Below are positions 1 to 61,700 of a stretch of 61,700 nt of DNA, one piece after another. The notes under the pieces are model-generated. The model was not told the origin of the DNA, did not search any database, and saw nothing but the letters and a program-made list of their open reading frames with translations. The stretch spans positions 1 through 61,700 of IMG/VR virus record IMGVR_UViG_3300021131_000006, one strand, 5' to 3'. This stretch comes from a virus. A program made the position numbers and the translations under genes. The first letter of the stretch is position 1. Each line of letters begins with the position of its first letter.

Positions 1-1422
1 GCAAATCCTAATGCTCTTACAATTGGAACGGGATTGTCAGGAACTTCTTATACAGGTTCAGGAGCAGTTACAATTGCTATAGATTCAACAGTAGCTACAC
101 TAACTGGAGTTCAGACTCTTACAAATAAAACATTATCTTCAGCAGTTGCAACAGGTGGAATTACACATAATGGTTCTACATCTGGAACAATTGTTCTTCA
201 GGCATCCGCAGTTGCTGGTTCAAATACATTAACACTTCCAGCAGCAACAGATACTCTTGTTGGTAAGGCTACAACAGATACCCTTACAAATAAAACATTA
301 GATACTGCAGGAACTGGTAACGTTCTTAAAATTAATGGTACTCAGGTATCAGGAATTACAGGTACTGGTTCATCAGTAGTACTTTCAGCATCACCAACCT
401 TGACTGGTACATTATCTGCAGCAGCAATATCAACTACTGGTGATGTAACAGTTGGCGGTAATTTGACGGTTAATGGTACAACTACCACAATTAACTCAAC
501 TACTCTTAATACAACAGAACAGGTTCTTGTAATATCTAATGCAGCCTCTCCAACAGATGTAACTGCAAATGGTGCGGGAATTACAATTAAGGGTACTACA
601 GATAAGACAATTAAATGGTACTCATCAACAGGTGCTGTAACATTCTCTGAAAACATTGATCTTGCTTCAGGTAAGACATATAAGATTAATGGAACTACTG
701 TCCTTTCCGCTACAGCGGTTGGTGGACAAACAATTCCAGCATCAGCAATTGTTGGTTTGACCGATACACAGACTTTGACTAATAAGACAATATCTGGTTC
801 ATCAAATACATTGTCAAATATTGCTAACTCAAGCTTAACAAACTCAACAATATCTGGTGTAGCACTTGGATCAAATCTAAATACCTTAACATTAGGTTCA
901 GGATTAACTGGAACATCTTATAATGGTTCTGCTGGAGTAACGGCAGCTATTGATACAACAGTAGTTGCTACTTTGACTGGAAGCCAAACTCTTACAAATA
1001 AGACTTTGACATCTCCATCACTTGGAACTCCTACTGTAACTGGAACAATTACTTTATCTTCATCTGGAGCTACATTCTCAGATTCTACAGTTCAAACAAC
1101 TGCTGGTGTCCCATCAGTTACACCAGTAGACAATCTTGTTTTTGCTACTGGAACTGTAAATCTAGCATCTGGTTATAAAGATTATATGTTTAAGGTTGGA
1201 GCAAGCGTTACTGTAACCTTACAGCAAGATTCTGCAGCTACTTATCCAGTTGGAACTTCAATTGATTTTTATGCAAATGGAACTGGAGCAGCATTTGCTG
1301 CTGGAACTGGTGTAACAATTATAAATACTCCAGGACTTAAGTTTAGAGCAGTTGGATCAGTTGCAACAGCAATGAAAGTAGCAGCAAATACATGGTTAGT
1401 CTTTGGAGACTTGTCAGCATAA
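1..1422 (+). CDS. Tail fibre protein, 5'-truncated by window edge
   Basis: The reading frame is open from base 1, so the true start lies upstream of the window. The visible 473 residues are almost entirely Thr/Ser/Gly/Ala/Asn/Val. A phage-fibre repeat of the type TLTNKT(L/I) occurs four times (near bases 115, 283, 770 and 985), each in a longer unit that also contains a GLTGTSYNGS-like segment. Such repeats are known from tail fibre and other virion proteins and are expected to form beta-rich shafts. The last ~110 residues lack the repeat and may be a tip or trimerisation domain. The next tail gene starts 18 nt downstream, so the two are probably co-transcribed. The structural role is well supported; which fibre it is cannot be told. 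Confidence 0.75.
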   Translation, partial: ANPNALTIGTGLSGTSYTGSGAVTIAIDSTVATLTGVQTLTNKTLSSAVATGGITHNGSTSGTIVLQASAVAGSNTLTLPAATDTLVGKATTDTLTNKTLDTAGTGNVLKINGTQVSGITGTGSSVVLSASPTLTGTLSAAAISTTGDVTVGGNLTVNGTTTTINSTTLNTTEQVLVISNAASPTDVTANGAGITIKGTTDKTIKWYSSTGAVTFSENIDLASGKTYKINGTTVLSATAVGGQTIPASAIVGLTDTQTLTNKTISGSSNTLSNIANSSLTNSTISGVALGSNLNTLTLGSGLTGTSYNGSAGVTAAIDTTVVATLTGSQTLTNKTLTSPSLGTPTVTGTITLSSSGATFSDSTVQTTAGVPSVTPVDNLVFATGTVNLASGYKDYMFKVGASVTVTLQQDSAATYPVGTSIDFYANGTGAAFAAGTGVTIINTPGLKFRAVGSVATAMKVAANTWLVFGDLSA

Positions 1423-1440
1423 AGAATAGGAGACTGAAAA

Positions 1441-2457
1441 ATGTCAAAACAAGCAGGTAGATTCTCGGAATCAGCAAATGATTTCTTAAACCCACAAGCG
1501 GTTACTGGTTTAACCGCCACAGATGTAGGAACAGATAGACCATATTTAGCGACATCTAACACTACATCGGCTGCTTCTGCAGCGGGAACTGGAGGAGCAG
1601 TAAACCTTTCTTGGACATTACCAGGCACTTCTTCAGCTGCAACATCTTATACAATTACTACTACTCCAGCGACATATACTGTAACAACAGGAACAGCAAC
1701 TACATCTTATACATTTGAAGGATTAGCTCCTGGTTCTTATACATTTACAGTAATTGCTACAAATGCTGCAGGCCCATCAAATCCTACAACATCCACTTCA
1801 ACACCTGTAACAACAAACCCCTCCGCCCCAACTTCAGTTGGAGGTACATCTCCTTCAGCACTTTCTGATACGGTAACTTGGTCTGCCCCTGCAAATAATG
1901 GAGGCAAATCAATAACTTCTTATACAATAGTTGCTTCTGCCCCAGATGGAACTACATACCCAAATGTTACTTCTCCTTGGTCTCATTCAGAACCAGATGG
2001 AAGTACCATAACATTTTCAGTTTATGCATTAAATGCAAATTCAGTAACTACTAAATCTCCAGCAGGAACGGTTTCTGTTGTTGTTACTCCGCCATTCTTC
2101 CCGCCATTCTTCCCACCGTTCTTCCCGCCGTTCTTCCCACCATACTTCCCATTCTTCCCACCATTCTTCCCACCATTCTTCCCATACTTCCCGTTCTTCC
2201 CACCATTCTTCCCGCCGTTCTTCCCACCATTCTTCCCGCCATATTTCCCATTCTTCCCGCCGTTCTTCCCACCATATTTCCCGTACTTCCCGTTTTTCCC
2301 ACCATATTTCCCACCACCATTCTTCCCACCATACTTTGCTGCACCATTCTTCCCACCGTTTTTCCCGCCATCCTTCCCACCATCTTTCTGCGCTTCATGC
2401 AGTGGAGTTAGATGCCTAAGACCAGCTTATTGCAGTTGTGGAGGATGTGTTGTTTGA
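1441..2457 (+). CDS. Tail protein: fibronectin-III-like domains, FFPP tract, Cys-rich C-terminus
   Basis: 338 residues, ATG preceded by AGGAGA about 8 nt upstream. Residues ~50-125 and ~130-215 look like two fibronectin type III-like beta-sandwich domains (TSYTITTTP, SYTFTVIATNAAGPSNP; then TVTWSAPANNGG). Residues 217-316 are a pure Phe/Pro/Tyr tract of the form (FFPP)n. The protein ends in a 22-residue tail with seven cysteines (CASC, CLRPAYC, CSCGGC). It has no signal peptide and follows a tail fibre gene, so a virion-surface role is likely. The gene lies directly upstream of the oxygenase cassette, whose members are prolyl-4-hydroxylase-like, making this protein an obvious candidate substrate (inference). 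Its tract resembles two tracts in the large tail protein at 38484-42455. Confidence 0.7.
   Translation: MSKQAGRFSESANDFLNPQAVTGLTATDVGTDRPYLATSNTTSAASAAGTGGAVNLSWTLPGTSSAATSYTITTTPATYTVTTGTATTSYTFEGLAPGSYTFTVIATNAAGPSNPTTSTSTPVTTNPSAPTSVGGTSPSALSDTVTWSAPANNGGKSITSYTIVASAPDGTTYPNVTSPWSHSEPDGSTITFSVYALNANSVTTKSPAGTVSVVVTPPFFPPFFPPFFPPFFPPYFPFFPPFFPPFFPYFPFFPPFFPPFFPPFFPPYFPFFPPFFPPYFPYFPFFPPYFPPPFFPPYFAAPFFPPFFPPSFPPSFCASCSGVRCLRPAYCSCGGCVV
2089..2388 (+). repeat. FFPP tract 1 (300 bp, 100 codons)
   Basis: Irregular tandem repeats of a 12-bp unit TTCTTCCCACCA encode F-F-P-P. Some units read YFPP, PYF or PSF, and shortened F-F-P units are frequent. Phenylalanine is written almost only as TTC, although TTT is common in the rest of the genome, and proline as CCA/CCG. 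The tract is therefore locally rich in C and creates false long ORFs on other frames and on the - strand. Confidence 0.95.
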
Positions 2458-2467
2458 TGTTAATAAT

Positions 2468-2500
2468 GGTAGAGGGTATAATCTATATATGCCCTCTATC
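2468..2500 (+). promoter_or_regulatory. Inverted repeat with a TATAAT box in its loop
   Basis: GGTAGAGGG (2468-2476) pairs with CCCTCTATC (2492-2500), 9 bp with one G-T. The 15-nt loop holds TATAAT (2477-2482). It lies in the 77-bp gap between the FFPP gene and the accessory cassette. It could be a terminator for the upstream gene (the U-run after it is poor), or the promoter of the cassette with an operator-like palindrome around the -10. The same layout recurs at 47396-47436. Confidence 0.5.
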
Positions 2501-2534
2501 ATAGTTATAAAAATAATTAATAAAAGGATAAAAA

Positions 2535-2990
2535 ATGAAATTTGATAAATATGCACTTGCTACTGAAATAGAAGAAAATTCTAATTTATTTGAAGTTTTT
2601 GAAATTATAATATTTGAATCTGATTCAGAAATTTCAAAAAGATGGAAATCTGGTACATCTAATCAAAATGCAATTGCAATGAATGTAACTGGTTTAGATA
2701 ATCTTACATTTGATTCTTTTTGGGACGGACAAAAATTTAATCTTCCAGACAATAAAGAAAGAGTTGTCGGTCACGATGTATTTGATATATGGGGTCATGA
2801 AGAAAATTCATTAAGTCTTGCATTTTTATCAAAAAATAAAATTTTTGGTAGAGTAACAAAACATAATGATATTGAAAAATTTGAAGCTGCTTTTTCAAAT
2901 AAAGTTTTAGTTATAGATGCATCTGATGTAAAATTATTTGGTTTAGGTTATATTTGGGATGGATCAAGTTTTAGTTTGCCAAAAGATTAA
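2535..2990 (+). CDS. Hypothetical protein, first gene of accessory cassette
   Basis: 151 residues, ATG after AAAGGATA. I recognise no family. The protein is acidic with alternating predicted helices and strands, no membrane segment and no cysteine cluster. A segment of the type FDSFWDGQKFNLPDN (near residue 60) is echoed at the C-terminus by YIWDGSSFSLPKD, so it may contain two copies of a small WDG..F.LP module. It sits between the FFPP tail gene and the CGCFM protein. The second FFPP gene is likewise followed by one small unknown gene and then a CGCFM gene (42478, 42746), although the two unknowns do not obviously align. Confidence 0.6.
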   Translation: MKFDKYALATEIEENSNLFEVFEIIIFESDSEISKRWKSGTSNQNAIAMNVTGLDNLTFDSFWDGQKFNLPDNKERVVGHDVFDIWGHEENSLSLAFLSKNKIFGRVTKHNDIEKFEAAFSNKVLVIDASDVKLFGLGYIWDGSSFSLPKD

Positions 2991-3002
2991 AAAAAGGTTA
3001 AT

Positions 3003-3242
3003 ATGTCAAAGTGGAATGATTGGAAAAAAAATGTTGGAGATTCACGTCCTTGGCATCTTTTAGATCCAAACAAAATAGTAAAAGATTCAGAAATTGCAAA
3101 AAATAGATTAGAAATATGCATTTCATGTCCAAGATTAGTTTCAATAACAAAACAATGTTTAGAATGCGGATGTTTCATGTCTGCTAAAGTTCATCTTTCA
3201 AATGCAGAATGCCCATTAAATAAATGGGGAAAGTCCGAGTAA
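3003..3242 (+). CDS. Small CxxC/CxxCGCFM cysteine-motif protein
   Basis: 79 residues. The C-terminal half has CISC, then 12 residues, then CLECGCFM, an SAKVHL segment and a final CPLNKW. Five regularly spaced cysteines suggest a zinc ribbon or metal/disulfide knuckle; the pattern resembles DUF6171-type small proteins (recalled, not searched). The N-terminal half carries a SRPWHLLDP segment. A clear paralogue with the same architecture (PWDVLNP, then CKTC...CKKCGCFM...CPIGKW) is at 42746-43003. Both copies lie two genes downstream of an FFPP-tract tail gene, which suggests a job linked to those proteins (inference). Confidence 0.75.
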   Translation: MSKWNDWKKNVGDSRPWHLLDPNKIVKDSEIAKNRLEICISCPRLVSITKQCLECGCFMSAKVHLSNAECPLNKWGKSE

Positions 3243-3266
3243 GTTTTAATAGATAAAGGATTTAAA

Positions 3267-3974
3267 ATGAATGTTTATGATGAAAATGAAAACCCTTGGT
3301 TTACTAAAGATAGATCAGAAACAGCCTCAAACAGAGTGTCACGATTAATTAATAATGATATTTTAATTAGTAATCCTGGTTTAGGTTTAAATATTTATCA
3401 TAATGTTTTTTCTTTAGAAGACTCAAAAAGATATATTGATACTCTTGAATTAAATTTATCAAGTAATAAAAAATATACATGGTCCGAAGCGCAAGTTACA
3501 AATTCAACTTCCCCAATTAAAAAAGCAAGAGATTGTGTAGATTTTAAATATAAACAAGAAAATCTTGGTCCGAGAGATGAATTTAATTCTGATTTAATTG
3601 ATTTGCATGAAGAAATATATCAAAAATTAAAAACTTGTATAGATGATTATGCTCATTATTGGGGCATTAATGTTGTATATTATGAAGCTTTTAATTTTGT
3701 AAAATATGAAGGTGAAGGTACTCATTTTAATATTCATGCTGATCATGGCCCAGCTTATAATTGTACTGTTTCTGCAGTTATTTATATTAATGATGATTAT
3801 GAAGGCGGGGAAATTAAGTTTCCAAGATTAGATAATTTTGTACATACTCCAAAAGTAGGGGATATTGCTATTTTCCCATCAAATTATATTTATGAACATG
3901 CTTCTTTGCCTATAAAATCTGGCACAAAGTATTGTGTTGTTGTTATGACCGATATAAATACATTAAGTCATTAA
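3267..3974 (+). CDS. 2OG-Fe(II) oxygenase, prolyl-4-hydroxylase type (copy 1 of 8)
   Basis: 235 residues, ATG after AAAGGA. The C-terminal double-stranded beta-helix region has the complete active-site set: H157-x-D159 (in HADHG) and distal H211 as iron ligands, and K221 in SGTKY as the 2-oxoglutarate anchor. The family hallmark YINDDYEGGE lies between them, followed by PKVGDIAIFPS. Family members couple decarboxylation of 2-oxoglutarate to hydroxylation of a substrate, classically proline in peptides (Pfam 2OG-FeII_Oxy_3 type). It is closest in sequence to copy 2 (4765), with which it shares YEAFNFVKY/WEAFNFIKY and the DHG..YNCTVS segment. No signal peptide, so it acts in the cytoplasm. Substrate unknown; FFPP tails are the leading candidate. 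Confidence 0.88.
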   Translation: MNVYDENENPWFTKDRSETASNRVSRLINNDILISNPGLGLNIYHNVFSLEDSKRYIDTLELNLSSNKKYTWSEAQVTNSTSPIKKARDCVDFKYKQENLGPRDEFNSDLIDLHEEIYQKLKTCIDDYAHYWGINVVYYEAFNFVKYEGEGTHFNIHADHGPAYNCTVSAVIYINDDYEGGEIKFPRLDNFVHTPKVGDIAIFPSNYIYEHASLPIKSGTKYCVVVMTDINTLSH

Positions 3975-3977
3975 TCT

Positions 3978-4757
3978 ATGAAATTAACAAATAACATTAT
4001 TAAATTTAAATCTTTTAGGCCATGGCTTAATAAAGATAGCATTTCAGCCCCCAGCCCAACACAAAGTTTAATACCAGATTGGTATAAAGAGGCAGATAGG
4101 TTTGCAAAAAATCCTTATAATGGAGAATATTATAAAGCTCCAAAAACAGTTTGCCCTTTTCCCAAAGAAGGAACTACAGATGATTATGGGATGATACCAA
4201 CGTGGAAAGCTTGTCCAGCTATTTTAGATGCTTTTACAACTGGATATGTTTTAAAAACTCCTTGCGATATAACATTTTTTAAAAACAGTCAAAATAAAAT
4301 TGATGTAAAGATAGAAGATAATCAGTATAAAGATTTTTGTACAGCAAGGCCACCAATGCCACAATTTGAACACCCCAAGGGTTATTATAAAGATCATTTT
4401 GCTTGGCAACCAGATTGGGGATTGGAAGTTCCAGAAGGTTATAGTTGTTTATACATGACACCGATGAACAGATTTGATTTACCATTTTTAAATACAACTG
4501 GTATTGTAGATAATGATAAAGTTCATTTATCTGGAACCTTTCCATTTTTTATAATAGATGACTGGGAAGGCACTATTCCAGCGGGAACTCCTTATATGCA
4601 AATTCTTCCATTTAAGAGAGAAAATTGGCAAAGTGAAATAGAAATACTGTCAACAAATACTATTTATGATAAAATGATGGATAATATGAAAATGTACCGC
4701 AAACCAGATGGCGGGATTTACAGAAAAAAAGTCTGGACTAAAAGAGAGTATAGTTAG
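3978..4757 (+). CDS. Unknown cassette protein, possibly DUF6065-like
   Basis: 259 residues, rich in Trp, Tyr and Pro. Recognisable segments are FRPWLNKDS and LIPDWYKEA at the N-terminus (residues ~10-35) and, near residues 190-220, FPFFIIDDWEGTIPAGTPYMQILPFKRENW. The GTP..QILPF segment resembles GTPIATFIPLS in the gene at 5435, so the two may be distant relatives. I tentatively associate both with DUF6065-type proteins of unknown function. The gene starts 3 nt after oxygenase copy 1 and is followed 7 nt later by oxygenase copy 2, so it belongs to the same operon. No catalytic motif can be assigned. It may bind or present the substrate of the neighbouring hydroxylases (speculative). Confidence 0.6.
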   Translation: MKLTNNIIKFKSFRPWLNKDSISAPSPTQSLIPDWYKEADRFAKNPYNGEYYKAPKTVCPFPKEGTTDDYGMIPTWKACPAILDAFTTGYVLKTPCDITFFKNSQNKIDVKIEDNQYKDFCTARPPMPQFEHPKGYYKDHFAWQPDWGLEVPEGYSCLYMTPMNRFDLPFLNTTGIVDNDKVHLSGTFPFFIIDDWEGTIPAGTPYMQILPFKRENWQSEIEILSTNTIYDKMMDNMKMYRKPDGGIYRKKVWTKREYS

Positions 4758-4764
4758 GAATAAA

Positions 4765-5442
4765 ATGCAAACTTGGACTGAAAAAGAAATGCTAGGCAAT
4801 GGTATTGTTTGTTATAGAAACGTTATTAAGCCAGAATTTGATGTTATTAATAAATTAGAAAATATATTGGGCAAAGCAGCACCTTATGGTCAGATATCTG
4901 ATGATGGTAAAAGATATCATTGGTACCCAGCATATGTAGGATATCAGCAGCTAATGCCAGAATATCGTGATTGCTATGATTTTAAATTTAAAAAAACAGA
5001 CATTCAGGCAGACTCAACAGAAGATTCATTACGCTTACAAGATATATGGCAAGATGTTTATGATGCTCAATTTGCAGCGGTTGAAGATTATCGAAGCATG
5101 TTTAACATTATGGAATTAAAATATTGGGAAGCTTTTAACTTTATTAAGTATGGTCCAGGACAGCATTTCCAAGAACACCATGATCATGGTTTTTCTTATA
5201 ATTGCACAGTATCGCTTGTTGCATATATTAATGATGACTATGAAGGCGGGGAGCTTTATTTTAGACTACAAGAACTAAATATTAAACCTAAAGCTGGAGA
5301 TCTATATATATTCCCTTCAAACTATATGTATCCACATAGAGCTATGCCAGTAACATCTGGAACAAAATATTCAATTGTTACCATGCTAGACTATAATAAA
5401 AAATTCCATACGCCAGAAATGTATATGCCAGATAATGACTAA
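4765..5442 (+). CDS. 2OG-Fe(II) oxygenase, prolyl-4-hydroxylase type (copy 2 of 8)
   Basis: 225 residues from ATG 4765. An in-frame ATG at 4708 would overlap the upstream gene by 50 nt, whereas ATG 4765 has TAGGAA just upstream. Iron ligands H138-x-D140 (in EHHDHG) and H191, with K201 in SGTKY for 2-oxoglutarate. The motif YINDDYEGGELYF is present. It is the nearest paralogue of copy 1 and probably arose by duplication, with the unknown gene 3978 now between them. The 3' end overlaps the next gene by 8 nt, implying translational coupling. Confidence 0.88.
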   Translation: MQTWTEKEMLGNGIVCYRNVIKPEFDVINKLENILGKAAPYGQISDDGKRYHWYPAYVGYQQLMPEYRDCYDFKFKKTDIQADSTEDSLRLQDIWQDVYDAQFAAVEDYRSMFNIMELKYWEAFNFIKYGPGQHFQEHHDHGFSYNCTVSLVAYINDDYEGGELYFRLQELNIKPKAGDLYIFPSNYMYPHRAMPVTSGTKYSIVTMLDYNKKFHTPEMYMPDND

Positions 5443-6145
5443 AGTTTTAGCATATAAGATTCCAGGTCATCCAGTTAAAATAGAACAGTCAAGAGTTCAA
5501 AGAGACTGGATGGATGAAACTGCGGGCAAACATGTTTATAAATGTTTTCCATTAAGTTTAGCAAATCAAATAGGCTGGACAATTTCATTTACTGAAGATA
5601 TTAAATTTATTTGGGACGGAGTAGTAGATACAACCTCAGACCATGTAAATATACTTCAAGGAGAAAGATTAACAGATACAAATAGAGCCAATGCAACTAT
5701 AAGTTTTCACAGCGGAATTCAATTTAAAACAGATGAAAATATGTCTATACTTTGCATACCTCCAGCAAATCTTTTTATTGATGGTTTGATCCCATACACC
5801 TCTGTAATATCAACTTCTTTTTTGGACGAACCTTATCCAATAGCATGGAGAATTACAAAACCAAATTTTGAATTTACTTTAAAAGCAGGAACACCGATTG
5901 CTACTTTTATTCCATTATCTTTAACTAATTTATCTGAAATTGAATTAGATGTTTATGATAAAATTTTTGCAGAAGATCATTACGAATTTAGAGAAGAAAG
6001 AGGAAAAGCTTGGGCAGAAATTACTGCTAAAGGAGAATTTACTAATTTTTATAGAAATGCCGTTGATCACAGAGGCAATTCAATAGGAAAACACGAAGTA
6101 AAGTCTTTAACTATGAAAGTTAATGATTTTACTTCATCTAGTTAG
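5435..6145 (+). CDS. Unknown cassette protein, DUF6065-like (tentative)
   Basis: 236 residues. Segments that look conserved are YKCFPLSLANQIGWTISF (residues ~35-52), an ILCIPPANLFIDG stretch, and LKAGTPIATFIPLSL (residues ~155-170). From memory this resembles DUF6065, a family of unknown function; this was not searched. A similar GTP..IPF motif in the gene at 3978 suggests the cassette holds two divergent members. It is sandwiched between oxygenase copies 2 and 3. A substrate-recognition or cupin-like role is conceivable, but no ligand residues can be assigned. Confidence 0.6.
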   Translation: MTKVLAYKIPGHPVKIEQSRVQRDWMDETAGKHVYKCFPLSLANQIGWTISFTEDIKFIWDGVVDTTSDHVNILQGERLTDTNRANATISFHSGIQFKTDENMSILCIPPANLFIDGLIPYTSVISTSFLDEPYPIAWRITKPNFEFTLKAGTPIATFIPLSLTNLSEIELDVYDKIFAEDHYEFREERGKAWAEITAKGEFTNFYRNAVDHRGNSIGKHEVKSLTMKVNDFTSSS

Positions 6146-6146
6146 G

Positions 6147-6155
6147 TGGTATAAT
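6147..6155 (+). promoter_or_regulatory. Extended -10 promoter TGGTATAAT (leaderless start)
   Basis: TGGTATAAT ends exactly 6 nt before the ATG at 6162, so transcription would begin at or next to the start codon. No -35 TTGACA-like box is visible. It offers an internal promoter for the downstream part of the oxygenase cassette. Part of it overlaps a possible SD (AGGTGG, 6144-6149). Confidence 0.5.
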
Positions 6156-6161
6156 AATAAT

Positions 6162-6839
6162 ATGGAAATAACAAATAAAGACATTCATAACCATGCTCCA
6201 AAATCAATAACTCCTTCTGGATTTTTTGGAAATGATAAATCTATGATTGTTGAATTAGAAAATTTTATGACTGAAGAAGAAATTAATTTTTTAGATAATG
6301 CAGCAAGAAATATAAATATTTGGGATATTACAGAAGATCATGTAAATGAAAATGGAACTGTAATTTATGATTCTAGCTATTGGAAAGACCGTGTAGCCAG
6401 TTCTCCATCTTTAAATAAAAATGATCCAAGAATTGTACCAGTAATAGTTGGTTTATTTGAAAGACTACAGCCAGTCATAGAAAATTTTTATAATGTAAAA
6501 GCCACCCCAACTGGACAAACTATAGTTAGATGGCTCCCAGGACAATTTCAAAATCCTCATGCAGATAAAGAATTGTGGGATGGTCCAGATGCTGGAAAAC
6601 CAAATGATTTTCCTTGGTACGATCTTTCAAGTTTGTTTTATTTAAACGATGACTATGAAGGCGGAGAATTGTATTTTCCTAATCAAGAAATTAAATTTAA
6701 ACCAAAAAAAGGTGCAGCTTATTTTTTCCCAGGAGATAAAAATTTTATACACGGAGTTACAGAAGTAAAAAGCGGAATTAGATATACCTGTCCATTTTTT
6801 TGGAATATAACAGAGCATACAGGAGATAAAAAGCCATAA
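6162..6839 (+). CDS. 2OG-Fe(II) oxygenase, prolyl-4-hydroxylase type (copy 3 of 8)
   Basis: 225 residues. ATG 6162 is preferred over ATG 6123, which lies inside the previous gene; 6162 follows the TGGTATAAT box and AGGTGG. Ligands H133-x-D135 (in NPHADKE) and H197 (in FIHGV), 2-oxoglutarate anchor R207 in SGIRY. The hallmark YLNDDYEGGELYFP and PKKGAAYFFPG are present. The N-terminal helix region (FMTEEEINFLDNAARN) is the usual support-helix region of this family. It differs strongly from copies 1 and 2, so these are old, diverged paralogues. The stop overlaps the next start (TAATG). Confidence 0.88.
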   Translation: MEITNKDIHNHAPKSITPSGFFGNDKSMIVELENFMTEEEINFLDNAARNINIWDITEDHVNENGTVIYDSSYWKDRVASSPSLNKNDPRIVPVIVGLFERLQPVIENFYNVKATPTGQTIVRWLPGQFQNPHADKELWDGPDAGKPNDFPWYDLSSLFYLNDDYEGGELYFPNQEIKFKPKKGAAYFFPGDKNFIHGVTEVKSGIRYTCPFFWNITEHTGDKKP

Positions 6840-7519
6840 TGCTAAGCGTGTTAAAAGAAAAATTATTAAAAAACAATTTTATAGTAGAAGAGCCAATAGA
6901 CAACGTGCTTGTTGTAAAAAACTATTTGCTTGATTCTGAAATTAAATATTTTAATGATTTTATTAATAACACGTCTGAAGATGAATGGTTGATAGAGTAT
7001 ATGTCAAATTTAAAACCTTTCTGTCTAGAAAAGTTTGGAAGAGATGATGTAGAAAATTTAGTTGCAGAAGGTTTATTTGAAATAACTCAAAATTGGGAAG
7101 ATAAAAATTTAAATATTTCTAAGCAATCAATATCTGCTACCATAACAGAAAGAATAAATAATTTTATATATCAAATTGAACCAGATATTGCCTGCAATGG
7201 ATTTGGTAGCATTCAAAGGATGCAAGAAGGCGTAGAGCTAAAATGTCATACGGATCAAGATACAGATCCCTCTATAAGATATGCTGCAATTATTTATTTA
7301 AATAATAATTACAATGATGGTCAATTATTTTTTAAAAATAAAAATTTAGAATTAAAACCAGAACCTGGTTCTTTATTATTATTTCCAGGCAATGAAGATT
7401 ATCATCATGGAGTCAGAAAAGTTAGTTCTGGTCCAATTAGATATGTAATTGTTGGATTTATTAAAAAAATAAATTATTATGATTATGACAGGAAAGGCAA
7501 TAAAATAAATGAAAAATAA
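6839..7519 (+). CDS. 2OG-Fe(II) oxygenase, prolyl-4-hydroxylase type (copy 4 of 8)
   Basis: 226 residues, starting in a TAATG overlap with copy 3. Ligands H137-x-D139 (in CHTDQD) and H190 (in YHHGV), anchor R201 in SGPIRY. The usual NDDYEGG is degenerate here (YLNNNYNDGQLFF), but every iron ligand is kept, so activity is plausible. The N-terminus (VEEPIDNVLVVKNYLLDSEIKYF) matches the general N-terminal layout of the other copies. It overlaps the next oxygenase by 11 nt. Confidence 0.85.
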   Translation: MLSVLKEKLLKNNFIVEEPIDNVLVVKNYLLDSEIKYFNDFINNTSEDEWLIEYMSNLKPFCLEKFGRDDVENLVAEGLFEITQNWEDKNLNISKQSISATITERINNFIYQIEPDIACNGFGSIQRMQEGVELKCHTDQDTDPSIRYAAIIYLNNNYNDGQLFFKNKNLELKPEPGSLLLFPGNEDYHHGVRKVSSGPIRYVIVGFIKKINYYDYDRKGNKINEK

Positions 7520-8417
7520 TTTTGATGTAGAAGAAATATACCCAAATATTCTTGTTTATAGCAATGTTTTTGAAGATAATGATAAGATGTATGAAATTGT
7601 TAAAAGCATAGGAAAAAGCGAAGAAGAAATTTTTGAGCCATGGAAAGATTGGTATACTTTTGGTGAAAAAATAGAAGAGTTTGGAATTTATTTTAATAAA
7701 ACAAAAAATGAAATGGAAATATCTAAAGATATTAATCCAATAAATAAAACTCAAGAAGATCAAAAATATTTTATTACAGAATTAGTAAAAGCTTTTCATT
7801 TAGTAAATAATGATTATATTAAAAGGTTTGATATAGATTTTGATCTAACATCTGTATCAAAAACAAAAAACCCAGTTGATCAAAATGAAGCAGATAATTT
7901 TAAAACTTTTCCAGAAGAAGTTCCAACATGGAGATGGACAGGCCCAAGCTTATGTAAATATTTTGATAATGCTGGAAATGGTTCAGATCTTTCTATGAGT
8001 TATCATTCTGATTACATAAGAGAGCCAATAATAACTCCTGGATATAAATTTGCTATAACTACAACTTCTTATATAAATGATGATTACGACGGCGGTGGAT
8101 TGGATTTTGTTATTGATAGTAAGCTTATTGGGTATAAACCTAAAAAAGGTGATTTTGTTGTTTTCCCATCAGGCCATCCAGATATTTTAACTGAAAACGG
8201 TAAAGTTTATTTACATGGAGTAAAAAATCTTTATAATGGAGAAAAATTTTTTACAAGAATGTATTGGCAAAAATTTCATTTGGGTCAAGATGAGTGGTTT
8301 GAAAATGAAGAAAAATATGGGAAGGCAGAGTGGGAAAGAATGCAAGAAAGTATAATGCAAGATTATAGAGAATCTGTGCAAATGAAAGATATTAGTAAGT
8401 GTGTGAGGATAAGATGA
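7509..8417 (+). CDS. 2OG-Fe(II) oxygenase, larger variant (copy 5 of 8)
   Basis: 302 residues, the longest of the eight. Ligands H166-x-D168 (in YHSDY) and H236 (in YLHGV), anchor R250. The YINDDYDGGGLDF hallmark and KPKKGDFVVFPSG follow. The N-terminal ~90 residues carry an insertion relative to the shorter copies, and the C-terminus ends in a charged helix (residues ~262-302). The insertion may widen substrate choice (inference). It overlaps both neighbours. Confidence 0.86.
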   Translation: MKNNFDVEEIYPNILVYSNVFEDNDKMYEIVKSIGKSEEEIFEPWKDWYTFGEKIEEFGIYFNKTKNEMEISKDINPINKTQEDQKYFITELVKAFHLVNNDYIKRFDIDFDLTSVSKTKNPVDQNEADNFKTFPEEVPTWRWTGPSLCKYFDNAGNGSDLSMSYHSDYIREPIITPGYKFAITTTSYINDDYDGGGLDFVIDSKLIGYKPKKGDFVVFPSGHPDILTENGKVYLHGVKNLYNGEKFFTRMYWQKFHLGQDEWFENEEKYGKAEWERMQESIMQDYRESVQMKDISKCVRIR

Positions 8418-9169
8418 TCTTAAATAAAAAAAATAGATTAACAAAAGATATACTTGTTTATGAAGATTTTTTAACAAAAGAAGAATGTGATTCTTTAATA
8501 CAAGTTTTAGAAAAACAAGCAAGCAATGAAAAATTATCTTGGACTCCTATATCTTTTTATGAATCTTATTCTTCAGTTCTACCGCAAGATGGTGATCCAG
8601 AGCTAGCAGAATTTAATTTAAAACCAACTGTTTTTTCTGATATTAAAAAAGGTATCATTGAAGCAATTGCAGCAGTTCATGACATTGAACCAAATAAAGT
8701 AGTTCAAATTGGATACCATACTCAAAAATGGGAACCAGGAGCATATGCCAGGCTTCATTCTGATAATACAGATGAACATGGCAATACTGGGCCTTTTGAA
8801 AGAAGTAGATACGCTGGATTTTTATACTTAAATGATAATTTTGAGGGTGGTCTGCTTCAGTTCCCTTCTCATGATATTAGTTTAAAGCCAAAAGTAGGAA
8901 TGCTTGCTGTATTTGCAGGCGGGTTTGAAAATATGCATGAGGTAACTTTAATAGAATCAGGAACAAGATACACACTTGGTTCTTTCTGGGATGATAGAGA
9001 AGAAGATGCTTACCCACAAGAAACTAGAGATGCTTGGGCAGAAGAAATGAAAAAGATCAGAGAAGCTCAAGCTGAAGAAAAAAAAGAATGGCAAGAACTT
9101 CTTAAAGAAGGTTTTAAGTTAGATAAAGATGGAAACAAATATAAAATAGAGGATATATTAAATGGATAA
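8414..9169 (+). CDS. 2OG-Fe(II) oxygenase, prolyl-4-hydroxylase type (copy 6 of 8)
   Basis: 251 residues from ATG 8414, which forms an ATGA overlap with the previous stop and has GAGGAT just upstream; a GTG at 8399 is less likely. Ligands H115-x-D117 (in LHSDN) and H175 (in MHEV), anchor R185 in SGTRY. YLNDNFEGGLLQFP and LKPKVGMLAVFAGG are typical of the family. The last ~60 residues form a highly charged helix rich in Glu/Lys, probably coiled coil. The N-terminal half (DILVYEDFLTKEECDSLI) closely matches bacterial prolyl hydroxylase-like proteins. Confidence 0.88.
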   Translation: MILNKKNRLTKDILVYEDFLTKEECDSLIQVLEKQASNEKLSWTPISFYESYSSVLPQDGDPELAEFNLKPTVFSDIKKGIIEAIAAVHDIEPNKVVQIGYHTQKWEPGAYARLHSDNTDEHGNTGPFERSRYAGFLYLNDNFEGGLLQFPSHDISLKPKVGMLAVFAGGFENMHEVTLIESGTRYTLGSFWDDREEDAYPQETRDAWAEEMKKIREAQAEEKKEWQELLKEGFKLDKDGNKYKIEDILNG

Positions 9170-9878
9170 AAAAGTATTGGATGAAAAGATTTATTATTAT
9201 GAAAATGTAATGCCAAATTTTGATAATTTTATTAATACATTGAAAGAGTTAGATGACATTTCTTCTTCAAATGAAGATAATTTATGGTACCCATGGACAT
9301 CTTCAAATGACAAAGATTTTATTTATGGAGAAACAAAATCATTTGATTTAAATAGAATTAATCAATTGCAAGATCCTTTAAAAGAAAAAATGTCATATGT
9401 ATATAATTCTGTAATAGATGCACTTTATAATGTATCTAAAGATTATGCTGAATCTTTAGGTGATTATGATGAACCACGCCTATTCCCTACTTTTAATATA
9501 AAAAAATATTATTCAGGAACTTCAATGGGATCGCATTTTGATCAATTAGATGGAGATCAAACATTAAGGTATTCTTTAGTTATGTATCTAAATGATGATT
9601 GCGAAGGCGGGGAAATTTCTTTCAGTATTGTAGATTATGATGGAGTTAATCAAAAACCTTCTACACCAATGGATTTTGAAGAAGCAAAGGATAAGAATGC
9701 TTTTGATGTAGGAATTAAACCAAAAGCAAATAGTATTATTATTTTTCCAGCTTCTGCTCCATATTTTCACACTGCTCATACTGTTAAATTTGGTTTTAAA
9801 TATATGGTTCCAGGACATTGGATACATAATGATATGGAGTTTAATAAAGCACCTCAGAGCTCAATGCTGTCGGAATAG
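9162..9878 (+). CDS. 2OG-Fe(II) oxygenase, prolyl-4-hydroxylase type (copy 7 of 8)
   Basis: 238 residues, overlapping copy 6 by 8 nt. Ligands H125-x-D127 (in SHFDQ) and H203; the alternative H206 is less likely because only H203 has the +10 spacing to the anchor K213 in FKY that other copies show. YLNDDCEGGEISF is followed by an insertion of ~30 residues before the second half of the beta-helix (IKPKANSIIIFPAS). The aromatic N-terminal half has no recognised domain. Confidence 0.86.
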   Translation: MDKKVLDEKIYYYENVMPNFDNFINTLKELDDISSSNEDNLWYPWTSSNDKDFIYGETKSFDLNRINQLQDPLKEKMSYVYNSVIDALYNVSKDYAESLGDYDEPRLFPTFNIKKYYSGTSMGSHFDQLDGDQTLRYSLVMYLNDDCEGGEISFSIVDYDGVNQKPSTPMDFEEAKDKNAFDVGIKPKANSIIIFPASAPYFHTAHTVKFGFKYMVPGHWIHNDMEFNKAPQSSMLSE

Positions 9879-9881
9879 TAT

Positions 9882-10451
9882 ATGATAATTAATAAAATAT
9901 ATGATAATATATATGAAATAGAAAATTTCATAACAGATGAAGAATGTCAAGAAATATTAGAAATAGCTTATTTATCAAAAGAAGAAGATTGGCACGTTGA
10001 TAAAGATGAGTACAACACTTCTGAATTCTGGAGCGATAAGTCTTTATATTTATATACAAATCCTCCAGAAGTAATTAATAATATTAATGATAGGGTCAGC
10101 ACCTTTTTTAAATCATTTGATCATATAACAAAAATAAATGCAATTCATAGATTTTCTAAAGATGTTGCCATGGGTAGACATAAAGATAATTATACAAAAA
10201 TGGGAAATATATCTTCTGCATACGGAGTTGTTCTTTATTATAATGATAATTATCTTGGGGGAGAAATTGAATATCCAGATTTAAATATAAAGTTAAAGCC
10301 CAAAGCAAAATCTTTAATAATTCATGCTGGGGACATATTACACGGAACAACACCAGTACAAAGTGATAGCATAAGATACTTTTCAACTTCTTTTATAAGA
10401 GAAAAAGATGGTACAAAAGTAAAATTAAACCCTGAGATATTTGGAGGATAG
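9882..10451 (+). CDS. 2OG-Fe(II) oxygenase, minimal variant (copy 8 of 8)
   Basis: 189 residues, the shortest copy. Ligands H100-x-D102 (in RHKDN) and H154 (in LHGTTPV), anchor R165 in SIRY. The motif YYNDNYLGGEIEYP and LKPKAKSLIIHAG are present. The N-terminus IYEIENFITDEECQEIL is the classic start of this family. It ends the oxygenase run, and the following gene begins 1 nt after its stop. Confidence 0.88.
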   Translation: MIINKIYDNIYEIENFITDEECQEILEIAYLSKEEDWHVDKDEYNTSEFWSDKSLYLYTNPPEVINNINDRVSTFFKSFDHITKINAIHRFSKDVAMGRHKDNYTKMGNISSAYGVVLYYNDNYLGGEIEYPDLNIKLKPKAKSLIIHAGDILHGTTPVQSDSIRYFSTSFIREKDGTKVKLNPEIFGG

Positions 10452-10452
10452 A

Positions 10453-11046
10453 ATGGTTAGTGGGTATCAGCCAACAAGCAGTCAAGAAGAATTTGTATTA
10501 AATATATTAAATAATAAAAAAGAAGGTTATTTTGTTGAATTGGGTGCTGCGCATTCAAAAAATGGAAGTAATACTTATAGGCTTGAAAATGAATTTGACT
10601 GGAAAGGCGTATCTTTTGAGATAGTACCAGAACTTCATAAAGAAGTTTCTGAAAATAGAAAAAACCCTTGCATACTAGGCGATGCAACAAAATTTGATTA
10701 TATTAAATATTTTGAAGAAAATAATTTTCCTAATCAGATAGATTACCTTCAATTAGATATTGATGCTGGCTATGATCAAAACGGTAGGCCAGTAGGAAGT
10801 GCGTATACTACATTGCATGGATTGATTGCTGTGCCTTTAAATAAGTATAGATTTTCTATTATAACATTTGAGCATGATGCTAATATGTATTGGAAAAATA
10901 CGTCAATTCGAGATATGCAGAGAGAAATATTAGATTCTCTTGGATACTCTTTAGTTGTTAGAGAAATTCATGAAGACTGGTGGGTTGATCCAAATGTTAT
11001 TCCTCTTGAAAAATATCGTGAGTATTTTAAGTGGAATACACTTTGA
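10453..11046 (+). CDS. FkbM-like SAM-dependent methyltransferase
   Basis: 197 residues from ATG 10453, with GGAGGA immediately upstream. The SAM-binding motif I is GYFVELGAAHSKNGSNT (residues ~24-40), followed by an acidic strand end (SFEIVPE), ILGDATKFD and YLQLDIDAG, the order seen in FkbM-type methyltransferases. These O-methylate sugars or small molecules; some act on glycans. Its position at the end of the oxygenase run suggests it acts on the same pathway, for example methylating a hydroxyl or an attached sugar (inference). The stop overlaps the next start (TTGA). Confidence 0.75.
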   Translation: MVSGYQPTSSQEEFVLNILNNKKEGYFVELGAAHSKNGSNTYRLENEFDWKGVSFEIVPELHKEVSENRKNPCILGDATKFDYIKYFEENNFPNQIDYLQLDIDAGYDQNGRPVGSAYTTLHGLIAVPLNKYRFSIITFEHDANMYWKNTSIRDMQREILDSLGYSLVVREIHEDWWVDPNVIPLEKYREYFKWNTL

Positions 11047-11717
11047 TTCAAAAAACAGCCATAGTAACTGGAGCAAGTAGAGGAGTAGGAAAAGCTACTG
11101 TCAAATTGCTAGAGCAAAATAACTATAAGGTTATTGCATTATCTAGAAATTTAGAAGCAATGAAAGAGTTGGAATCTGACAATGTTGAAATTAATCAAGT
11201 AGATATAACAGATTCTAATCAAATAAAAGAATTTTTTACTAAATATAAAAATATTTCTTTAGATCTTTTAGTTAATAATGCTGGGGGTGGGGCTAGTCCT
11301 ACTTTTATTATTAATGAAACTATGGAAAATTTTAGAATGGCTTATGATATAAATGTATCAGGCCCCATGTACCTGTCTCAACTATTTGTTCCGTGCATGA
11401 AAAAATCTGATTCACCAACAATTATTTTTGTTACATCTTTATGTGGAAAAATACCTTTTAGGGGCGGCGGGAACTATTCAAATGCAAAGCGTGGTCAGAT
11501 GGCACTAATAGATACAATGCGTATGGAATTTCCAGAATATGGAATTAAGATAAGTGAGATATGTCCTGGTTCTATAGATACAGATGTAATAAAAAAAGAT
11601 AATGCGATATCTGCCGAAGATATGGCGGAGGCAATAAGATGGGTGGCATCTATGCCAAAAACTGTTAATATTAATCATATTGAAATAAGTCATATATATA
11701 ACGGAAAGTTTATTTAA
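11043..11717 (+). CDS. Short-chain dehydrogenase/reductase (SDR)
   Basis: 224 residues from TTG 11043, which overlaps the previous stop; GTG 11031 is an alternative. Classical SDR features are complete: cofactor loop TGASRGVG (residues 9-16), DI at the adenine site, N78-N-A-G, and catalytic S132, Y145 and K149 (YSNAK). The PG motif follows (CPGSIDTDV). SDRs use NAD(P)H to oxidise or reduce alcohols and ketones. A phage SDR beside an FkbM protein and eight hydroxylases points to modification of a sugar or hydroxylated residue. Host acquisition is likely. Confidence 0.85.
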   Translation: MIQKTAIVTGASRGVGKATVKLLEQNNYKVIALSRNLEAMKELESDNVEINQVDITDSNQIKEFFTKYKNISLDLLVNNAGGGASPTFIINETMENFRMAYDINVSGPMYLSQLFVPCMKKSDSPTIIFVTSLCGKIPFRGGGNYSNAKRGQMALIDTMRMEFPEYGIKISEICPGSIDTDVIKKDNAISAEDMAEAIRWVASMPKTVNINHIEISHIYNGKFI

Positions 11718-11720
11718 TAA

Positions 11721-11930
11721 ATGGTTAGAAAACTAATAACTGGAATTGAAGTCCAGGAATTTGATGAGGCTATTGATTTAACTATACATACAAAATGTCC
11801 AGAAAAATGGCTTTTGATTGATCTTGAGACGGGTCAAGAATATATGGGTTCAGCCAAACCCAACTTATATGGAAAATGGAAGAGAATAAAAGATGCTGTT
11901 AATACTAAAAAAAATGATGTGTGGGATTAA
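11721..11930 (+). CDS. Small hypothetical protein
   Basis: 69 residues, ATG 3 nt after the SDR stop. It contains KCPEKWLLIDLETGQEYMGS and GKWKRIK, a compact beta-rich pattern common in small phage proteins. No family can be named. It overlaps the next short ORF by 14 nt. Confidence 0.6.
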   Translation: MVRKLITGIEVQEFDEAIDLTIHTKCPEKWLLIDLETGQEYMGSAKPNLYGKWKRIKDAVNTKKNDVWD

Positions 11931-12027
11931 AGGTCATACCTTAAAAATGGCTGGCTCATGTCCATTTACTGGTAAAACTTATAATTACTGTGACCGATGT
12001 ACTCAGATGTTTCCCGTTATTGGTTAA
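11917..12027 (+). CDS. Possible 36-aa Cys-containing small protein
   Basis: ATG 11917 begins inside the end of the preceding gene and runs to TAA 12027. It encodes a 36-residue peptide with cysteines in SCPFTGKTYNYCDRCTQM, which could hold one zinc knuckle. The composition looks real (CPFTGK...CDRC is not random) but the ORF is short. The remaining 52 bp to the next gene contain only a promoter-like box. Confidence 0.5.
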   Translation: MCGIKGHTLKMAGSCPFTGKTYNYCDRCTQMFPVIG

Positions 12028-12062
12028 TTTCAGTACACAATATTCGCTACAGATAAAGAAAG

Positions 12063-12071
12063 TGGTAAAAT
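12063..12071 (+). promoter_or_regulatory. Extended -10 promoter TGGTAAAAT
   Basis: One mismatch to the recurrent TGGTATAAT. It ends 8 nt before ATG 12080, which has no SD, so a leaderless or near-leaderless transcript for the head genes is likely. Confidence 0.5.
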
Positions 12072-12079
12072 AGACTCAT

Positions 12080-12409
12080 ATGAAAATTACACCTGTTGAA
12101 GAAGTTAATTATGGAACCTACCTCTGGCAGATGCCAGACGGCAAATTAGTATCTGATGAAGATGGTAATTTTATGTGTATTTATGCAATTAAAGGTGATG
12201 TAAAAAAGATTACAGAACTTAGAAATTTTGCCAAGTCTTATGGCGTTGAAGATGGAGAGCCAGTATGGTTTTCTGGACACCGCCCAGTTTCTGCCGAAGA
12301 GTATGATAATCAAAAGCAAAGAATGGACTGGGGATTAGTTGCAGACGAATGGGACATCCCAGCTCTAAAAGAAGATTTAGAGCAAAAGAAAAAAATGGGG
12401 ATTATTTAA
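12080..12409 (+). CDS. Hypothetical protein preceding portal
   Basis: 109 residues. It begins with MKITPVEEVNYGTYLWQMPDGK and contains an FSGHRPVSAEEYDNQ segment and a charged C-terminal helix. I know no function. It stops directly before the portal ATG (0-nt gap) and follows a leaderless-type promoter, so it is the first gene of the head operon. It may be a small virion or assembly factor. Confidence 0.7.
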   Translation: MKITPVEEVNYGTYLWQMPDGKLVSDEDGNFMCIYAIKGDVKKITELRNFAKSYGVEDGEPVWFSGHRPVSAEEYDNQKQRMDWGLVADEWDIPALKEDLEQKKKMGII

Positions 12410-13990
12410 ATGGAACACAGAGCTACAGTAGTAGATGATAACGATGATTTTGCTAAAGGTTATTCTCTTGAAATTGAAGGAGCAGCTTTAGGCACTTCTC
12501 CACGTGAATTGCAGGAGACAGATTTTGATGACCCATTTTTGGCAAAGGCTGAAGACCTTTTAAAAATTGAAAACCTTAACCCAAACTTTAGACGAAATGC
12601 TTCTCGTAAATTAAATAAAGCTTATACTGGTTTAGATGATGCTAAATCAAAAAAGCTTGATCCACTAGATTTAACTGGATATTCATTATTCCAGATTGTA
12701 CAACCACCTTATAATGTTATGTACCTTGCTCAGCTTTATGATGTTTCCCCTTATCACCACGCAGCAATTGATGCTAAGGTTGCAAATACAGTTGGCCTTG
12801 GATATAAATTTGTAGAAACTCAAAAAGTTTTAGACAAGCTAGAAGATGCTTCAGAAAATGAACCAGTTTTAGAAAAAGTTAGAAGAAAAATTTCTCGTGC
12901 TAGAGTAATGATGAGAGAAAAAGTTGAAAGCTTAAACTCAGATGATTCATTTGAAGAGGTCTTGCGTAAGGTTTACAAAGACCTAGAAACAACTGGAAAT
13001 GGCTATCTTGAAGTAGGTAGAACATCTGCTGGAGAGATTGGTTACATAGGCCATATCCCTGCCATTACAATGCGTATAAGACGGCATAGAGACGGTTTTG
13101 TGCAGGTAGTATACAACCGCTATACCTATTTCAGAAACTTTGGCGACACGACCACACAGGACCAAATAGGCACAGATCCACGTCCTAACGAAGTTATTCA
13201 TTTTAAGAAATACACACCAACAAATACCTATTATGGCGTTCCAGATATTTTGTCTGCTAAGAATGCAGTTGCTGGTGATGAGTTTGCTTCCCGTTATAAT
13301 TTAGATTATTTTGAGAATAAAGCTGTGCCCCGTTATATTATTACAACCAAGGGTGCTCGTTTAAATGCTGATTCTGAAAGAAAGCTTTTAGAATTTTTCC
13401 AAATAGGTCTTAAAGGCAGAAATCACAGAACTCTTTATATTCCTCTTCCAGCAGATAATGACTCGGCCCGTGTAGAGTTTAATATGGAGCCAATTGAGGC
13501 GGGGATACAAGATTCATCCTTTAGCAACTATGCTATAGAAAATAGAGATCGTATTCTTATTGCTCATAGAACCCCATTATCTAAAATCGGTAACGGGACA
13601 CCAAGCCCATTAGATGATAAGATATTTAAAGAGCAGGTCACAAGACCAGCACAGGATGCATTAGAAATTCAAATTAATAAAATTATTAAAGAATTTACTG
13701 ATATGTTTAAATTTAAGTTTGAAGAACTTACTCTTACTGATGAATTGGCACAAGCTCAAATTGATCAAATCTACCTTACAACTCAGGTATTAAAGCCAAA
13801 TGAAGTTAGAATGAGATTGGGTATGAATCCAATTGATTCTGGCGATGAAGTATTTGATCCAGCAGCCAAAGCTGCAGAAATCCAAGCTCAAACTATGGAT
13901 TCAAGAGCAAGAGATAAAACCAGAAATGCAGCCCCAGAAGAGGCGGTCAGCGGTAGAGCCAGAAAAGGCGAAGGCAGAAAAGTAAAATAA
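12410..13990 (+). CDS. Portal protein
   Basis: 526 residues, a normal size for siphovirus portals. The central region has the family pattern LFQIVQPPYNVMYLAQLYDVSPYHHAAIDAK, ETTGNGYLEVGR, VIHFKKYTP...YYGVPD and PLSKIGNGTPSPLDDK. The N-terminal ~80 residues and the C-terminal ~60 residues (charged, with an RARDKTRNA stretch) are less conserved. The dodecameric portal occupies the capsid vertex, admits DNA and joins the tail. It is followed, after a 53-bp gap, by the protease and capsid genes. The terminase lies 43 kb further on rather than next to it. Confidence 0.9.
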   Translation: MEHRATVVDDNDDFAKGYSLEIEGAALGTSPRELQETDFDDPFLAKAEDLLKIENLNPNFRRNASRKLNKAYTGLDDAKSKKLDPLDLTGYSLFQIVQPPYNVMYLAQLYDVSPYHHAAIDAKVANTVGLGYKFVETQKVLDKLEDASENEPVLEKVRRKISRARVMMREKVESLNSDDSFEEVLRKVYKDLETTGNGYLEVGRTSAGEIGYIGHIPAITMRIRRHRDGFVQVVYNRYTYFRNFGDTTTQDQIGTDPRPNEVIHFKKYTPTNTYYGVPDILSAKNAVAGDEFASRYNLDYFENKAVPRYIITTKGARLNADSERKLLEFFQIGLKGRNHRTLYIPLPADNDSARVEFNMEPIEAGIQDSSFSNYAIENRDRILIAHRTPLSKIGNGTPSPLDDKIFKEQVTRPAQDALEIQINKIIKEFTDMFKFKFEELTLTDELAQAQIDQIYLTTQVLKPNEVRMRLGMNPIDSGDEVFDPAAKAAEIQAQTMDSRARDKTRNAAPEEAVSGRARKGEGRKVK

Positions 13991-14024
13991 TACACTAGAA
14001 TTATTTTGCCTTTATACTACACAC

Positions 14025-14033
14025 TGATATTAT
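14025..14033 (+). promoter_or_regulatory. Possible extended -10 (TGATATTAT) before prohead protease
   Basis: In the 53-bp gap after the portal gene, TGATATTAT ends 10 nt before ATG 14044. The start lacks an SD. One base differs from the TGATATAAT form seen elsewhere, so this is only suggestive. Confidence 0.35.
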
Positions 14034-14043
14034 TTAACTTAGA

Positions 14044-15570
14044 ATGAACATTCAAAAAGTACAATGGAATAATAGCCAATCTACAGTCAATATGTCCTTC
14101 CCTATCACCAAGGTAGATAAGGAAAAAAGGACTGTCTCTGGGTTTGCAACATTAGATAATATTGACCGTCATGGCGACATTGTAACAGCAGAAGCATCAG
14201 AAAAAGCATTTGCACGTTTTAGAGGAAACCTCCGTGAAATGCATGCCCCAATTGCTGTAGGTAAAGTTTTATCATTTCATCCAGAAGATTATCTTGATAA
14301 AGAATCTGGAAAAACTTATAAAGGTATTTATGTGCAGGCTTATGTTTCTAAGGGAGCACAGGACACTTGGGAAAAAGTTCTTGATGGAACTATGACTGGT
14401 TTTTCAATTGGCGGGAATATTGTAGATGCTGGAGTAATGCCAGGAGATAAAAATGATCATCGTGTTATTAAAGAATATGATCTTATGGAACTTTCATTAG
14501 TTGACTCACCAGCAAATCCACTTGCAAGCATTTTTTCTATTCAAAAAAATGTTGATGGTTCTTCATTTATGAAAGGTATGGCAGCAGATACTAAAATTGA
14601 AAATGTTTATTGGTGCAAAAAAGATCAGATTGCATCCTCAACAATTGCATCTTCAAAAGATTGCGTTATCTGCGGTACAGGAATGGATAATGTTGGTTGG
14701 ATAGAATCTTCAGAAACTGAAAAGGGATTAGCAATTAGCAAAGTTGTTGATTCTTATTTTAAGAAAGATGATGCTCCAGGTCCAGATCATTCAGCTACCA
14801 CTCAAGATGGAGATGCTGGAACAGTTAACTCAAAAGAAACAATTAATCTTTATCCAGATCAAAATAAAGCAAAGCAAAGACTGAGAAGAAAACTCAAGAA
14901 AAAAACAACACTAAAGAAGTCTGATTCAGTAAATGATTCAGAGTATGCTAATGAAGGAGGTAATAAAATGGCAGACGAAACAAATAATGACGCAGTAGCG
15001 GATGCAATCGAACAGATTGTAGAAGCAGCAGAATCAGCAATTGATGCAATTGTAAATTCAGCAGCTGATGTCGAAACTCCAGCAGATGCTCCAGCAGCAG
15101 ATGCACCAGCAGATGCACCAGCTACAGATGAAACTCCAGTAGCAGCAGATGCACCAGCAGAAGCTCCAGCAGAAGAAGCCGTAGAGAAGTCGGTCACAAG
15201 CGCAGAGGCAACAGAGCCTTTTGCAAAGATGTTGACAGAAATGCGCAACCTCTTCAGCGAAGCAGTAGAACAGAATTCTGCAGACACAGAAGCAAAAATC
15301 CAAAAGTCAGTAGATACAGTAGAGGCAGCACGTGCCGAATACATGAGTGCCGTAGAAGGCATGAAAAAAGATCTTACAGATCTAACTAACAATATCTCTG
15401 ATTTCTTCAAAAGATTTGAAGAGCTAGAAAAGCGTTTTGGTGCTTACGAGAGTGATACTGCAGTACAAAAGTCCATTGGTGAAGTAGAAAACTCGCCAAG
15501 GGGTACTAGACTCCAGAAAAATATGGAGTTCGATTGGCAAGGATCCTTCCTCGGTTCCGCAAATCTATAA
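14044..15570 (+). CDS. Prohead protease fused to scaffold (HK97-type S78 family)
   Basis: 508 residues. Residues ~15-175 are an HK97-type prohead protease: VSGFATLDNIDRHGDIV, catalytic H67 (REMHAP), S121 (TGFSIGG) and ELSLVDSPANP. Residues ~185-215 hold YWC-x15-C207-x2-C210, a possible zinc knuckle. The C-terminal 200 residues are Ala/Glu/Asp/Pro-rich and then coiled coil, typical of a capsid scaffold. A strong internal SD and ATG at 14968 imply that the scaffold part is also made on its own. The protease removes the scaffold and matures the head before DNA packaging. The capsid gene follows 33 nt later. Confidence 0.88.
   Translation: MNIQKVQWNNSQSTVNMSFPITKVDKEKRTVSGFATLDNIDRHGDIVTAEASEKAFARFRGNLREMHAPIAVGKVLSFHPEDYLDKESGKTYKGIYVQAYVSKGAQDTWEKVLDGTMTGFSIGGNIVDAGVMPGDKNDHRVIKEYDLMELSLVDSPANPLASIFSIQKNVDGSSFMKGMAADTKIENVYWCKKDQIASSTIASSKDCVICGTGMDNVGWIESSETEKGLAISKVVDSYFKKDDAPGPDHSATTQDGDAGTVNSKETINLYPDQNKAKQRLRRKLKKKTTLKKSDSVNDSEYANEGGNKMADETNNDAVADAIEQIVEAAESAIDAIVNSAADVETPADAPAADAPADAPATDETPVAADAPAEAPAEEAVEKSVTSAEATEPFAKMLTEMRNLFSEAVEQNSADTEAKIQKSVDTVEAARAEYMSAVEGMKKDLTDLTNNISDFFKRFEELEKRFGAYESDTAVQKSIGEVENSPRGTRLQKNMEFDWQGSFLGSANL
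14968..15570 (+). CDS. Nested in-frame scaffold protein
   Basis: ATG 14968 lies in frame inside the protease gene and is preceded by AAGGAGGT at ideal spacing, the best SD in this region and better than that of the full-length gene. The product of 200 residues is acidic, with an Ala/Pro/Asp linker (residues ~35-70) and a coiled coil (residues ~85-165). The layout parallels the lambda C/Nu3 pair, in which scaffold is translated from an internal start in the protease gene. It would provide the excess of scaffold over protease needed for head assembly. Confidence 0.7.
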   Translation: MADETNNDAVADAIEQIVEAAESAIDAIVNSAADVETPADAPAADAPADAPATDETPVAADAPAEAPAEEAVEKSVTSAEATEPFAKMLTEMRNLFSEAVEQNSADTEAKIQKSVDTVEAARAEYMSAVEGMKKDLTDLTNNISDFFKRFEELEKRFGAYESDTAVQKSIGEVENSPRGTRLQKNMEFDWQGSFLGSANL

Positions 15571-15584
15571 AAATCAACAAATAC

Positions 15585-15603
15585 AAAGGTGGTGAAATAA
15601 AAA
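15585..15603 (+). promoter_or_regulatory. Strong ribosome-binding leader of capsid gene
   Basis: The leader AAGGTGGTGAAATAAAAA directly before the capsid ATG recurs, with one extra A, before the major tail protein (19939-19956) and nowhere else that I saw. It combines an SD (AAGGTGGTGA complements the 16S 3' end) with an unstructured A-rich spacer. Confidence 0.75.
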
Positions 15604-16758
15604 ATGAGCAATGAACTTTTACAAAAAGTAATTGACACAACAAACCTTGGAACTTCAGGTTCTGATCTATCAGGTGACGGACGTACCCATTCAGGTACAG
15701 GTCTTCTATACCCAGATCAGGCTAACAGATTCCTAGATTACATGTGGGATGCTACGATTCTCGCTAAGGCGGCCCGTACAATTCGCATGCGTTCAAACAC
15801 AACTGAGATTGATCGTGTTTCTGTAGGACAGAGACTGATGACAGTTGCAGCAGAAGAGAACCCTCGTGACTACGTTAACGCAGCAGGAGATCAGTTCACT
15901 ACAGCAGGTGCAACATTTTCTAAGATTTCTCTAACAACTCGCAAGCTTCGTCTTGATTGGGAGCTCTCAGCAGAGGCTCTTGAAGACAATCTTGAGGGAC
16001 CAGATCTCGAAGATCATATCGCCCGCTTGATGGCAACACAGGCAGGTAACGACATCGAAGATACTCTTATCAACGGTACTGGATCAGGCAGCGGACTTAT
16101 GTCAGCATTTGTCGGATTCAGAGCTAACGCTCTAGCAAACGCACACGTTGTTGATGGTAACGCACAGGGACTTGACAAAGCTGTTTTTAATACAGCAATT
16201 AAGACCTTGCCACGTAAGTACAAGCAGCGTCGCAATCAGCTTCGTTTCTTCGTAGGATCAAACTTAGTTCAGGATTATCTATATAATCTTACAGCTAACG
16301 CTGGTTCTGTGAATCCATGGGATATCGCTTCTGGCGTAATCCGTGGTGACGTAGTTGCTAACGATGGTGGTCCTGGTACCACTACACCGTTTGCTTTCGG
16401 TATCCCAGTAATCAACGTTCCTCTTATGGATGAAACTCGTGATTCAACTGGTAAGGCATATGGCGACTCAGGCTACGATGCAACTTCAGGTCTCTTTGGT
16501 GATGTCCACTTGACATTCCCACAGAACTTTATCGTTGGTATCAAGCGTGACGTTGTTGTTTACCGTCTCTTCCAGCCAAAGAAAGACACAATTGAATATA
16601 CACTATTCATTCGTGTTGGCTGCGCTTTCGAGAACTACGATGCACATGTTATCGTCAAGAATGTTAAGGTCTCAGGAACCCAGTTCGGTTCACTTGGATC
16701 AGTAACACACGGTTCACTAGTATCTAATGCAGATACACATACACGTGGTACATTCTAA
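15604..16758 (+). CDS. Major capsid protein (HK97 fold)
   Basis: 384 residues. Typical features are an N-terminal LYPDQANRFLDYMWDATILAKAARTIRM segment, RKLRLDWELSAEALEDN and LINGTGSGSG (E-loop/spine-helix region), and a C-terminal A-domain with VYRLFQPKKDTIEYTLFIRVG. It follows protease/scaffold and is followed by a strong terminator. Codon use differs from most neighbours: CGT/CGC for Arg and CTT/CTC for Leu rather than AGA and TTA, as expected for a very highly expressed gene. No separate N-terminal delta domain is present, consistent with a separate scaffold. Confidence 0.93.
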   Translation: MSNELLQKVIDTTNLGTSGSDLSGDGRTHSGTGLLYPDQANRFLDYMWDATILAKAARTIRMRSNTTEIDRVSVGQRLMTVAAEENPRDYVNAAGDQFTTAGATFSKISLTTRKLRLDWELSAEALEDNLEGPDLEDHIARLMATQAGNDIEDTLINGTGSGSGLMSAFVGFRANALANAHVVDGNAQGLDKAVFNTAIKTLPRKYKQRRNQLRFFVGSNLVQDYLYNLTANAGSVNPWDIASGVIRGDVVANDGGPGTTTPFAFGIPVINVPLMDETRDSTGKAYGDSGYDATSGLFGDVHLTFPQNFIVGIKRDVVVYRLFQPKKDTIEYTLFIRVGCAFENYDAHVIVKNVKVSGTQFGSLGSVTHGSLVSNADTHTRGTF

Positions 16759-16785
16759 TCTAACCTATTAAAGGTGCAAATAAGC

Positions 16786-16818
16786 GGGGAGGACTTAAAA
16801 TCCTCCCCCTTATACTTT
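16786..16818 (+). terminator. Rho-independent terminator after capsid gene
   Basis: GGGGAGGA (16786-16793) pairs perfectly with TCCTCCCC (16801-16808) around a 7-nt loop, followed by a T-rich run CTTATACTTT. It lies 27 nt after the capsid stop. Confidence 0.9.
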
Positions 16819-16828
16819 ATATAATAGA

Positions 16829-16837
16829 TGGTATAAT
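16829..16837 (+). promoter_or_regulatory. Extended -10 promoter TGGTATAAT
   Basis: Follows the capsid terminator by about 10 nt. A second TATATAAT sits just upstream. It would restart transcription of the connector genes at a lower level after the capsid transcript ends. Confidence 0.6.
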
Positions 16838-16861
16838 AGATACGACATGAGAGGAAAAGAT

Positions 16862-17248
16862 ATGTCATTTGATACATTAAAAATTACAGAATTAAAAAAG
16901 GTAGCAGAAACCTTTGGCGTAGAATTGCCAGAAAAAGCTACAAAGCAATCAATTCTTTTAGAACTTGAAGATAATGGAATTTCATACGATATGTATGCAA
17001 AGTTTAATGGTACAGAAAAAGTAGAAATTGAACAACCAGTAAAAGAAAAGAAAGTTAAGCTTGATAAAGCTAAGACTATTTTAGTAAGAATGGATAAGGC
17101 TAATCCATCTTATACTGTTTACGGATATACCTTTACTCAGGAACATCCATTTGTAGCCATGACAGAAGACGACGCTACAAAGATTTTTGACCATGAGCCA
17201 GGCTTTAGACCAGCAACTCCTAGAGAAGCTCAGGAGTTTTATAATTAA
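16862..17248 (+). CDS. Head-associated protein with SAP/HeH-like N-terminus
   Basis: 128 residues from ATG 16862, with AGAGGAAAAG upstream; ATG 16847 lies too close to the promoter and has no SD. Residues ~4-35 (LKITELKKVAETFGVELPEKATKQSILLEL) follow the helix-extended-helix pattern of Rho-N/SAP/HeH domains, often found in small phage head proteins near the capsid gene. The C-terminal half contains YTVYGYTFTQEHPFVAM and is compact. It probably binds nucleic acid or decorates the head; the exact role is unknown. Confidence 0.65.
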   Translation: MSFDTLKITELKKVAETFGVELPEKATKQSILLELEDNGISYDMYAKFNGTEKVEIEQPVKEKKVKLDKAKTILVRMDKANPSYTVYGYTFTQEHPFVAMTEDDATKIFDHEPGFRPATPREAQEFYN

Positions 17249-17261
17249 ATAGGGGGCTTAA

Positions 17262-18212
17262 ATGCATCAGATAATACGTGGTACCACAGCAACAGCAGAA
17301 CTTGAGATATACTACAAAAAAGAGCTATGTAATGCAGATGGCGATGTCCATGTTGTTATAGTTGATGCAGACTACCCAGATAGAGTACTATTGCCATCTA
17401 CGTTGGCATATAACGATCCAGAAATAGGGAAGTATACAATAGACCTTAACGGTATTGTAACTTCCCTAAATCGTGTTATAAAGGTTACATGGAGCTATAC
17501 AACCCATGGACAAGCAACCTATCAAGAAGATTTTTATGAGGTGTATACTCCGTATGCTTCATTGGCAGATATAATAGAATATTATGGTTTTGGCACCCGC
17601 CCATCTGATCTTAACTATAAATCAGAAGAAGAGATTCAAGCAGCAGAGTTTATTGCACGTATGCAGATAGAAACTTACGCAGGCCAAACATTTGGTCGTG
17701 GGTGGGGAGATCAAGAAATATTTGGTAATGGATCAGATGCTTTAGAGCTTGTAGAGAGAATGCTTGAAATAGGTCAACTATACGAAAATGGCACTTTAAC
17801 GATAGATTATACTACGGATCCAATAGTAAATAAATTTGGATTTGATATAGAGTTAACTCCAACATATCGTGCTATTCGTATTATTAATAAAGATTATCAA
17901 AATATAATTGCTTATGATAGCTCATTTAATGTAACTTCAGAATATTCTGGAAGTTTTAAGGCTGGATATAGATATAGAGTTTATGGCGAAAAAGGTTGGC
18001 CTTATGTCCCACAAGATGTTAGAAGATGTACAGTCTTATTAGCAGGAGATTATCTTTCTAGAGACTCTGAGTGGAGACAAAAATACCTTAATAAAGTTCA
18101 ACTAGGCGACATTAATTTCCAACTTGATTCTGGTGCATTTACTGGAACTGGAAATGTTATTGTGGACCAGATCCTAGATCAATATAGAAATACTGGGATA
18201 GTGATTATATAA
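17262..18212 (+). CDS. Head-tail connector (adaptor) protein
   Basis: 316 residues. The middle part, EIQAAEFIARMQIETYAGQTFGRGWGDQEIFGNGSDAL, is characteristic of gp6/gp15-like adaptors, which form a ring below the portal. The N-terminal ~100 residues are an extra beta-rich domain (RGTTATAELEIYY...). The C-terminal helix region ends VIVDQILDQYRNTG. Position three genes after the portal supports the role. It ends in an ATAATG overlap with the next gene. Confidence 0.75.
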   Translation: MHQIIRGTTATAELEIYYKKELCNADGDVHVVIVDADYPDRVLLPSTLAYNDPEIGKYTIDLNGIVTSLNRVIKVTWSYTTHGQATYQEDFYEVYTPYASLADIIEYYGFGTRPSDLNYKSEEEIQAAEFIARMQIETYAGQTFGRGWGDQEIFGNGSDALELVERMLEIGQLYENGTLTIDYTTDPIVNKFGFDIELTPTYRAIRIINKDYQNIIAYDSSFNVTSEYSGSFKAGYRYRVYGEKGWPYVPQDVRRCTVLLAGDYLSRDSEWRQKYLNKVQLGDINFQLDSGAFTGTGNVIVDQILDQYRNTGIVII

Positions 18213-18661
18213 TGTCTGTATCATTAGTTGGCAGCATAATGAATATGACAGCTGATATATTAGTTCAGCAAAATAAACAATCTGAAACTAGCGGTGTTAT
18301 AACTAGAGAATGGGTTTATGAAGAAACTATTCGTTGCAAGATATCACCAATTAAATCTTCTGGCGCATCTGTGCGTGGGGATGGAAAAAAATTTGATGTT
18401 GGTAAAAATAATGAATATATAGAAAGTATAGAATTAAAAATGAAGTGCTTAAAACCTATTTCAAAGCGTTCAAGAATATCTGGTATAAAATCTAATGATG
18501 GTCAATCGGTATATACAGAAATTGATAGATACGATAATCCAGATACAACATTTGATGTTGTAGGTTCACATGCAGTTTTAGATCCATTTGGCAAAGTTTC
18601 ACATTACGAAATAACATTGCAAAGGGTACGTGTCCAAAATGATAACACTCAAAGCAAGTGA
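18212..18661 (+). CDS. Head closure (stopper)-like protein
   Basis: 149 residues, mostly beta, with an ITREWVYEETIRCKISPI segment and YEITLQRVRVQ at the C-terminus. Small beta-barrel proteins in this position close the portal channel (SPP1 gp16/HK97 gp7 class). Assigned mainly by order and size. Confidence 0.6.
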   Translation: MSVSLVGSIMNMTADILVQQNKQSETSGVITREWVYEETIRCKISPIKSSGASVRGDGKKFDVGKNNEYIESIELKMKCLKPISKRSRISGIKSNDGQSVYTEIDRYDNPDTTFDVVGSHAVLDPFGKVSHYEITLQRVRVQNDNTQSK

Positions 18662-19364
18662 TTTCAGTATAACTGATATAGAAACAGAACTTGATTTAAA
18701 AATAGGCGGAATAAAAGCTTTATCTTCCCCAAGAGTTTTAACTGCTTTAGGCGATGCTATATTTACATTAAGTGCAAAAGCATTTGTAAAAGCTATGAAT
18801 ATGCAAGCAAAAGCAACTCCAAAAAAATATCATCACGTATATGAATGGAATAAAACTGGATTAGAATCTGGAAGGCTTTTTTTCTTATATAAAGAATCTT
18901 CAAGAGGTGGATCGTTAAGAATTAAAACTGGATTCATACAATCAAGAAAAAATGTTCCAATTGCTCCTGAACTAATGATTCCAGGAAAAACAGGAAAATC
19001 AGTTGCATCAAAATATGTTTTTAGAGATAAAGCAAATGTTATGGAATCTGGTTCTCCAGTCATATATAGAACTTCTAAAAATATACCACTTCCAGATAAC
19101 GGCTCAATAAGATTTGTAGCAGCAGGCACTATAATAAAAAATTATAATCCTGGTGGTAAAGAAGTAAAAGGTTCATTTGAGCATTTCTTTAAATTGTGGT
19201 ATTCTACAAAAGTTAATTCAATTATCTCTTCATCTGGAATTATTCAGGCAATAGATAATGAAACTGCAAAAGTTTTAGATCAAAAAAAGGCGGGGCCAGC
19301 ACAAGTTACTACCGCCGTAGTTAATCTATTAAGACAGTATTCAAGAGAGGTAGAGGTAGTATGA
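18639..19364 (+). CDS. Neck/tail-completion protein
   Basis: 241 residues from ATG 18639; GTG 18630 is possible but too near the AAAGGG at 18621. It overlaps the stopper gene by 23 nt. The N-terminus is helical; the middle has RIKTGFIQSRKNVPIAPELMIPG and a basic segment. Position between stopper and tail terminator suggests a neck or minor head protein; the exact type is not resolved. Confidence 0.6.
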   Translation: MITLKASDFSITDIETELDLKIGGIKALSSPRVLTALGDAIFTLSAKAFVKAMNMQAKATPKKYHHVYEWNKTGLESGRLFFLYKESSRGGSLRIKTGFIQSRKNVPIAPELMIPGKTGKSVASKYVFRDKANVMESGSPVIYRTSKNIPLPDNGSIRFVAAGTIIKNYNPGGKEVKGSFEHFFKLWYSTKVNSIISSSGIIQAIDNETAKVLDQKKAGPAQVTTAVVNLLRQYSREVEVV

Positions 19365-19867
19365 CAAATTACAATAGCCAGGCTTCAGCAGATATAAGAA
19401 AATATATTTGGTATAGCATAAAAGAAGCAGATCTTCTTAATGAGAATGATTATTATGTTGATAATATGGCAGATCCTCTTGTTCCGATAGTACCTGCTCA
19501 ACAGGTCCCAGAATTTAATAATAGCCTTCCAGGACGCACTTATATGCTTTATGACTTTGATCTAAAGCAAATCCCAGTCCAATGGTGGATGTCAGAAGAA
19601 TCTTTTACTCTTACAGTAATATCTCAAAATTATGAGGTAATTAATCAGATAACTAACCTGATCCAAGACCTTTTTAGAAGGTATGATGAAAGTGCAGTAG
19701 ATCTAAATAAATACTTAGGCGGAAATACAGATTTTATATATCATCATATTATGATTGACTCAGTATTCTCCCCAGAACCATTTGGGACTGAGGGAGGATA
19801 TCAAGTGGGAAGCGTAGTATTCTCATATAATTATTCAAGAAAAACAGACTCAAAAGGTAGGTTCTAA
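19361..19867 (+). CDS. Tail terminator-like protein
   Basis: 168 residues, ATGA overlap with the preceding gene. The fold pattern (N-terminal helix SADIRKYIWYSIKEADL, central VQWWMSEESFTLTVISQNYEVINQITNLIQDLFRR, terminal beta hairpin VGSVVFSYNYSRK) resembles lambda gpU/SPP1 gp17-like terminators, which cap the tail tube and join it to the head. It directly precedes the tail tube gene. Confidence 0.65.
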   Translation: MTNYNSQASADIRKYIWYSIKEADLLNENDYYVDNMADPLVPIVPAQQVPEFNNSLPGRTYMLYDFDLKQIPVQWWMSEESFTLTVISQNYEVINQITNLIQDLFRRYDESAVDLNKYLGGNTDFIYHHIMIDSVFSPEPFGTEGGYQVGSVVFSYNYSRKTDSKGRF

Positions 19868-19956
19868 ATTCGTATTATAAGTCTAATATGTTATTATTAG
19901 ACCAAGAGGAAGATTTAAGCCAAACTTTAAAAAAAATAAGGTGGTGAAATAAAAAA
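19868..19956 (+). promoter_or_regulatory. Leader of the major tail protein gene
   Basis: This 89-bp gap holds a small hairpin, GTCTAAT (19881-19887) with ATTAGAC (19896-19902), and then the strong leader AAGGTGGTGAAATAAAAAA (19939-19956). The latter is nearly identical to the capsid leader. A TATTATAAG at about 19874 could be a promoter but is not convincing. Confidence 0.6.
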
Positions 19957-20682
19957 ATGGCAGCAAATGTAAAAAACGTAATTGTTGGTGCAGCACAGGT
20001 ATTCGTATCTACAGGCACTAACGCAAATCGTCCACAGACAACAATTGACAACTCAGGCTTAGCTTGGGGTGCTCAGAAAGCAGCTGGATACCTAGATGGC
20101 TCTTCAAATTGGAGAGACGTTGGATATACAAACACTGGTCTTGAGGTTTCATACGAGCCAGGTTATGGTGAAGTTACTGTTGATCAACTTTTGGACGCAG
20201 CTAGACTTTTCAAGCAGACTGTTAAGGTCATGCTTAAGACAGAACTCACAGAGGGTACTCTTGAAAACGTACACTTAGTATTCGGTCAGTCAGATCCTGT
20301 AGTTACCTATAGTGGTTCAACAGGTCAGTCCGATGCAGTATTCACAGCAGCATCAAATGCAACCGCTGGTTACAAGAACGCAACACTTAATCTTGCAGCA
20401 GGTGCTCTTGGTGATGCTCCAGTAGAGCGTTCTATAGTCGCAGTTGGACAAGCTCCAGCTAACCTTGGAACAGAGGCTTCTCCAGTAGATGCTTCAACTC
20501 TTGGAAAAGAGCGTGTATATGTTGCACGTCGTGTAGTACAGGTTGAGACCACTGCTCACGCATTAAAGCGTGACGGTGCAACTGTATTCCCAGTTCAGTT
20601 CCGATGCTTACCAGATGATAAAGATATGTACGATGGCGCAGAATATGGCGTTATCATTGACAGAGTTTACTCATCTCTCTAA
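19957..20682 (+). CDS. Major tail protein (tail tube)
   Basis: 241 residues. It begins MAANVKNVIVGAAQVFVS and has the pattern LEVSYEPGYGEVTVDQLLDAARLFKQTVKVMLKTELTE, typical of siphovirus tail tube proteins, with a beta-rich C-terminus (FPVQFRCLPDDKDMYDGAEYG). Codon use is strongly biased as in the capsid gene (CGT, CTT, AAG), and the same leader precedes it. It is followed by a terminator and then the tail chaperone genes, the canonical order. Confidence 0.88.
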   Translation: MAANVKNVIVGAAQVFVSTGTNANRPQTTIDNSGLAWGAQKAAGYLDGSSNWRDVGYTNTGLEVSYEPGYGEVTVDQLLDAARLFKQTVKVMLKTELTEGTLENVHLVFGQSDPVVTYSGSTGQSDAVFTAASNATAGYKNATLNLAAGALGDAPVERSIVAVGQAPANLGTEASPVDASTLGKERVYVARRVVQVETTAHALKRDGATVFPVQFRCLPDDKDMYDGAEYGVIIDRVYSSL

Positions 20683-20702
20683 AACTTAATATAGACAATT
20701 AA

Positions 20703-20738
20703 TAAATGTCCCCCACTAAAAGGGGGGCATTTATGTTT
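20703..20738 (+). terminator. Rho-independent terminator after tail tube gene
   Basis: AAATGTCCCCC (20704-20714) pairs with GGGGGGCATTT (20722-20732) around ACTAAAA, one G-T pair, followed by ATGTTTTA. It begins 21 nt after the tail tube stop. Confidence 0.88.
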
Positions 20739-20751
20739 TAAATAAGCATTT

Positions 20752-20760
20752 TGATATAAT
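20752..20760 (+). promoter_or_regulatory. Extended -10 promoter TGATATAAT
   Basis: It lies 14 nt after the terminator and 26 nt before the chaperone ATG, whose SD is AAGGAG. It would drive the chaperone and tape measure genes. Confidence 0.6.
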
Positions 20761-20786
20761 TTGTATAAGGTAACTAAGGAGAATAA

Positions 20787-21128
20787 ATGCCAACAACAGT
20801 ATATGACACACTTGAGATTAAGTTGTCAAACGGTACAGTAATTACAGTACAACCACTAAAAATAAATAAATTAAAAAAATTTTTGCAAGCTATCAAGCCA
20901 ATTCAAGACGGCACAGCAGACACAGATGAAAAAGCAATGGATGTCTTTATTGCTGCTGGTATGATTTGCATGGAGCAGTTTGCTCCCGAGTTTGCAACTG
21001 ATAAAGATCTTTTTGAAGATAATTTTGAAACTCCAACACTTATGAAAATTCTTGAAATAGCAGGTGGTTTGAAGTTGAACAATGACGACCCAAACTTCCA
21101 AGGGGCGAATCTAGTTGGGAATCTCTAG
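20787..21128 (+). CDS. Tail assembly chaperone, short (gpG-like) form
   Basis: 113 residues, ATG after AAGGAG. It is acidic and helical, with VFIAAGMICMEQFAPEFATDKDLF and TLMKILEIAGGL, the size and composition of lambda gpG-like chaperones that coat the tape measure before tube assembly. Near its 3' end it carries a canonical -1 slippery heptamer (21089-21095), so it is also the first part of a longer fusion. Confidence 0.85.
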   Translation: MPTTVYDTLEIKLSNGTVITVQPLKINKLKKFLQAIKPIQDGTADTDEKAMDVFIAAGMICMEQFAPEFATDKDLFEDNFETPTLMKILEIAGGLKLNNDDPNFQGANLVGNL

Positions 21129-21412
21129 ATCTCGTCTCTTTAGAATCTGAAGTTTTCCTTTTAGGAATATGGAAAAACTTTGATGATTTAGAATCATCGT
21201 TATCCATGGAAGAGTTGCTAGTTACTCTTGATGCTGTCCGTAAAAAAGATATGCAAGACAAGAAATTTTTAGCAGCAATTCAAGGCGTAGACTTAGATGA
21301 AGAAGCTCAAGAAGAGGAAGACATAACCAAGATTAAAGGTTACAGAGCCCAGCAAGATGGCTTTGGAATTGGTATAGGACTTGGACATGTTGTGGAGGAT
21401 AACGCTAGTTGA
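20787..21412 (+). CDS. Tail assembly chaperone, long frameshifted (gpGT-like) form
   Basis: Product of joining 20787-21095 to 21095-21412 by a -1 shift, 208 residues. The -1 part adds 105 residues (begins LPRGESSWESLDLVSLE, then NFDDLESSLSMEELLVTLD and a Glu-rich stretch). In lambda-like phages the long form is made at a few per cent and recruits the tail tube protein to the tape measure. Its TGA overlaps the tape measure start (TTGA), as is usual. Confidence 0.82.
21089..21095 (+). other. Programmed -1 frameshift site C CCA AAC
   Basis: The zero-frame codons are CCA (21090-21092) and AAC (21093-21095), so the heptamer CCCAAAC fits X XXY YYZ exactly. The -1 frame is blocked upstream by TGA at 21083-21085, and the zero frame ends at 21128, so the shift must occur between them. 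This is the only good heptamer in that interval. Confidence 0.85.
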
Positions 21413-24400
21413 ATAATATACAGCTAAATATCGTTGCGAATGCACAGTTCCAACAGGTGTATGCAGAAGTTGCAAAGTTGAAATCAGCTTTAACAACTTT
21501 ACAGCAAACATCTGTTGGTGGTCCATTTACATCAGGTGTTCAGTCTGATATAAAAGCAGCACAGTCACAATTTGATTCTGCAGTATTATCAACACGTGCG
21601 TTTACAATTCAACAAGTAGCTATGACCGATAGTGTCGCTAAATTTGGACAGCAATTATCAAGAGGTCAATTAAGTTTACAAAATTATTATAAAATATGGC
21701 GGGATAGTGCAAAAGGCACATCAGCCGAAATTGATGCATTAGCCACATCTCAAGCAAGACTTAACAGATCAATGGCTGTTGCAGACCCATTGAAACCAGG
21801 CTATGCAAAACTAGTAACTGATATTAATGGTGTAGTTACTGCAGAAGAAAAGCTTGTATTTCAACAACAAGCATTAAATACCGCCCTTCAACAGGGAGCA
21901 ATGAAACTTGTTGATTTTGGTAAAAATACCCAATGGATGGGACGTCAATTAACAGTTGGCTTAACTATGCCACTTGCCATGTTTGGTGCAGCAGCATCTC
22001 AAGCGTATCTAAGTTTTGATAAGCAAATGACCCAAATGCTTCAAGTTTATGGAGCACACGCAGCAGTACAGTCGCAAGCAACTTTAGATTTAATCCAAAA
22101 ACAAGTTACATCTTTAGCAGATAAACTAGCACGTACTCTCGGTGTAGCAATGACAGATACCGTTACTGTCGCACAAACATTTTCATCTATTGGTCTTGAA
22201 GGACAAAATCTTATAGCAGCAACTGAAGCTACAATAAGATTGCAAAAATTAGGTAATTTGTCAGCTCAACAAGCCTCTACATCAATGGTTGCTTTACAAA
22301 ATGTATTTAAGTTGCAAGCAAATCAAATCGGAGATGCCGTTAATTTTCTTAATGCAGCAAAGCACTCCACTTCAACAACTATGCAAGATATTGTTGATGC
22401 ACTTCCACGTGTAGGTCCTATCATTCAACAGTTGGGTGGATCTTATAAAGATTTTACAACATTTTTAGTTGCATTAAAAGAATCTGGTGTTCCAGCTGCA
22501 CAAGGTGCTAACGCAATTAAATCTATGCTTGCATCAATAATTAATCCAACTACTGCAGCTCAAAAAGCATTATCAGCTTTGCATATTAATATTAAACAAA
22601 TAGTTGCAGATAATCAAGGAAATCCTATGGGAATGGTAACTGGATTACAGGCAGCTTTAAGTCAATTACCAAGCGAACAAAGATTAAAAGCTATCGAACA
22701 GGTTTTTGGTAAATTCCAGTTTGCACGTGTAACAGCTCTTATAGATAATTTAGGAAAAGCTGGATCTCAAAGTGCTAAAGTATTAGAACTTTACAACCAA
22801 TCAAATGCTCAGTTAGCTTCTGTAGCAAATCAAGAACTTCAAGTTTCTTCTTCTGGAACTCCAGCAGCACAATTCCAAAAGATGAAAGCAACATTACAAG
22901 CTGATTTGCTTCCACTTGGTCGTTCTTTCTTGCAAGCATTTACTCAAATTGGAAATGCAGTAGACCATATTTATAATGCAATAAAAGGTATAGCAAATAT
23001 GATGGGCCCAGTTGCTGGAATTTTAGGTAAAGTTTTTGGCACTGGTTTTGCTGGCTTAATAATAATTGGTCCAGTTATAATGCTTGTTGGTTTGTTTGCA
23101 AACTTAATAGGTAATATTCTTAGAGGTGCAAATTCTATAAGAATGTTTAGGCAAGGAATGCAGGAAGCATTACCTACTCAAAATGCATTTATGGCGGGCA
23201 TTAAAGGAATGCGTAACTTCTATCAAGAACTTGATGCAGCAGAAATTGCAGCAAGAAATCAGATGGAACTTATGCCAGAAGCCATTACTACAAACGCTAA
23301 AGCTTTTGAAATATTAAGAACTGAAATTGCTAAATTAACAGATCAATTTAGATTGTTAGCTCAAGCTCAAAATGCCTCTATGAGTAGTGGTTTATTATCT
23401 TCTATTGGAACTGTATTACCTAAAGAAGGTGCGACACTACTTAAAATTGTACCAAAGAAAAATGGCGGAATGCTTCCAGGATTTAATGACGGAGGAGCAA
23501 TTTATGATCCTTCTGTGCATGGATCTGTTGTTCCAGGACCTTCTCATATAAATTATGATTCAGTTTTAGCAAGTGTACCAGTTGGAGGCTTTGTATTAAA
23601 TAAAAAAGCAAGTCAAAAAAATCCAGGACTATCAACACTGCCTAAATTTGCTACTGGAGGAAGAATGCTTGCCATGCTTACCCCAGGAGAAACAGTATTT
23701 GATCCATTAACAACTGCAGCAAATTATGATTTGTTAAATAGTGCAAACAGTGGAAATAAAATTGGCGGTTCAATTAGTTCTGGTCAATCAATGTATGGAT
23801 CTGTTGCACAAGAAACTGCAGATGCAGTAAGAAGAGCAGTTAGAAATGGTACTTTATCAACAGTTCAAGCAGATAGAATGTTACCAGGAGAGCTATCCCC
23901 GATACCGCCTTTGGGAAGAACTGATATATCTAAATTACAAAAAGCTCATATAACTGAAGATTTAAGTGGAATGATGATTTATTTGCCAGAACATTTAAAT
24001 AAAAAAATGAACAGTGCAAATAATGGCGTAACTGGTAACGAAGTAGCAGACGCATTAGAGCAGATGTTAAAAGATAATGTTAATCCAAATGCACTTATGA
24101 TTGAGAATGCTGCAATGTTAGGTGGAGATCCAGCAGCAGCAAAAGAACAATTAAGTCATGCTTTATCTGATTTAATAAAATCATTAAGATCTCAAGGAAC
24201 ACATGTTTTTGGAGGTAAGGATAATGTTGGAGGATTTGAAAGATTTGCTTATTCAAAGTATATACAGAGACTTAGACAAATTCCTTTACCTCCAGTAAAT
24301 GGAAGACCAAATAATCTTTTTGATGCATTAAAAGAAATGAAGTCTTTAAGATCTTCTCCTATATTAACTCAGCAGGATGCAATAGACCAAGGTATATTAA

Positions 24401-27400
24401 AATATAGTGATGTTTGGACAACTGATAAAGATGGTAATATAGTTCCTAAAAATCCAAAAAAGGGAGATCCCTTAACAACTAAAGGTGAAATAGTTTATAG
24501 AAAAAATGGAAGACCATCATTTTCAGAATCTGGAAAAACCCAAGGGGCAAGTTTGCCAGAATGGGCAAAAAGTCTTACAAAAAAAGGCAAGCTTTCCGCA
24601 ACTAGATTTAAGCAAATAGCAACCACAGCAACTGGATCTGGTTCTATAAAAGATGAAATATTAAGAAAAGCTGAATTTACTGTAAAAGAATTAGAGCTTT
24701 TAAGAACAGAAGCTGGATTTGCTAAAGGTGGTTCAATAGGAGCACATCACAGAAAATCTCCAGTTTATTCGTATACGGGATCAGACGTATATCGTGGTCA
24801 AACAAGAAGAATGAAAGCGTCTCTTGGAGTTCACTACAATTCCTACAAAGCCCCGCATACAAGAGGTCTTAAAGGCTGGAATTCTGGCGGAGTATTAGGT
24901 GGTTTAATAAATCCATCAAAACCTAATTATGGCATAGCTTCTTCTGGGGTAAATATTTTAAAAAATGCAGGAAACCTTTGGAGATATGGAAGCATGGCTG
25001 CACCTGCTGCAGAATCATCTGCAGGAGCAGTTGCAGGTGCAGGAGAAACAATTGCAAAAGATGTTGGATTTTTCTCTAAGTTTTCTGGAATGTTTAAGTT
25101 AGGTTTCTTGGCAAAAATTGGACCTATGTTAAAATTTACTGCTTTATCTTTTATTCCCCAAATATTAAATTCTATTATTCCTAATAAAATTGGTGGAACT
25201 GATATAAGTGGAGCAAAAAATGTTGGATTGGGCGGTCTTGGTGCTGGATTAACAGCTTTCTCATTTGGGGCTGCCCCAGAAGTTGCCGTTCCAATCGGAA
25301 TTGCAGTTGGTGCTCTTAAAGGTTTATCTTGGTGGTTAACTAAAAGTAAAAGAGATGCAGCAGAACATGCTGCAATTATGCAAAAAGTATTTTCTGGTGA
25401 TCAACAAACTATTGCATTGTTTAATAACGAATTAAGTAAAACTCCAAAACTTTTAGCTCAAGATATAAGTAAATTAAAACCATCTAGTTCTACAAGGCAG
25501 GTAGCTGATTATATAAAGAATCTACCAAAAGATCAAGTATTAAATACATTAGATTCTTATGTTTCATCACAAGTTGTTTCTGGAATGGATCCTTCAAAAG
25601 TAAAAGACATGGTAACTGCAATATTGACTTACACAGGTCAAACAGATATGCTAGATGTTGCTTTAAAGAAGATTATTGCTGATAATAAAGATTTTAAAAC
25701 ATCTACAGAGACATATTTAAATAGTTTAAATAATGCAACTAGTGCTTTAGATGTAACAGCAAAAACTTATAAATCTTTAACAAGTGATGGTAAAAATTAT
25801 GCATCTTCACTTTATACTATGGTTGAAGCAATCTCTTCTGGAAAATTGCAGGGTGATAGATTAAATTCTGTTTTGCAAGCCATATCATCAAGTACGCAAG
25901 ATGCAAGTACACAAATGCATTTGCTGCAACTTGCTGCACAAAATGCAGGAAATACGCAAATGAGTGGACTGTTAACTTCTGTTCAACAAATTATATCAGA
26001 CGCAACTGATGCCAGATCAATTTTCTTAGGATTAAATTCTTTGGGTCAATATGATATTAATCCATCAGATATATTAACCAAGTATTCAGATGCTAAATCT
26101 TTAACAGATTTTATGACCAGTAAAAAAGCATTAACTGATGCTTTGAATGCACAAAAAACCAAAGAGATGAACGCTTATTTAGCATCAATTAAATCTCAAA
26201 ATGCTGGTGTAGATGCAACTGCAGCAATGAACAAAGAACTTACTGCACTTCAAGATCAGAAAAAAGTTGTAGATGCTACATTAAAAGCTGAAAAAGATAG
26301 ACTTAATATAATAAATCAACAAAATGATTATTTAAATAAACAGACAGATTTAACAAATCAAATTAAACAAGCTGAAATATCTGGTAATTATATTCAAGCA
26401 GCTCAGTTAACTTCACAACAAAGTCAAAACACTGCTCAATACAATGCACAAAATCAAATAAATACAACTCAATCATTATCAGATTCTTTACAGTTAACAA
26501 TTAATGATCTTACAGAAAAAATACAAACTGTTGGCGCAGCAGCGCAAAAAGCTGCAGATTCAATATCGGCAATGGCTGGTTTTGGAAAATTAATATCACA
26601 AAATGCAGCAAACATAGCACAAGATGTATCAAATATAATTAATTATTGGAAGCAAACTCATCAGCCGCCTACCCCAGCAGGCCCAGCTACAACTATTGGG
26701 CCTAAAGTAAAACCTTCTGGACACGATTTCTTTGGAAATCCAATTTATAAAGATTCAAACGGTACAGTAATTACTAGTCCAGGTTATTCTTATGGTCCGC
26801 CAGAAGGAATACCTGGTTTTGTTTATAAAAAATATGCAGGACAACAATTAACAATATCTTTTGGTATGGCTACAGAAGTTGGTCATCGCTGGGCAGACCC
26901 ATCTGGAAATATATTTGATCCTAATGGAAATGTTTATAATAAAAAAGGCGCATTTTTGGGAAGATGGTGGGGCTATGATGTAACTGATACAAACGGCACA
27001 AAGGGTGACGCTTTTACTCAAACCACTCCAGTAATTCAAAAAGCTTCTGGAGGTCATATAAGAGGAGCTGGAACTTCGACATCAGATTCAATCCCCGCCT
27101 ATCTTTCAAATGGTGAATATGTTGTTAAAGCAGATGCTGTATCACATTATGGAACTGGTTTCTTTGATTCTGTAAATGCAAAGAAGTTTAAAGATGGAAC
27201 TGTTGGTGGGTTGAAAGGACTTTCCCTTCCTGGATCAGTAGATAGTACAGTAACTAGTACGGCGGGTGCGGGCAGTTTATCGCCAGCTTTTGAAAAATAT
27301 TTAAATTCCCCACTTGGTGTTAATGTTAAATTATTAAAAGATACCTTATCTTCATTAAACAATTCATTGGATAATTTATATTCAAGCAAAAGTTCTGGAA

Positions 27401-28356
27401 AGGCTAAAGTTCTTTCTGCTGCTAATGTTCTTGCAAGCGTATTACCAGTTGGCGGAGAATCAAAATTAGGAATACAAGAAGTTAAAACATTAATTTCTTC
27501 ATTAAAAGGTTTTGATGCAGTAGAACAATTTATTCAATATCCAATGACAGCATATAATGATTTTGGTGCTGCAGCAATAGCAAAATTTTTAGATGAAAAT
27601 AAAGTAACAATACCTCATGGAGTTGAAGTTTTTAGAGCTATGTCCCCACATGATTTAGAACAACTTAAAGGACTTAAGGTAGGAGATCTTTGGCATCCAG
27701 GAACTCCTAAATCATTTGGAAATCTTACACAGTTGATGAAGTATGTAAATGCTGCAGATAATTCAAGTTTTGCTGAGCGACAAATGGGTAATTGGGAACT
27801 ATCTCGCATTTCACAAATAAAGGCAATGAATTGGAGACCAGGTGGTGGAGTTCAGGGCATTTTGAATATGGAAGAAGCAGGAAGACCAACTGGAGTTCTT
27901 GGAGAAGGTTTATTTGGACCAAATGTTTCATATAAAATTACTGGCGTACCTCATCCAAATGATCCTTATAGCGGGTATTTTTTTGAAGCTTACAATGCCG
28001 CCCGAATGCAAAAAGGTGATTTAAAAATGTTACCAGGAATTAGCAGAACGTACGGAGATTATCTTAAAGCGTTTACTCCAAAATTAGCAAACGGCGGACA
28101 GATAGGACTTCCTTCATATAAAGTAGGAACACCATATGTTCCAAATAATCAATTAGCTTTGTTGCATAAAGGAGAAGCGGTAATACCTGCAAATCAAAAT
28201 ACTGGAGCATATGGCGGAACTGTAAATGTTTATGTAAATGCAACTGGAGTAACCGATCCAAAACAGATAACACAAATGGCACAAGATGGTGTAATGCGGG
28301 CTTTAAATATAAAGGATGCTAAAATAAACAAGACTAACATGGCGGTGAGAATATAA
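21409..28356 (+). CDS. Tape measure protein with unusual C-terminal extension
   Basis: 2315 residues, TTG start with GGAGGAT upstream. Residues ~190-420 match the TP901-type tape measure core (QTFSSIGLEGQNL, SMVALQNVFKLQ, GVPAAQGANAIKSML). A hydrophobic stretch lies at ~525-570 (GFAGLIIIGPVIMLVGLFANLIG). Several Gly-rich ATGG/AKGG motifs and DSIPAYLSNGEYVVKADAV are typical of the family's C-terminal half. Using the known ~0.15 nm per residue, the tail would be up to ~350 nm. Residues ~2040-2230 look like a separate globular domain with ADP-ribosyltransferase-like features (R2076, S2102), and residues ~860-1130 are another atypical insert. The protein sets tail length and may enter the host with DNA. 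Confidence 0.92.
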   Translation: MNNIQLNIVANAQFQQVYAEVAKLKSALTTLQQTSVGGPFTSGVQSDIKAAQSQFDSAVLSTRAFTIQQVAMTDSVAKFGQQLSRGQLSLQNYYKIWRDSAKGTSAEIDALATSQARLNRSMAVADPLKPGYAKLVTDINGVVTAEEKLVFQQQALNTALQQGAMKLVDFGKNTQWMGRQLTVGLTMPLAMFGAAASQAYLSFDKQMTQMLQVYGAHAAVQSQATLDLIQKQVTSLADKLARTLGVAMTDTVTVAQTFSSIGLEGQNLIAATEATIRLQKLGNLSAQQASTSMVALQNVFKLQANQIGDAVNFLNAAKHSTSTTMQDIVDALPRVGPIIQQLGGSYKDFTTFLVALKESGVPAAQGANAIKSMLASIINPTTAAQKALSALHINIKQIVADNQGNPMGMVTGLQAALSQLPSEQRLKAIEQVFGKFQFARVTALIDNLGKAGSQSAKVLELYNQSNAQLASVANQELQVSSSGTPAAQFQKMKATLQADLLPLGRSFLQAFTQIGNAVDHIYNAIKGIANMMGPVAGILGKVFGTGFAGLIIIGPVIMLVGLFANLIGNILRGANSIRMFRQGMQEALPTQNAFMAGIKGMRNFYQELDAAEIAARNQMELMPEAITTNAKAFEILRTEIAKLTDQFRLLAQAQNASMSSGLLSSIGTVLPKEGATLLKIVPKKNGGMLPGFNDGGAIYDPSVHGSVVPGPSHINYDSVLASVPVGGFVLNKKASQKNPGLSTLPKFATGGRMLAMLTPGETVFDPLTTAANYDLLNSANSGNKIGGSISSGQSMYGSVAQETADAVRRAVRNGTLSTVQADRMLPGELSPIPPLGRTDISKLQKAHITEDLSGMMIYLPEHLNKKMNSANNGVTGNEVADALEQMLKDNVNPNALMIENAAMLGGDPAAAKEQLSHALSDLIKSLRSQGTHVFGGKDNVGGFERFAYSKYIQRLRQIPLPPVNGRPNNLFDALKEMKSLRSSPILTQQDAIDQGILKYSDVWTTDKDGNIVPKNPKKGDPLTTKGEIVYRKNGRPSFSESGKTQGASLPEWAKSLTKKGKLSATRFKQIATTATGSGSIKDEILRKAEFTVKELELLRTEAGFAKGGSIGAHHRKSPVYSYTGSDVYRGQTRRMKASLGVHYNSYKAPHTRGLKGWNSGGVLGGLINPSKPNYGIASSGVNILKNAGNLWRYGSMAAPAAESSAGAVAGAGETIAKDVGFFSKFSGMFKLGFLAKIGPMLKFTALSFIPQILNSIIPNKIGGTDISGAKNVGLGGLGAGLTAFSFGAAPEVAVPIGIAVGALKGLSWWLTKSKRDAAEHAAIMQKVFSGDQQTIALFNNELSKTPKLLAQDISKLKPSSSTRQVADYIKNLPKDQVLNTLDSYVSSQVVSGMDPSKVKDMVTAILTYTGQTDMLDVALKKIIADNKDFKTSTETYLNSLNNATSALDVTAKTYKSLTSDGKNYASSLYTMVEAISSGKLQGDRLNSVLQAISSSTQDASTQMHLLQLAAQNAGNTQMSGLLTSVQQIISDATDARSIFLGLNSLGQYDINPSDILTKYSDAKSLTDFMTSKKALTDALNAQKTKEMNAYLASIKSQNAGVDATAAMNKELTALQDQKKVVDATLKAEKDRLNIINQQNDYLNKQTDLTNQIKQAEISGNYIQAAQLTSQQSQNTAQYNAQNQINTTQSLSDSLQLTINDLTEKIQTVGAAAQKAADSISAMAGFGKLISQNAANIAQDVSNIINYWKQTHQPPTPAGPATTIGPKVKPSGHDFFGNPIYKDSNGTVITSPGYSYGPPEGIPGFVYKKYAGQQLTISFGMATEVGHRWADPSGNIFDPNGNVYNKKGAFLGRWWGYDVTDTNGTKGDAFTQTTPVIQKASGGHIRGAGTSTSDSIPAYLSNGEYVVKADAVSHYGTGFFDSVNAKKFKDGTVGGLKGLSLPGSVDSTVTSTAGAGSLSPAFEKYLNSPLGVNVKLLKDTLSSLNNSLDNLYSSKSSGKAKVLSAANVLASVLPVGGESKLGIQEVKTLISSLKGFDAVEQFIQYPMTAYNDFGAAAIAKFLDENKVTIPHGVEVFRAMSPHDLEQLKGLKVGDLWHPGTPKSFGNLTQLMKYVNAADNSSFAERQMGNWELSRISQIKAMNWRPGGGVQGILNMEEAGRPTGVLGEGLFGPNVSYKITGVPHPNDPYSGYFFEAYNAARMQKGDLKMLPGISRTYGDYLKAFTPKLANGGQIGLPSYKVGTPYVPNNQLALLHKGEAVIPANQNTGAYGGTVNVYVNATGVTDPKQITQMAQDGVMRALNIKDAKINKTNMAVRI

Positions 28357-28872
28357 ATGTCTTATAGTATTAATGCGGGAATTTCTGTATCCCCCGACAA
28401 TGGAACTACTTGGTATGCTCTATCTGATCATAATAGACAACCTATTCAATATTCCCCGCAAAGAATTGAACAAGTACAACGCATGGCAAATGGAACTATG
28501 AGAAAATTTGTTGTTGCCAATAAAGCTATTTATGATACCACCTGGCAAGCCCTGCCTTCCGCTTCGCAGACTATAACATCCCAATCTGGGATTTCATTAC
28601 AGTCATATCAGCCTACAGTAGACGGAAAAATGGGCGCAGCATTTATGAAAGCATTCTACGACAAGTATGTTACTCAACCTATTTTACTAAAGCTAACTTA
28701 TGCAGTAGATAATATAACTGGAACTGGACATGTTTCATCTCAATTAGCTAATCCATCCACAGACAATCATCAAATATTAACAGTATATATGACTAACTTT
28801 TTGTATACAGTTTCTAAAAGATTTACACTGTTGGATTACGTAGATGTAACCTTACAGTTTACGGAGGTTTAA
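28357..28872 (+). CDS. Distal tail / minor tail protein
   Basis: 171 residues, starting right after the tape measure stop. It has SINAGISVSPDNGTTWYAL and a QPIQYSPQRIEQVQRMANGTMRKF segment, then a beta-rich C-terminus ending VDVTLQFTEV. The position after the tape measure and size suggest a distal tail (Dit-like) or adaptor protein at the tail tip. The family is recognised only by context. Confidence 0.65.
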   Translation: MSYSINAGISVSPDNGTTWYALSDHNRQPIQYSPQRIEQVQRMANGTMRKFVVANKAIYDTTWQALPSASQTITSQSGISLQSYQPTVDGKMGAAFMKAFYDKYVTQPILLKLTYAVDNITGTGHVSSQLANPSTDNHQILTVYMTNFLYTVSKRFTLLDYVDVTLQFTEV

Positions 28873-31800
28873 TTGTTATCTGTAGATGGTGTTAGTAATG
28901 ACATATTCTTAAAATCAAGTTCAGTTAGATTGCTTCCAGTAATATCTGCTGAATGGAATCAAAATATATTTAATGCTCCATACCTTACGGTTGCAGGAGA
29001 TGGAACTTTAATAGATATATCAATAACACCAGATGGAACTTCTACTGTAACAGACTCTAATAAACATCCTTATTTTGATACATTTAGTTTTAATATGAAT
29101 GGATCTTCTGATCATGATATTATTTCTTATACATCTAGCCCTACAGTGCCATCTAAAGCATTTAAAATAGTAACTTATGTTACTACTAGTTCTAGCACTC
29201 CTATTATGGTTAATGCTTATGCTCAAGGATCGGGAAATAGACAATTTGGCTCTAATAACATAGAAGCTAATTCTTATAATTGGACTAAGTTAGAAACATA
29301 TATTGGTGCAAATGATGACATATCTTCATTTACATTTACATTGTCATTTAGTAATTTTAGCACTGCAGTAGTAAACCCAACCATTTATTACACACAACCA
29401 GAAATTTATGCGACAAGTGCTTTTGATTATCAATACGGATCCGTATGGTCAACAGATTCTGTATTTACTGGATTTAGACCAGGAGAATCTTATGTTGGAA
29501 CAGGTAATGTAAAATATAATTTTCCAGATGGATATAGAAAAATAAACACTACAACTTTATTAAAAAATTATCCAGATGATTTTTATATGCCCGTAAGCCC
29601 CATAACATGCAACCCAAGTTTTTTTCATGCTTCATCACCTATGCCAGTTTATAAAAGTGGATTGATGACAGACATATCTGCTTATAAATATTTTATTTCT
29701 CAAAATGTAGATAACCCATCTGTAACGGGATTCTATTCAACACCAGTTGCAATGAATAAAGTTGTAATTAAATTAAATGCATATTTATCAAAACCAGGTG
29801 TTACTGTAACTGTTACTAAAGCGAACGGAGATCAAATAGTTTCTGATATAGTAGCCCCGCAAGATAATGGAATAATCATACTTTATTTAAATAACGGTAA
29901 TTTAACTTCTGATAAATGGTCAAACATGCCAAGCTTTACAAGTACTGGTGATTTAACTAATTACGTTTATATTAAATCAATCACAGTAACAGGACAAGTA
30001 GCGGGTGCCAGAGATACAATATTTGATACTACAAATAGTAGCGTGTTAAATGATATGGGCCTTTTGCAAGTTGTAGAAATATCGCCTAGATTAGAAATAG
30101 ATCTAACTCCGTATCTTATTGATGTAACGACCAATAAATCTTTAGATGGCAAAGACACATATCTTCCTGTATCCTCAGTAGTTACAGACGATGCGACTAT
30201 AACACTTTCTTCTATTCCTTTAGGCGACATAACAAATCCTATTCCAATCTTTTCTAATGTTAGTAATATTTCTTCTGACATACTTAAAGATACTATGAGA
30301 AAGAATGTAAAATTTTATATTAATTACAATCTTGTAGATTACGTTGATGATTCTTATGTTGATCAATCTGTTAATAAAATTATTCCAGGCGGGGTTTGGT
30401 ATTCCGATACTTGGCAGCAAAATGATATAGATACAGTATCAGTACAATGTTATGATATAACTAGATACTTGCAAACAACACCAGTTTCTGATTATGTTTC
30501 AAACTATAAAGATGCTTTTGATGTTATAACAAATATATTAGATTTAACAGGATTTACAGATTACGACATTGATTCTTTATATAATGTTTGCTATGATCAA
30601 AACTCTCCTATTAATATGGATTATTATTTTTGTAATTCAAAAGATTCTACTTTGATAGATGCATTAAATCAAATATTTTTACCGTATCAAATTGGTGCTT
30701 ACATAGATAATTATGGAGTTATGAAATTTTTAAGTTTGTCTAATATTTTAGATAAACAAAAAAGCCTAACAGATTTTGATTTAGATCAAAATATAGTTTT
30801 GCAAAATGGATATACTATTAACAACAAATCCAAACCAGGAAAAATATCATTAAGGTATCAAACACCAAGATTAAAACAATCTTTATCTTTGCAAAACGTA
30901 ACAAACGCAGATGTAAGAATTGGTCCATCTTATATTTATACAACAAGTAATGATGTTGTTTGGTCACAACAAAGTGTAGATTCTGTAGGATTTAACTACC
31001 TTGATGCCCCAATGACATCAAAAGATAATTATTTTAAAATAAATCAAGCAGATCTTTTAGATTCTTTTCACACATTTAATTTAAATAATAATGGATATGC
31101 TGTAATTGAAGACGAAATTGTTTCTTTTGTTTATAAAGAATATACTATAGCTCAAAATTCAAATCCATCCATATATACAACAGTTTCTGTTAAAAATGAT
31201 TTAGAGCTTGCATCACAAATAAATAAATTTATTAAAGAAAATCATATTGGCATGATACCAAATGTTGGAATTATATCAAATGCATCCCCATATTCTTTTA
31301 CAAGTGGTGGAAAAGATTACAAGGCTACAACTTATACAGTTTCATCTACCCCTACAATTGATGTATCAAATCCAGTAACTTTATTTAATGTAGGAGATTT
31401 AGTTTCAGTAAGCAATATGAGTCCAGAAGAATTAAATGTTTCTGGTAGAGTAATTGCTGTTACTGGAAATTCTTTTACTGTGATTACTGGATCAACAAAA
31501 TCAATGGACACTACTCCAGTTGACTGGACTAATAAAGGACGGGTATCAAAAGGATCTGACTATGATGTGAAAGTAACCCCTACTGGCTATATAAGAAATG
31601 TAACTCGTGGAATGTTTGGAACAAATGTTTCTAATCATGATGTTATAAAAACAACTTTAGATAGTAAAGGTTTAACTGCTTCTTTGGTGTCAAATAATTA
31701 TTCTATAACAACCCCACAGTCTTCAAATTATGATATAATATCAACACAAAAAGATGATAGTGGTGTTACTAATCCACCAGCAGATCTTCCATATTACTAT

Positions 31801-33336
31801 ATACTTGGTCAACCAGATAACAATAATAAAATACTTTTTTATTCAAGTTCTGAAAAAGATTTAGGATATAAAACTTATTCAGCTAAATTTAAATTTACTG
31901 ATGATATGCCTGGATTTAATAATAATTTATGTTCTGGGGGGCTATTCTTCAATATGCCAGATTCTGGTTTAGATGGTACATATTTCTTAGAATTAATAAG
32001 ATCAAATATTGGAAACCAAACTTTAAGTGGAAGAAACTATTTATATTATTTGGTTTTATACAAGATTATAGGAACATCTCCTTCTTTAATTGCATATACA
32101 AATATTACTGGCACAGTATCCTCAATAACAAATAACTTTGAAAAATTATATAGAAAAACTGGAGACGCAAACGCTCCTTATTCTTTATATACTGATCCTC
32201 ATGAAGCATATCATTTAAGAATAGCAATGTCTACATTTGATCATTCAGCAGATGGCGAAGGCTCCCCAGGAAAATCAACTATATTAGGTGATGGTTCAGT
32301 ATTTTCAGTATTTTTAAATAATTATGAGATTGGTCAATGGCAAACATACTCTAATGGGCAATGGGCAAATACTGAAATAAATTCTATAACTGGATTAAGA
32401 AAAAAAGTTGTTTTTGATTTTCCTTATTTTTATGATGTATCTACTACTAAAAAATTTGGAGCATTTCTTTCTGGAAATCCTATAGTAATAAATGATAGTA
32501 AAAATGTTATATACCCTAGCTCTTCCAATTTTGCATCAAAAACTCAAGTTGGATATTTAAGAGAAATTTATGCTTCTCAAAAAACATTAAAAGAAAGAAA
32601 CGTAAATTATTATTTTCAAGATCGTGAATTTTTAAATGCATTAGTTCAAGGACAAAGATCTTTTTCTTTGTATAAAGAATATATAATGCAAACGCAACCA
32701 GCAATAATTGGAATTAACACATACGACGTTCAATATACAAATGGAGCAGCAGTATCTGTAGATATTTTGCCAGTTGAGTATGCTTGGTTCTATTACCCAG
32801 GAAATACATTATTAGATCAAAACTACCTGCAGCATCAAATTGTAGATGAATATTCCGCAGCTTATTCAACCCCGATCAACACAGGATTTAGGGCTAAGTT
32901 TGCAATTGTAAACAACAGCTCTCATATGATTTATTTAAAGAAAGATTCTGACGAATTAAATGCTTTTGTGGTTAACCTTAATCTATGGACTCATGAAATT
33001 ATTGTTCCGTCAGATCCAGAAATAATAGAAATTGTTACAGATCCAGGAAACATAGGAGAAGTGGTACAATTAGATTCTTCCTTTATACAGTCTAGGGATG
33101 CTGCTGGAAAGCTGTTAAAAATAGTCAGTTCTGGTTTAGATAACTTTTCTAAAGATGTAACTCTTAATGTATTTGGCAATCCTCTAATTGAGGTGGGAGA
33201 TGTAATTGGCCTAAACTATCCTCTTATGGGAATAAATGCTCAAAAGTACATAGTACATTCCGTTTCAAACACATACAATAACGGTCTTACTACTAAATTA
33301 ACTTTAAATATGTTAAATAGAGGAATTAATAAATAA
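28873..33336 (+). CDS. Baseplate hub / tail-associated minor protein
   Basis: 1487 residues. TTG start immediately after the previous TAA, with GGAGGT 4 nt upstream. Residues ~420-700 have a hub-like pattern (DTVSVQCYDITRYLQ, IDALNQIFLPYQIGAYIDNYGVMKFL). Residues ~1000-1150 look like a concanavalin/LamG-type sandwich (SAKFKFTDDMPGF, GLFFNMPDSGLDGTYFLELI). The C-terminus (VGDVIGLNYP...YIVHSVSNTYNNGLTTKLTLNML) is typical of gp44/gp27-like hub ends. It probably forms the tail tip and contacts the cell surface. Confidence 0.72.
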   Translation: MLSVDGVSNDIFLKSSSVRLLPVISAEWNQNIFNAPYLTVAGDGTLIDISITPDGTSTVTDSNKHPYFDTFSFNMNGSSDHDIISYTSSPTVPSKAFKIVTYVTTSSSTPIMVNAYAQGSGNRQFGSNNIEANSYNWTKLETYIGANDDISSFTFTLSFSNFSTAVVNPTIYYTQPEIYATSAFDYQYGSVWSTDSVFTGFRPGESYVGTGNVKYNFPDGYRKINTTTLLKNYPDDFYMPVSPITCNPSFFHASSPMPVYKSGLMTDISAYKYFISQNVDNPSVTGFYSTPVAMNKVVIKLNAYLSKPGVTVTVTKANGDQIVSDIVAPQDNGIIILYLNNGNLTSDKWSNMPSFTSTGDLTNYVYIKSITVTGQVAGARDTIFDTTNSSVLNDMGLLQVVEISPRLEIDLTPYLIDVTTNKSLDGKDTYLPVSSVVTDDATITLSSIPLGDITNPIPIFSNVSNISSDILKDTMRKNVKFYINYNLVDYVDDSYVDQSVNKIIPGGVWYSDTWQQNDIDTVSVQCYDITRYLQTTPVSDYVSNYKDAFDVITNILDLTGFTDYDIDSLYNVCYDQNSPINMDYYFCNSKDSTLIDALNQIFLPYQIGAYIDNYGVMKFLSLSNILDKQKSLTDFDLDQNIVLQNGYTINNKSKPGKISLRYQTPRLKQSLSLQNVTNADVRIGPSYIYTTSNDVVWSQQSVDSVGFNYLDAPMTSKDNYFKINQADLLDSFHTFNLNNNGYAVIEDEIVSFVYKEYTIAQNSNPSIYTTVSVKNDLELASQINKFIKENHIGMIPNVGIISNASPYSFTSGGKDYKATTYTVSSTPTIDVSNPVTLFNVGDLVSVSNMSPEELNVSGRVIAVTGNSFTVITGSTKSMDTTPVDWTNKGRVSKGSDYDVKVTPTGYIRNVTRGMFGTNVSNHDVIKTTLDSKGLTASLVSNNYSITTPQSSNYDIISTQKDDSGVTNPPADLPYYYILGQPDNNNKILFYSSSEKDLGYKTYSAKFKFTDDMPGFNNNLCSGGLFFNMPDSGLDGTYFLELIRSNIGNQTLSGRNYLYYLVLYKIIGTSPSLIAYTNITGTVSSITNNFEKLYRKTGDANAPYSLYTDPHEAYHLRIAMSTFDHSADGEGSPGKSTILGDGSVFSVFLNNYEIGQWQTYSNGQWANTEINSITGLRKKVVFDFPYFYDVSTTKKFGAFLSGNPIVINDSKNVIYPSSSNFASKTQVGYLREIYASQKTLKERNVNYYFQDREFLNALVQGQRSFSLYKEYIMQTQPAIIGINTYDVQYTNGAAVSVDILPVEYAWFYYPGNTLLDQNYLQHQIVDEYSAAYSTPINTGFRAKFAIVNNSSHMIYLKKDSDELNAFVVNLNLWTHEIIVPSDPEIIEIVTDPGNIGEVVQLDSSFIQSRDAAGKLLKIVSSGLDNFSKDVTLNVFGNPLIEVGDVIGLNYPLMGINAQKYIVHSVSNTYNNGLTTKLTLNMLNRGINK

Positions 33337-33346
33337 ACCAATAAAA

Positions 33347-33355
33347 TGGTATAAT
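33347..33355 (+). promoter_or_regulatory. Extended -10 promoter TGGTATAAT
   Basis: In the 39-bp gap between hub and lectin-like gene; ends 20 nt before ATG 33376, with AAGGAG between. It suggests separate expression of the fibre genes. Confidence 0.6.
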
Positions 33356-33375
33356 TTATATAAACAAGGAGAAAA

Positions 33376-33909
33376 ATGGCATACGTAAAAATATCAGATC
33401 CAAAAATAATTGACCTACCTACAATACATCAAATTGTAAATGTGGTAAATCAACATAGCGATAATATATCTGCTATTACAAACAATTTTGGAAGCGTATA
33501 TAGCAATGTACCAACAACGTCTGGTGGAACAACTCAGGGCTTATACGACATATCTTCCCAGCAGATATATTATGGTTACACCACTATAAGTGCATCAACT
33601 GCGGATAGTGTTCCCACTTCCGCAAACAACTTTGAGTATCTTAAAAATGTAACCTTTAACTCATCTTTTACTACCGCTCCAGTTATAGTGGCAAGCATTT
33701 CTACCGTCGGCACACCTACTATTTTAGTCCAAGATCTAGTTGTTGACGTTAGGGCAGTCAACCAGTCGACATTTCAACTTGCATTAAGACACGCTGGATC
33801 CAATGCAACCTCACAAAAAGCAGGTGCTGCTATTTATGGAGCCAATGGCGTATTTTTAGGTAACAGTACATCTGTAAAAATAAATTGGATTGCAATCGGA
33901 CATAAATAA
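33376..33909 (+). CDS. Minor tail protein with H-type-lectin-like domain
   Basis: 177 residues. The N-terminal 60 residues are helical (LPTIHQIVNVVNQHSDNISAI). The C-terminal ~100 residues fit the H-type lectin pattern: a VTFNSSFTTAPVIVASIST segment, a VDVRAVNQSTFQLAL segment and a terminal VKINWIAIGHK. H-lectin-like domains in tail tips are thought to bind sugars or to trimerise. Likely a receptor-contact protein. Confidence 0.7.
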   Translation: MAYVKISDPKIIDLPTIHQIVNVVNQHSDNISAITNNFGSVYSNVPTTSGGTTQGLYDISSQQIYYGYTTISASTADSVPTSANNFEYLKNVTFNSSFTTAPVIVASISTVGTPTILVQDLVVDVRAVNQSTFQLALRHAGSNATSQKAGAAIYGANGVFLGNSTSVKINWIAIGHK

Positions 33910-33926
33910 AAAGATAGGGAGTCGGG

Positions 33927-36900
33927 ATGAAAATTGTTAGCTTAAGTCCTACTTACATATCGGATGCCTCTTCTGCAAGAAGGCAACCGATTCCTGTTGA
34001 TGTAAATTTAGACCCAACTATAAATTCTCTTACAGCTCCATTTAAACAATCTAGACAAAATGGGTATATTTCTCCTGTTGGGGCAAATAAAAGTGCTGCA
34101 GGAATATTTTTGTATCTTCAAGGCGGATCTATGGATGGAGTTGTAAATCCTCCACCACCATCTTTTCCAACTGGAACAGGCGCATCAACAACACCAACAG
34201 GTAATTGTACTCCAGATACTTCCCCTACAACAGTTTCAAATTTAACAGCACAATACGAAAAAGATGCCAATGATAATTATACTGGAAGTGTAGTTGTAAA
34301 TTTTGATCTTGATTTATCTAATTTGCAGAATCAATTTTTTTCTTATCTTGCCGTTAGTTTGAGTGCAGATAATGGAACTACCTATAATTCAGTAACTCCA
34401 ATAAACCCTTACGACTCTACTCAAATTGATCCAAAATCTGTTCATCAAACAATAACTATTAAAAATCAATCCATAGGCGGTCTTTCAACGACTGGATTAT
34501 ACAATACTACTGGATTTACTAACGTTGCAATTTCTGTACAAGATGAAGCACATTGTACTAATGGATATGTTTTTGCCCCATTTACTAATACATATGTTTC
34601 TCCACTACCCGCTCCAGCACTACAATCAAAAAGTGACGTATCTTCATATTCAATAGTTACATCAAACATAGATAAAGTAAAAACTGATTTTCCAGGATTA
34701 TTTTTAGAAGAAGCATTTGAAGAATTTGTTTTTGAGCAAATAGATTTAACTTCGGATCAAGTGGATGCTGCTGTAAAAAGTTCCGCAACTGGATGGGTAT
34801 CAATGGGATCCCCGACTACCGTTAGTCCATTTAATGTATTTGCAGCAGATGGAAATCATAGATATATTAGAGCTTTCTTTATGGATGTTAACGGCGGCAA
34901 ATCACCTTATTCAAATTACGTACAAGCAACCCCAACACCATTAATACCAACTAATACATTACCTCCAAACGGAGTAAGTAAATCTTCTGGAGAATTTAGT
35001 GGGGATGATGTTATTATTCATTATAACCTGCCAGCAATATCCGATTCCGATCCAAACAAATTAGTTTCACTAAAGGTTATGTTATCTCCAACAGACCAAC
35101 CAACACAACAAGGGTTTTTTTATCATACAGTAGTTCATTCAGTTACTACTAATGGAACTGGTAGTGCTGGATCAAATACTATAATAGTTAATAGTGCAGC
35201 AAATCTTGTAATAGGTCGTTTAGTTTCTGGAACTGGTATAGCTGATGGAGCAGTAATTACAGCAATAAACGGAACAACAATTACATTATCTTTAAATAAT
35301 TCTGGTGATGTATCTGGTTCATTATTATTTTTTGATGCATCATTTACAATACCTAAAAACTTAATATTTTCACAACTTGGAAATTATTTTTCTTCATATT
35401 CTGGAAAGATATATGGAGTTTCTCAGTACGGAACTGAAAGTACATCTATAGCAAATATAGATACATTTTCACGAAATAATGCTATGACGACGTTAGTGCC
35501 AAAAGCAACAATTTCAAATGTTGTTGATGGGTACACAGTTCAATTTTCTCTTGGAAATAGCGGGGCAGATCATGGTTCAGTTTATCAGTTATTCATTGAT
35601 CCAACTGGATCTTTTGATACAGTTGACCTACCAGACTACATGGATGGAACATATTATTCTGGCGGGACATCTGGACAAAAAACATTAGTAGTTCAGTCTA
35701 TTTCAATGGAAAACGGCAATTTTGTTTTACCTGATGGAAAATCAATAAATACTTATATTGGTTATGGCATAACTGGAACTGGCATACCGACAAATACATG
35801 GGTAACTTCTATATCTGGTAGTGGACCATACACTCTTACTTTAAATAATAACTTAACAGAACAGGCTGCTGGTAATTATCATATGCAGTCTTTGGTGTAT
35901 TCTGGTCAAGGACCAGCTAATATATTTAATAATTATTATGCCACGCCTACATATTTGATTTTAAGATATTATGATATCTATGGATCTAGTTCTTTAAATT
36001 CATTAGTTTATCTAGTAACTCCAACCAATCCTTCCACATCTGTTATAAATAATTCCGTGCGTATCGGAGCACCAAGTGGTGCTATTTGGGTTGGAAATAG
36101 CGGAACAGCATCTGCAACTAATGGAGCAAGAATAGTTCTTGGAAGTTCTCAAGATGGAACCTATTCTGGTATATTTGCTTTTGACGGGGGTTCTACATCT
36201 CTCACCGCCCCAACAACATCTATCATATCAAATGATAATAATGGACATTCATATACATTTGAAACAGTTAATGCAAAAATTGCAAATTGGGTTGTTGGTA
36301 CTGATAGGATACAAAATTCTTTAGGTACCTCATCTAATTATGTTGGATTAGCTGCCACTGGCCCTTATTCATTCTGGGCTGGATCAACAACAAGTGGTGG
36401 AGACGCATCTGCAAACTTTACAGTAACCCCAACGGGTAATGTTTCAGCTAGAAATCTTTCTATATATGGTCGCAATTCAACTGCGTTAGCAGGTGCTAGC
36501 GGTGATGGAACAACCATGACTTATACAACATCATCACCTCATAATTTAGTAAGCGGTCAATACGTAACTATATCTAACACACTTCAAGGTGGGGATGCAA
36601 GATATAGCGTAAGCTCACAACAAATAACAGTAACAAGTCCAACAACATTTACTATATCTGGTTCTGGAACTGGCAATCTGTCTACGGGTTCGTTACTATT
36701 AACAACAGCTTTAATAACTGCTGGCTCTTATTTAACTATAATGTCTGACGGAACTGTAAACGCTTCTAATGCAAATATAACTGGTTCATTAAGAGTAAGC
36801 AAGTCTTCTTTCTTTGATAGCGATATTACAATATCAAGTACTGGATATTTACAAACAAATGGTTCAGGTGGTTCTTATGTAAGAGTGGGTGGTGCCAACT

Positions 36901-38468
36901 CGGGTATTGTAGCCTATAGCGGATCAGAAATAACAACTCAAATTTCCGCTACTAACGCTGGAGCAACTTTTGCAACAAAAAATGCTTATCTAGGTGGGCT
37001 TGATTTAAGTACTGCTTGGCATGTAACTTCAGGTTTAATTACTTCTAAAAACGGATTGCTAGAATTAAATGCAAATGATCCACTTAATAATGCTGCTTAT
37101 ATAACAGCTTATCCATTAAATTATGATAAAGCTCAATTAAATTATGGTACAAGATTATATGGTGGTACCAGTATATCTAATGGATACGCTTTAACAGTAG
37201 GAAGTTTACAGTTACCAAGTAGTACTGGCGGAGCAGGAACAATAACAAATGTAAGTGCTAGCGGTGACGGTACAACAATGACATATACAACATCTGTAGC
37301 TCATGGTCTGCAAGTAAAACAATCTGTTGTTATAACTGGTTTAGTTTATACTGGATCTGGTAATTCTGAAGTTGCATCACCATTTAACGTTTATTACAAA
37401 CCAGTTGATTCCGTACCAAGCTCAACAAGTTTTACAATTAAAGGATCTGGAACTGGTAGCGCAATAAATGGTAATATTTCATATGGGGCAAACTTTTCTG
37501 TAGATCATGCAGGATTCCTGAAAGCAACAAATGCTCAAATTTATGGAGATGTAAGAGCATCTTCATTTACTATAGATGGAAATAATTATTGGAATGATAC
37601 GGGTCATGAAGGTAATTTTAGAATTGGTGCATCGGCGGGAACTGAAAAGTTGCTTTCATTGCCTTCTGACATTAAAGGATATATGATATATGATTCAACA
37701 GATGGCTTAAGAGTTTATGGAAATATATCAGCAGTAACTGGTTTAATTGGTAATATAACAGCAACAAATCCAAAATATTGGACAATTAGAGATAAATGGA
37801 TTATATCTAATGAAGCCACGGATGCTAGTTATATTAAATTAGATGCAGAAACAGATGCTGTAACATCTTATGGACTTTCAGATAGACCAGGATATGCCAC
37901 TTCTTTTACTTCTACGATTACTGGCGGAGCTATAGGGTCTGCTTACGACCCTACAACAACCGCTACAACAAGTAAATCAACAACATCTTTAAGAGCTGGT
38001 CAGTTAGTTTCAGATCATTATATAACAGTTACGCCAGGATTAAATAGTGATGATCACATAGGAGCTTTTCAAGTTCTTTCACCAGTAAGTTCAACAAGCA
38101 ATCCAAATGCTCCAGTTATTTCGGTTGACCCTACTGGAAATTCTACTACATTTACTGAGACTGGAACAGATTTTGGCGGTGGGGCTTGGAGTAAAACTTA
38201 TTCTGGTTCAAACTTTATTTCAAATGCATCTGTTTCGTTTTTAAATTCAGGATCAGTTATACTTGGTAGTGGTTCTGGAATAACAGACGGTACAGCAACA
38301 GCAAGCTCATCTTATATTTATATAAATGGATTAGCGAGAATAAGAAACGGAACTCCAGTGGGAACTGGTACTGGTTCTTATATAAGAAATACATACGTGT
38401 CTGCCGTTAAGCCCTCACCTACCTCCAATACTGGTTTTGTTGGAGATCTATGGGTTCAGACTTCGTAA
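33927..38468 (+). CDS. Large tail fibre / minor tail protein
   Basis: 1513 residues, Ser/Thr/Gly/Asn-rich. The N-terminal region (residues ~1-75) has an IVSLSPTYISDASSARRQPIPVD segment that may anchor the fibre to the tail. Residues ~85-340 look like fibronectin-like domains (SNLTAQYEKDANDNYTGSVVVNF). Two ~70-residue units around 36490-36700 and 37250-37470 share GDGTTMTYTTS...HGL and end in TFTI(S/K)GSGTG. A second pair of similar modules has the GTGI segment near 35150-35330 and 35740-35890. The C-terminus is fibre-like (GSYIRNTYVSAVKPSP...GDLWVQT), resembling ends of repeat-rich actinophage fibres. Confidence 0.75.
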   Translation: MKIVSLSPTYISDASSARRQPIPVDVNLDPTINSLTAPFKQSRQNGYISPVGANKSAAGIFLYLQGGSMDGVVNPPPPSFPTGTGASTTPTGNCTPDTSPTTVSNLTAQYEKDANDNYTGSVVVNFDLDLSNLQNQFFSYLAVSLSADNGTTYNSVTPINPYDSTQIDPKSVHQTITIKNQSIGGLSTTGLYNTTGFTNVAISVQDEAHCTNGYVFAPFTNTYVSPLPAPALQSKSDVSSYSIVTSNIDKVKTDFPGLFLEEAFEEFVFEQIDLTSDQVDAAVKSSATGWVSMGSPTTVSPFNVFAADGNHRYIRAFFMDVNGGKSPYSNYVQATPTPLIPTNTLPPNGVSKSSGEFSGDDVIIHYNLPAISDSDPNKLVSLKVMLSPTDQPTQQGFFYHTVVHSVTTNGTGSAGSNTIIVNSAANLVIGRLVSGTGIADGAVITAINGTTITLSLNNSGDVSGSLLFFDASFTIPKNLIFSQLGNYFSSYSGKIYGVSQYGTESTSIANIDTFSRNNAMTTLVPKATISNVVDGYTVQFSLGNSGADHGSVYQLFIDPTGSFDTVDLPDYMDGTYYSGGTSGQKTLVVQSISMENGNFVLPDGKSINTYIGYGITGTGIPTNTWVTSISGSGPYTLTLNNNLTEQAAGNYHMQSLVYSGQGPANIFNNYYATPTYLILRYYDIYGSSSLNSLVYLVTPTNPSTSVINNSVRIGAPSGAIWVGNSGTASATNGARIVLGSSQDGTYSGIFAFDGGSTSLTAPTTSIISNDNNGHSYTFETVNAKIANWVVGTDRIQNSLGTSSNYVGLAATGPYSFWAGSTTSGGDASANFTVTPTGNVSARNLSIYGRNSTALAGASGDGTTMTYTTSSPHNLVSGQYVTISNTLQGGDARYSVSSQQITVTSPTTFTISGSGTGNLSTGSLLLTTALITAGSYLTIMSDGTVNASNANITGSLRVSKSSFFDSDITISSTGYLQTNGSGGSYVRVGGANSGIVAYSGSEITTQISATNAGATFATKNAYLGGLDLSTAWHVTSGLITSKNGLLELNANDPLNNAAYITAYPLNYDKAQLNYGTRLYGGTSISNGYALTVGSLQLPSSTGGAGTITNVSASGDGTTMTYTTSVAHGLQVKQSVVITGLVYTGSGNSEVASPFNVYYKPVDSVPSSTSFTIKGSGTGSAINGNISYGANFSVDHAGFLKATNAQIYGDVRASSFTIDGNNYWNDTGHEGNFRIGASAGTEKLLSLPSDIKGYMIYDSTDGLRVYGNISAVTGLIGNITATNPKYWTIRDKWIISNEATDASYIKLDAETDAVTSYGLSDRPGYATSFTSTITGGAIGSAYDPTTTATTSKSTTSLRAGQLVSDHYITVTPGLNSDDHIGAFQVLSPVSSTSNPNAPVISVDPTGNSTTFTETGTDFGGGAWSKTYSGSNFISNASVSFLNSGSVILGSGSGITDGTATASSSYIYINGLARIRNGTPVGTGTGSYIRNTYVSAVKPSPTSNTGFVGDLWVQTS

Positions 38469-38483
38469 GAAAGAATTTAAAAA

Positions 38484-41400
38484 ATGCCATTATACGTAAA
38501 GACTAGCGGAAGCGACCCAAGTGATCCAAATGCATCCCCATCTAGCGTATGGAATAAAATAAAAACTGTTTCCGTAAAAACTGCAACCGCTGTTTGGAAA
38601 GATGTAAAGGTTATTTATGTAAAAACTATTGCTGGAGTAGGCGGATGGAGAAGATTTTTTCCGACTACCGTCCCATATGCAGATAATTACCCGTATTTTT
38701 TAGATGCACAAAAACACATACCAGCTTGGATAGTTATAGGAACTATGCCAAATCCAAGTGCTCCCGCAGGAACTGGAAACGTTTATGTTCAAAATAAATT
38801 ACTTGGATATGTGGGGGACTGGGACCCTAACGGATATACAATAAGTAATTTTGATTGGTATGTAAACGGATTTACTGACCCAACCACCAGTCTGGGCGGG
38901 GTAACATTAAATAGTTCAACATATACAAGTTCTCCATTAACTATATCAAATACAAATTCAACTGATCCAATTTTATCTAATGATAAAACTTCTACACAAG
39001 TTCCTCAAATATTATTAGATTTTACATATGATGATTTATATGTTTCATTTACAGTTCAAGCAAATACCACAACAAAAGATACAGATGGAATTCATTATAT
39101 ATACGGAGAAGATTCAAGTGATGAAGGTTCTGCAAGAATTTATGTTGTTACTAACCCGCCAGTAAATATATCTAAACAGATCAGTTCATCTAATGGGTAT
39201 GGAAGTGGATCCATTTTATCTTATTCATCTTTATGGCAGATGACAGATGGCTACATGCCAAAAACATATACATATCAGTGGTTTAGTGCTGCTGTAAATT
39301 CTTATACAACTTTAAGTCAATTAACTCAAAATGGAAACCCTTTATCAAGCACCACGGTATCTCAGCCAATAACAAGTGCAGAAGTAGGTAAATATATATA
39401 TTGTGTAGAAACAGCTTCTAATGGAGGATCAAAATTTTTTAATGCTGGAGTTGGCACCTCAGCAGTAGCAGTATCTTCACAAAAAATTTCTACAGGAGTT
39501 ACCCAATTAACGCCCCCGACATTAGTTGCAAAATCCCCAACAGGTGTTATAAAAACAAGCGGAATAACAGCTGGTGACATTCTTTATTCTACACCAGGAA
39601 CGTATAAAGATAACAAAGGCTCTGTTGTAACTGTTTTTCAATGGGCAAAAACTTCATCAGGCGCACAAGATATTTATCCATATTCTTATCTTGGAGGGCA
39701 ATCTGGAGGGTACGAGGGTTATGATTCATCATCAACGCATACCGTTTCTGCTGACGAAGCTGGCGCACAAGATTATTTTATAGTAAGAGATCTTGTTCAA
39801 GGAAATGATTTAAAGTATTACGATTTCTTTTCTAATTTATATCAAGTAGTGAACGCACCATTACCTGCGCCTACATTTGCTAATGTTCAAAGTGGATATA
39901 GCGACGGAAATCATGATCATGGTGATGGTTTTCAAGGAACAGTGAATAATTATAATTCTGGATATACATATACAGCAGAATTAATAAGCCATACCTCTAC
40001 ATTACCCACCCCTCCAATTTTTAATTGGCAAACTGTACCAATTTCATCTTCTCATTCTTGGGCTTTTTATGTTAGCAATATGTCACCAGGAAGTAGTGCC
40101 ACTTTTAAAATAACTGTTAGTGCAAATGGGTATAGTTCAAATTCAGCAAATGTAACTGGTACAGCTGTTTTTGCACCAGATCCATTTAATTATTATATAA
40201 CCGATACCACGCAAATACCAGATCAAAATCCCTATGTATCTTTAGTTGATTTGGGTAATAATACATTTCAAATTAAATGGAGTAAGCAATCATCTTCTAC
40301 TAATGTAGGTTTTTGGTTTGCCCATTACGATGGAGTTGTTTATGGTACTACTTCGCCCTACACCTGGGCCTCTCAACAAAATAATTCTGAAGTTGTTTCA
40401 AGTCCTATCACATTTACTTCATCTGGAACTGAAAATCTCTACCTATCAACTCATAGTAAAGATCCAAATAAAGTTACATTAAGTGTAGATGCATCTGATC
40501 ATACAGATAGTTGGGTTGTTAGCTATACTATTAGTGGTTTAGCTTCAGGAACTGGCACATTTAATAATGTATTATATAAGTCTATGCCACAAGATATACT
40601 GGTTTACGAAGGAAATACAATAACAATAAATTCTATATATGCTCAAAATATATATTTTACAACATATGCCAGCAATAGTAATTCTAGTCAATCTGTAAAG
40701 CCAGAATATCAAATTGTTCAAACTTATGGCGGTGGAGAATTAGTAAATCATCCATATTATACTGGAACTTCAGAATGTAATCCACTTAATGGATCGTATG
40801 CAAAATTACCTTCAGTAACTGGACCACTTTACGATAAAGTTCCTGCAGATACAAATGTTCAAGTTTTTAATGGAAATTATGTAAAAACTGTATATAGATT
40901 TAGTGCACAAGAAGCTTTATCCGCTGCTACGAATTCTATCTGTTCAATACCTGGCTTAACCCCTTCACTTTCATCTCCTACACAAACTTCAGATGGTTTT
41001 ACATTTTCTCTTAGCAATTATGATGCAAATTATTCCTGGTCAATTAATACAAGTGCAGGAACATTGAGTCCATCAAGTGTTACTGGAAATAATACATTTA
41101 CCGTTTCTGGATTAAGTAATGGTCAGAGTGCAACAGTAACAGTTAGTACTTCTAGGGTAGGTTATACTAATGGTTCTGCATCCGTAACAGGTAATGGAAC
41201 AGTTACTTATTATGTTGGAACTTCAAATTGTAGTACTCAAAACAATTATTATATTTATGCTCCCTATGTAACTGGACCTTTTACAGGATCTTCGCTCCCA
41301 ACAGATACGCAATTTACAGGATCTCAATCAATAACAAAAACTGTATACAGATTAACTTCAGACGCTGCTTTATCAGCAGCAGCTAATTCTCTTTGTACAG

Positions 41401-42455
41401 TTGCTCCCGCACCTACTGCAACACGTGGCTCGTTTTATGGCGGTACAGTTCCAGGTCAAAGTGCTATATATGATGTAGGAACATTTACAAATACAACAAA
41501 TTATACAACATACATTAGAAGAGCAGACGCAAATAATACACTTCTTGCAAGCAGTACAAATGCTACAACAACTTTATATACAATTACATCTGCTGATATC
41601 GGCTATCAATTATATGGTTATTCCGTAGCAACTGGTCCAGGCGGAACTGCTAATAGCGGTGCTGTATTTAGTTCATATATTACCGCAGTTACCTATTATA
41701 TTGGAACTTCGTTATGTGATTTGAATAATAATTATTATATTACTACTCCCTATGTAACTGGACCATATACTGCTAATTCAATGCCTTCTGATACTACAGC
41801 TAATAATTCAGGAAGAATAACCAAAACTGTTTATAGAGCGACATCTGCAGATGCGTTATCTGCAGCAGCAAATGCAAATTGCACCGTTGCGCCACCATTT
41901 TTCCCACCGTTCTTCCCACCGTTCTTCCCACCATTCTTCCCACCATTCTTCCCACCATTCTTCCCACCATACTTTGCTCCAGTAGTAACATACTACACTG
42001 GAAGCTCTATTTGTGATATTCAGCTCGGTACTTATAATCAGGCACCTTCAGTGTCTGGTCCAACTACTGGATCCTCTCTTCCAACGGATACAACTGTTAC
42101 TGGATTAAGAACTGTAACAAAAACTGTTTATAGATTAACTTCAAATGATGCACTTGCTGCAGCAGCAAATGGTGCTTGCACAGTTGCGCCATCACCATTC
42201 TTCCCACCATTCTTCCCACCATTCTTCCCACCATTCTTCCCACCATTCTTCCCATTCTTCCCACCGTTCTTCCCGCCATACTTTGCTCCATCATGTGTAC
42301 CAAATTGTCAAGTAAGTACCGTATCTCAAACTACAATTGGAAGCGGCGTAAATGCAAAATGTCAAACAGTTACTTATTATTCTGATCTTAATGGTTGTGG
42401 TCCATGTTCCCCATCTTCAACTACAAGTACAGTACCAGGAACTTGTTCACAATAA
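38484..42455 (+). CDS. Large tail protein with tandem repeats, two FFPP tracts, Cys-rich end
   Basis: 1323 residues. The N-terminus (residues 1-60) is a basic anchor: WNKIKTVSVKTATAVWKDVKVIYVKT. Next come several Ig/fibronectin-like domains. From residue ~758 there are four ~65-residue repeats starting YY(T/V/I)G(T/S)S.C and ending LSAAAN..C(T)VAP. An FFPP tract follows repeat 3 (28 residues) and repeat 4 (30 residues), each bounded by VAP and YFAP. The C-terminus has seven cysteines (SCVPNC, KC, GCGPC, TC). It is the last tail gene and probably forms a host-contact appendage. It shares the FFPP/Cys-tip design with the gene at 1441. Confidence 0.75.
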   Translation: MPLYVKTSGSDPSDPNASPSSVWNKIKTVSVKTATAVWKDVKVIYVKTIAGVGGWRRFFPTTVPYADNYPYFLDAQKHIPAWIVIGTMPNPSAPAGTGNVYVQNKLLGYVGDWDPNGYTISNFDWYVNGFTDPTTSLGGVTLNSSTYTSSPLTISNTNSTDPILSNDKTSTQVPQILLDFTYDDLYVSFTVQANTTTKDTDGIHYIYGEDSSDEGSARIYVVTNPPVNISKQISSSNGYGSGSILSYSSLWQMTDGYMPKTYTYQWFSAAVNSYTTLSQLTQNGNPLSSTTVSQPITSAEVGKYIYCVETASNGGSKFFNAGVGTSAVAVSSQKISTGVTQLTPPTLVAKSPTGVIKTSGITAGDILYSTPGTYKDNKGSVVTVFQWAKTSSGAQDIYPYSYLGGQSGGYEGYDSSSTHTVSADEAGAQDYFIVRDLVQGNDLKYYDFFSNLYQVVNAPLPAPTFANVQSGYSDGNHDHGDGFQGTVNNYNSGYTYTAELISHTSTLPTPPIFNWQTVPISSSHSWAFYVSNMSPGSSATFKITVSANGYSSNSANVTGTAVFAPDPFNYYITDTTQIPDQNPYVSLVDLGNNTFQIKWSKQSSSTNVGFWFAHYDGVVYGTTSPYTWASQQNNSEVVSSPITFTSSGTENLYLSTHSKDPNKVTLSVDASDHTDSWVVSYTISGLASGTGTFNNVLYKSMPQDILVYEGNTITINSIYAQNIYFTTYASNSNSSQSVKPEYQIVQTYGGGELVNHPYYTGTSECNPLNGSYAKLPSVTGPLYDKVPADTNVQVFNGNYVKTVYRFSAQEALSAATNSICSIPGLTPSLSSPTQTSDGFTFSLSNYDANYSWSINTSAGTLSPSSVTGNNTFTVSGLSNGQSATVTVSTSRVGYTNGSASVTGNGTVTYYVGTSNCSTQNNYYIYAPYVTGPFTGSSLPTDTQFTGSQSITKTVYRLTSDAALSAAANSLCTVAPAPTATRGSFYGGTVPGQSAIYDVGTFTNTTNYTTYIRRADANNTLLASSTNATTTLYTITSADIGYQLYGYSVATGPGGTANSGAVFSSYITAVTYYIGTSLCDLNNNYYITTPYVTGPYTANSMPSDTTANNSGRITKTVYRATSADALSAAANANCTVAPPFFPPFFPPFFPPFFPPFFPPFFPPYFAPVVTYYTGSSICDIQLGTYNQAPSVSGPTTGSSLPTDTTVTGLRTVTKTVYRLTSNDALAAAANGACTVAPSPFFPPFFPPFFPPFFPPFFPFFPPFFPPYFAPSCVPNCQVSTVSQTTIGSGVNAKCQTVTYYSDLNGCGPCSPSSTTSTVPGTCSQ
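40755..42191 (+). repeat. Four ~65-aa repeats in tail protein
   Basis: Units begin at 40755, 41208, 41694 and 41991. Each carries YY.G(T/S)S.C, then (A/T)P.V(T/S)GP, then P(A/S/T)DT, T(K)TVYR.(T/S)....ALSAA.N and a second Cys. The two cysteines per unit could pair. Units 1 and 2, and 2 and 3, are separated by Ig-like domains; an FFPP tract separates 3 and 4. Confidence 0.85.
41892..41975 (+). repeat. FFPP tract 2 (84 bp, 28 codons)
   Basis: Seven PPFF/PPYF units in perfect register, encoded by near-identical 12-bp repeats with CCA/CCG switches. It links repeats 3 and 4 of the tail protein. Confidence 0.95.
42195..42284 (+). repeat. FFPP tract 3 (90 bp, 30 codons)
   Basis: Same unit as tracts 1 and 2, with one shortened FFP unit, ending in PPYFAP like tract 2. 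It links repeat 4 to the cysteine-rich C-terminus. Confidence 0.95.
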
Positions 42456-42462
42456 TGTTTTA

Positions 42463-42471
42463 TGATAAGAT
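42463..42471 (+). promoter_or_regulatory. Extended -10-like TGATAAGAT (leaderless start)
   Basis: Begins 8 nt after the tail gene stop and ends exactly 6 nt before ATG 42478, the same spacing as at 6162 and 47820. There is no SD before that ATG. Confidence 0.5.
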
Positions 42472-42477
42472 GTTAAA

Positions 42478-42753
42478 ATGAAAACTATGGTAAAAGTTTA
42501 TGTTAAAGAAGATCCAGTTGGGACATTTACAATAATGGAAAATGCTACAGATTATTGGCAAAAATTTAAACAAGCTTGTTCATTAAATCCCACAGTCACA
42601 GAACTAGAATCTTCAAATGGATATTTGTTTAATTTTATAGTAGATAGTGATGTTAAAGCAGAAATTTTACTTGGAGAAGAGTCTTTACCTTTTGTTGCAG
42701 CCTTTAGAAGTAATCCGACATTTGAAGTAGTAGAGATACCAGATAATGACTGA
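42478..42753 (+). CDS. Small hypothetical protein after FFPP tail gene
   Basis: 91 residues, probably leaderless from ATG 42478; ATG 42487 is an alternative. Alternating beta/alpha pattern with MVKVYVKEDPVGTF at the start and FRSNPTFEVVEIP at the end; no family recognised. It occupies the same slot after an FFPP gene as the gene at 2535 and overlaps the CGCFM gene by 8 nt. Confidence 0.65.
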   Translation: MKTMVKVYVKEDPVGTFTIMENATDYWQKFKQACSLNPTVTELESSNGYLFNFIVDSDVKAEILLGEESLPFVAAFRSNPTFEVVEIPDND

Positions 42754-43003
42754 AGAAGAATTAACTCCTTGGGATATATATAAAAAAACGGGATCTTTGG
42801 ATAAGCCTAAAACAGCAAAACCTTGGGATGTATTAAATCCTAGTACAGAATGGCTATCTAAAGAAGAGTCTGATTTAAGATATGATATATGTAAAACTTG
42901 CCCAGAGCTAATGAATATAACAAATCAATGCAAAAAATGTGGTTGTTTTATGCCCGTAAAATCTAAAATAAAACATGCATCCTGCCCAATTGGCAAATGG
43001 TAA
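42746..43003 (+). CDS. Small CxxC/CxxCGCFM cysteine-motif protein (paralogue)
   Basis: 85 residues. N-terminal half with two PWD motifs (TPWDIYKKTG, KPWDVLNPS); C-terminal half with CKTC, CKKCGCFM and CPIGKW, five cysteines in the spacing seen in the 3003 gene. Likely a zinc or metal knuckle. Both copies lie two genes after an FFPP tail gene. A role with the Cys-rich tips of those proteins is possible (inference). Confidence 0.78.
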   Translation: MTEEELTPWDIYKKTGSLDKPKTAKPWDVLNPSTEWLSKEESDLRYDICKTCPELMNITNQCKKCGCFMPVKSKIKHASCPIGKW

Positions 43004-43015
43004 ATAATTAAATTA

Positions 43016-43024
43016 TGATATAAT
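43016..43024 (+). promoter_or_regulatory. Extended -10 promoter TGATATAAT
   Basis: Within the 37-bp gap before ATG 43041, which has a strong AAGGAGG SD. One of the recurrent TG(G/A)TATAAT sites. Confidence 0.6.
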
Positions 43025-43040
43025 AAGGAAGGAGGAAAAT

Positions 43041-43274
43041 ATGACAATAGAACTTACAAATGCAGAAAAAATTCAAGTAGTAGATCAACATCTAAGAAAT
43101 TTGATTTACAGTCAGTACAACATTGGATTAAGCATTAAAGAAAATCAAGCAGTTGCTATGCCAGACCAATCAGCAATTGATGCTTTAAACTTACAGCTTA
43201 ATGATTTATCTGCCAAGAAAACAGCATTAGAGGCAGAACTAGCAACACTCCAAGCAGCCACACCTTCTAACTAA
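43041..43274 (+). CDS. Small coiled-coil protein
   Basis: 77 residues, ATG after GGAAGGAGG. Heptad-like helices in LTNAEKIQVVDQHLRNLIYSQYNIG and DALNLQLNDLSAKKTALEAELATLQ. No enzyme motif. It may be a structural or regulatory helper; the next short ORF is similar in character. Confidence 0.7.
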   Translation: MTIELTNAEKIQVVDQHLRNLIYSQYNIGLSIKENQAVAMPDQSAIDALNLQLNDLSAKKTALEAELATLQAATPSN

Positions 43275-43289
43275 TAGAAACGGAACATA

Positions 43290-43466
43290 ATGGAAAAAGC
43301 GGAATTAATTATTACCGCCCTACAACAACGTATAGGCGAATTAACATCTAATTATGAAGTTCAAATTGCCATGTTAAGAGCAGAACTTACAATGTTAATG
43401 GATCAAGAAAAAGAAAACGCCATTCAGAACTATAGCGATAGTTTAAAAAACATTACTGCGCAATAA
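43290..43466 (+). CDS. 58-aa coiled-coil protein
   Basis: ATG 43290 to TAA 43466. The peptide (MEKAELIITALQQRIGEL...) is one long amphipathic helix with Met/Leu heptads and ends in SLKNITAQ. It sits 15 nt after the preceding coiled-coil gene. Codon use and composition are like those of its neighbours. Confidence 0.65.
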   Translation: MEKAELIITALQQRIGELTSNYEVQIAMLRAELTMLMDQEKENAIQNYSDSLKNITAQ

Positions 43467-43520
43467 TTGCTTCATAAAATAAAGCACTGTATATTAGTCT
43501 TTAACTTGAAAGGTTATTAA

Positions 43521-44324
43521 TTGGCTAACGATTTAAAATGGATGTTATCATCCGATCAGCAATTCCCATATCAAGACGATAAAGCTATTGAGCTTTGGTT
43601 TAAAGTCATGAAGTGGTTTAAACCAGACGTAGTTGATTATTTGGGGGATACCGATGATCAAGCTTGTTATAGTAAATATACAGAAGGTAGATCAGCAGAA
43701 TTTTTACAGCTTCACAAAAATGATAGCAAGGATTTAATTGTCCCTATGATGCGTCATGAAGCAAAAGGTGCTAGAGATTTTTATGCAAAGACTAGAGAGA
43801 TGCTTCCAAATGCCCAGCTTTTTTCAGCATTGGGAAATCACGATATTAGAATCTTTGATTATTTAGATAAAAAGATGCCAGAATATTTGGCAGATATTAC
43901 ACCAGAATCATTATGGTCTTTAGATTCTTTGGGGTATGATTATATATATTACAATGAATTGCCAAGACATCGCTTTGGTGACATCCATGTACATCATGGT
44001 TTATCAATTGCAGATTCGGGTGCTGTAAGAAAAGATGTACTTGATTTACAGGTATCTTTAATTAGAGGCCATTCCCACAGAATTGCTTCACACTTTGCAA
44101 CTTATGAGTTGCCGATAGCAACAGGTGGAAGAAGTTTACGTGGCTATGAGATCGGTCATATGTGTGACGAGAAGTCTTCAGGAATGAAGTACACTCAACA
44201 CCATGACTGGCAAAAAGGTTTCGCTATCGCACACATTGAGAATGGTATTCATCCTCACGTACAGATAGTGGAAATTTCCCCAGACTATACATGTTATGTT
44301 GACGGGAAATTATTTAGTGTCTAA
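43521..44324 (+). CDS. Calcineurin-like metallophosphoesterase
   Basis: 267 residues, TTG start after AAAGG. Family motifs in order: S-D12-x-Q14, L-G42-D43 with D45/D46, G105-N106-H107-D108, HHG (near residue 155) and G183-H184-x-H186. The usual first-motif His is Gln (SDQQ instead of SDxH), which may alter the second metal site. Family members cleave phosphodiesters or phosphomonoesters. In phages they may act in DNA turnover or on nucleotides. The downstream replication genes suggest a nucleic-acid role, but this is not certain. Confidence 0.85.
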   Translation: MANDLKWMLSSDQQFPYQDDKAIELWFKVMKWFKPDVVDYLGDTDDQACYSKYTEGRSAEFLQLHKNDSKDLIVPMMRHEAKGARDFYAKTREMLPNAQLFSALGNHDIRIFDYLDKKMPEYLADITPESLWSLDSLGYDYIYYNELPRHRFGDIHVHHGLSIADSGAVRKDVLDLQVSLIRGHSHRIASHFATYELPIATGGRSLRGYEIGHMCDEKSSGMKYTQHHDWQKGFAIAHIENGIHPHVQIVEISPDYTCYVDGKLFSV

Positions 44325-44337
44325 AGGAGGCATAAAA

Positions 44338-44601
44338 ATGAAGATTAATCAAGCATTAGTCGCATCGTATGCTCGTAACTTGCTAGGTCAGGTTATCGCA
44401 GCAGCAACAATCGTTTCAAGCACAAGCCATGTTTCGATTGTTAATTTTAAGGGTGCTCAGATCGCACTTGTAGCAAACGCTCTTTGGGGTTCACTGGTTC
44501 CAGTAATCTTGCGTTTTGTTAACAAGAAGGATCCAGCATTTGGTATCGTTGCCCAGCAGGCTACAGATGCAGTCACAGATAAGTTGAAAGCTGCTAAGTA
44601 A
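44338..44601 (+). CDS. Small membrane protein, holin-like (tentative)
   Basis: 87 residues from ATG 44338, with an excellent AAAGGAGG. Two hydrophobic segments, NLLGQVIAAATIVSS (residues ~14-28) and IALVANALWGSLVPVILRFV (~42-61), and a basic, Lys-rich end. The size and topology fit a holin, but it lies 16 kb from the endolysin. Codon use is biased as in the capsid gene (CGT, ATC, GTT, AAC), implying strong expression. A virion or host-membrane function is an alternative. Confidence 0.6.
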   Translation: MKINQALVASYARNLLGQVIAAATIVSSTSHVSIVNFKGAQIALVANALWGSLVPVILRFVNKKDPAFGIVAQQATDAVTDKLKAAK

Positions 44602-44619
44602 TTAGAAGCAAAACTTAAT

Positions 44620-44805
44620 ATGTGGTGCAAGAAATGTCAAGGCAGAGTTTTTATAGATCGTGTGTTTTCCCAGCACCTTAGAGTAGAGTTATTTTGTTTT
44701 ATGTGCGGAAAAAGATGGTTTGTCAAGAAAGATGGAAATGCGTTCGGTAAATGGTTAAGCAAACAAGAAAAAAGGCTCAACGCCGATTATTGTATTTCTA
44801 CCTAA
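44620..44805 (+). CDS. Small zinc-ribbon protein
   Basis: 61 residues. CKKC (residues 3-6) and CFMCGKRW (~27-34) form a two-knuckle zinc ribbon, followed by a basic tail. Possibly nucleic-acid binding. The 3' end overlaps the next gene by 55 nt in another frame, more than usual, so either this end or the next start may be trimmed. Confidence 0.6.
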   Translation: MWCKKCQGRVFIDRVFSQHLRVELFCFMCGKRWFVKKDGNAFGKWLSKQEKRLNADYCIST

Positions 44806-45266
44806 ATGATTCACTTCATAAAGCACTTCAGATAAATCGTACTGAAGACACAGTGATTGCATGGGACTTTGTTAAGAGTAAGCGTGTGGCTTATAACTAC
44901 ACAGATGTGCAGAAAAATAAAAAACACGCTTATTCCATTTCTGAAGTAGGAAAAATAATTAATAGGCACGTTGATACAATTAAAAGACATTTAAGATCTG
45001 GGGACATTCCCAAGCCACAGCAAGCTCATGCATTAGATGATAAAACTAAATTGAGCAGATATTATTTTACAGATGAAGATATAAGAAACATTAGAGAATT
45101 TTTTAAAACCGTTCATATAGGTAGACCTAGAAATGACGGAAATGTAACTGCAAGTAATATTCCAAGTAAGGTAGAATTAGAAGCCCTACTGCGTAATGAG
45201 ACCGTCTTATACGTAAAGGACAACGATGGGGCATTTGTCCCAGTTTGGAAGCAACCTGAATGGTAG
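44751..45266 (+). CDS. HTH DNA-binding protein
   Basis: 171 residues. Residues ~60-110 have a MerR/excisionase-like helix-turn-helix: YSISEVGKIINRHVDTIKRHLRSGDIPKP, followed by RYYFTDEDIRNIREFF. The C-terminus ends YVKDNDGAFVPVWKQPEW. It may be a transcription or replication regulator. An in-frame start nearer residue 40 cannot be excluded because of the overlap with the zinc-ribbon gene. The last 57 nt of the gene are duplicated 142 nt downstream. Confidence 0.7.
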   Translation: MVKQTRKKAQRRLLYFYLNDSLHKALQINRTEDTVIAWDFVKSKRVAYNYTDVQKNKKHAYSISEVGKIINRHVDTIKRHLRSGDIPKPQQAHALDDKTKLSRYYFTDEDIRNIREFFKTVHIGRPRNDGNVTASNIPSKVELEALLRNETVLYVKDNDGAFVPVWKQPEW

Positions 45267-45491
45267 ATAAGAAATCAAATAAAGAAGCAACCCATGTGTT
45301 ACATCAAGCATTTAAAGTGTTGGAATTTACAATGGAATTGGCTGTACAATATATGTTAAAGACAACGATGGGGAGTTTATCCCAGTTTGGAAACAACCAG
45401 AATGGTAGATAATAAATTAAGTAAAGAAGCTAAGCATGCATTAGATATGTCTTTAACTGTATTAGAGCATGCTATGGAATTGGCTTTACAA
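45210..45491 (+). repeat. 142-bp-period diverged tandem duplication
   Basis: Copy 1 at 45210-45349 and copy 2 at 45352-45491 align without gaps at an offset of 142 nt. Each contains the last 18 codons of the HTH gene (ending PVWKQPEW stop) and the first ~29 codons of the following gene (MVDxK...KEA..V/AL). They differ at many third positions, so the event is not recent. Confidence 0.85.
45260..45412 (+). pseudogene. Truncated duplicate of the 45402 gene
   Basis: A 50-codon ORF beginning MVDKKSNKEATHVLHQ. Its first 29 residues are homologous to the start of the gene at 45402 (MVDNKLSKEAKHALDM). Then it runs out of frame through the second copy of the HTH gene's end, giving a meaningless tail (QYMLKTTMGSLSQFGNNQNGR). 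It is best read as a gene fragment left by tandem duplication, although a small protein may still be made. Confidence 0.65.
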
Positions 45492-45644
45492 AAGGAAGAG
45501 CTGGATGCTATAATTGCAATATCAGACAGAATGATGTTGCTATACCAGCACTTAGCAGATAAGAATACTAAGAAGTTTAAGACTGGCTTTGGCTTCCCAC
45601 CTTTAAAGAAGGAAGATGAACAAGATGGATCAGACGAAGATTAA
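45402..45644 (+). CDS. Small helical hypothetical protein
   Basis: 80 residues from ATG 45402; an in-frame TTG 45387 is not needed. Helical with EHAMELALQKEELDAIIAISDRMMLLYQHLADK and an acidic C-terminus (EDEQDGSDED). Such small acidic proteins lie near replication genes in many phages. Its 5' end is duplicated upstream. Confidence 0.65.
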   Translation: MVDNKLSKEAKHALDMSLTVLEHAMELALQKEELDAIIAISDRMMLLYQHLADKNTKKFKTGFGFPPLKKEDEQDGSDED

Positions 45645-45831
45645 AGTAGAACTACACTTTACACGCAATCTTGGAAACTTTGAAAGCGTTAAGGTCGGTC
45701 TAGGTATTGAAGACTGGGTTCGAGAAGGTGAAAACACCACCACTGCAACAGATCGTGTTTATAAGTTTGTTGAAAATCAACTAATTGAAAAAGTTAATCA
45801 AATAGAATCTGAGATTAAAGGTAAGAAATAA
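45625..45831 (+). CDS. Small hypothetical protein
   Basis: 68 residues from ATG 45625, preferred over ATG 45616 because AAGGAAG (45609-45615) is at the right distance. Predicted beta hairpin (KVELHFTRNLGNFESVKVGLGIEDWV) followed by a helix. Overlaps both neighbours slightly, as in a compact operon. Function unknown. Confidence 0.65.
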   Translation: MDQTKIKVELHFTRNLGNFESVKVGLGIEDWVREGENTTTATDRVYKFVENQLIEKVNQIESEIKGKK

Positions 45832-46160
45832 TGGCAAAGCAAGATGCTCAGCAGGCATACGCACTCGTATCTCTGTACATTGCCCTGTACAAAACACATT
45901 ACTCTAGACAACCAGTTGTAAATCGGTATAGAGAGAAGTGGGCCATGCAGGATGTTATTGATACTGTTGGATTTGATCGTGCTAAGCAATTGATAGAATA
46001 TTATTTTAAATGTAACAAGCCAGGCCATCCTTTAAACTGGTTCCTATACAACTTTGACAGAATAGATGACGTTATGGTAAAATCTGAAGCAGATAAAGAG
46101 CGTAGAAGAATGCTTATGGAGCAGACAAGAATTTTAGTAGAGACGGAATCTAATGAATAG
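45831..46160 (+). CDS. Possible helicase loader / replication accessory protein
   Basis: 109 residues, start in a TAATG overlap, stop overlapping the DnaB gene by 8 nt. It is helical with YREKWAMQDVIDTVGFDRAKQLIEYYF and a GHPLNWFLYNFDRIDDVM motif. Small helical proteins with a W..FL....I segment directly upstream of a DnaB-like helicase often serve as helicase loaders or replisome organisers. The assignment rests on position and pattern only. Confidence 0.55.
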   Translation: MAKQDAQQAYALVSLYIALYKTHYSRQPVVNRYREKWAMQDVIDTVGFDRAKQLIEYYFKCNKPGHPLNWFLYNFDRIDDVMVKSEADKERRRMLMEQTRILVETESNE

Positions 46161-47385
46161 TGAAGCAGCGGTACTATCAGCTGTATGTAAGAATAAAGAT
46201 ATAGCAACTATTTTAGCAGATAATGTTGATGATATTTTTCTTTCTCACCGTGATGTATGGGAAGGTCTTAAATCTTATTATCTTAAATTTAGAGCGGTTC
46301 CAGATGTAAGTGTACTTCAAGAAAAGTTTAAAGATTTTGAGCCAGAAGTAGTCAAAGGTGAGACTGGATATTATTTAGATAATCTTAAGAATGAATTTCT
46401 TACAAGTAGAATTAAAGATCTTCTTTTAAAAAACGGATCCCGTTTAAAAACAGATTCTGCAACGAGAGTCCTTATGGAGATGCAGACTGAAATATCTAAC
46501 CTTACAAGAATGACGGGCAATGTTCGAGATGTTGACCTTACAGATTTTGAAACTGCAGAAAAGCATTTTGAGTCTGTTCGTGAAAGATCTCTTGCCATGG
46601 GCGGTAGCCCAGGAATTAAGACGGGGTTTAAAGCCATTGACCTTGCTTACCCCACTGGAATGGCTCCAGGGCACCTTATAGTCATGATTGGATGGGCGGG
46701 TAGGGGTAAAACTTGGATGTCTTCTTATTTGGCTTGTAAGGCTTGGGAACAGGGTTTTAAGCCTATGATTATATCCCTTGAAATGTCTCCAGAAAATATG
46801 AGAGATCGTATTTATACTATGATGGGGTCGGGATTGTTTAAGGCTTCAGACTTTCAAAAGGGTATGGTAAATACAGATGATTTTCACACATGGGCATCAG
46901 ACAAGTTTACAGATAAGCAAGGATTTATTCTTATATCAAATGAGGGTGCTGGTCAAGTAACTCCAAATACAGTACAGGCTAAAATTGATCAGTATAAGCC
47001 TGATCTAGTTATCCTTGATTATCATCAGTTATTTAATGATTCATCTGGAGCCAAATCAGAAGTAGAAAGAAATAGAAATATTTCTCGTGACTTTAAATTG
47101 CTTGCTGTCCGAAACGCTATTCCAATTATTGATATTACTGCTGCTACTATGGATGATGTATCGGATCAAGAATCTCCACCATTGCTTTCACAAGTTGCAT
47201 GGTCCAAGGCTATTGAATACGATGCGGATATGGCGATGGCAATCCACAAACGACCAGATACAAATATCATGGAAATTGTAAGTAGAAAAAATCGTCATGG
47301 TACTGATTTTGCATTTTATCTAGATTGGGATCTTAATCGTGGTATAGTCCAAGAAATTTATGAAATGGACATTCCTCAGCTTTAA
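46153..47385 (+). CDS. dnaB: DnaB-like replicative helicase
   Basis: 410 residues. The N-terminal ~110 residues are a short DnaB N-domain (AAVLSAVCKN...). The RecA-like ATPase has Walker A G180-WAGRGKT187, a SLEMSPENM helix and Walker B LVILD289Y, then arginine-finger and DNA-loop regions (ISRDFKLLAV, SRKNRHG). It unwinds DNA at the phage fork as a hexamer. The gene lies in a run with primase, polymerase and SSB-like genes. It is shorter than bacterial DnaB (~470), as is usual in phages. Confidence 0.88.
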   Translation: MNSEAAVLSAVCKNKDIATILADNVDDIFLSHRDVWEGLKSYYLKFRAVPDVSVLQEKFKDFEPEVVKGETGYYLDNLKNEFLTSRIKDLLLKNGSRLKTDSATRVLMEMQTEISNLTRMTGNVRDVDLTDFETAEKHFESVRERSLAMGGSPGIKTGFKAIDLAYPTGMAPGHLIVMIGWAGRGKTWMSSYLACKAWEQGFKPMIISLEMSPENMRDRIYTMMGSGLFKASDFQKGMVNTDDFHTWASDKFTDKQGFILISNEGAGQVTPNTVQAKIDQYKPDLVILDYHQLFNDSSGAKSEVERNRNISRDFKLLAVRNAIPIIDITAATMDDVSDQESPPLLSQVAWSKAIEYDADMAMAIHKRPDTNIMEIVSRKNRHGTDFAFYLDWDLNRGIVQEIYEMDIPQL

Positions 47386-47395
47386 GTCTATGTAA

Positions 47396-47436
47396 TAGCC
47401 TTACTGTCTAGTATAATTAGATAGACAGTAAGGCTA
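47396..47436 (+). promoter_or_regulatory. Perfect 14-bp inverted repeat around a TATAAT box
   Basis: TAGCCTTACTGTCT (47396-47409) is the exact reverse complement of AGACAGTAAGGCTA (47423-47436). The 13-nt spacer holds TATAAT (47412-47417). The right arm contains the SD (TAAGG) and ends 2 nt before ATG 47439. This looks like an operator overlapping a promoter core, or a regulatory hairpin. It could also act as a terminator for dnaB, but there is no U-run. Confidence 0.75.
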
Positions 47437-47438
47437 AT

Positions 47439-47786
47439 ATGTTAAAGAGAACTATCAGAGCATTTCTAATTGGCGGGGTTATCAAAGATGACTCGTCAAT
47501 TGGCAATTCACGTTTAATGTATGAAAGAATATTATTACAAGATATGCGTGATAGAGGCTATGTTCCAGTTCTTGATTTAGAGCCACAGTTCTCAATTAAA
47601 TATAATGAAAATAAAGACACGTATAGTTTTAATTTAGAAATGTTTGGTGTCTATGTTGGTAAAAAGAAAGCGCAAGAAATAGAAGGTTTTTCTGGGCAAC
47701 AATTTTATAAAAGACATACCAAGCAAGTTATTAGTCCACCTCCTTCATTTACAGTAAACATCCCTCCCTACTTTGCAGTAGTATAG
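47439..47786 (+). CDS. Hypothetical protein under palindromic promoter
   Basis: 115 residues, ATG with TAAGG in the palindrome arm. It begins with a basic MLKRTIRAFLIGGVIKDDSS and contains RILLQDMRDRGYVPVLDLEPQFSI and YSFNLEMFGVYVGKKKAQE, with a Pro-rich C-terminus. The fold seems alpha/beta. No family named. Its own promoter suggests independent, possibly autoregulated, expression. Confidence 0.65.
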   Translation: MLKRTIRAFLIGGVIKDDSSIGNSRLMYERILLQDMRDRGYVPVLDLEPQFSIKYNENKDTYSFNLEMFGVYVGKKKAQEIEGFSGQQFYKRHTKQVISPPPSFTVNIPPYFAVV

Positions 47787-47804
47787 ACAGGTAATATACA
47801 TTTT

Positions 47805-47813
47805 TGATATAAT
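47805..47813 (+). promoter_or_regulatory. Extended -10 promoter TGATATAAT (leaderless start)
   Basis: Ends exactly 6 nt before ATG 47820. No SD is present (GTAAAG only), so primase is probably translated from a leaderless transcript. Confidence 0.6.
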
Positions 47814-47819
47814 GTAAAG

Positions 47820-48773
47820 ATGTTAATGCAAAGATATGCTCCAGGACAAATTAAAGAAATACTTGAAGGCATTGGCATTAAGATTCAGAATCAATCCTCA
47901 ACAAATTACTTTTGCTTTTGTCCATTTCATAATAACACTCACACGCCATCTTTTACTATTAGTAAAGAGACAGGTGCGTATATCTGCTTTAATCCTTCTT
48001 GTGATGTGAGGGGTGGCTTAGAAGATCTTATAATTCAAAAAGGATCTATGGGGCAGTTTGAAGCAGCAAGATTTCTTCGCATGCTACAAAAAAATCGTCC
48101 AGATACTTTTGATAAAGATCTTGAAGAGTTGTTTGATGAAAAGCCAGACTTTGTTGAGTTCCCGCAGGATACACTTGATGCATTGCACAGTGGTTTAAAC
48201 GAAGAGTCTAGGAGTTACTTTAATGGTCGTGGCATTAACGATGAGTCTATTGATTATTTTTATTTGGGATATTCACAAAAACAAGGAATGGTAACTGTTC
48301 CGCTTCATAGTCCTACAGGTATGCCAGTAGGAATCATCGGCAGATCAATAGAGGGAAAGCGTTTTAAGAATAGCGACAACCTTCCAAGAAGTTTAACTAT
48401 GTTTAATCTTCACAGGGCAAAGAAGGTAAGTCCAACAATTATTGTTTGTGAATCTTCTTTTGATGCTATTCGAATACATCAAGCTGGTTATCCAAATGTT
48501 GTAGCAACTTTGGGTGGCGGTATATCTAAGCAGAACATACATAATTTAAATAAATATTCGTCGTCAATCATCATAGCAACAGATGCTGACGAAGCGGGAA
48601 GAAAGCTTGGAATGGAAATTGTGGGTAAGCTTCCTAACAAAAGTATATCTTGGGCTTCATTTGATGATGGAGTCATATATCCAAATGGTGCAAAAGATGT
48701 GGGAGATCTCACAGATAAAGAAATAAAACAATGTATTAAAAATGCAATAACGCATTTTGAGTATATTAATTAA
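47820..48773 (+). CDS. DnaG-like DNA primase
   Basis: 317 residues. CHC2-type zinc finger C34-x2-H37...C56-x4-C61 at the N-terminus, then a helical linker and an RNA-polymerase-like region (ESRSYFNGRGINDESIDYFYLGYS). The TOPRIM domain has E211 (IVCESSFDAI) and D255-x-D257 (ATDADEAGRK). It makes RNA primers for lagging-strand synthesis. There is no C-terminal helicase-binding domain, so it is shorter than bacterial DnaG (~580), typical for phages with a separate DnaB. Confidence 0.88.
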   Translation: MLMQRYAPGQIKEILEGIGIKIQNQSSTNYFCFCPFHNNTHTPSFTISKETGAYICFNPSCDVRGGLEDLIIQKGSMGQFEAARFLRMLQKNRPDTFDKDLEELFDEKPDFVEFPQDTLDALHSGLNEESRSYFNGRGINDESIDYFYLGYSQKQGMVTVPLHSPTGMPVGIIGRSIEGKRFKNSDNLPRSLTMFNLHRAKKVSPTIIVCESSFDAIRIHQAGYPNVVATLGGGISKQNIHNLNKYSSSIIIATDADEAGRKLGMEIVGKLPNKSISWASFDDGVIYPNGAKDVGDLTDKEIKQCIKNAITHFEYIN

Positions 48774-48782
48774 TGGTATAAT
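48774..48782 (+). promoter_or_regulatory. Extended -10 promoter TGGTATAAT
   Basis: Starts directly after the primase stop. The ~45-nt leader before ATG 48829 holds a small GGGC...GCCC hairpin and AGGAG. It likely boosts the SSB-like gene. Confidence 0.6.
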
Positions 48783-48828
48783 AGTACTACAGGGCATTCT
48801 ATAGCCCCAAACACTTAGGAGAACATAT

Positions 48829-49500
48829 ATGGGAATCGTTACAGGCTTAGCAGCTATGAACAAAGCAATGGAACCAACACACACATCTTCAGATTCACAA
48901 AAGGGAAGATGGCTACAACTTAAAGACGGACAATCAGTAAAGATCCGTTTTCTTCAGGAGATTGATCCTGACTCAGCAAATTATAATAAAGAAGCAGGCC
49001 TAGGTATTGTAGGCATTGAACATACAAATCCAAGAGATTACAAGCGCAAGGCAGTTTGCACATTTGAAGACGAAGGTCAGTGCTTTGGTTGTGAGCAGCA
49101 TCGCCGTGATCCGAAGGCTGGATGGAAGGCACGTCCACGTTTCTACGTAAACGTCCTTGTAGAAGATGGCAATGAAGATCCTTATGTTGCTATTTTGTCA
49201 CAGGGAACTGGCGCAAAATCAGCTACACCAGAAATTGGATCTTATGCATCAGAGACTGGCAGCATTACAAACCTTGTATGGAAGTTAAAGCGCACAGGAG
49301 AAAAGACAGATACTAATTACAGTATCATCCCACTCCCAACTGCAGAAGTCAAGCCTCTTGATTTTTCAAAGTATGAGCTTTTTGATTTGCCAAAGACAGC
49401 TGTTAGAACAGTTGCATACGCTGATCAGGAAAACTTTTACATGGGCGTAGTATCAGACTCGTCTCAAGAATCAACCACGTCAACATCTGTTGAGTGGTAA
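48829..49500 (+). CDS. Single-stranded-DNA-binding-like protein
   Basis: 223 residues. GRWLQLKDGQSVKIRFLQE begins an OB-like domain, followed by KRKAVCTFEDEGQCFGCEQHRR (a CxGC metal-like site) and RFYVNVLVEDG. This arrangement resembles gp32-like phage SSBs with a zinc-containing OB fold. The Ser/Thr-rich end (SSQESTTSTSVEW) may contact partners. Codon use is biased (CGT/CGC, AAG), implying high expression. It has its own promoter and lies between primase and polymerase. Confidence 0.7.
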   Translation: MGIVTGLAAMNKAMEPTHTSSDSQKGRWLQLKDGQSVKIRFLQEIDPDSANYNKEAGLGIVGIEHTNPRDYKRKAVCTFEDEGQCFGCEQHRRDPKAGWKARPRFYVNVLVEDGNEDPYVAILSQGTGAKSATPEIGSYASETGSITNLVWKLKRTGEKTDTNYSIIPLPTAEVKPLDFSKYELFDLPKTAVRTVAYADQENFYMGVVSDSSQESTTSTSVEW

Positions 49501-49521
49501 TCTAAACTAAACGGAGTATTG

Positions 49522-52500
49522 GTGAATTTCACACATTTACATGTGCACTCGCACTATTCACTTATGGATGGCTTGTGTTCCCCTGAAGAGTTATTGACTG
49601 CTGCAAAAAATGCGGGACAAACAGCAATGGCTATTACAGATCACGGAACACTGTCATCTCATAGAGAAATGCAAGTTGCAGCTAAAAAGCTGGGAATGAA
49701 GCCAATACTTGGTTTAGAAGCATATATATCAGCAACAGATCGCTTTGACAAGCGTGATATTAAAAAGCGTGATGATAATACACAGGTATTTAACCACATC
49801 ATTTTACTTGCAAAAAATACTGAAGGTCTAAAGAATTTACAGAAGCTATCTGAAATTGCTTGGACAGAGGGTTATTACCGCAAGCCTAGAATTGACCTTG
49901 AAGTACTAGATGAGTACGGCAATGGTCTTATTGTTTTGTCTGGTTGCATGAATGGACTTATAGCAAAGGCTATCCAGCGCAATGATATGGATAAAGCTTT
50001 TGAATATGCCCGATGGTTTAAGAATAGATTTGGTGATGATTTCTATCTAGAGATGCAATCGCACAATGATAAAGAAATTAATGATGGACAAATTTTAATA
50101 TCTAAAGATCTCGGCATCAAGATGGTTGCTACTGGTGACTGCCACTATGCAACAAAAGATCAAAAAGCTTTAGAAGAAGTTTTGTTAATCCTTTCAACTA
50201 AACCAAACCTTGCCGAAGGTGTTAACTATGAATCTGGTAAAAAGATCAAGGATGTTTTTGAAAGATTAAACCATCTTTATCCAGATCGTCCTATTTCATT
50301 TCAAGATATAAATGTTTATATCCAAAGTTTTAAAGAAATTTCATCTGATTTTGGCGATGGCTGGGATCAAAGTATATACAGCAATACTCAAGAAATTGCT
50401 AATAAGGTAGAAGAGTACGAGTTCCATCAGAACCTACAGTTACTACCTAACCCTAAAAAAGATGCACACAAGCAGTTAATTCAAATGTGTAATGACACAT
50501 TAAAAGAAAAAGGATTAGAAAATGATCAATATAAAGAGAGACTGGAAGAAGAGCTTCAAGTCATCAAAGATAAAGAGTTTAGTAGTTATTTTCTTGTTGT
50601 TGGCGACATGGTACGTTGGGCTAAAGAAAACGAAATCATGGTTGGTCCAGGGCGAGGATCAGCAGCAGGATCGTTAGTCTGTTACCTGCTAGGAATAACA
50701 GAAGTAGATCCTATTAAGTATGATCTATTGTTCTTTAGATTTATTAACCCAGAACGTAATGACTTCCCCGATATTGATACAGATTTTATGGATCGCCGTC
50801 GTGGAGAAGTAAAAGAATTCTTGAGAAAGAAATTCAAGAATGTTGCCTCAATCTCCACCTATCAATATTTCAAAGATAAGGGTGTAGTTAGAGATGCGGG
50901 AAGAGTATTTGATGTACCGCTTGGAGAAATCAACAAAGCACTTAAGGGTGTAGAAACATTTGAAGAGTTTGAGTCTAATAAGAATGTAGACTGGTTTAAA
51001 CAAAAGTATCCAGAAGTTTTAAAGTTTGCATCCGAACTGCGTGGTAGAATCCGTTCAGTTGGAATTCACGCTGCTGGAGTTGTAGTTGCTAAAGAACCTA
51101 TTTCTAAGTACGCACCAATCGAATCTAGAAGCGACAAGGATGAAGATGTTTCAGGTCGTGTTCCAGTAGTTGCTTATGATATGGATCAGGCAGCAGATAT
51201 TGGTCTTATTAAATTTGACGTTCTTGGTTTAAAAACATTATCAGTAATTCAAGATACAGTTAACATGGTTAAGGAAAGGCACAAGGTTTCAATTGATCTT
51301 AATGCGTTGCCCTTAGATGATAAGTTTGTATTTGATGATCTAACTGGTGGTTTTACAAAGGGTGTATTCCAAGCTGAAGCAACGCCGTACACAAACCTAT
51401 TAATTAAAATGGGTGTTGATACATTTGAAGATCTAGTTGCATCAAACGCTCTTGTTAGACCAGGAGCTATGAATACTGTGGGTGCAGAGTATCTAGCACG
51501 TAAGCGTGGTGAGAAGATGGTGACTTACGTACATCCAATTATGAAGCCGTTTACAGAGCGTACATACGGAGTTATTATTTATCAGGAGCAGGTTATGCAG
51601 GCTTGCGTACACTTGGGCGGGATGTCATGGTCTGAGGCTGATAAAGTTAGAAAGATTATTGGTAAGAAGAAAGATGCAAAGGAATTTGATGTATTCAAAG
51701 ATAAGTTCATCGAAGGGGCAAGAAGTTATATTTCTAAGGAAGATGCTGAGCATCTATGGCATGATTTTGAAGCTCATGCTGGTTATTCCTTTAACCGTTC
51801 TCACGCTGTTGCTTATTCTATGGTCAGCTATTGGACTGCTTGGCTTAAGCATTACTATCCAACTGAGTTTGTATTTGCGCTCCTTAAAAATGAAGGAAAT
51901 AAAGATACCAGAACAGAATACCTCATCGAAGCTAAGCGATTGGGAATTAAGGTATTACTACCCCATGTAAATGAATCTGGATTAGATTTTACAATTCAAG
52001 GTAACTCAATTAGATTTGGTTTGTCAGATATTAAGTTTATTTCTGAAACCATTGGCAAAAAACTTATAAATGCTAGACCTTATAAATCTTATGCTCATCT
52101 TTTAGAAGTGGCACAGGAAAAGAAATCTGGTATTAATTCAAGAGCAATAGATTCATTAAATGCTATAGGGGCAGCAACTTTTGATGATAATCAGAGAACT
52201 GGCAAAGAATCTGAAAATTATTATGAGTATTTAAATATTCCAAAGTTTGATACTCGTGGAATAACAGCTCATATTAAATCTCAGGTGACTCCATTAGAAG
52301 AGTTCCTTGAAGAAGGAACGTTTATTCTTTGTGCAATGGTTAAATCCATTAAAAAGGGTAAGGGTTGGTCACGTGTAGAGCTGGTTGATGACACAGGAGC
52401 AATTGGTATTTTTCATAGCGAGAATACTCAAATTGAAACGGGAAATATGTATTTCTTCCTTGTTGGCGATAATAGAATTCATAGATATGTTACAATAGTG

Positions 52501-52791
52501 GATGTAGTGGAGAAAAAAGATGATCCGTTTATTAACTATTTACATACTAAGGAATTTGAGATTCCAGATAATAAGGACTCATATGTGGTTGACTTTACCC
52601 ACTATCAAACAAAACAAAAAAAGATGATGGCCCACATCATATATTGCAATGGGCAAAAAGAGATGTTCCGTGTAATAGCTTTTCCAAAAGCTTATACGTT
52701 GGCATTAGGAAAGATGAAAGCAGGATCTTTCTGTTCCCCCGTTATTTCAGAATTGGATGACGGTACTAAATTCGTAAAGGATATAAAATGA
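49522..52791 (+). CDS. dnaE: DNA polymerase III alpha-type replicase (DnaE)
   Basis: 1089 residues from GTG 49522 (GGAG upstream); TTG 49519 is possible. The N-terminal PHP domain begins HLHVHSHYSLMDG (His5-11) with ITDHGTLS. The C-family polymerase core has GPGRGSAAGSLV, PD417-I-D419 and KFD566VLGLKT as the three catalytic Asp, QEQVMQ and SFNRSHAVAYS. The C-terminal OB-like region (residues ~920-1000, ILCAMVKSIKKGKGWSRVELVDDTG) follows. In PHP, His replaces the usual Glu of HSEYS. It likely replicates phage DNA independently of the host replicase. Confidence 0.93.
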   Translation: MNFTHLHVHSHYSLMDGLCSPEELLTAAKNAGQTAMAITDHGTLSSHREMQVAAKKLGMKPILGLEAYISATDRFDKRDIKKRDDNTQVFNHIILLAKNTEGLKNLQKLSEIAWTEGYYRKPRIDLEVLDEYGNGLIVLSGCMNGLIAKAIQRNDMDKAFEYARWFKNRFGDDFYLEMQSHNDKEINDGQILISKDLGIKMVATGDCHYATKDQKALEEVLLILSTKPNLAEGVNYESGKKIKDVFERLNHLYPDRPISFQDINVYIQSFKEISSDFGDGWDQSIYSNTQEIANKVEEYEFHQNLQLLPNPKKDAHKQLIQMCNDTLKEKGLENDQYKERLEEELQVIKDKEFSSYFLVVGDMVRWAKENEIMVGPGRGSAAGSLVCYLLGITEVDPIKYDLLFFRFINPERNDFPDIDTDFMDRRRGEVKEFLRKKFKNVASISTYQYFKDKGVVRDAGRVFDVPLGEINKALKGVETFEEFESNKNVDWFKQKYPEVLKFASELRGRIRSVGIHAAGVVVAKEPISKYAPIESRSDKDEDVSGRVPVVAYDMDQAADIGLIKFDVLGLKTLSVIQDTVNMVKERHKVSIDLNALPLDDKFVFDDLTGGFTKGVFQAEATPYTNLLIKMGVDTFEDLVASNALVRPGAMNTVGAEYLARKRGEKMVTYVHPIMKPFTERTYGVIIYQEQVMQACVHLGGMSWSEADKVRKIIGKKKDAKEFDVFKDKFIEGARSYISKEDAEHLWHDFEAHAGYSFNRSHAVAYSMVSYWTAWLKHYYPTEFVFALLKNEGNKDTRTEYLIEAKRLGIKVLLPHVNESGLDFTIQGNSIRFGLSDIKFISETIGKKLINARPYKSYAHLLEVAQEKKSGINSRAIDSLNAIGAATFDDNQRTGKESENYYEYLNIPKFDTRGITAHIKSQVTPLEEFLEEGTFILCAMVKSIKKGKGWSRVELVDDTGAIGIFHSENTQIETGNMYFFLVGDNRIHRYVTIVDVVEKKDDPFINYLHTKEFEIPDNKDSYVVDFTHYQTKQKKMMAHIIYCNGQKEMFRVIAFPKAYTLALGKMKAGSFCSPVISELDDGTKFVKDIK

Positions 52792-53060
52792 CAGATGAAA
52801 CAACACAGTCAGCAGTAGAATCTACTATTGCAGATGCAGTAGAAGCACAGCCACAGCCATCAAATGATGGTGTCAACATTAGTGTTGAACAGATTTTAGC
52901 AGCCATTCTTAGTAAGACTGGGGAAGTTAATATTCCTCTAGATACTTTAGTTGCTAATTATGCAGACAAAACAATCGCAGTAAATCAACTTGAGGATAAG
53001 TCTGTAACATTCAATCTTGTTGACATTGCTTCAGTACCAGCTGAAGAGCTAGCAGAATAA
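52788..53060 (+). CDS. Small acidic hypothetical protein
   Basis: 90 residues, ATGA overlap with the polymerase stop and AAAGGA upstream. Acidic, with a disordered N-terminus, then VNISVEQILAAILSKTGEVNIPLDTLVANYADKTIAVN and a short acidic end. Position between polymerase and RecA suggests a replication accessory. No family recognised. Confidence 0.65.
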   Translation: MTDETTQSAVESTIADAVEAQPQPSNDGVNISVEQILAAILSKTGEVNIPLDTLVANYADKTIAVNQLEDKSVTFNLVDIASVPAEELAE

Positions 53061-53063
53061 AAT

Positions 53064-54062
53064 ATGACATTAGTAGCAGATAAGATACTAGCAAGTCTAG
53101 ATCCAAAAACTAGACAAAGGATTCAGCTTGCTACAGATGTCAGTTCAGAAAGACAAAAAACTCCAAGTATTGGTTTAACTTTAGCTTTAAAGGGTGGTTT
53201 GGGGTTTGGCAGACAAGTTCTTATATGGGGAAATAAATCTGCTGGTAAATCTTCTTTCTGTTTGCAGATGATTGGTATGGCTCAAAAAGAAGGAAAGACT
53301 TGTGCTTGGATTGATGCTGAGTCTTCTTATGATCCAGCATGGGCAGCGGAATTAGGAGTAGATTCATCTTCCCTTATTTATTCTTCTGCAAAAAGTATTA
53401 ATGATATGGTAGACGTTGCAACCCAACTTATGGCAGCAGGTGTTGATATAATTGTAGTTGATTCTATATCAGCGTTGCTACCAGCAATCTATTTTGAAAA
53501 AGATAGCAATGATCTTAAAAAGCTAGAAGATACCAAACAGATTGGTGCTGAGGCAAAGGATATGACACATGCAGTCAAAATGCTTAACTACGCAAATAAA
53601 AATACGCTACTCGTCCTTATTTCTCAGCAGAGAAACCAGTTTGGTACTATGCATGCGTCGCATATCCCGACTGGGGGCATGGCAGTTAAGTTTTTCTCCA
53701 GTACGATTGTTAAGCTTTGGTCTTCTGAAGCAGAAGCAAATGCTATTAAATCTGGAATCCAAGTTGGTGACAAGATTATTGAACAGAAGGTTGGCAGGCC
53801 AGTTAACTGGATCGTTGACTATAATAAACTTGGACCGATGGGCCAGAGCGGTCAATACGACTTTTACTATCAAGGAGATAACCTTGGCATTGACGCCATC
53901 GGAGAAGTTTTAGATTGCGCTGAAATGATGGGCAAAATTCAAAAAGGTGGCGCATGGTATACTATAGGTGAAGAAAGATTCCAAGGAAGAAATAAAGCTT
54001 TGGAGTATCTAAGAGAAAATCCCGATGTGGTAGAAAAGTTAAAAGAAGATATTTATGGGTAA
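53064..54062 (+). CDS. recA: RecA-like recombinase
   Basis: 332 residues. Walker A G56-NKSAGKS63, the AWIDAESSYDPAWA segment and Walker B IIVVD133SISALLP, loop L1/L2 region (QQRNQFG...PTGGMAVKFFSS). The C-terminus has KIIEQKVGRPVNWIVDYNKLGPMG. It binds ssDNA and promotes strand exchange, serving recombination-dependent replication with the RuvC and Cas4-like genes downstream. It is about the length of cellular RecA and likely functional. Confidence 0.9.
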   Translation: MTLVADKILASLDPKTRQRIQLATDVSSERQKTPSIGLTLALKGGLGFGRQVLIWGNKSAGKSSFCLQMIGMAQKEGKTCAWIDAESSYDPAWAAELGVDSSSLIYSSAKSINDMVDVATQLMAAGVDIIVVDSISALLPAIYFEKDSNDLKKLEDTKQIGAEAKDMTHAVKMLNYANKNTLLVLISQQRNQFGTMHASHIPTGGMAVKFFSSTIVKLWSSEAEANAIKSGIQVGDKIIEQKVGRPVNWIVDYNKLGPMGQSGQYDFYYQGDNLGIDAIGEVLDCAEMMGKIQKGGAWYTIGEERFQGRNKALEYLRENPDVVEKLKEDIYG

Positions 54063-54231
54063 GTTTAGTAATTTTGTAAGCAAAGATCAGCCAGGATGTG
54101 AAAAGATATTTGGTACTTACGGGTGTAAGTACTGCAAAGAAGATATGGATCACGCTTGGTGGGACAACAACAAAGCAATGTTTTTTTGGATATGCTCTCA
54201 AGGTCATAGATCAGAACATCAGTTAGGATAA
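54055..54231 (+). CDS. 58-aa zinc-finger-like protein
   Basis: ATG 54055 overlaps the recA stop by 8 nt; TAA at 54229-54231. The peptide has CEKIFGTYGCKYCKEDMDHAWW, then WICSQGHRSEH, giving a likely C2/CH zinc site. It lies in the same operon as recA and the PD-(D/E)XK-like gene that follows by 1 nt. Confidence 0.65.
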   Translation: MGKFSNFVSKDQPGCEKIFGTYGCKYCKEDMDHAWWDNNKAMFFWICSQGHRSEHQLG

Positions 54232-54232
54232 A

Positions 54233-54541
54233 ATGTCAGAGCGTGGAGAAGTAAAAAGAGATGGTGCTAAAGCGCAAAAAAATTCTGGACGTGGGGACTA
54301 TCAAAAGGGAGATGCTACATGGCATGATTTTGTGGTTGACTATAAAGAATATTCAAAGTCCATCTCTATTAGCAAAGAAATTTGGGCAAAGATATGTACA
54401 GATACGTTCAAAGTTTCTAGAGAAAAATATCCAGTTCTTAAACTTATACTTGGTGAGACTGGTCAAAAAACAAGACTTGCAGTAATTGAATGGGCATTAT
54501 TTGAGCAGATGGAGGAAGCATGGCGGAAACAACAATCTTAG
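54233..54541 (+). CDS. PD-(D/E)XK-like nuclease or resolvase (tentative)
   Basis: 102 residues, ATG after TTAGGATAA. The N-terminal half has RDGAKAQKNSGRGDYQKGDATWHDFVVDYKEYSKS: a Gly-rich basic part, then GDATWHDF and VDYKEY, which fits a PD-(D/E)XK site in a small Hjc-like fold. The second half is helical. It sits with recA, Cas4-like and RuvC genes. An HJ resolvase or a recombination nuclease is a reasonable guess. Confidence 0.5.
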   Translation: MSERGEVKRDGAKAQKNSGRGDYQKGDATWHDFVVDYKEYSKSISISKEIWAKICTDTFKVSREKYPVLKLILGETGQKTRLAVIEWALFEQMEEAWRKQQS

Positions 54542-54846
54542 AGCAGCTAAGTGCTGTAACGGAATTTAACGATCTTTCTGAGTATATGCAGGATAAAGAT
54601 TTAGATGAAGCTATGTCTTTAATAATTAAACTAATTGCAAAGCCAGATGTTCCTTCAACCAAAGCTCCAGACTTAATTGTTAAACTTCAGGCTATAAGTT
54701 CTAAGTTTGCAATTCAAGCACGTTACTACACCACCTTTGAAAAAGGCGGGGAATCCTCTAAGAGGAAAAATGCATATTACACAGCAGCAGAAGCAGTAGA
54801 TAAACTAGTTGATGCTTTAAAGTATTCAGCCAGATATGGGGTTTAA
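54520..54846 (+). CDS. Small helical hypothetical protein
   Basis: 108 residues, ATG after GGAGGAAG within the previous gene. All-helical pattern: LEQLSAVTEFNDLSEYMQDKDLDEAMSLIIKLI and YYTAAEAVDKLVDALKYSARYGV. No recognised family. Operon context suggests DNA metabolism. Confidence 0.6.
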   Translation: MAETTILEQLSAVTEFNDLSEYMQDKDLDEAMSLIIKLIAKPDVPSTKAPDLIVKLQAISSKFAIQARYYTTFEKGGESSKRKNAYYTAAEAVDKLVDALKYSARYGV

Positions 54847-55629
54847 TTGGCAAGCATAACAACACTGCAAATTCATAAGAAGCCAAATGGATTTGATACT
54901 AAAAGATTCATTGAAGAGTTTAATAATACTTATGAAAGTAAAGCAGGGTTTACTGAAAAGAAAACATTCTCTCCCAGCACTTTAGGCTATGGTCATGGCA
55001 AATGTGCTAGATATTGGTACATAGCATTTAGTGGTGCAGAGTTTGAAGACACTGCTGGTCCCGCTGCAAAGGCTGCTATGGAGAACGGTAACTTTGTTCA
55101 CGACAGAATTCAGTCCAGGATGAGTAAAATGGCGGGTAATTACAAAGTAATTGCTCACGAAATAGATACTTGGCATGAAGATCCTCCTATCCATGGATAT
55201 ATGGATAGTCTTGTTCAAGATATTGAAAATGATCTTATGATTCCATTTGAAATTAAATCAGCTAAAGATGAACAATACTCTATTAAAAGATATGATCTAG
55301 AGCCGTCGGACAACCATAGAATTCAACTTTTAACATACATGAAAGTGTGGGGTTATAATCAGGGTGTTTTTGTTTATGAAAACAAAAATGATCAATCTTT
55401 GCTTCTTATAAACATTCAGATGAATGAAGAAAACCAAAAGCTTATTGATTATGTTTTTGATTGGCTTCGTGGTGTCTATGATATTTATTTGGCTGAAACA
55501 TTGCCAAATAGAGCCTTTACTAAAACTCAAAGTGCTTGCAAGTATTGTCCAGTTAAAAAGGTTTGCTGGAAAGATATGAAAAATGATGAGGGAGAAGTTG
55601 AGTATCCCGCCATGGAGACATCTTTATGA
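54847..55629 (+). CDS. Cas4-like PD-(D/E)XK exonuclease
   Basis: 260 residues, TTG start directly after the previous stop. One cysteine, C53, lies near the N-terminus (GHGKCARYW), and C231, C234 and C240 lie at the C-terminus, the [4Fe-4S] ligand set of Cas4/AddB-type nucleases. The nuclease core shows H-G-Y-M-D120 and F-E135-x-K137. Such phage exonucleases resect DNA ends for recombination with RecA. No CRISPR genes are near. Confidence 0.85.
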   Translation: MASITTLQIHKKPNGFDTKRFIEEFNNTYESKAGFTEKKTFSPSTLGYGHGKCARYWYIAFSGAEFEDTAGPAAKAAMENGNFVHDRIQSRMSKMAGNYKVIAHEIDTWHEDPPIHGYMDSLVQDIENDLMIPFEIKSAKDEQYSIKRYDLEPSDNHRIQLLTYMKVWGYNQGVFVYENKNDQSLLLINIQMNEENQKLIDYVFDWLRGVYDIYLAETLPNRAFTKTQSACKYCPVKKVCWKDMKNDEGEVEYPAMETSL

Positions 55630-55907
55630 TATGTTCTAATAATGGTTGCGTAAATGAATTTAAGCCTAAGACACACAATCAGAAATATTGCTCAGACGAA
55701 TGCTGCAAGATTGCTACTAATATTAAAATAAAAGAAAAGTATTACTATAAAAAAGCTAGACTTTCAGGAGAAAAGTTTACTTGCAAAACACGTGGGTGTA
55801 AGCAGGTATTAAATAGATTTACTACTGATGAAGTTTGTGAAGTATGCAAGGCTAAAGATAAAGAAAAAGAACGTCAGGGCTTATTGGATATGTTAAATGG
55901 AAAGTAG
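55626..55907 (+). CDS. Zinc-finger protein
   Basis: 93 residues, ATGA overlap with the Cas4-like gene. Residues ~3-27 have CSNNGCVNEFKPKTHNQKYC...C, a FYVE/zf-like knuckle, and residues ~53-75 have CKTRGC...CEVC, a second knuckle. The linker is basic. Probably a nucleic-acid-binding helper. Overlaps the RuvC gene by 11 nt. Confidence 0.7.
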   Translation: MICSNNGCVNEFKPKTHNQKYCSDECCKIATNIKIKEKYYYKKARLSGEKFTCKTRGCKQVLNRFTTDEVCEVCKAKDKEKERQGLLDMLNGK

Positions 55908-56427
55908 AGTTCTAGGTATAGACTCAAGCACAAATAGCATAGCTTTCTGCTTAATGTCAGGAAAGAAGCCAGTTAAATGGGGAGAGATTGTTTTTCATGG
56001 ATCTAGTGTTTATGAAAGAATCTTAGATGCTAAACGCAAAGTCAGAGCATTAAAAAGTAAGTTAGATTATGATATAATATGTATAGAGGCTGCAGTTTCT
56101 GTTAAGTCTGTGGCTACTGGACTAAAGATGGCTTACATGTTTGGTACAATAATGGGGGAGTTGATGGACGATGATACAACAGTTATTGAAGTCCACCCAC
56201 TTAAGTGGCAGGGCTACATCAACAATCCTAATTTTACAAAAGCTGAAAAAGAATCAGTCAAGAAAGATTTTCCAGGAAAAACAGAATCTTGGTATAAAAA
56301 CAAAGTTAGAGAACTAAGGAAGCAAAAAACTATTGAGTTTGCTAAAACTCTAGGAGTTAATACTGATAACAATAACGTTACAGACTCAGTGGGTATTGCT
56401 TGGTGGGCAGTAAATGAAGCTATATGA
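55897..56427 (+). CDS. RuvC-like Holliday junction resolvase
   Basis: 176 residues. Catalytic acidic residues D9 (LGIDSSTNS), E64 (IICIEAA) and D163 (VTDSVGIAWW) in the RuvC pattern. It cuts four-way junctions formed by recombination so that concatemers can be packaged. It lies just upstream of the terminase block, where such an activity is needed. Length equals bacterial RuvC. Confidence 0.85.
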   Translation: MESRVLGIDSSTNSIAFCLMSGKKPVKWGEIVFHGSSVYERILDAKRKVRALKSKLDYDIICIEAAVSVKSVATGLKMAYMFGTIMGELMDDDTTVIEVHPLKWQGYINNPNFTKAEKESVKKDFPGKTESWYKNKVRELRKQKTIEFAKTLGVNTDNNNVTDSVGIAWWAVNEAI

Positions 56428-56576
56428 AGCTATATGAATCTAAAGATTGGCTTTACAAACGTTATGTAGTTGAGCGTAAAGATATTGTTACACTTGCAAA
56501 AGAAGCTGGATGTAGCCATATGACAATAGTTAGATATTTAGAAAAATACGGGATACAAAAAAGAGGGAACAGATAG
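56424..56576 (+). CDS. 50-aa HTH protein
   Basis: ATG 56424 overlaps the RuvC stop (ATGA) and TAG 56574-56576 overlaps the next GTG. The peptide MKLYESKDWLYKRYVVERKD, then IVTLAKEAGCSHMTIVRYLEKYGI, is a clean helix-turn-helix of the resolvase/sigma-region type. It is only about the size of one HTH. A regulator or a terminase-related DNA binder is possible. Confidence 0.7.
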   Translation: MKLYESKDWLYKRYVVERKDIVTLAKEAGCSHMTIVRYLEKYGIQKRGNR

Positions 56577-56758
56577 TGCCAGTTTATGAATATAACTGTG
56601 TAGAGTGTGAAGAAAAAATAGAAGTTACTAGATCATTTAGTGATCCTGAAGTTATTCCGCCATGTCAATCTTGCGGTTATAAGATGGTAAGAGTATATAC
56701 GCCAGCTGGGATCCAATTTAAAGGTTCTGGCTTTTATAAAACAGATAATGGTAGATAA
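56576..56758 (+). CDS. FmdB-type zinc-ribbon protein
   Basis: 60 residues, GTG start overlapping the HTH stop. The pattern MPVYEYNCVECEEKIEVTRS, then PPCQSCGYKMVRVYTPAGIQFKGSGFY, is the FmdB/zf-ribbon_8 family, including the terminal FKGSGFY signature. Two CxxC knuckles bind zinc. Family members are putative regulators. In phages they often lie next to terminase or replication genes. Confidence 0.88.
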   Translation: MPVYEYNCVECEEKIEVTRSFSDPEVIPPCQSCGYKMVRVYTPAGIQFKGSGFYKTDNGR

Positions 56759-57283
56759 ATGGATAATGTAATAGAACTTTCAGATCATTTTGAGCAAATG
56801 AATAAGGTTGTTGCTGAGTTTATTAAAGGCAACAATGTAAATCAGATTGCAAAATCATTCTCGTTAAAGCCTATGCAAGTAAATCAAATGCTATCAAATT
56901 GGCGTGATCTTATGCAGGGAGATAGCGGTATTCGTGAAAGAGCCAGAGAAGCTCTTGGTGCAGCGGACCAACATTACTCGATGATTATTAAAGAGGCTTG
57001 GAATACTGTAGAGCAAGCAGATGCTCAAGAAGCTTTAAATGTAAAAGCCCAATCCCTCAAGCTTATAGCGGATGTAGAAGGAAAAAGAATTGACATGCTA
57101 CAAAAAGCTGGTGTGCTTGAAAAGAATGAGATGGCAGATCAGATACTTGAAACAGAACGCAAGCAAGAGATACTTGTAGGGATATTAAGAGATGTTACTT
57201 CATCTTGTCCTAACTGCAAGCAAGAAGTTGCCAGAAGGCTATCCTCCGCAACCAATCAGGTAGAGGTAATATCAGTTGACTGA
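56759..57283 (+). CDS. Terminase small subunit-like protein
   Basis: 174 residues. The N-terminal HTH (FIKGNNVNQIAKSFSLKPMQVNQML) binds DNA; the middle is helical (KAQSLKLIADVEGKRIDMLQKAGVL); CPNC lies near the C-terminus. Directly upstream of, and overlapping by 8 nt, the large subunit, so it very probably recognises phage DNA for packaging. Confidence 0.8.
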   Translation: MDNVIELSDHFEQMNKVVAEFIKGNNVNQIAKSFSLKPMQVNQMLSNWRDLMQGDSGIRERAREALGAADQHYSMIIKEAWNTVEQADAQEALNVKAQSLKLIADVEGKRIDMLQKAGVLEKNEMADQILETERKQEILVGILRDVTSSCPNCKQEVARRLSSATNQVEVISVD

Positions 57284-59117
57284 TTTTAGTGAATTTTTAG
57301 GTGCTCTTGAAGAAGATGCTTTTGAAGAAACCCCAGTAGAAATTGAGGAGTTTGTAACTTCAAAAGACTATCTTGCTTTGCCACCACTTTCACAATATCA
57401 ATATCAAATGATCAAAGCATCAACTCAAATTTATAAAAAAGAAACATTAATTAAGTTATACGGAGAAGAAGATGGAGCAAAAAGATGGGGGCAAACTTGT
57501 AATGAAGTTATCTTCCAGCTGGGAAAAGGTTCTGGAAAAGACTATACTTCAACTATTGCGTGTTCGTATGTAGTTTATTTATTGCTTTGTCTTAAAGATC
57601 CAGCCAGATATTATGGCAAACCTCCAGGAGACTCCATTGATATTATTAACGTTGCGGTAAACGCTATACAGGCACAACAGGTTTTTTTTAAAGGTTTTAA
57701 AAACAGAATAACACGATGCCGTTGGTTTGATGGCAAATATGAAGCAAAGATGGGAAGTATTGCTTTTGACAAAGCAATTACCGTTCACTCTGGTCACTCT
57801 CAAAGAGAATCTTGGGAGGGTTACAACCTTTTATTTGCAGTGCTTGACGAAATTTCAGGTTTTGATTTAGATTCAACAAGCGGTAATGAACAATCTAAAA
57901 CTGCTTCTGCAATCTATAAGATGTTTAGAGGATCTGTAGACTCTCGTTTTCCACAATTTGGAAAGGTAATTCTTCTTTCATTCCCACGTTTTAAAAATGA
58001 TTATATTCAACAAAGATATAATGAAGTAGTTGCAGATAAAGAAGTTATAGTTCGTACACATACTTTTAAAGTAGATGAAGATTTACCAGAGGGGACTGAA
58101 GGTAATGAATTCTCAATTGAATGGGAAGAAGATCATATCCTTAACTATAATGTGCCTAGAGTATTTGCATTAAAGCGTCCCACATGGGAGATTAACCCAA
58201 CAATTAAAATTGAAGATTTAGCTATGAACTTCTATTCAGATCCTATAGATGCCCTATCTCGTTTTGCATGTATGCCTCCTGAAGCTATTGATGCACTTTT
58301 CCATTCCCGTGAAAAAGTTGAAACTGCATTTAGCAATTTAAACATAGCCCTTGATGAAAATAATGCATTTAAAGAATGGTTTGTGCCAGATCCAGAAAAG
58401 TCATATTATATACACGTTGACTTAGCACAAAAGCATGACCATTGTGCAGTATCAATGGCACATGTAGATAAGTGGGTTACTATGAAACTATCTGGCGCAT
58501 ATACAGATGCACAACCATTTGTAGTTGTTGATGCAATCAGATATTGGACTCCTACTAAAGAAAAGTCTGTTGACTTTACAGATGTTAAGAACTATATAAT
58601 TAGTTTAAAACAAAGAGGATTTAATATTCGTAGAGTTACATTTGACCGATGGAATTCTTTTGACATGATGGAGCAGTTAAAATCATACGGAATGAACTGT
58701 GAAGTCCTTTCTGTGGCTAAAAAACACTATGAAGATATGCTTTTATGCGTAATGGAAGAAAGATTAACTGGTCCTAGATTACCTTTAATTATTGATGAAT
58801 TACTTGAATTAAGAATTGTTAAAAGGGATAAGGTTGATCACCCACGCAAAGGTTCTAAAGACCTTGCAGATGCTACTTGCGGTGCAATTTTTAATGCGAT
58901 ATCATTAACACCAAAGGGAGATGGAGAAATCCAAGTTTACTCCTATGATGCATTTGATGAAGAAGTGGTCGGGAGCCCATCAGATGTAAAGCAAGATAAC
59001 ACTATCAAAGCTCCAAATATCAGATATATGCCAGCAAGCCTAAAAGATTATCTTGGTATAGAAGATGAAGAACCAAATCCAGAAACTGGTTTTGTAGACA
59101 ATTTTACAATATTGTAG
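57276..59117 (+). CDS. Terminase large subunit
   Basis: 613 residues, TTG start overlapping the small subunit. ATPase with Walker A G83-KGSGKD89 and Walker B LLFAVLD191E192, coupling motif region SFPRFKND. The RuvC/RNase H-like nuclease begins YIHVD382LAQKHDHCAVS with FDRWNSFDMM and a C-terminal D in KDLADATCG. It translocates and cuts DNA at the portal. It lies 43 kb downstream of the portal in this map, which is unusual for siphoviruses. Confidence 0.92.
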   Translation: MTDFSEFLGALEEDAFEETPVEIEEFVTSKDYLALPPLSQYQYQMIKASTQIYKKETLIKLYGEEDGAKRWGQTCNEVIFQLGKGSGKDYTSTIACSYVVYLLLCLKDPARYYGKPPGDSIDIINVAVNAIQAQQVFFKGFKNRITRCRWFDGKYEAKMGSIAFDKAITVHSGHSQRESWEGYNLLFAVLDEISGFDLDSTSGNEQSKTASAIYKMFRGSVDSRFPQFGKVILLSFPRFKNDYIQQRYNEVVADKEVIVRTHTFKVDEDLPEGTEGNEFSIEWEEDHILNYNVPRVFALKRPTWEINPTIKIEDLAMNFYSDPIDALSRFACMPPEAIDALFHSREKVETAFSNLNIALDENNAFKEWFVPDPEKSYYIHVDLAQKHDHCAVSMAHVDKWVTMKLSGAYTDAQPFVVVDAIRYWTPTKEKSVDFTDVKNYIISLKQRGFNIRRVTFDRWNSFDMMEQLKSYGMNCEVLSVAKKHYEDMLLCVMEERLTGPRLPLIIDELLELRIVKRDKVDHPRKGSKDLADATCGAIFNAISLTPKGDGEIQVYSYDAFDEEVVGSPSDVKQDNTIKAPNIRYMPASLKDYLGIEDEEPNPETGFVDNFTIL

Positions 59118-59122
59118 GGATT

Positions 59123-59368
59123 ATGAAACTTAAGTTACTGAAGAGTAATAAAACTAAGATTGATTATGAGTCTTTATATCATGATTCTCAGCAAAAATTA
59201 AGCTGGTATATTGAAGCCATAGAGACAAAACAAATACAATGTGATAGAATAGAATCTATTGCGGAAGACCTTCGCAAAGAAAATGCCAAGCTTAAAAAAG
59301 AGCTTGATGCCCTAAAGCAGGGAATGTTAGATTTGCCTAAACTATTAGGTAAAAACCTAGGAAAATAA
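59123..59368 (+). CDS. Small coiled-coil protein
   Basis: 81 residues; ATG with TAGGGA just upstream. Basic N-terminus, then a long helix (IESIAEDLRKENAKLKKELDALKQGML). No enzymatic motif. It follows terminase by 5 nt and may be co-transcribed with it. Function unknown. Confidence 0.65.
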   Translation: MKLKLLKSNKTKIDYESLYHDSQQKLSWYIEAIETKQIQCDRIESIAEDLRKENAKLKKELDALKQGMLDLPKLLGKNLGK

Positions 59369-59390
59369 CCTACTAAAGAAAAGGAAAACA

Positions 59391-60512
59391 ATGAACGTAA
59401 CAAAGAAGATCGCTATTGCAGCAGCTGCAGCTCTTGCAATCGCAGGCATCTCAACTTCAGCACATGCAGCACCGCTTGCGGTAACTGTTGCTGGATCAAC
59501 AAACACAACAACAGCGACTGCTCCAGTATCAGTAGCCGTCCCAGTATCAAATGTAATTGATTCATCAAATACCGTAGCACTTGCTGCTACAGCAGATACT
59601 GCAACATCAGTTTCATTTGTTGCATCAGGCGTAAAGCTTGTTTCAGCATTGAACACAACCCTTGCACCAGTTTCTGTTGCATCAGGCACATCATCAATTT
59701 CTGTAACATCAACAGGTGCTGCAGTGACAGTATATGCATACACAACTTCAACTTCTGTTGGATCAGTTACCATTACAAATGGTGCATATTCAACAATTGT
59801 TTACATTAAGGGTACAGCAGGCGTTGCAGCAAACGTTGCAGTCGCAGTCCCTTCAGCAACATCAGTCGGAACTATTCCAACAATTTCTGTTTCAGCAACA
59901 GACGTATTTGGAAACCCAGTTGCATCTGAGGCTGTTTCTGTAACTTTGATCGGTGCAACATTCTCTGATGCATCAATTACAAAGACCCTTACAACTGCTT
60001 CTGTAACATCTGCAGCAGGAGTAACTCCAGTCACAGTACTAGGATCAGCAACAGGAACACTTGCTACAGCAGTAGCGGGATCAGTGACCGTAGTTGCAAC
60101 AGATGCTTCAATCGCAGCAACTGCAACAGGTCTTCCTGCAGCAGTCAAGTCAGCAATTGCAACATTTAATGTATCTGATCTTGGTGCACAGATTGTTGCA
60201 TTGAATGCACAGCTTGCAGCAGCAAATTCTGCAAAGGCTAGTTCAGATGCTGCACTTGCAGCAGAAAAGGTGGCACATGCTAATGACCTTGCAGCCCTTA
60301 CAGCAGAAAAAGCAGGACGTGCAGCCGATAAGGTAGCATCAGATAAGGCATCAGCAGATGCAAAGTCTGCCCTAGATGCTGCTACAACTGCCCTTACACT
60401 CGAGAAGGCAACACATGCTTCTGACCTTGCTACTCTTAATAAGGCTTATCTTGCACTAGTTGCTAAGTATAACGCTCAGGCTAAGAAGTACAAGTTTGCA
60501 GCAGTTAAGTAA
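59391..60512 (+). CDS. Secreted surface-like protein, host-type composition
   Basis: 373 residues, AAAGGAAAAC upstream. A clear Sec signal peptide (KK, then a hydrophobic Ala/Ile core, cleavage AHA|A after residue 26). Residues ~30-250 are Ala/Val/Thr/Ser-rich beta, with an Ig/invasin-like segment (TISVSATDVFGNPVASEAVSVTLIG, ~165-190). Residues ~260-355 form an Ala-rich coiled coil. The end KYNAQAKKYKFAAVK is basic. G+C is higher than in most neighbours and codon bias strong. It looks like a bacterial envelope or S-layer-type protein acquired from a host. Possible roles: masking receptors, superinfection exclusion or cell aggregation. Confidence 0.75.
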   Translation: MNVTKKIAIAAAAALAIAGISTSAHAAPLAVTVAGSTNTTTATAPVSVAVPVSNVIDSSNTVALAATADTATSVSFVASGVKLVSALNTTLAPVSVASGTSSISVTSTGAAVTVYAYTTSTSVGSVTITNGAYSTIVYIKGTAGVAANVAVAVPSATSVGTIPTISVSATDVFGNPVASEAVSVTLIGATFSDASITKTLTTASVTSAAGVTPVTVLGSATGTLATAVAGSVTVVATDASIAATATGLPAAVKSAIATFNVSDLGAQIVALNAQLAAANSAKASSDAALAAEKVAHANDLAALTAEKAGRAADKVASDKASADAKSALDAATTALTLEKATHASDLATLNKAYLALVAKYNAQAKKYKFAAVK

Positions 60513-60527
60513 ATAATACAACCTTGG

Positions 60528-60555
60528 GGGCGGAACTTAATTGTTCCGCCCTTTT
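60528..60555 (+). terminator. Rho-independent terminator after surface-protein gene
   Basis: GGGCGGAAC (60528-60536) pairs perfectly with GTTCCGCCC (60543-60551) around a 6-nt loop, followed by TTTT. It starts 15 nt after the stop codon. Confidence 0.92.
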
Positions 60556-60563
60556 GGTATAAT
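60555..60563 (+). promoter_or_regulatory. Extended -10 promoter TGGTATAAT
   Basis: Begins in the terminator's T-run. The SD AGGAGGT starts at the next base and ATG 60574 follows, so the mRNA would start within the SD or at the ATG. Confidence 0.5.
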
Positions 60564-60573
60564 AGGAGGTAGA

Positions 60574-60849
60574 ATGAATACACAAATATGGTCATGGGCT
60601 TTATCAGCAATCGGAGTTGTTGGTATATATCTTACTGGACGTAAAAATTGGCGGGGATACGCAGTCGGTATCTGTACAGAATGTGCTTGGGTAGCATATA
60701 GTATTCAAACTAAACAGTGGGGCTTTATATTTGGCTCCACAATTTATATTTCTGTATATTTATTTAATATTAATAAGTGGATATCAGAAGCTAAATCGTT
60801 TAAAAATAAAATTAAAGTGAATGTATTTCACACGAAAGAGGTAAAATAA
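60574..60849 (+). CDS. Membrane protein, holin candidate
   Basis: 91 residues from ATG 60574 with AGGAGGT 3 nt before; an in-frame TTG at 60541 lies in the terminator and is not used. Three hydrophobic segments: WSWALSAIGVVGIYLTG (~6-22), GYAVGICTECAWVAYSI (~28-44) and GFIFGSTIYISVYLFNI (~50-66), then a basic cytoplasmic tail. GRKNWRGY and TKQWGF occur between them. It stops in a TAATG overlap with the endolysin gene, the usual place for a holin. Confidence 0.65.
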   Translation: MNTQIWSWALSAIGVVGIYLTGRKNWRGYAVGICTECAWVAYSIQTKQWGFIFGSTIYISVYLFNINKWISEAKSFKNKIKVNVFHTKEVK

Positions 60850-61397
60850 TGGCATCAAGACCAGTTCCACCAGTAACAGTACATCCACAAGGATCTGCTG
60901 CAAGATTTTTAGAAGTAGCAATGTCGCAAGTTGGCGTTGTTGAAGGACCAAAAGATAACGAAACAGATTATGGCAAGTTTACAGGACATGACGGACAGGC
61001 ATGGTGCGGAAGTTTCATGAACTGGTGCGCCCACCAGTCGGGCGTAACAATCCCAAATGTTGTTTATACACCAGCAGGGTATGCTGCTTTCAAAACAGCA
61101 GGAGAAATTATTGATCCCAATACTGGCACCCCGCAACCAGGAGATTTAATCTTCTTCTCGTTTATTCCACATGCATTGCCAACAAGTCCAGTACAGCATG
61201 TAGGTGTTGTTCTGCACAATAATGGAGACGGTACAATTACAACTGTAGAAGGAAATACATCTCCAGATCATAAGCCTTCAGGAAGCCCTGATAATGGTGG
61301 AGAAGTATGTTCTAATGTTCGTGGTTACAGAGTAAATAATGGAAAACACCTATGGGCAACTGTTGTTGGCTTTGGTCGTCCAAAGTATTCAGCATAA
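60849..61397 (+). CDS. CHAP-domain endolysin
   Basis: 182 residues. The CHAP (NlpC/P60-like) core has catalytic C53 (AWCGSFMNWC), H117 (VQHVGVVL) and E134 (TVEGNTS) in the expected order, and PQPGDLIFF between. No signal peptide, so release needs a holin. There is no clear cell-wall-binding domain. It cleaves peptidoglycan cross-links or stem peptides to free progeny. Confidence 0.88.
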   Translation: MASRPVPPVTVHPQGSAARFLEVAMSQVGVVEGPKDNETDYGKFTGHDGQAWCGSFMNWCAHQSGVTIPNVVYTPAGYAAFKTAGEIIDPNTGTPQPGDLIFFSFIPHALPTSPVQHVGVVLHNNGDGTITTVEGNTSPDHKPSGSPDNGGEVCSNVRGYRVNNGKHLWATVVGFGRPKYSA

Positions 61398-61419
61398 ATA
61401 ACTAATTAAGTAGTCATTC

Positions 61420-61452
61420 TGGTATAATAGCCATGTAGACGCTTCTACGTGG
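61420..61452 (+). promoter_or_regulatory. TGGTATAAT promoter followed by a palindrome
   Basis: TGGTATAAT at 61420-61428. Just downstream, CCATGTAG (61431-61438) pairs with CTACGTGG (61445-61452), one G-T, and the latter overlaps the SD GGAGGT (61451-61456). If transcription begins near 61435 only half of the stem is in RNA, so a DNA operator is as likely as an RNA hairpin. Confidence 0.5.
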
Positions 61453-61460
61453 AGGTCTAA

Positions 61461-61700
61461 ATGACCAGAAAGATTAAATTTATAATAGCAGCCTTGTTTA
61501 TAACAGGGTTGCTATTTCTTTTCCCGTCTAATAAAGCACATGCCGATGATGCACCCGTTGCCACAGATACTTCCCAACCCGTCTCAGATATTCCAATTGC
61601 TATAACAGATACTTCAACAGTAAATGCTGTTATTGATACATCAACTGTTACAGTTGCTGTTATAGAAAATAAAATTAATGCAGCCATTTCAAGCCTTCAA
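61461..61700 (+). CDS. Secreted protein, 3'-truncated by window edge
   Basis: 80 codons are visible, open to the last base. ATG after GGAGGTCTAA. Basic start (TRKIK), a hydrophobic core (FIIAALFITGLLFLF) and AHA|DD cleavage after residue 28 form a Sec signal peptide. The mature part is Thr/Asp/Val/Ala-rich (ITDTSTVNAVIDTSTVTVAV). A second exported product next to the lysis genes; the function cannot be told from the visible part. Confidence 0.7.
   Translation, partial: MTRKIKFIIAALFITGLLFLFPSNKAHADDAPVATDTSQPVSDIPIAITDTSTVNAVIDTSTVTVAVIENKINAAISSLQ

Follow-up and report, generated by a model that had tools for sequence, protein, structure and literature searches.

A prolyl-hydroxylase-like cassette beside proline-rich tail-type genes suggests that some bacteriophages modify their own tail proteins

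The window analysed here is the whole 61,700-nucleotide stretch of the IMG/VR virus record IMGVR_UViG_3300021131_000006. A preliminary description of this DNA had reported a gene coding for a tract of about 50% proline just ahead of a cassette of prolyl-4-hydroxylase-like enzymes, and two more such tracts in the same phage. Both observations hold: gene 1441-2457 is followed by eight 2OG-Fe(II) oxygenases between 3267 and 10451 (all with PF13640 matches), at least some of which resemble collagen prolyl hydroxylases, and the two additional tracts lie in a single ORF, 38484-42455. The features are the following.

1-1422, + strand: fibre-like gene with TLTNKTL repeats, 5' end open (E 3e-13 to a virion structural protein in PHROG)
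1441-2457, + strand: fn3-domain tail-type protein, presumed substrate, with a C-terminal FFPP tract (fn3, phrog_31)
~2089-2397, + strand: FFPP/YFPP tract 1, about half proline, C-terminal in 1441-2457
3003-3242, + strand: small zinc-ribbon-like protein (DUF6171, sub-threshold)
3267-3974, + strand: 2OG-Fe(II) oxygenase 1 (PF13640)
3978-4757, + strand: phrog_7084/DUF6065-related protein (homologues in 18/28 cassettes)
4708-5442, + strand: 2OG-Fe(II) oxygenase 2, core, prolyl-4-hydroxylase-like (orthologues in 29 records, all backbones)
5435-6145, + strand: DUF6065 protein (E 3.5e-33), predicted dUTPase-like fold, in 27/28 oxygenase cassettes
6123-6839, + strand: 2OG-Fe(II) oxygenase 3, core, closest to prolyl 3-hydroxylase 1 among solved sequences (27 records with orthologues)
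6839-7519, + strand: 2OG-Fe(II) oxygenase 4 (PF13640)
7509-8417, + strand: 2OG-Fe(II) oxygenase 5 (PF13640, triad alignment)
8399-9169, + strand: 2OG-Fe(II) oxygenase 6 (PF13640)
9162-9878, + strand: 2OG-Fe(II) oxygenase 7 (PF13640)
9882-10451, + strand: 2OG-Fe(II) oxygenase 8 (PF13640; sub-threshold Tet_JBP match)
10441-11046, + strand: methyltransferase, FkbM-like only below threshold (PF05050, E 0.088)
11031-11717, + strand: short-chain dehydrogenase/reductase (SDR; E 1e-40), in 8 cassettes
38484-42455, + strand: 1323-aa tail-region protein, the other presumed substrate, with FFPP tracts 2 and 3
~41892-41981, + strand: FFPP tract 2, inside ORF 38484-42455
~42195-42290, + strand: FFPP tract 3, inside ORF 38484-42455

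The first tract-bearing ORF encodes 338 residues, with an fn3 domain (Pfam E 2e-11) and a PHROG match to tail fibre J (phrog_31, E 1e-7); the fn3 domain sets the reading frame of the F/P tract, which is about 103 residues long. The FFPP unit occurs in 28 copies in the window with 7 DNA spellings, and is thus conserved at the protein level and not as a DNA repeat, which rules out a DNA repeat without coding meaning. The pattern FFPPFFPPFFPP has at least 120 matching stretches in IMG/VR as against 12 matches in 257 Gb of prokaryote genomes, so that it is essentially viral and FFPP can be discarded as a cellular feature. No glycine occurs in the F/P tract of 1441-2457, which hence lacks Gly-X-Y repeats and is neither collagen nor collagen-like. 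Lys and Arg are absent from the F/P tracts, making them unresolvable by routine tryptic proteomics, which explains a blind spot; we found no paper on FFPPFFPP in the literature. A Hint domain, suspected by eye at the C-terminus of the tract proteins of two related records (G026 and G029), had no Pfam support.

The oxygenases were judged by the HxD...H iron triad and a basic 2OG ligand about 10 residues past the second His. Triad and basic residue are readable in the alignment for all eight (by inspection, the latter is a K or R at +10/+11 from the second His), and in 4708-5442 H157-x-D159...H210 and K220 are invariant among 25 orthologues. The fold test covered this core enzyme, whose AF2 model (pLDDT 88) is a double-stranded beta-helix of the prolyl hydroxylase type. 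Its best VIA match is 3gze, the algal prolyl 4-hydroxylase (P4H) with (Ser-Pro)5 (Z 20.1, 2.1 A across 173 residues), and P4H and PHD2 prolyl hydroxylases top the Foldseek list, which includes among its top matches the Pseudomonas P4H bound to EF-Tu. In PDB sequence searches, 4708-5442 matched the B. anthracis P4H (5e-7) and 6123-6839 human prolyl 3-hydroxylase 1 (P3H1; 2e-8). INPHARED contained no close cultured relative, all matches of one core enzyme being below 60% identity (best ~28-40%). The P4H fold is also found in enzymes acting on non-peptide substrates.

As for the other cassette genes, DUF6065 was considered as a disguised oxygenase and rejected, given a dUTPase-like model (Foldseek E 5e-4, VIA Z ~10) in which no iron-triad pattern was seen. 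The SDR named in the preliminary description is clearly present, whereas its FkbM-like methyltransferase stays below the family threshold; genes related to the latter occur in 5 other records, including the window's longer twin (G064).

The earlier suggestion that FFPP tracts and oxygenase count might correlate in related phages was borne out. At least four PF13640 matches were found in 23 of the 27 records selected by FFPP (tract-bearing contigs mostly have 4-14 oxygenases), as compared with 0-2 in 31 of the 32 capsid relatives without FFPP. Inside the capsid family, the association of FFPP with oxygenase number gave a Fisher P of 4e-4; the compared records are mutually related, and P values are therefore optimistic. 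An oxygenase lies within 1 kb downstream of the FFPP gene in 22/44 cases, against a mean of 4.8 and a maximum of 14 under random placement (20,000 draws). Additionally, several phage backbones unrelated to each other have the FFPP gene directly 5' of the cassette: the adjacency records form gene-sharing groups with almost no other common genes, and beyond the window's own group they share 1-3 genes with the window. The exceptions, all possible fragments, are two FFPP records with one oxygenase (G030, G031) and two with none (G004, G046).

The pairing extends beyond FFPP. In other lineages, the tract encoded by the gene ahead of the oxygenases is (VTPP)n, (VLPPP)n, (IIATPPP)n, (TP)n or (FFAPP)n. 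About a hundred related viral DNA stretches retain the enzyme-tract pairing despite the change of repeat. When loci were anchored on the enzymes, with a selection blind to the tract, a proline-rich gene was present within 3 kb upstream in 31/35, 33/37, 12/16 and 2/3 informative loci, most of the remainder having one 3.6-5.6 kb upstream. With an equal search in the capsid family, a proline-rich tract was found in 8/12 oxygenase-positive and 1/18 oxygenase-negative loci (9/12 if one truncated FFPP ORF is counted; Fisher 1e-4 so corrected). One orthologous oxygenase (at least 60% identity, 14 loci) is preceded by a proline-rich gene in every locus, with PVGPPTPPTPP, PVNPPSPP, SPPAS, FFAPPS, ATPP or AATPP as the repeat, proline being the only enrichment common to the six. 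FFPP as the sole correlate is consequently superseded and, judging from these sequences, the feature that the paired tracts share is proline, not FFPP. The number of enzymes follows the type of tract (median of 6 oxygenases with aromatic proline tracts, 1-3 with non-aromatic ones). Solitary oxygenases in these genomes have a proline-rich gene upstream in 7 of 38-39 cases, most being without one; one record with three oxygenases (G012) and distant homologues (L596-598) have no proline-rich tract.

The joint encoding of enzyme and proline-rich structural-type protein, in 22 records and in the enzyme-anchored loci, and the persistence of the pairing across about a hundred viral stretches while the repeat changes, indicate that the enzymes very probably modify the phage's own tail. 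We consider, with a probability of roughly three in four, that the cassette is a self-modification system which hydroxylates the prolines of the phage's own tail tracts. The self-hydroxylation proposed in the preliminary description thus finds support in the comparative test, although not in its tie to FFPP specifically, other proline repeats being paired too. We infer a reaction in which prolyl-hydroxylase-type 2OG-Fe(II) oxygenases, encoded amid structural genes, would hydroxylate prolines in the C-terminal tract of the neighbouring fn3 protein, itself presumably part of the virion, and probably also the tracts of the large tail protein (38484-42455). The conserved heart of the system would be formed by the P4H-like 4708-5442, the P3H-like 6123-6839 and DUF6065, while the extra oxygenases accompanying aromatic FFPP-type tracts presumably target the second proline or the Phe/Tyr of the unit. 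Hydroxyproline hydrates and stiffens collagen and extensins; the likely effect here would be to turn a very hydrophobic, aggregation-prone rod into a hydrated and stiff one. A more elaborate version, which we put forward only tentatively, is a dedicated multi-enzyme line in which the repeat diversifies while the prolines stay, with 1-2 enzymes acting on prolines and the 3-6 extra ones of FFPP phages on aromatics or the second proline. The product would be a hydroxylated tail rod resembling extensins (and also glycosylated in some relatives), of a kind not known from bacteriophages.

EF-Tu and ribosomal proteins are known targets of bacterial P4H-type enzymes, and the oxygenases might act on such host proteins, the proline-rich gene being an unrelated neighbour. 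The known cellular roles of the fold, and the EF-Tu-bound enzyme among the Foldseek matches, favour this, but it leaves unpredicted the absence of the enzymes from capsid relatives without a proline tract, the single orthologue behind six proline repeats and the tracking of repeat type by enzyme number, and we regard it as unlikely. Little weight can also be given to a cassette that modifies host-surface glycans or small molecules (so as to alter the receptor or exclude superinfection) and moves together with the tail genes as part of one host-range module. The SDR, the possible FkbM methyltransferase and the GlcNAc-transferase, sulfotransferase and carbamoyltransferase genes at the same locus of relatives would suit such a role; yet oxygenase-free relatives retain the tail-to-portal locus without proline tracts (one of them with its own PF11397 gene), and the core enzymes look like peptide prolyl hydroxylases.

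A role of the FFPP DNA repeat as a recombination hot spot, through which tail modules are swapped with the oxygenases as passengers, is more improbable still. Contig ends do often fall within FFPP tracts, whose codon usage is biased to TTC and CCG, but the unit has several DNA spellings with fixed amino acids, and the pairing holds with repeats of unrelated DNA (TP, VTPP, IIATPPP). That some enzymes are DNA/nucleotide oxygenases (Tet/JBP-like), accidentally linked to the tail, seems hardly credible: the Tet_JBP match of 9882-10451 scores 25.2 bits, below the family cut-off of 34.9, while the same protein passes the PF13640 threshold, and the core enzymes have prolyl and lysyl hydroxylases as fold and sequence neighbours.

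Hydroxylation of the phage's own tail can be set beside several known systems. A P4H of chlorella virus PBCV-1 (vCPH, PDB 5c5t) was reportedly described by Eriksson et al. in 1999; this is an algal virus, and a paralogue array adjoining the substrate is not reported for vCPH. The PBCV-1 enzyme is active on peptides, yet hydroxyproline was not detected in virions (PMC7019647). Mimivirus, a giant amoeba virus, encodes its own collagens together with a collagen-modifying 2OG oxygenase and glycosyltransferase, a lysyl hydroxylase/glucosyltransferase (PMC9546862); there the reaction is lysyl hydroxylation of Gly-X-Y collagen, whereas the window phage has prolyl-type enzymes and a tract without Gly-X-Y. 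The best solved neighbours of the core enzyme, the P4Hs of B. anthracis (3itq, 5hv0) and of Pseudomonas acting on EF-Tu (4iw3), are cellular genes with ~16-20% identity and no link to phage tail repeats. T4-like cyanophages have many copies per genome of 2OG-Fe(II) oxygenases of the same broad family (phrog_61), but in the two genomes checked these 8-10 oxygenases are mostly dispersed, with no FFPP or adjacent proline-rich gene.

In Baltic Sea water, few viral auxiliary metabolic genes are more abundant than those called P4HA, whose viral use "remains cryptic" and for which the sole substrate suggested is a possible tail fibre collagen (PMC9301287); a 2012 paper on prophage collagens stated that the needed enzymes were absent from bacteria and viruses (PMC3368898). 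In the part of the literature on phage hydroxyproline available to us, no report of hydroxyproline in a phage virion is apparent. Our finding proposes a concrete substrate, encoded next door, for a class of viral prolyl-hydroxylase-like genes; if correct, phages would hydroxylate their own tail post-translationally, and these genes would shift from host metabolism to virion maturation.

Glycosylation, also raised in the preliminary description, received no direct support in this phage: neither PF11397 nor PF00535 has a match in the window or its longer twin, and a Hyp-specific GlcNAc-transferase gene of the Skp1 Gnt1 type (PF11397, which we take to be GT60) was found in neither. As a general partner PF11397 can be dismissed, since it occurs in 12/77 records, 2 of them without oxygenase. 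Glycosylation of the tract is only hinted at by the GlcNAc-transferase-type gene (PF11397) that in three relatives (G002, G006 and G009) lies between the upstream tail-type gene and the oxygenase. The longer twin carries one GT1-type gene, elsewhere in the record.

The window is linear, an IMG/VR record 61,700 bases long. Its positions 2145-61700 share 100% identity with an end of a second viral record, G064 (IMGVR_UViG_3300000439_000009; 106,853 bases), whose other end matches positions 1-85. Judged from sequence, the two are the same phage and, because the ends of G064 match in this way, the genome is probably circular, of about 109 kb. The arrangement noticed in the preliminary description (an oxygenase cassette behind a proline-tract gene, and two more tracts) is confirmed:

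1441-2457: fn3 tract protein, 338 aa (a short N-terminal stretch precedes the fn3 domain, and some 100 FFPP/YFPP residues follow it)
Downstream of 1441-2457: two small genes, then the cassette, which ends directly before the portal gene and comprises eight 2OG-Fe(II) oxygenases, two proteins of the DUF6065 type, a weakly FkbM-like methyltransferase and an SDR
38484-42455: 1323-aa gene that closes the tail module and contains two further FFPP tracts
Backbone genes of the window: PF04860 portal, HK97-type capsid protein, tape measure, DnaB, primase, PolIII alpha and RecA

A small zinc-ribbon-like DUF6171 protein lies behind both FFPP genes (3003-3242 and 42746-43003), with one other small gene between, and its homologues also occur near an oxygenase or proline-rich gene at loci L494 (record G010), L495 (G009) and L497 (G053).

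The association between FFPP tracts and oxygenases was approached from three kinds of anchor: capsid relatives, FFPP-anchored records and enzyme-anchored loci. Among 37 capsid relatives, picked blind to tract and enzyme and checked whole, the five with FFPP carry 7, 6, 8, 0 and 5 oxygenases, and 31 of the 32 others carry 0-2, the remaining one, a 14.8-kb fragment, having 4 (Fisher 4e-4, which, like the other association P values here, overstates independence, because the sequences are related and some were chosen on the tract). Likewise, 23 of 27 FFPP-anchored records contain 4-11 PF13640 matches (with additional ones in some by our own profile), so the correlation across related phages raised in the preliminary description is present. 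In enzyme-anchored loci, a tract gene lies upstream in nearly all those with enough upstream sequence. In full records, an oxygenase follows within 1 kb on the same strand in 22 of 44 FFPP genes (random mean 4.8, maximum 14, over 20,000 placements). The records with such adjacency form a large group centred on the window; G027, G034, G036, G047 and G049 make up a second one, and G024, G031 and G037 belong to neither; those outside the window's group have 1-3 non-oxygenase genes in common with it, and given this little sharing the pairing recurs on distinct backbones.

The pairing is broader than FFPP and extends to other proline tracts. Oxygenase-positive capsid relatives lacking FFPP mostly carry, on an upstream gene, (VLPPP)n, (VTPP)n, poly-Pro with GGGGT, (TP)n or FFAPPL, the last on an fn3 gene homologous to that of the window. 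With equal search ranges, a tract is present at 8 of 12 oxygenase-positive loci (9 including an FFPP ORF truncated at a contig boundary) versus 1 of 18 negative ones (corrected Fisher 1e-4 for 9/12 vs 1/18). Anchoring on the divergent oxygenase of one such relative retrieved loci with (IIATPPP)n, YFPP and FFPP tracts, the tract-less loci of this set being truncated shortly before their first enzyme. Far from the main cassette, G001 has a solitary oxygenase with 13 more orthologous loci (at least 60% identity), and in 14/14 loci a proline-rich gene precedes the enzyme, with repeats as different as PVGPPTPPTPP, PVNPPSPP, SPPAS, FFAPPS, ATPP and AATPP. This would be expected if proline is what the enzyme acts on, since the enzyme keeps its position and its neighbour conserves prolines only. 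We regard this change of repeat beside one orthologue, together with the enzyme-anchored and capsid-anchored sets, as the strongest evidence.

The core oxygenases, 4708-5442 and 6123-6839, have RBH orthologues in 29 and 27 records, respectively, across backbones. H157-x-D159, H210 and K220 are conserved in the 4708 family, and the AF2 model (pLDDT 88) best matches an algal P4H complexed with (Ser-Pro)5 (Z 20.1, 173 residues, 2.1 Å), followed by other prolyl hydroxylases. By sequence profile, the solved structures nearest to this family are those of B. anthracis P4H; for the 6123 family they are those of human prolyl 3-hydroxylase 1 and again B. anthracis P4H. Aromatic tracts mostly accompany 4-9 enzymes (median 6; six clusters with 1-3) versus 1-3 for non-aromatic tracts (P 8e-9, computed across related sequences), and we infer that the additional enzymes serve additional residue types. 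DUF6065 (5435-6145 in the window), with a predicted dUTPase-like fold (VIA Z ~10), occurs in 27 of 28 oxygenase cassettes. On other backbones, the cassettes of G024, G034, G036, G047 and G049 have in common a family of genes encoding a glutathione-peroxidase domain, and those of G036 and G037 a TauD-type dioxygenase family.

The best explanation, to which we give a probability of about 0.75 on the strength of the pairing, the orthologues and the structural model, is that the phage hydroxylates its own proline-rich tail tracts; of the self-modification proposed in the preliminary description, it is this part that is supported. The tract protein would be part of the virion, judging from gene order and domain type. 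Exceptions to the pairing are a few contigs with FFPP and only 0-1 oxygenase, G012 (three oxygenases, no tract), the T4-like cyanophages (many oxygenases, none adjoining such a tract) and the majority of solitary oxygenases, which have no proline-rich neighbour. PBCV-1 is a warning by analogy, its P4H being active on peptides and hydroxyproline being undetected in its virions (PMC7019647). Virus-encoded hydroxylases for an own fibrous protein are already known in giant viruses; what we propose as new is their occurrence in bacteriophages, and as arrays.

The glycosylation also suggested in the preliminary description is unsupported in the window phage, as neither PF11397 (which we take to be the Gnt1 family) nor PF00535 has a match in the window or in G064; the remainder of G064 contains a single GT1-type gene and encodes a single collagen-like protein. 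In relatives, a PF11397 protein lies between an FFPP-type gene and the first oxygenase (G002), or between an upstream tail-type gene and an oxygenase (G006, with NYP repeats; G009, with VTPP). Gnt1, the GT60 enzyme of the Skp1 pathway, is acceptor-specific for hydroxyproline (PMC6939170), and hydroxyproline glycosylation is a lead for these relatives, not for the window phage. In G061, a relative without oxygenase, the surroundings of the corresponding locus (L515) contain a PF11397 GlcNAc-transferase and a collagen-like gene with GPT repeats, perhaps reflecting Thr glycosylation in place of Pro hydroxylation.

Two FFPP proteins, L414:4996-6270 (G029) and L436:3762-5135 (G026), show by eye a Hint/intein-like C-terminus beyond the tract, which suggests self-cleavage; a Pfam search of these C-termini gave no confirmation. 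Several contigs terminate inside FFPP tracts, so assemblers break there. Over all records, codon usage in these tracts is skewed (TTC in 89% of Phe codons vs 25% elsewhere, CCG in 29% of Pro codons vs 8%), perhaps through avoidance of T-run slippage.
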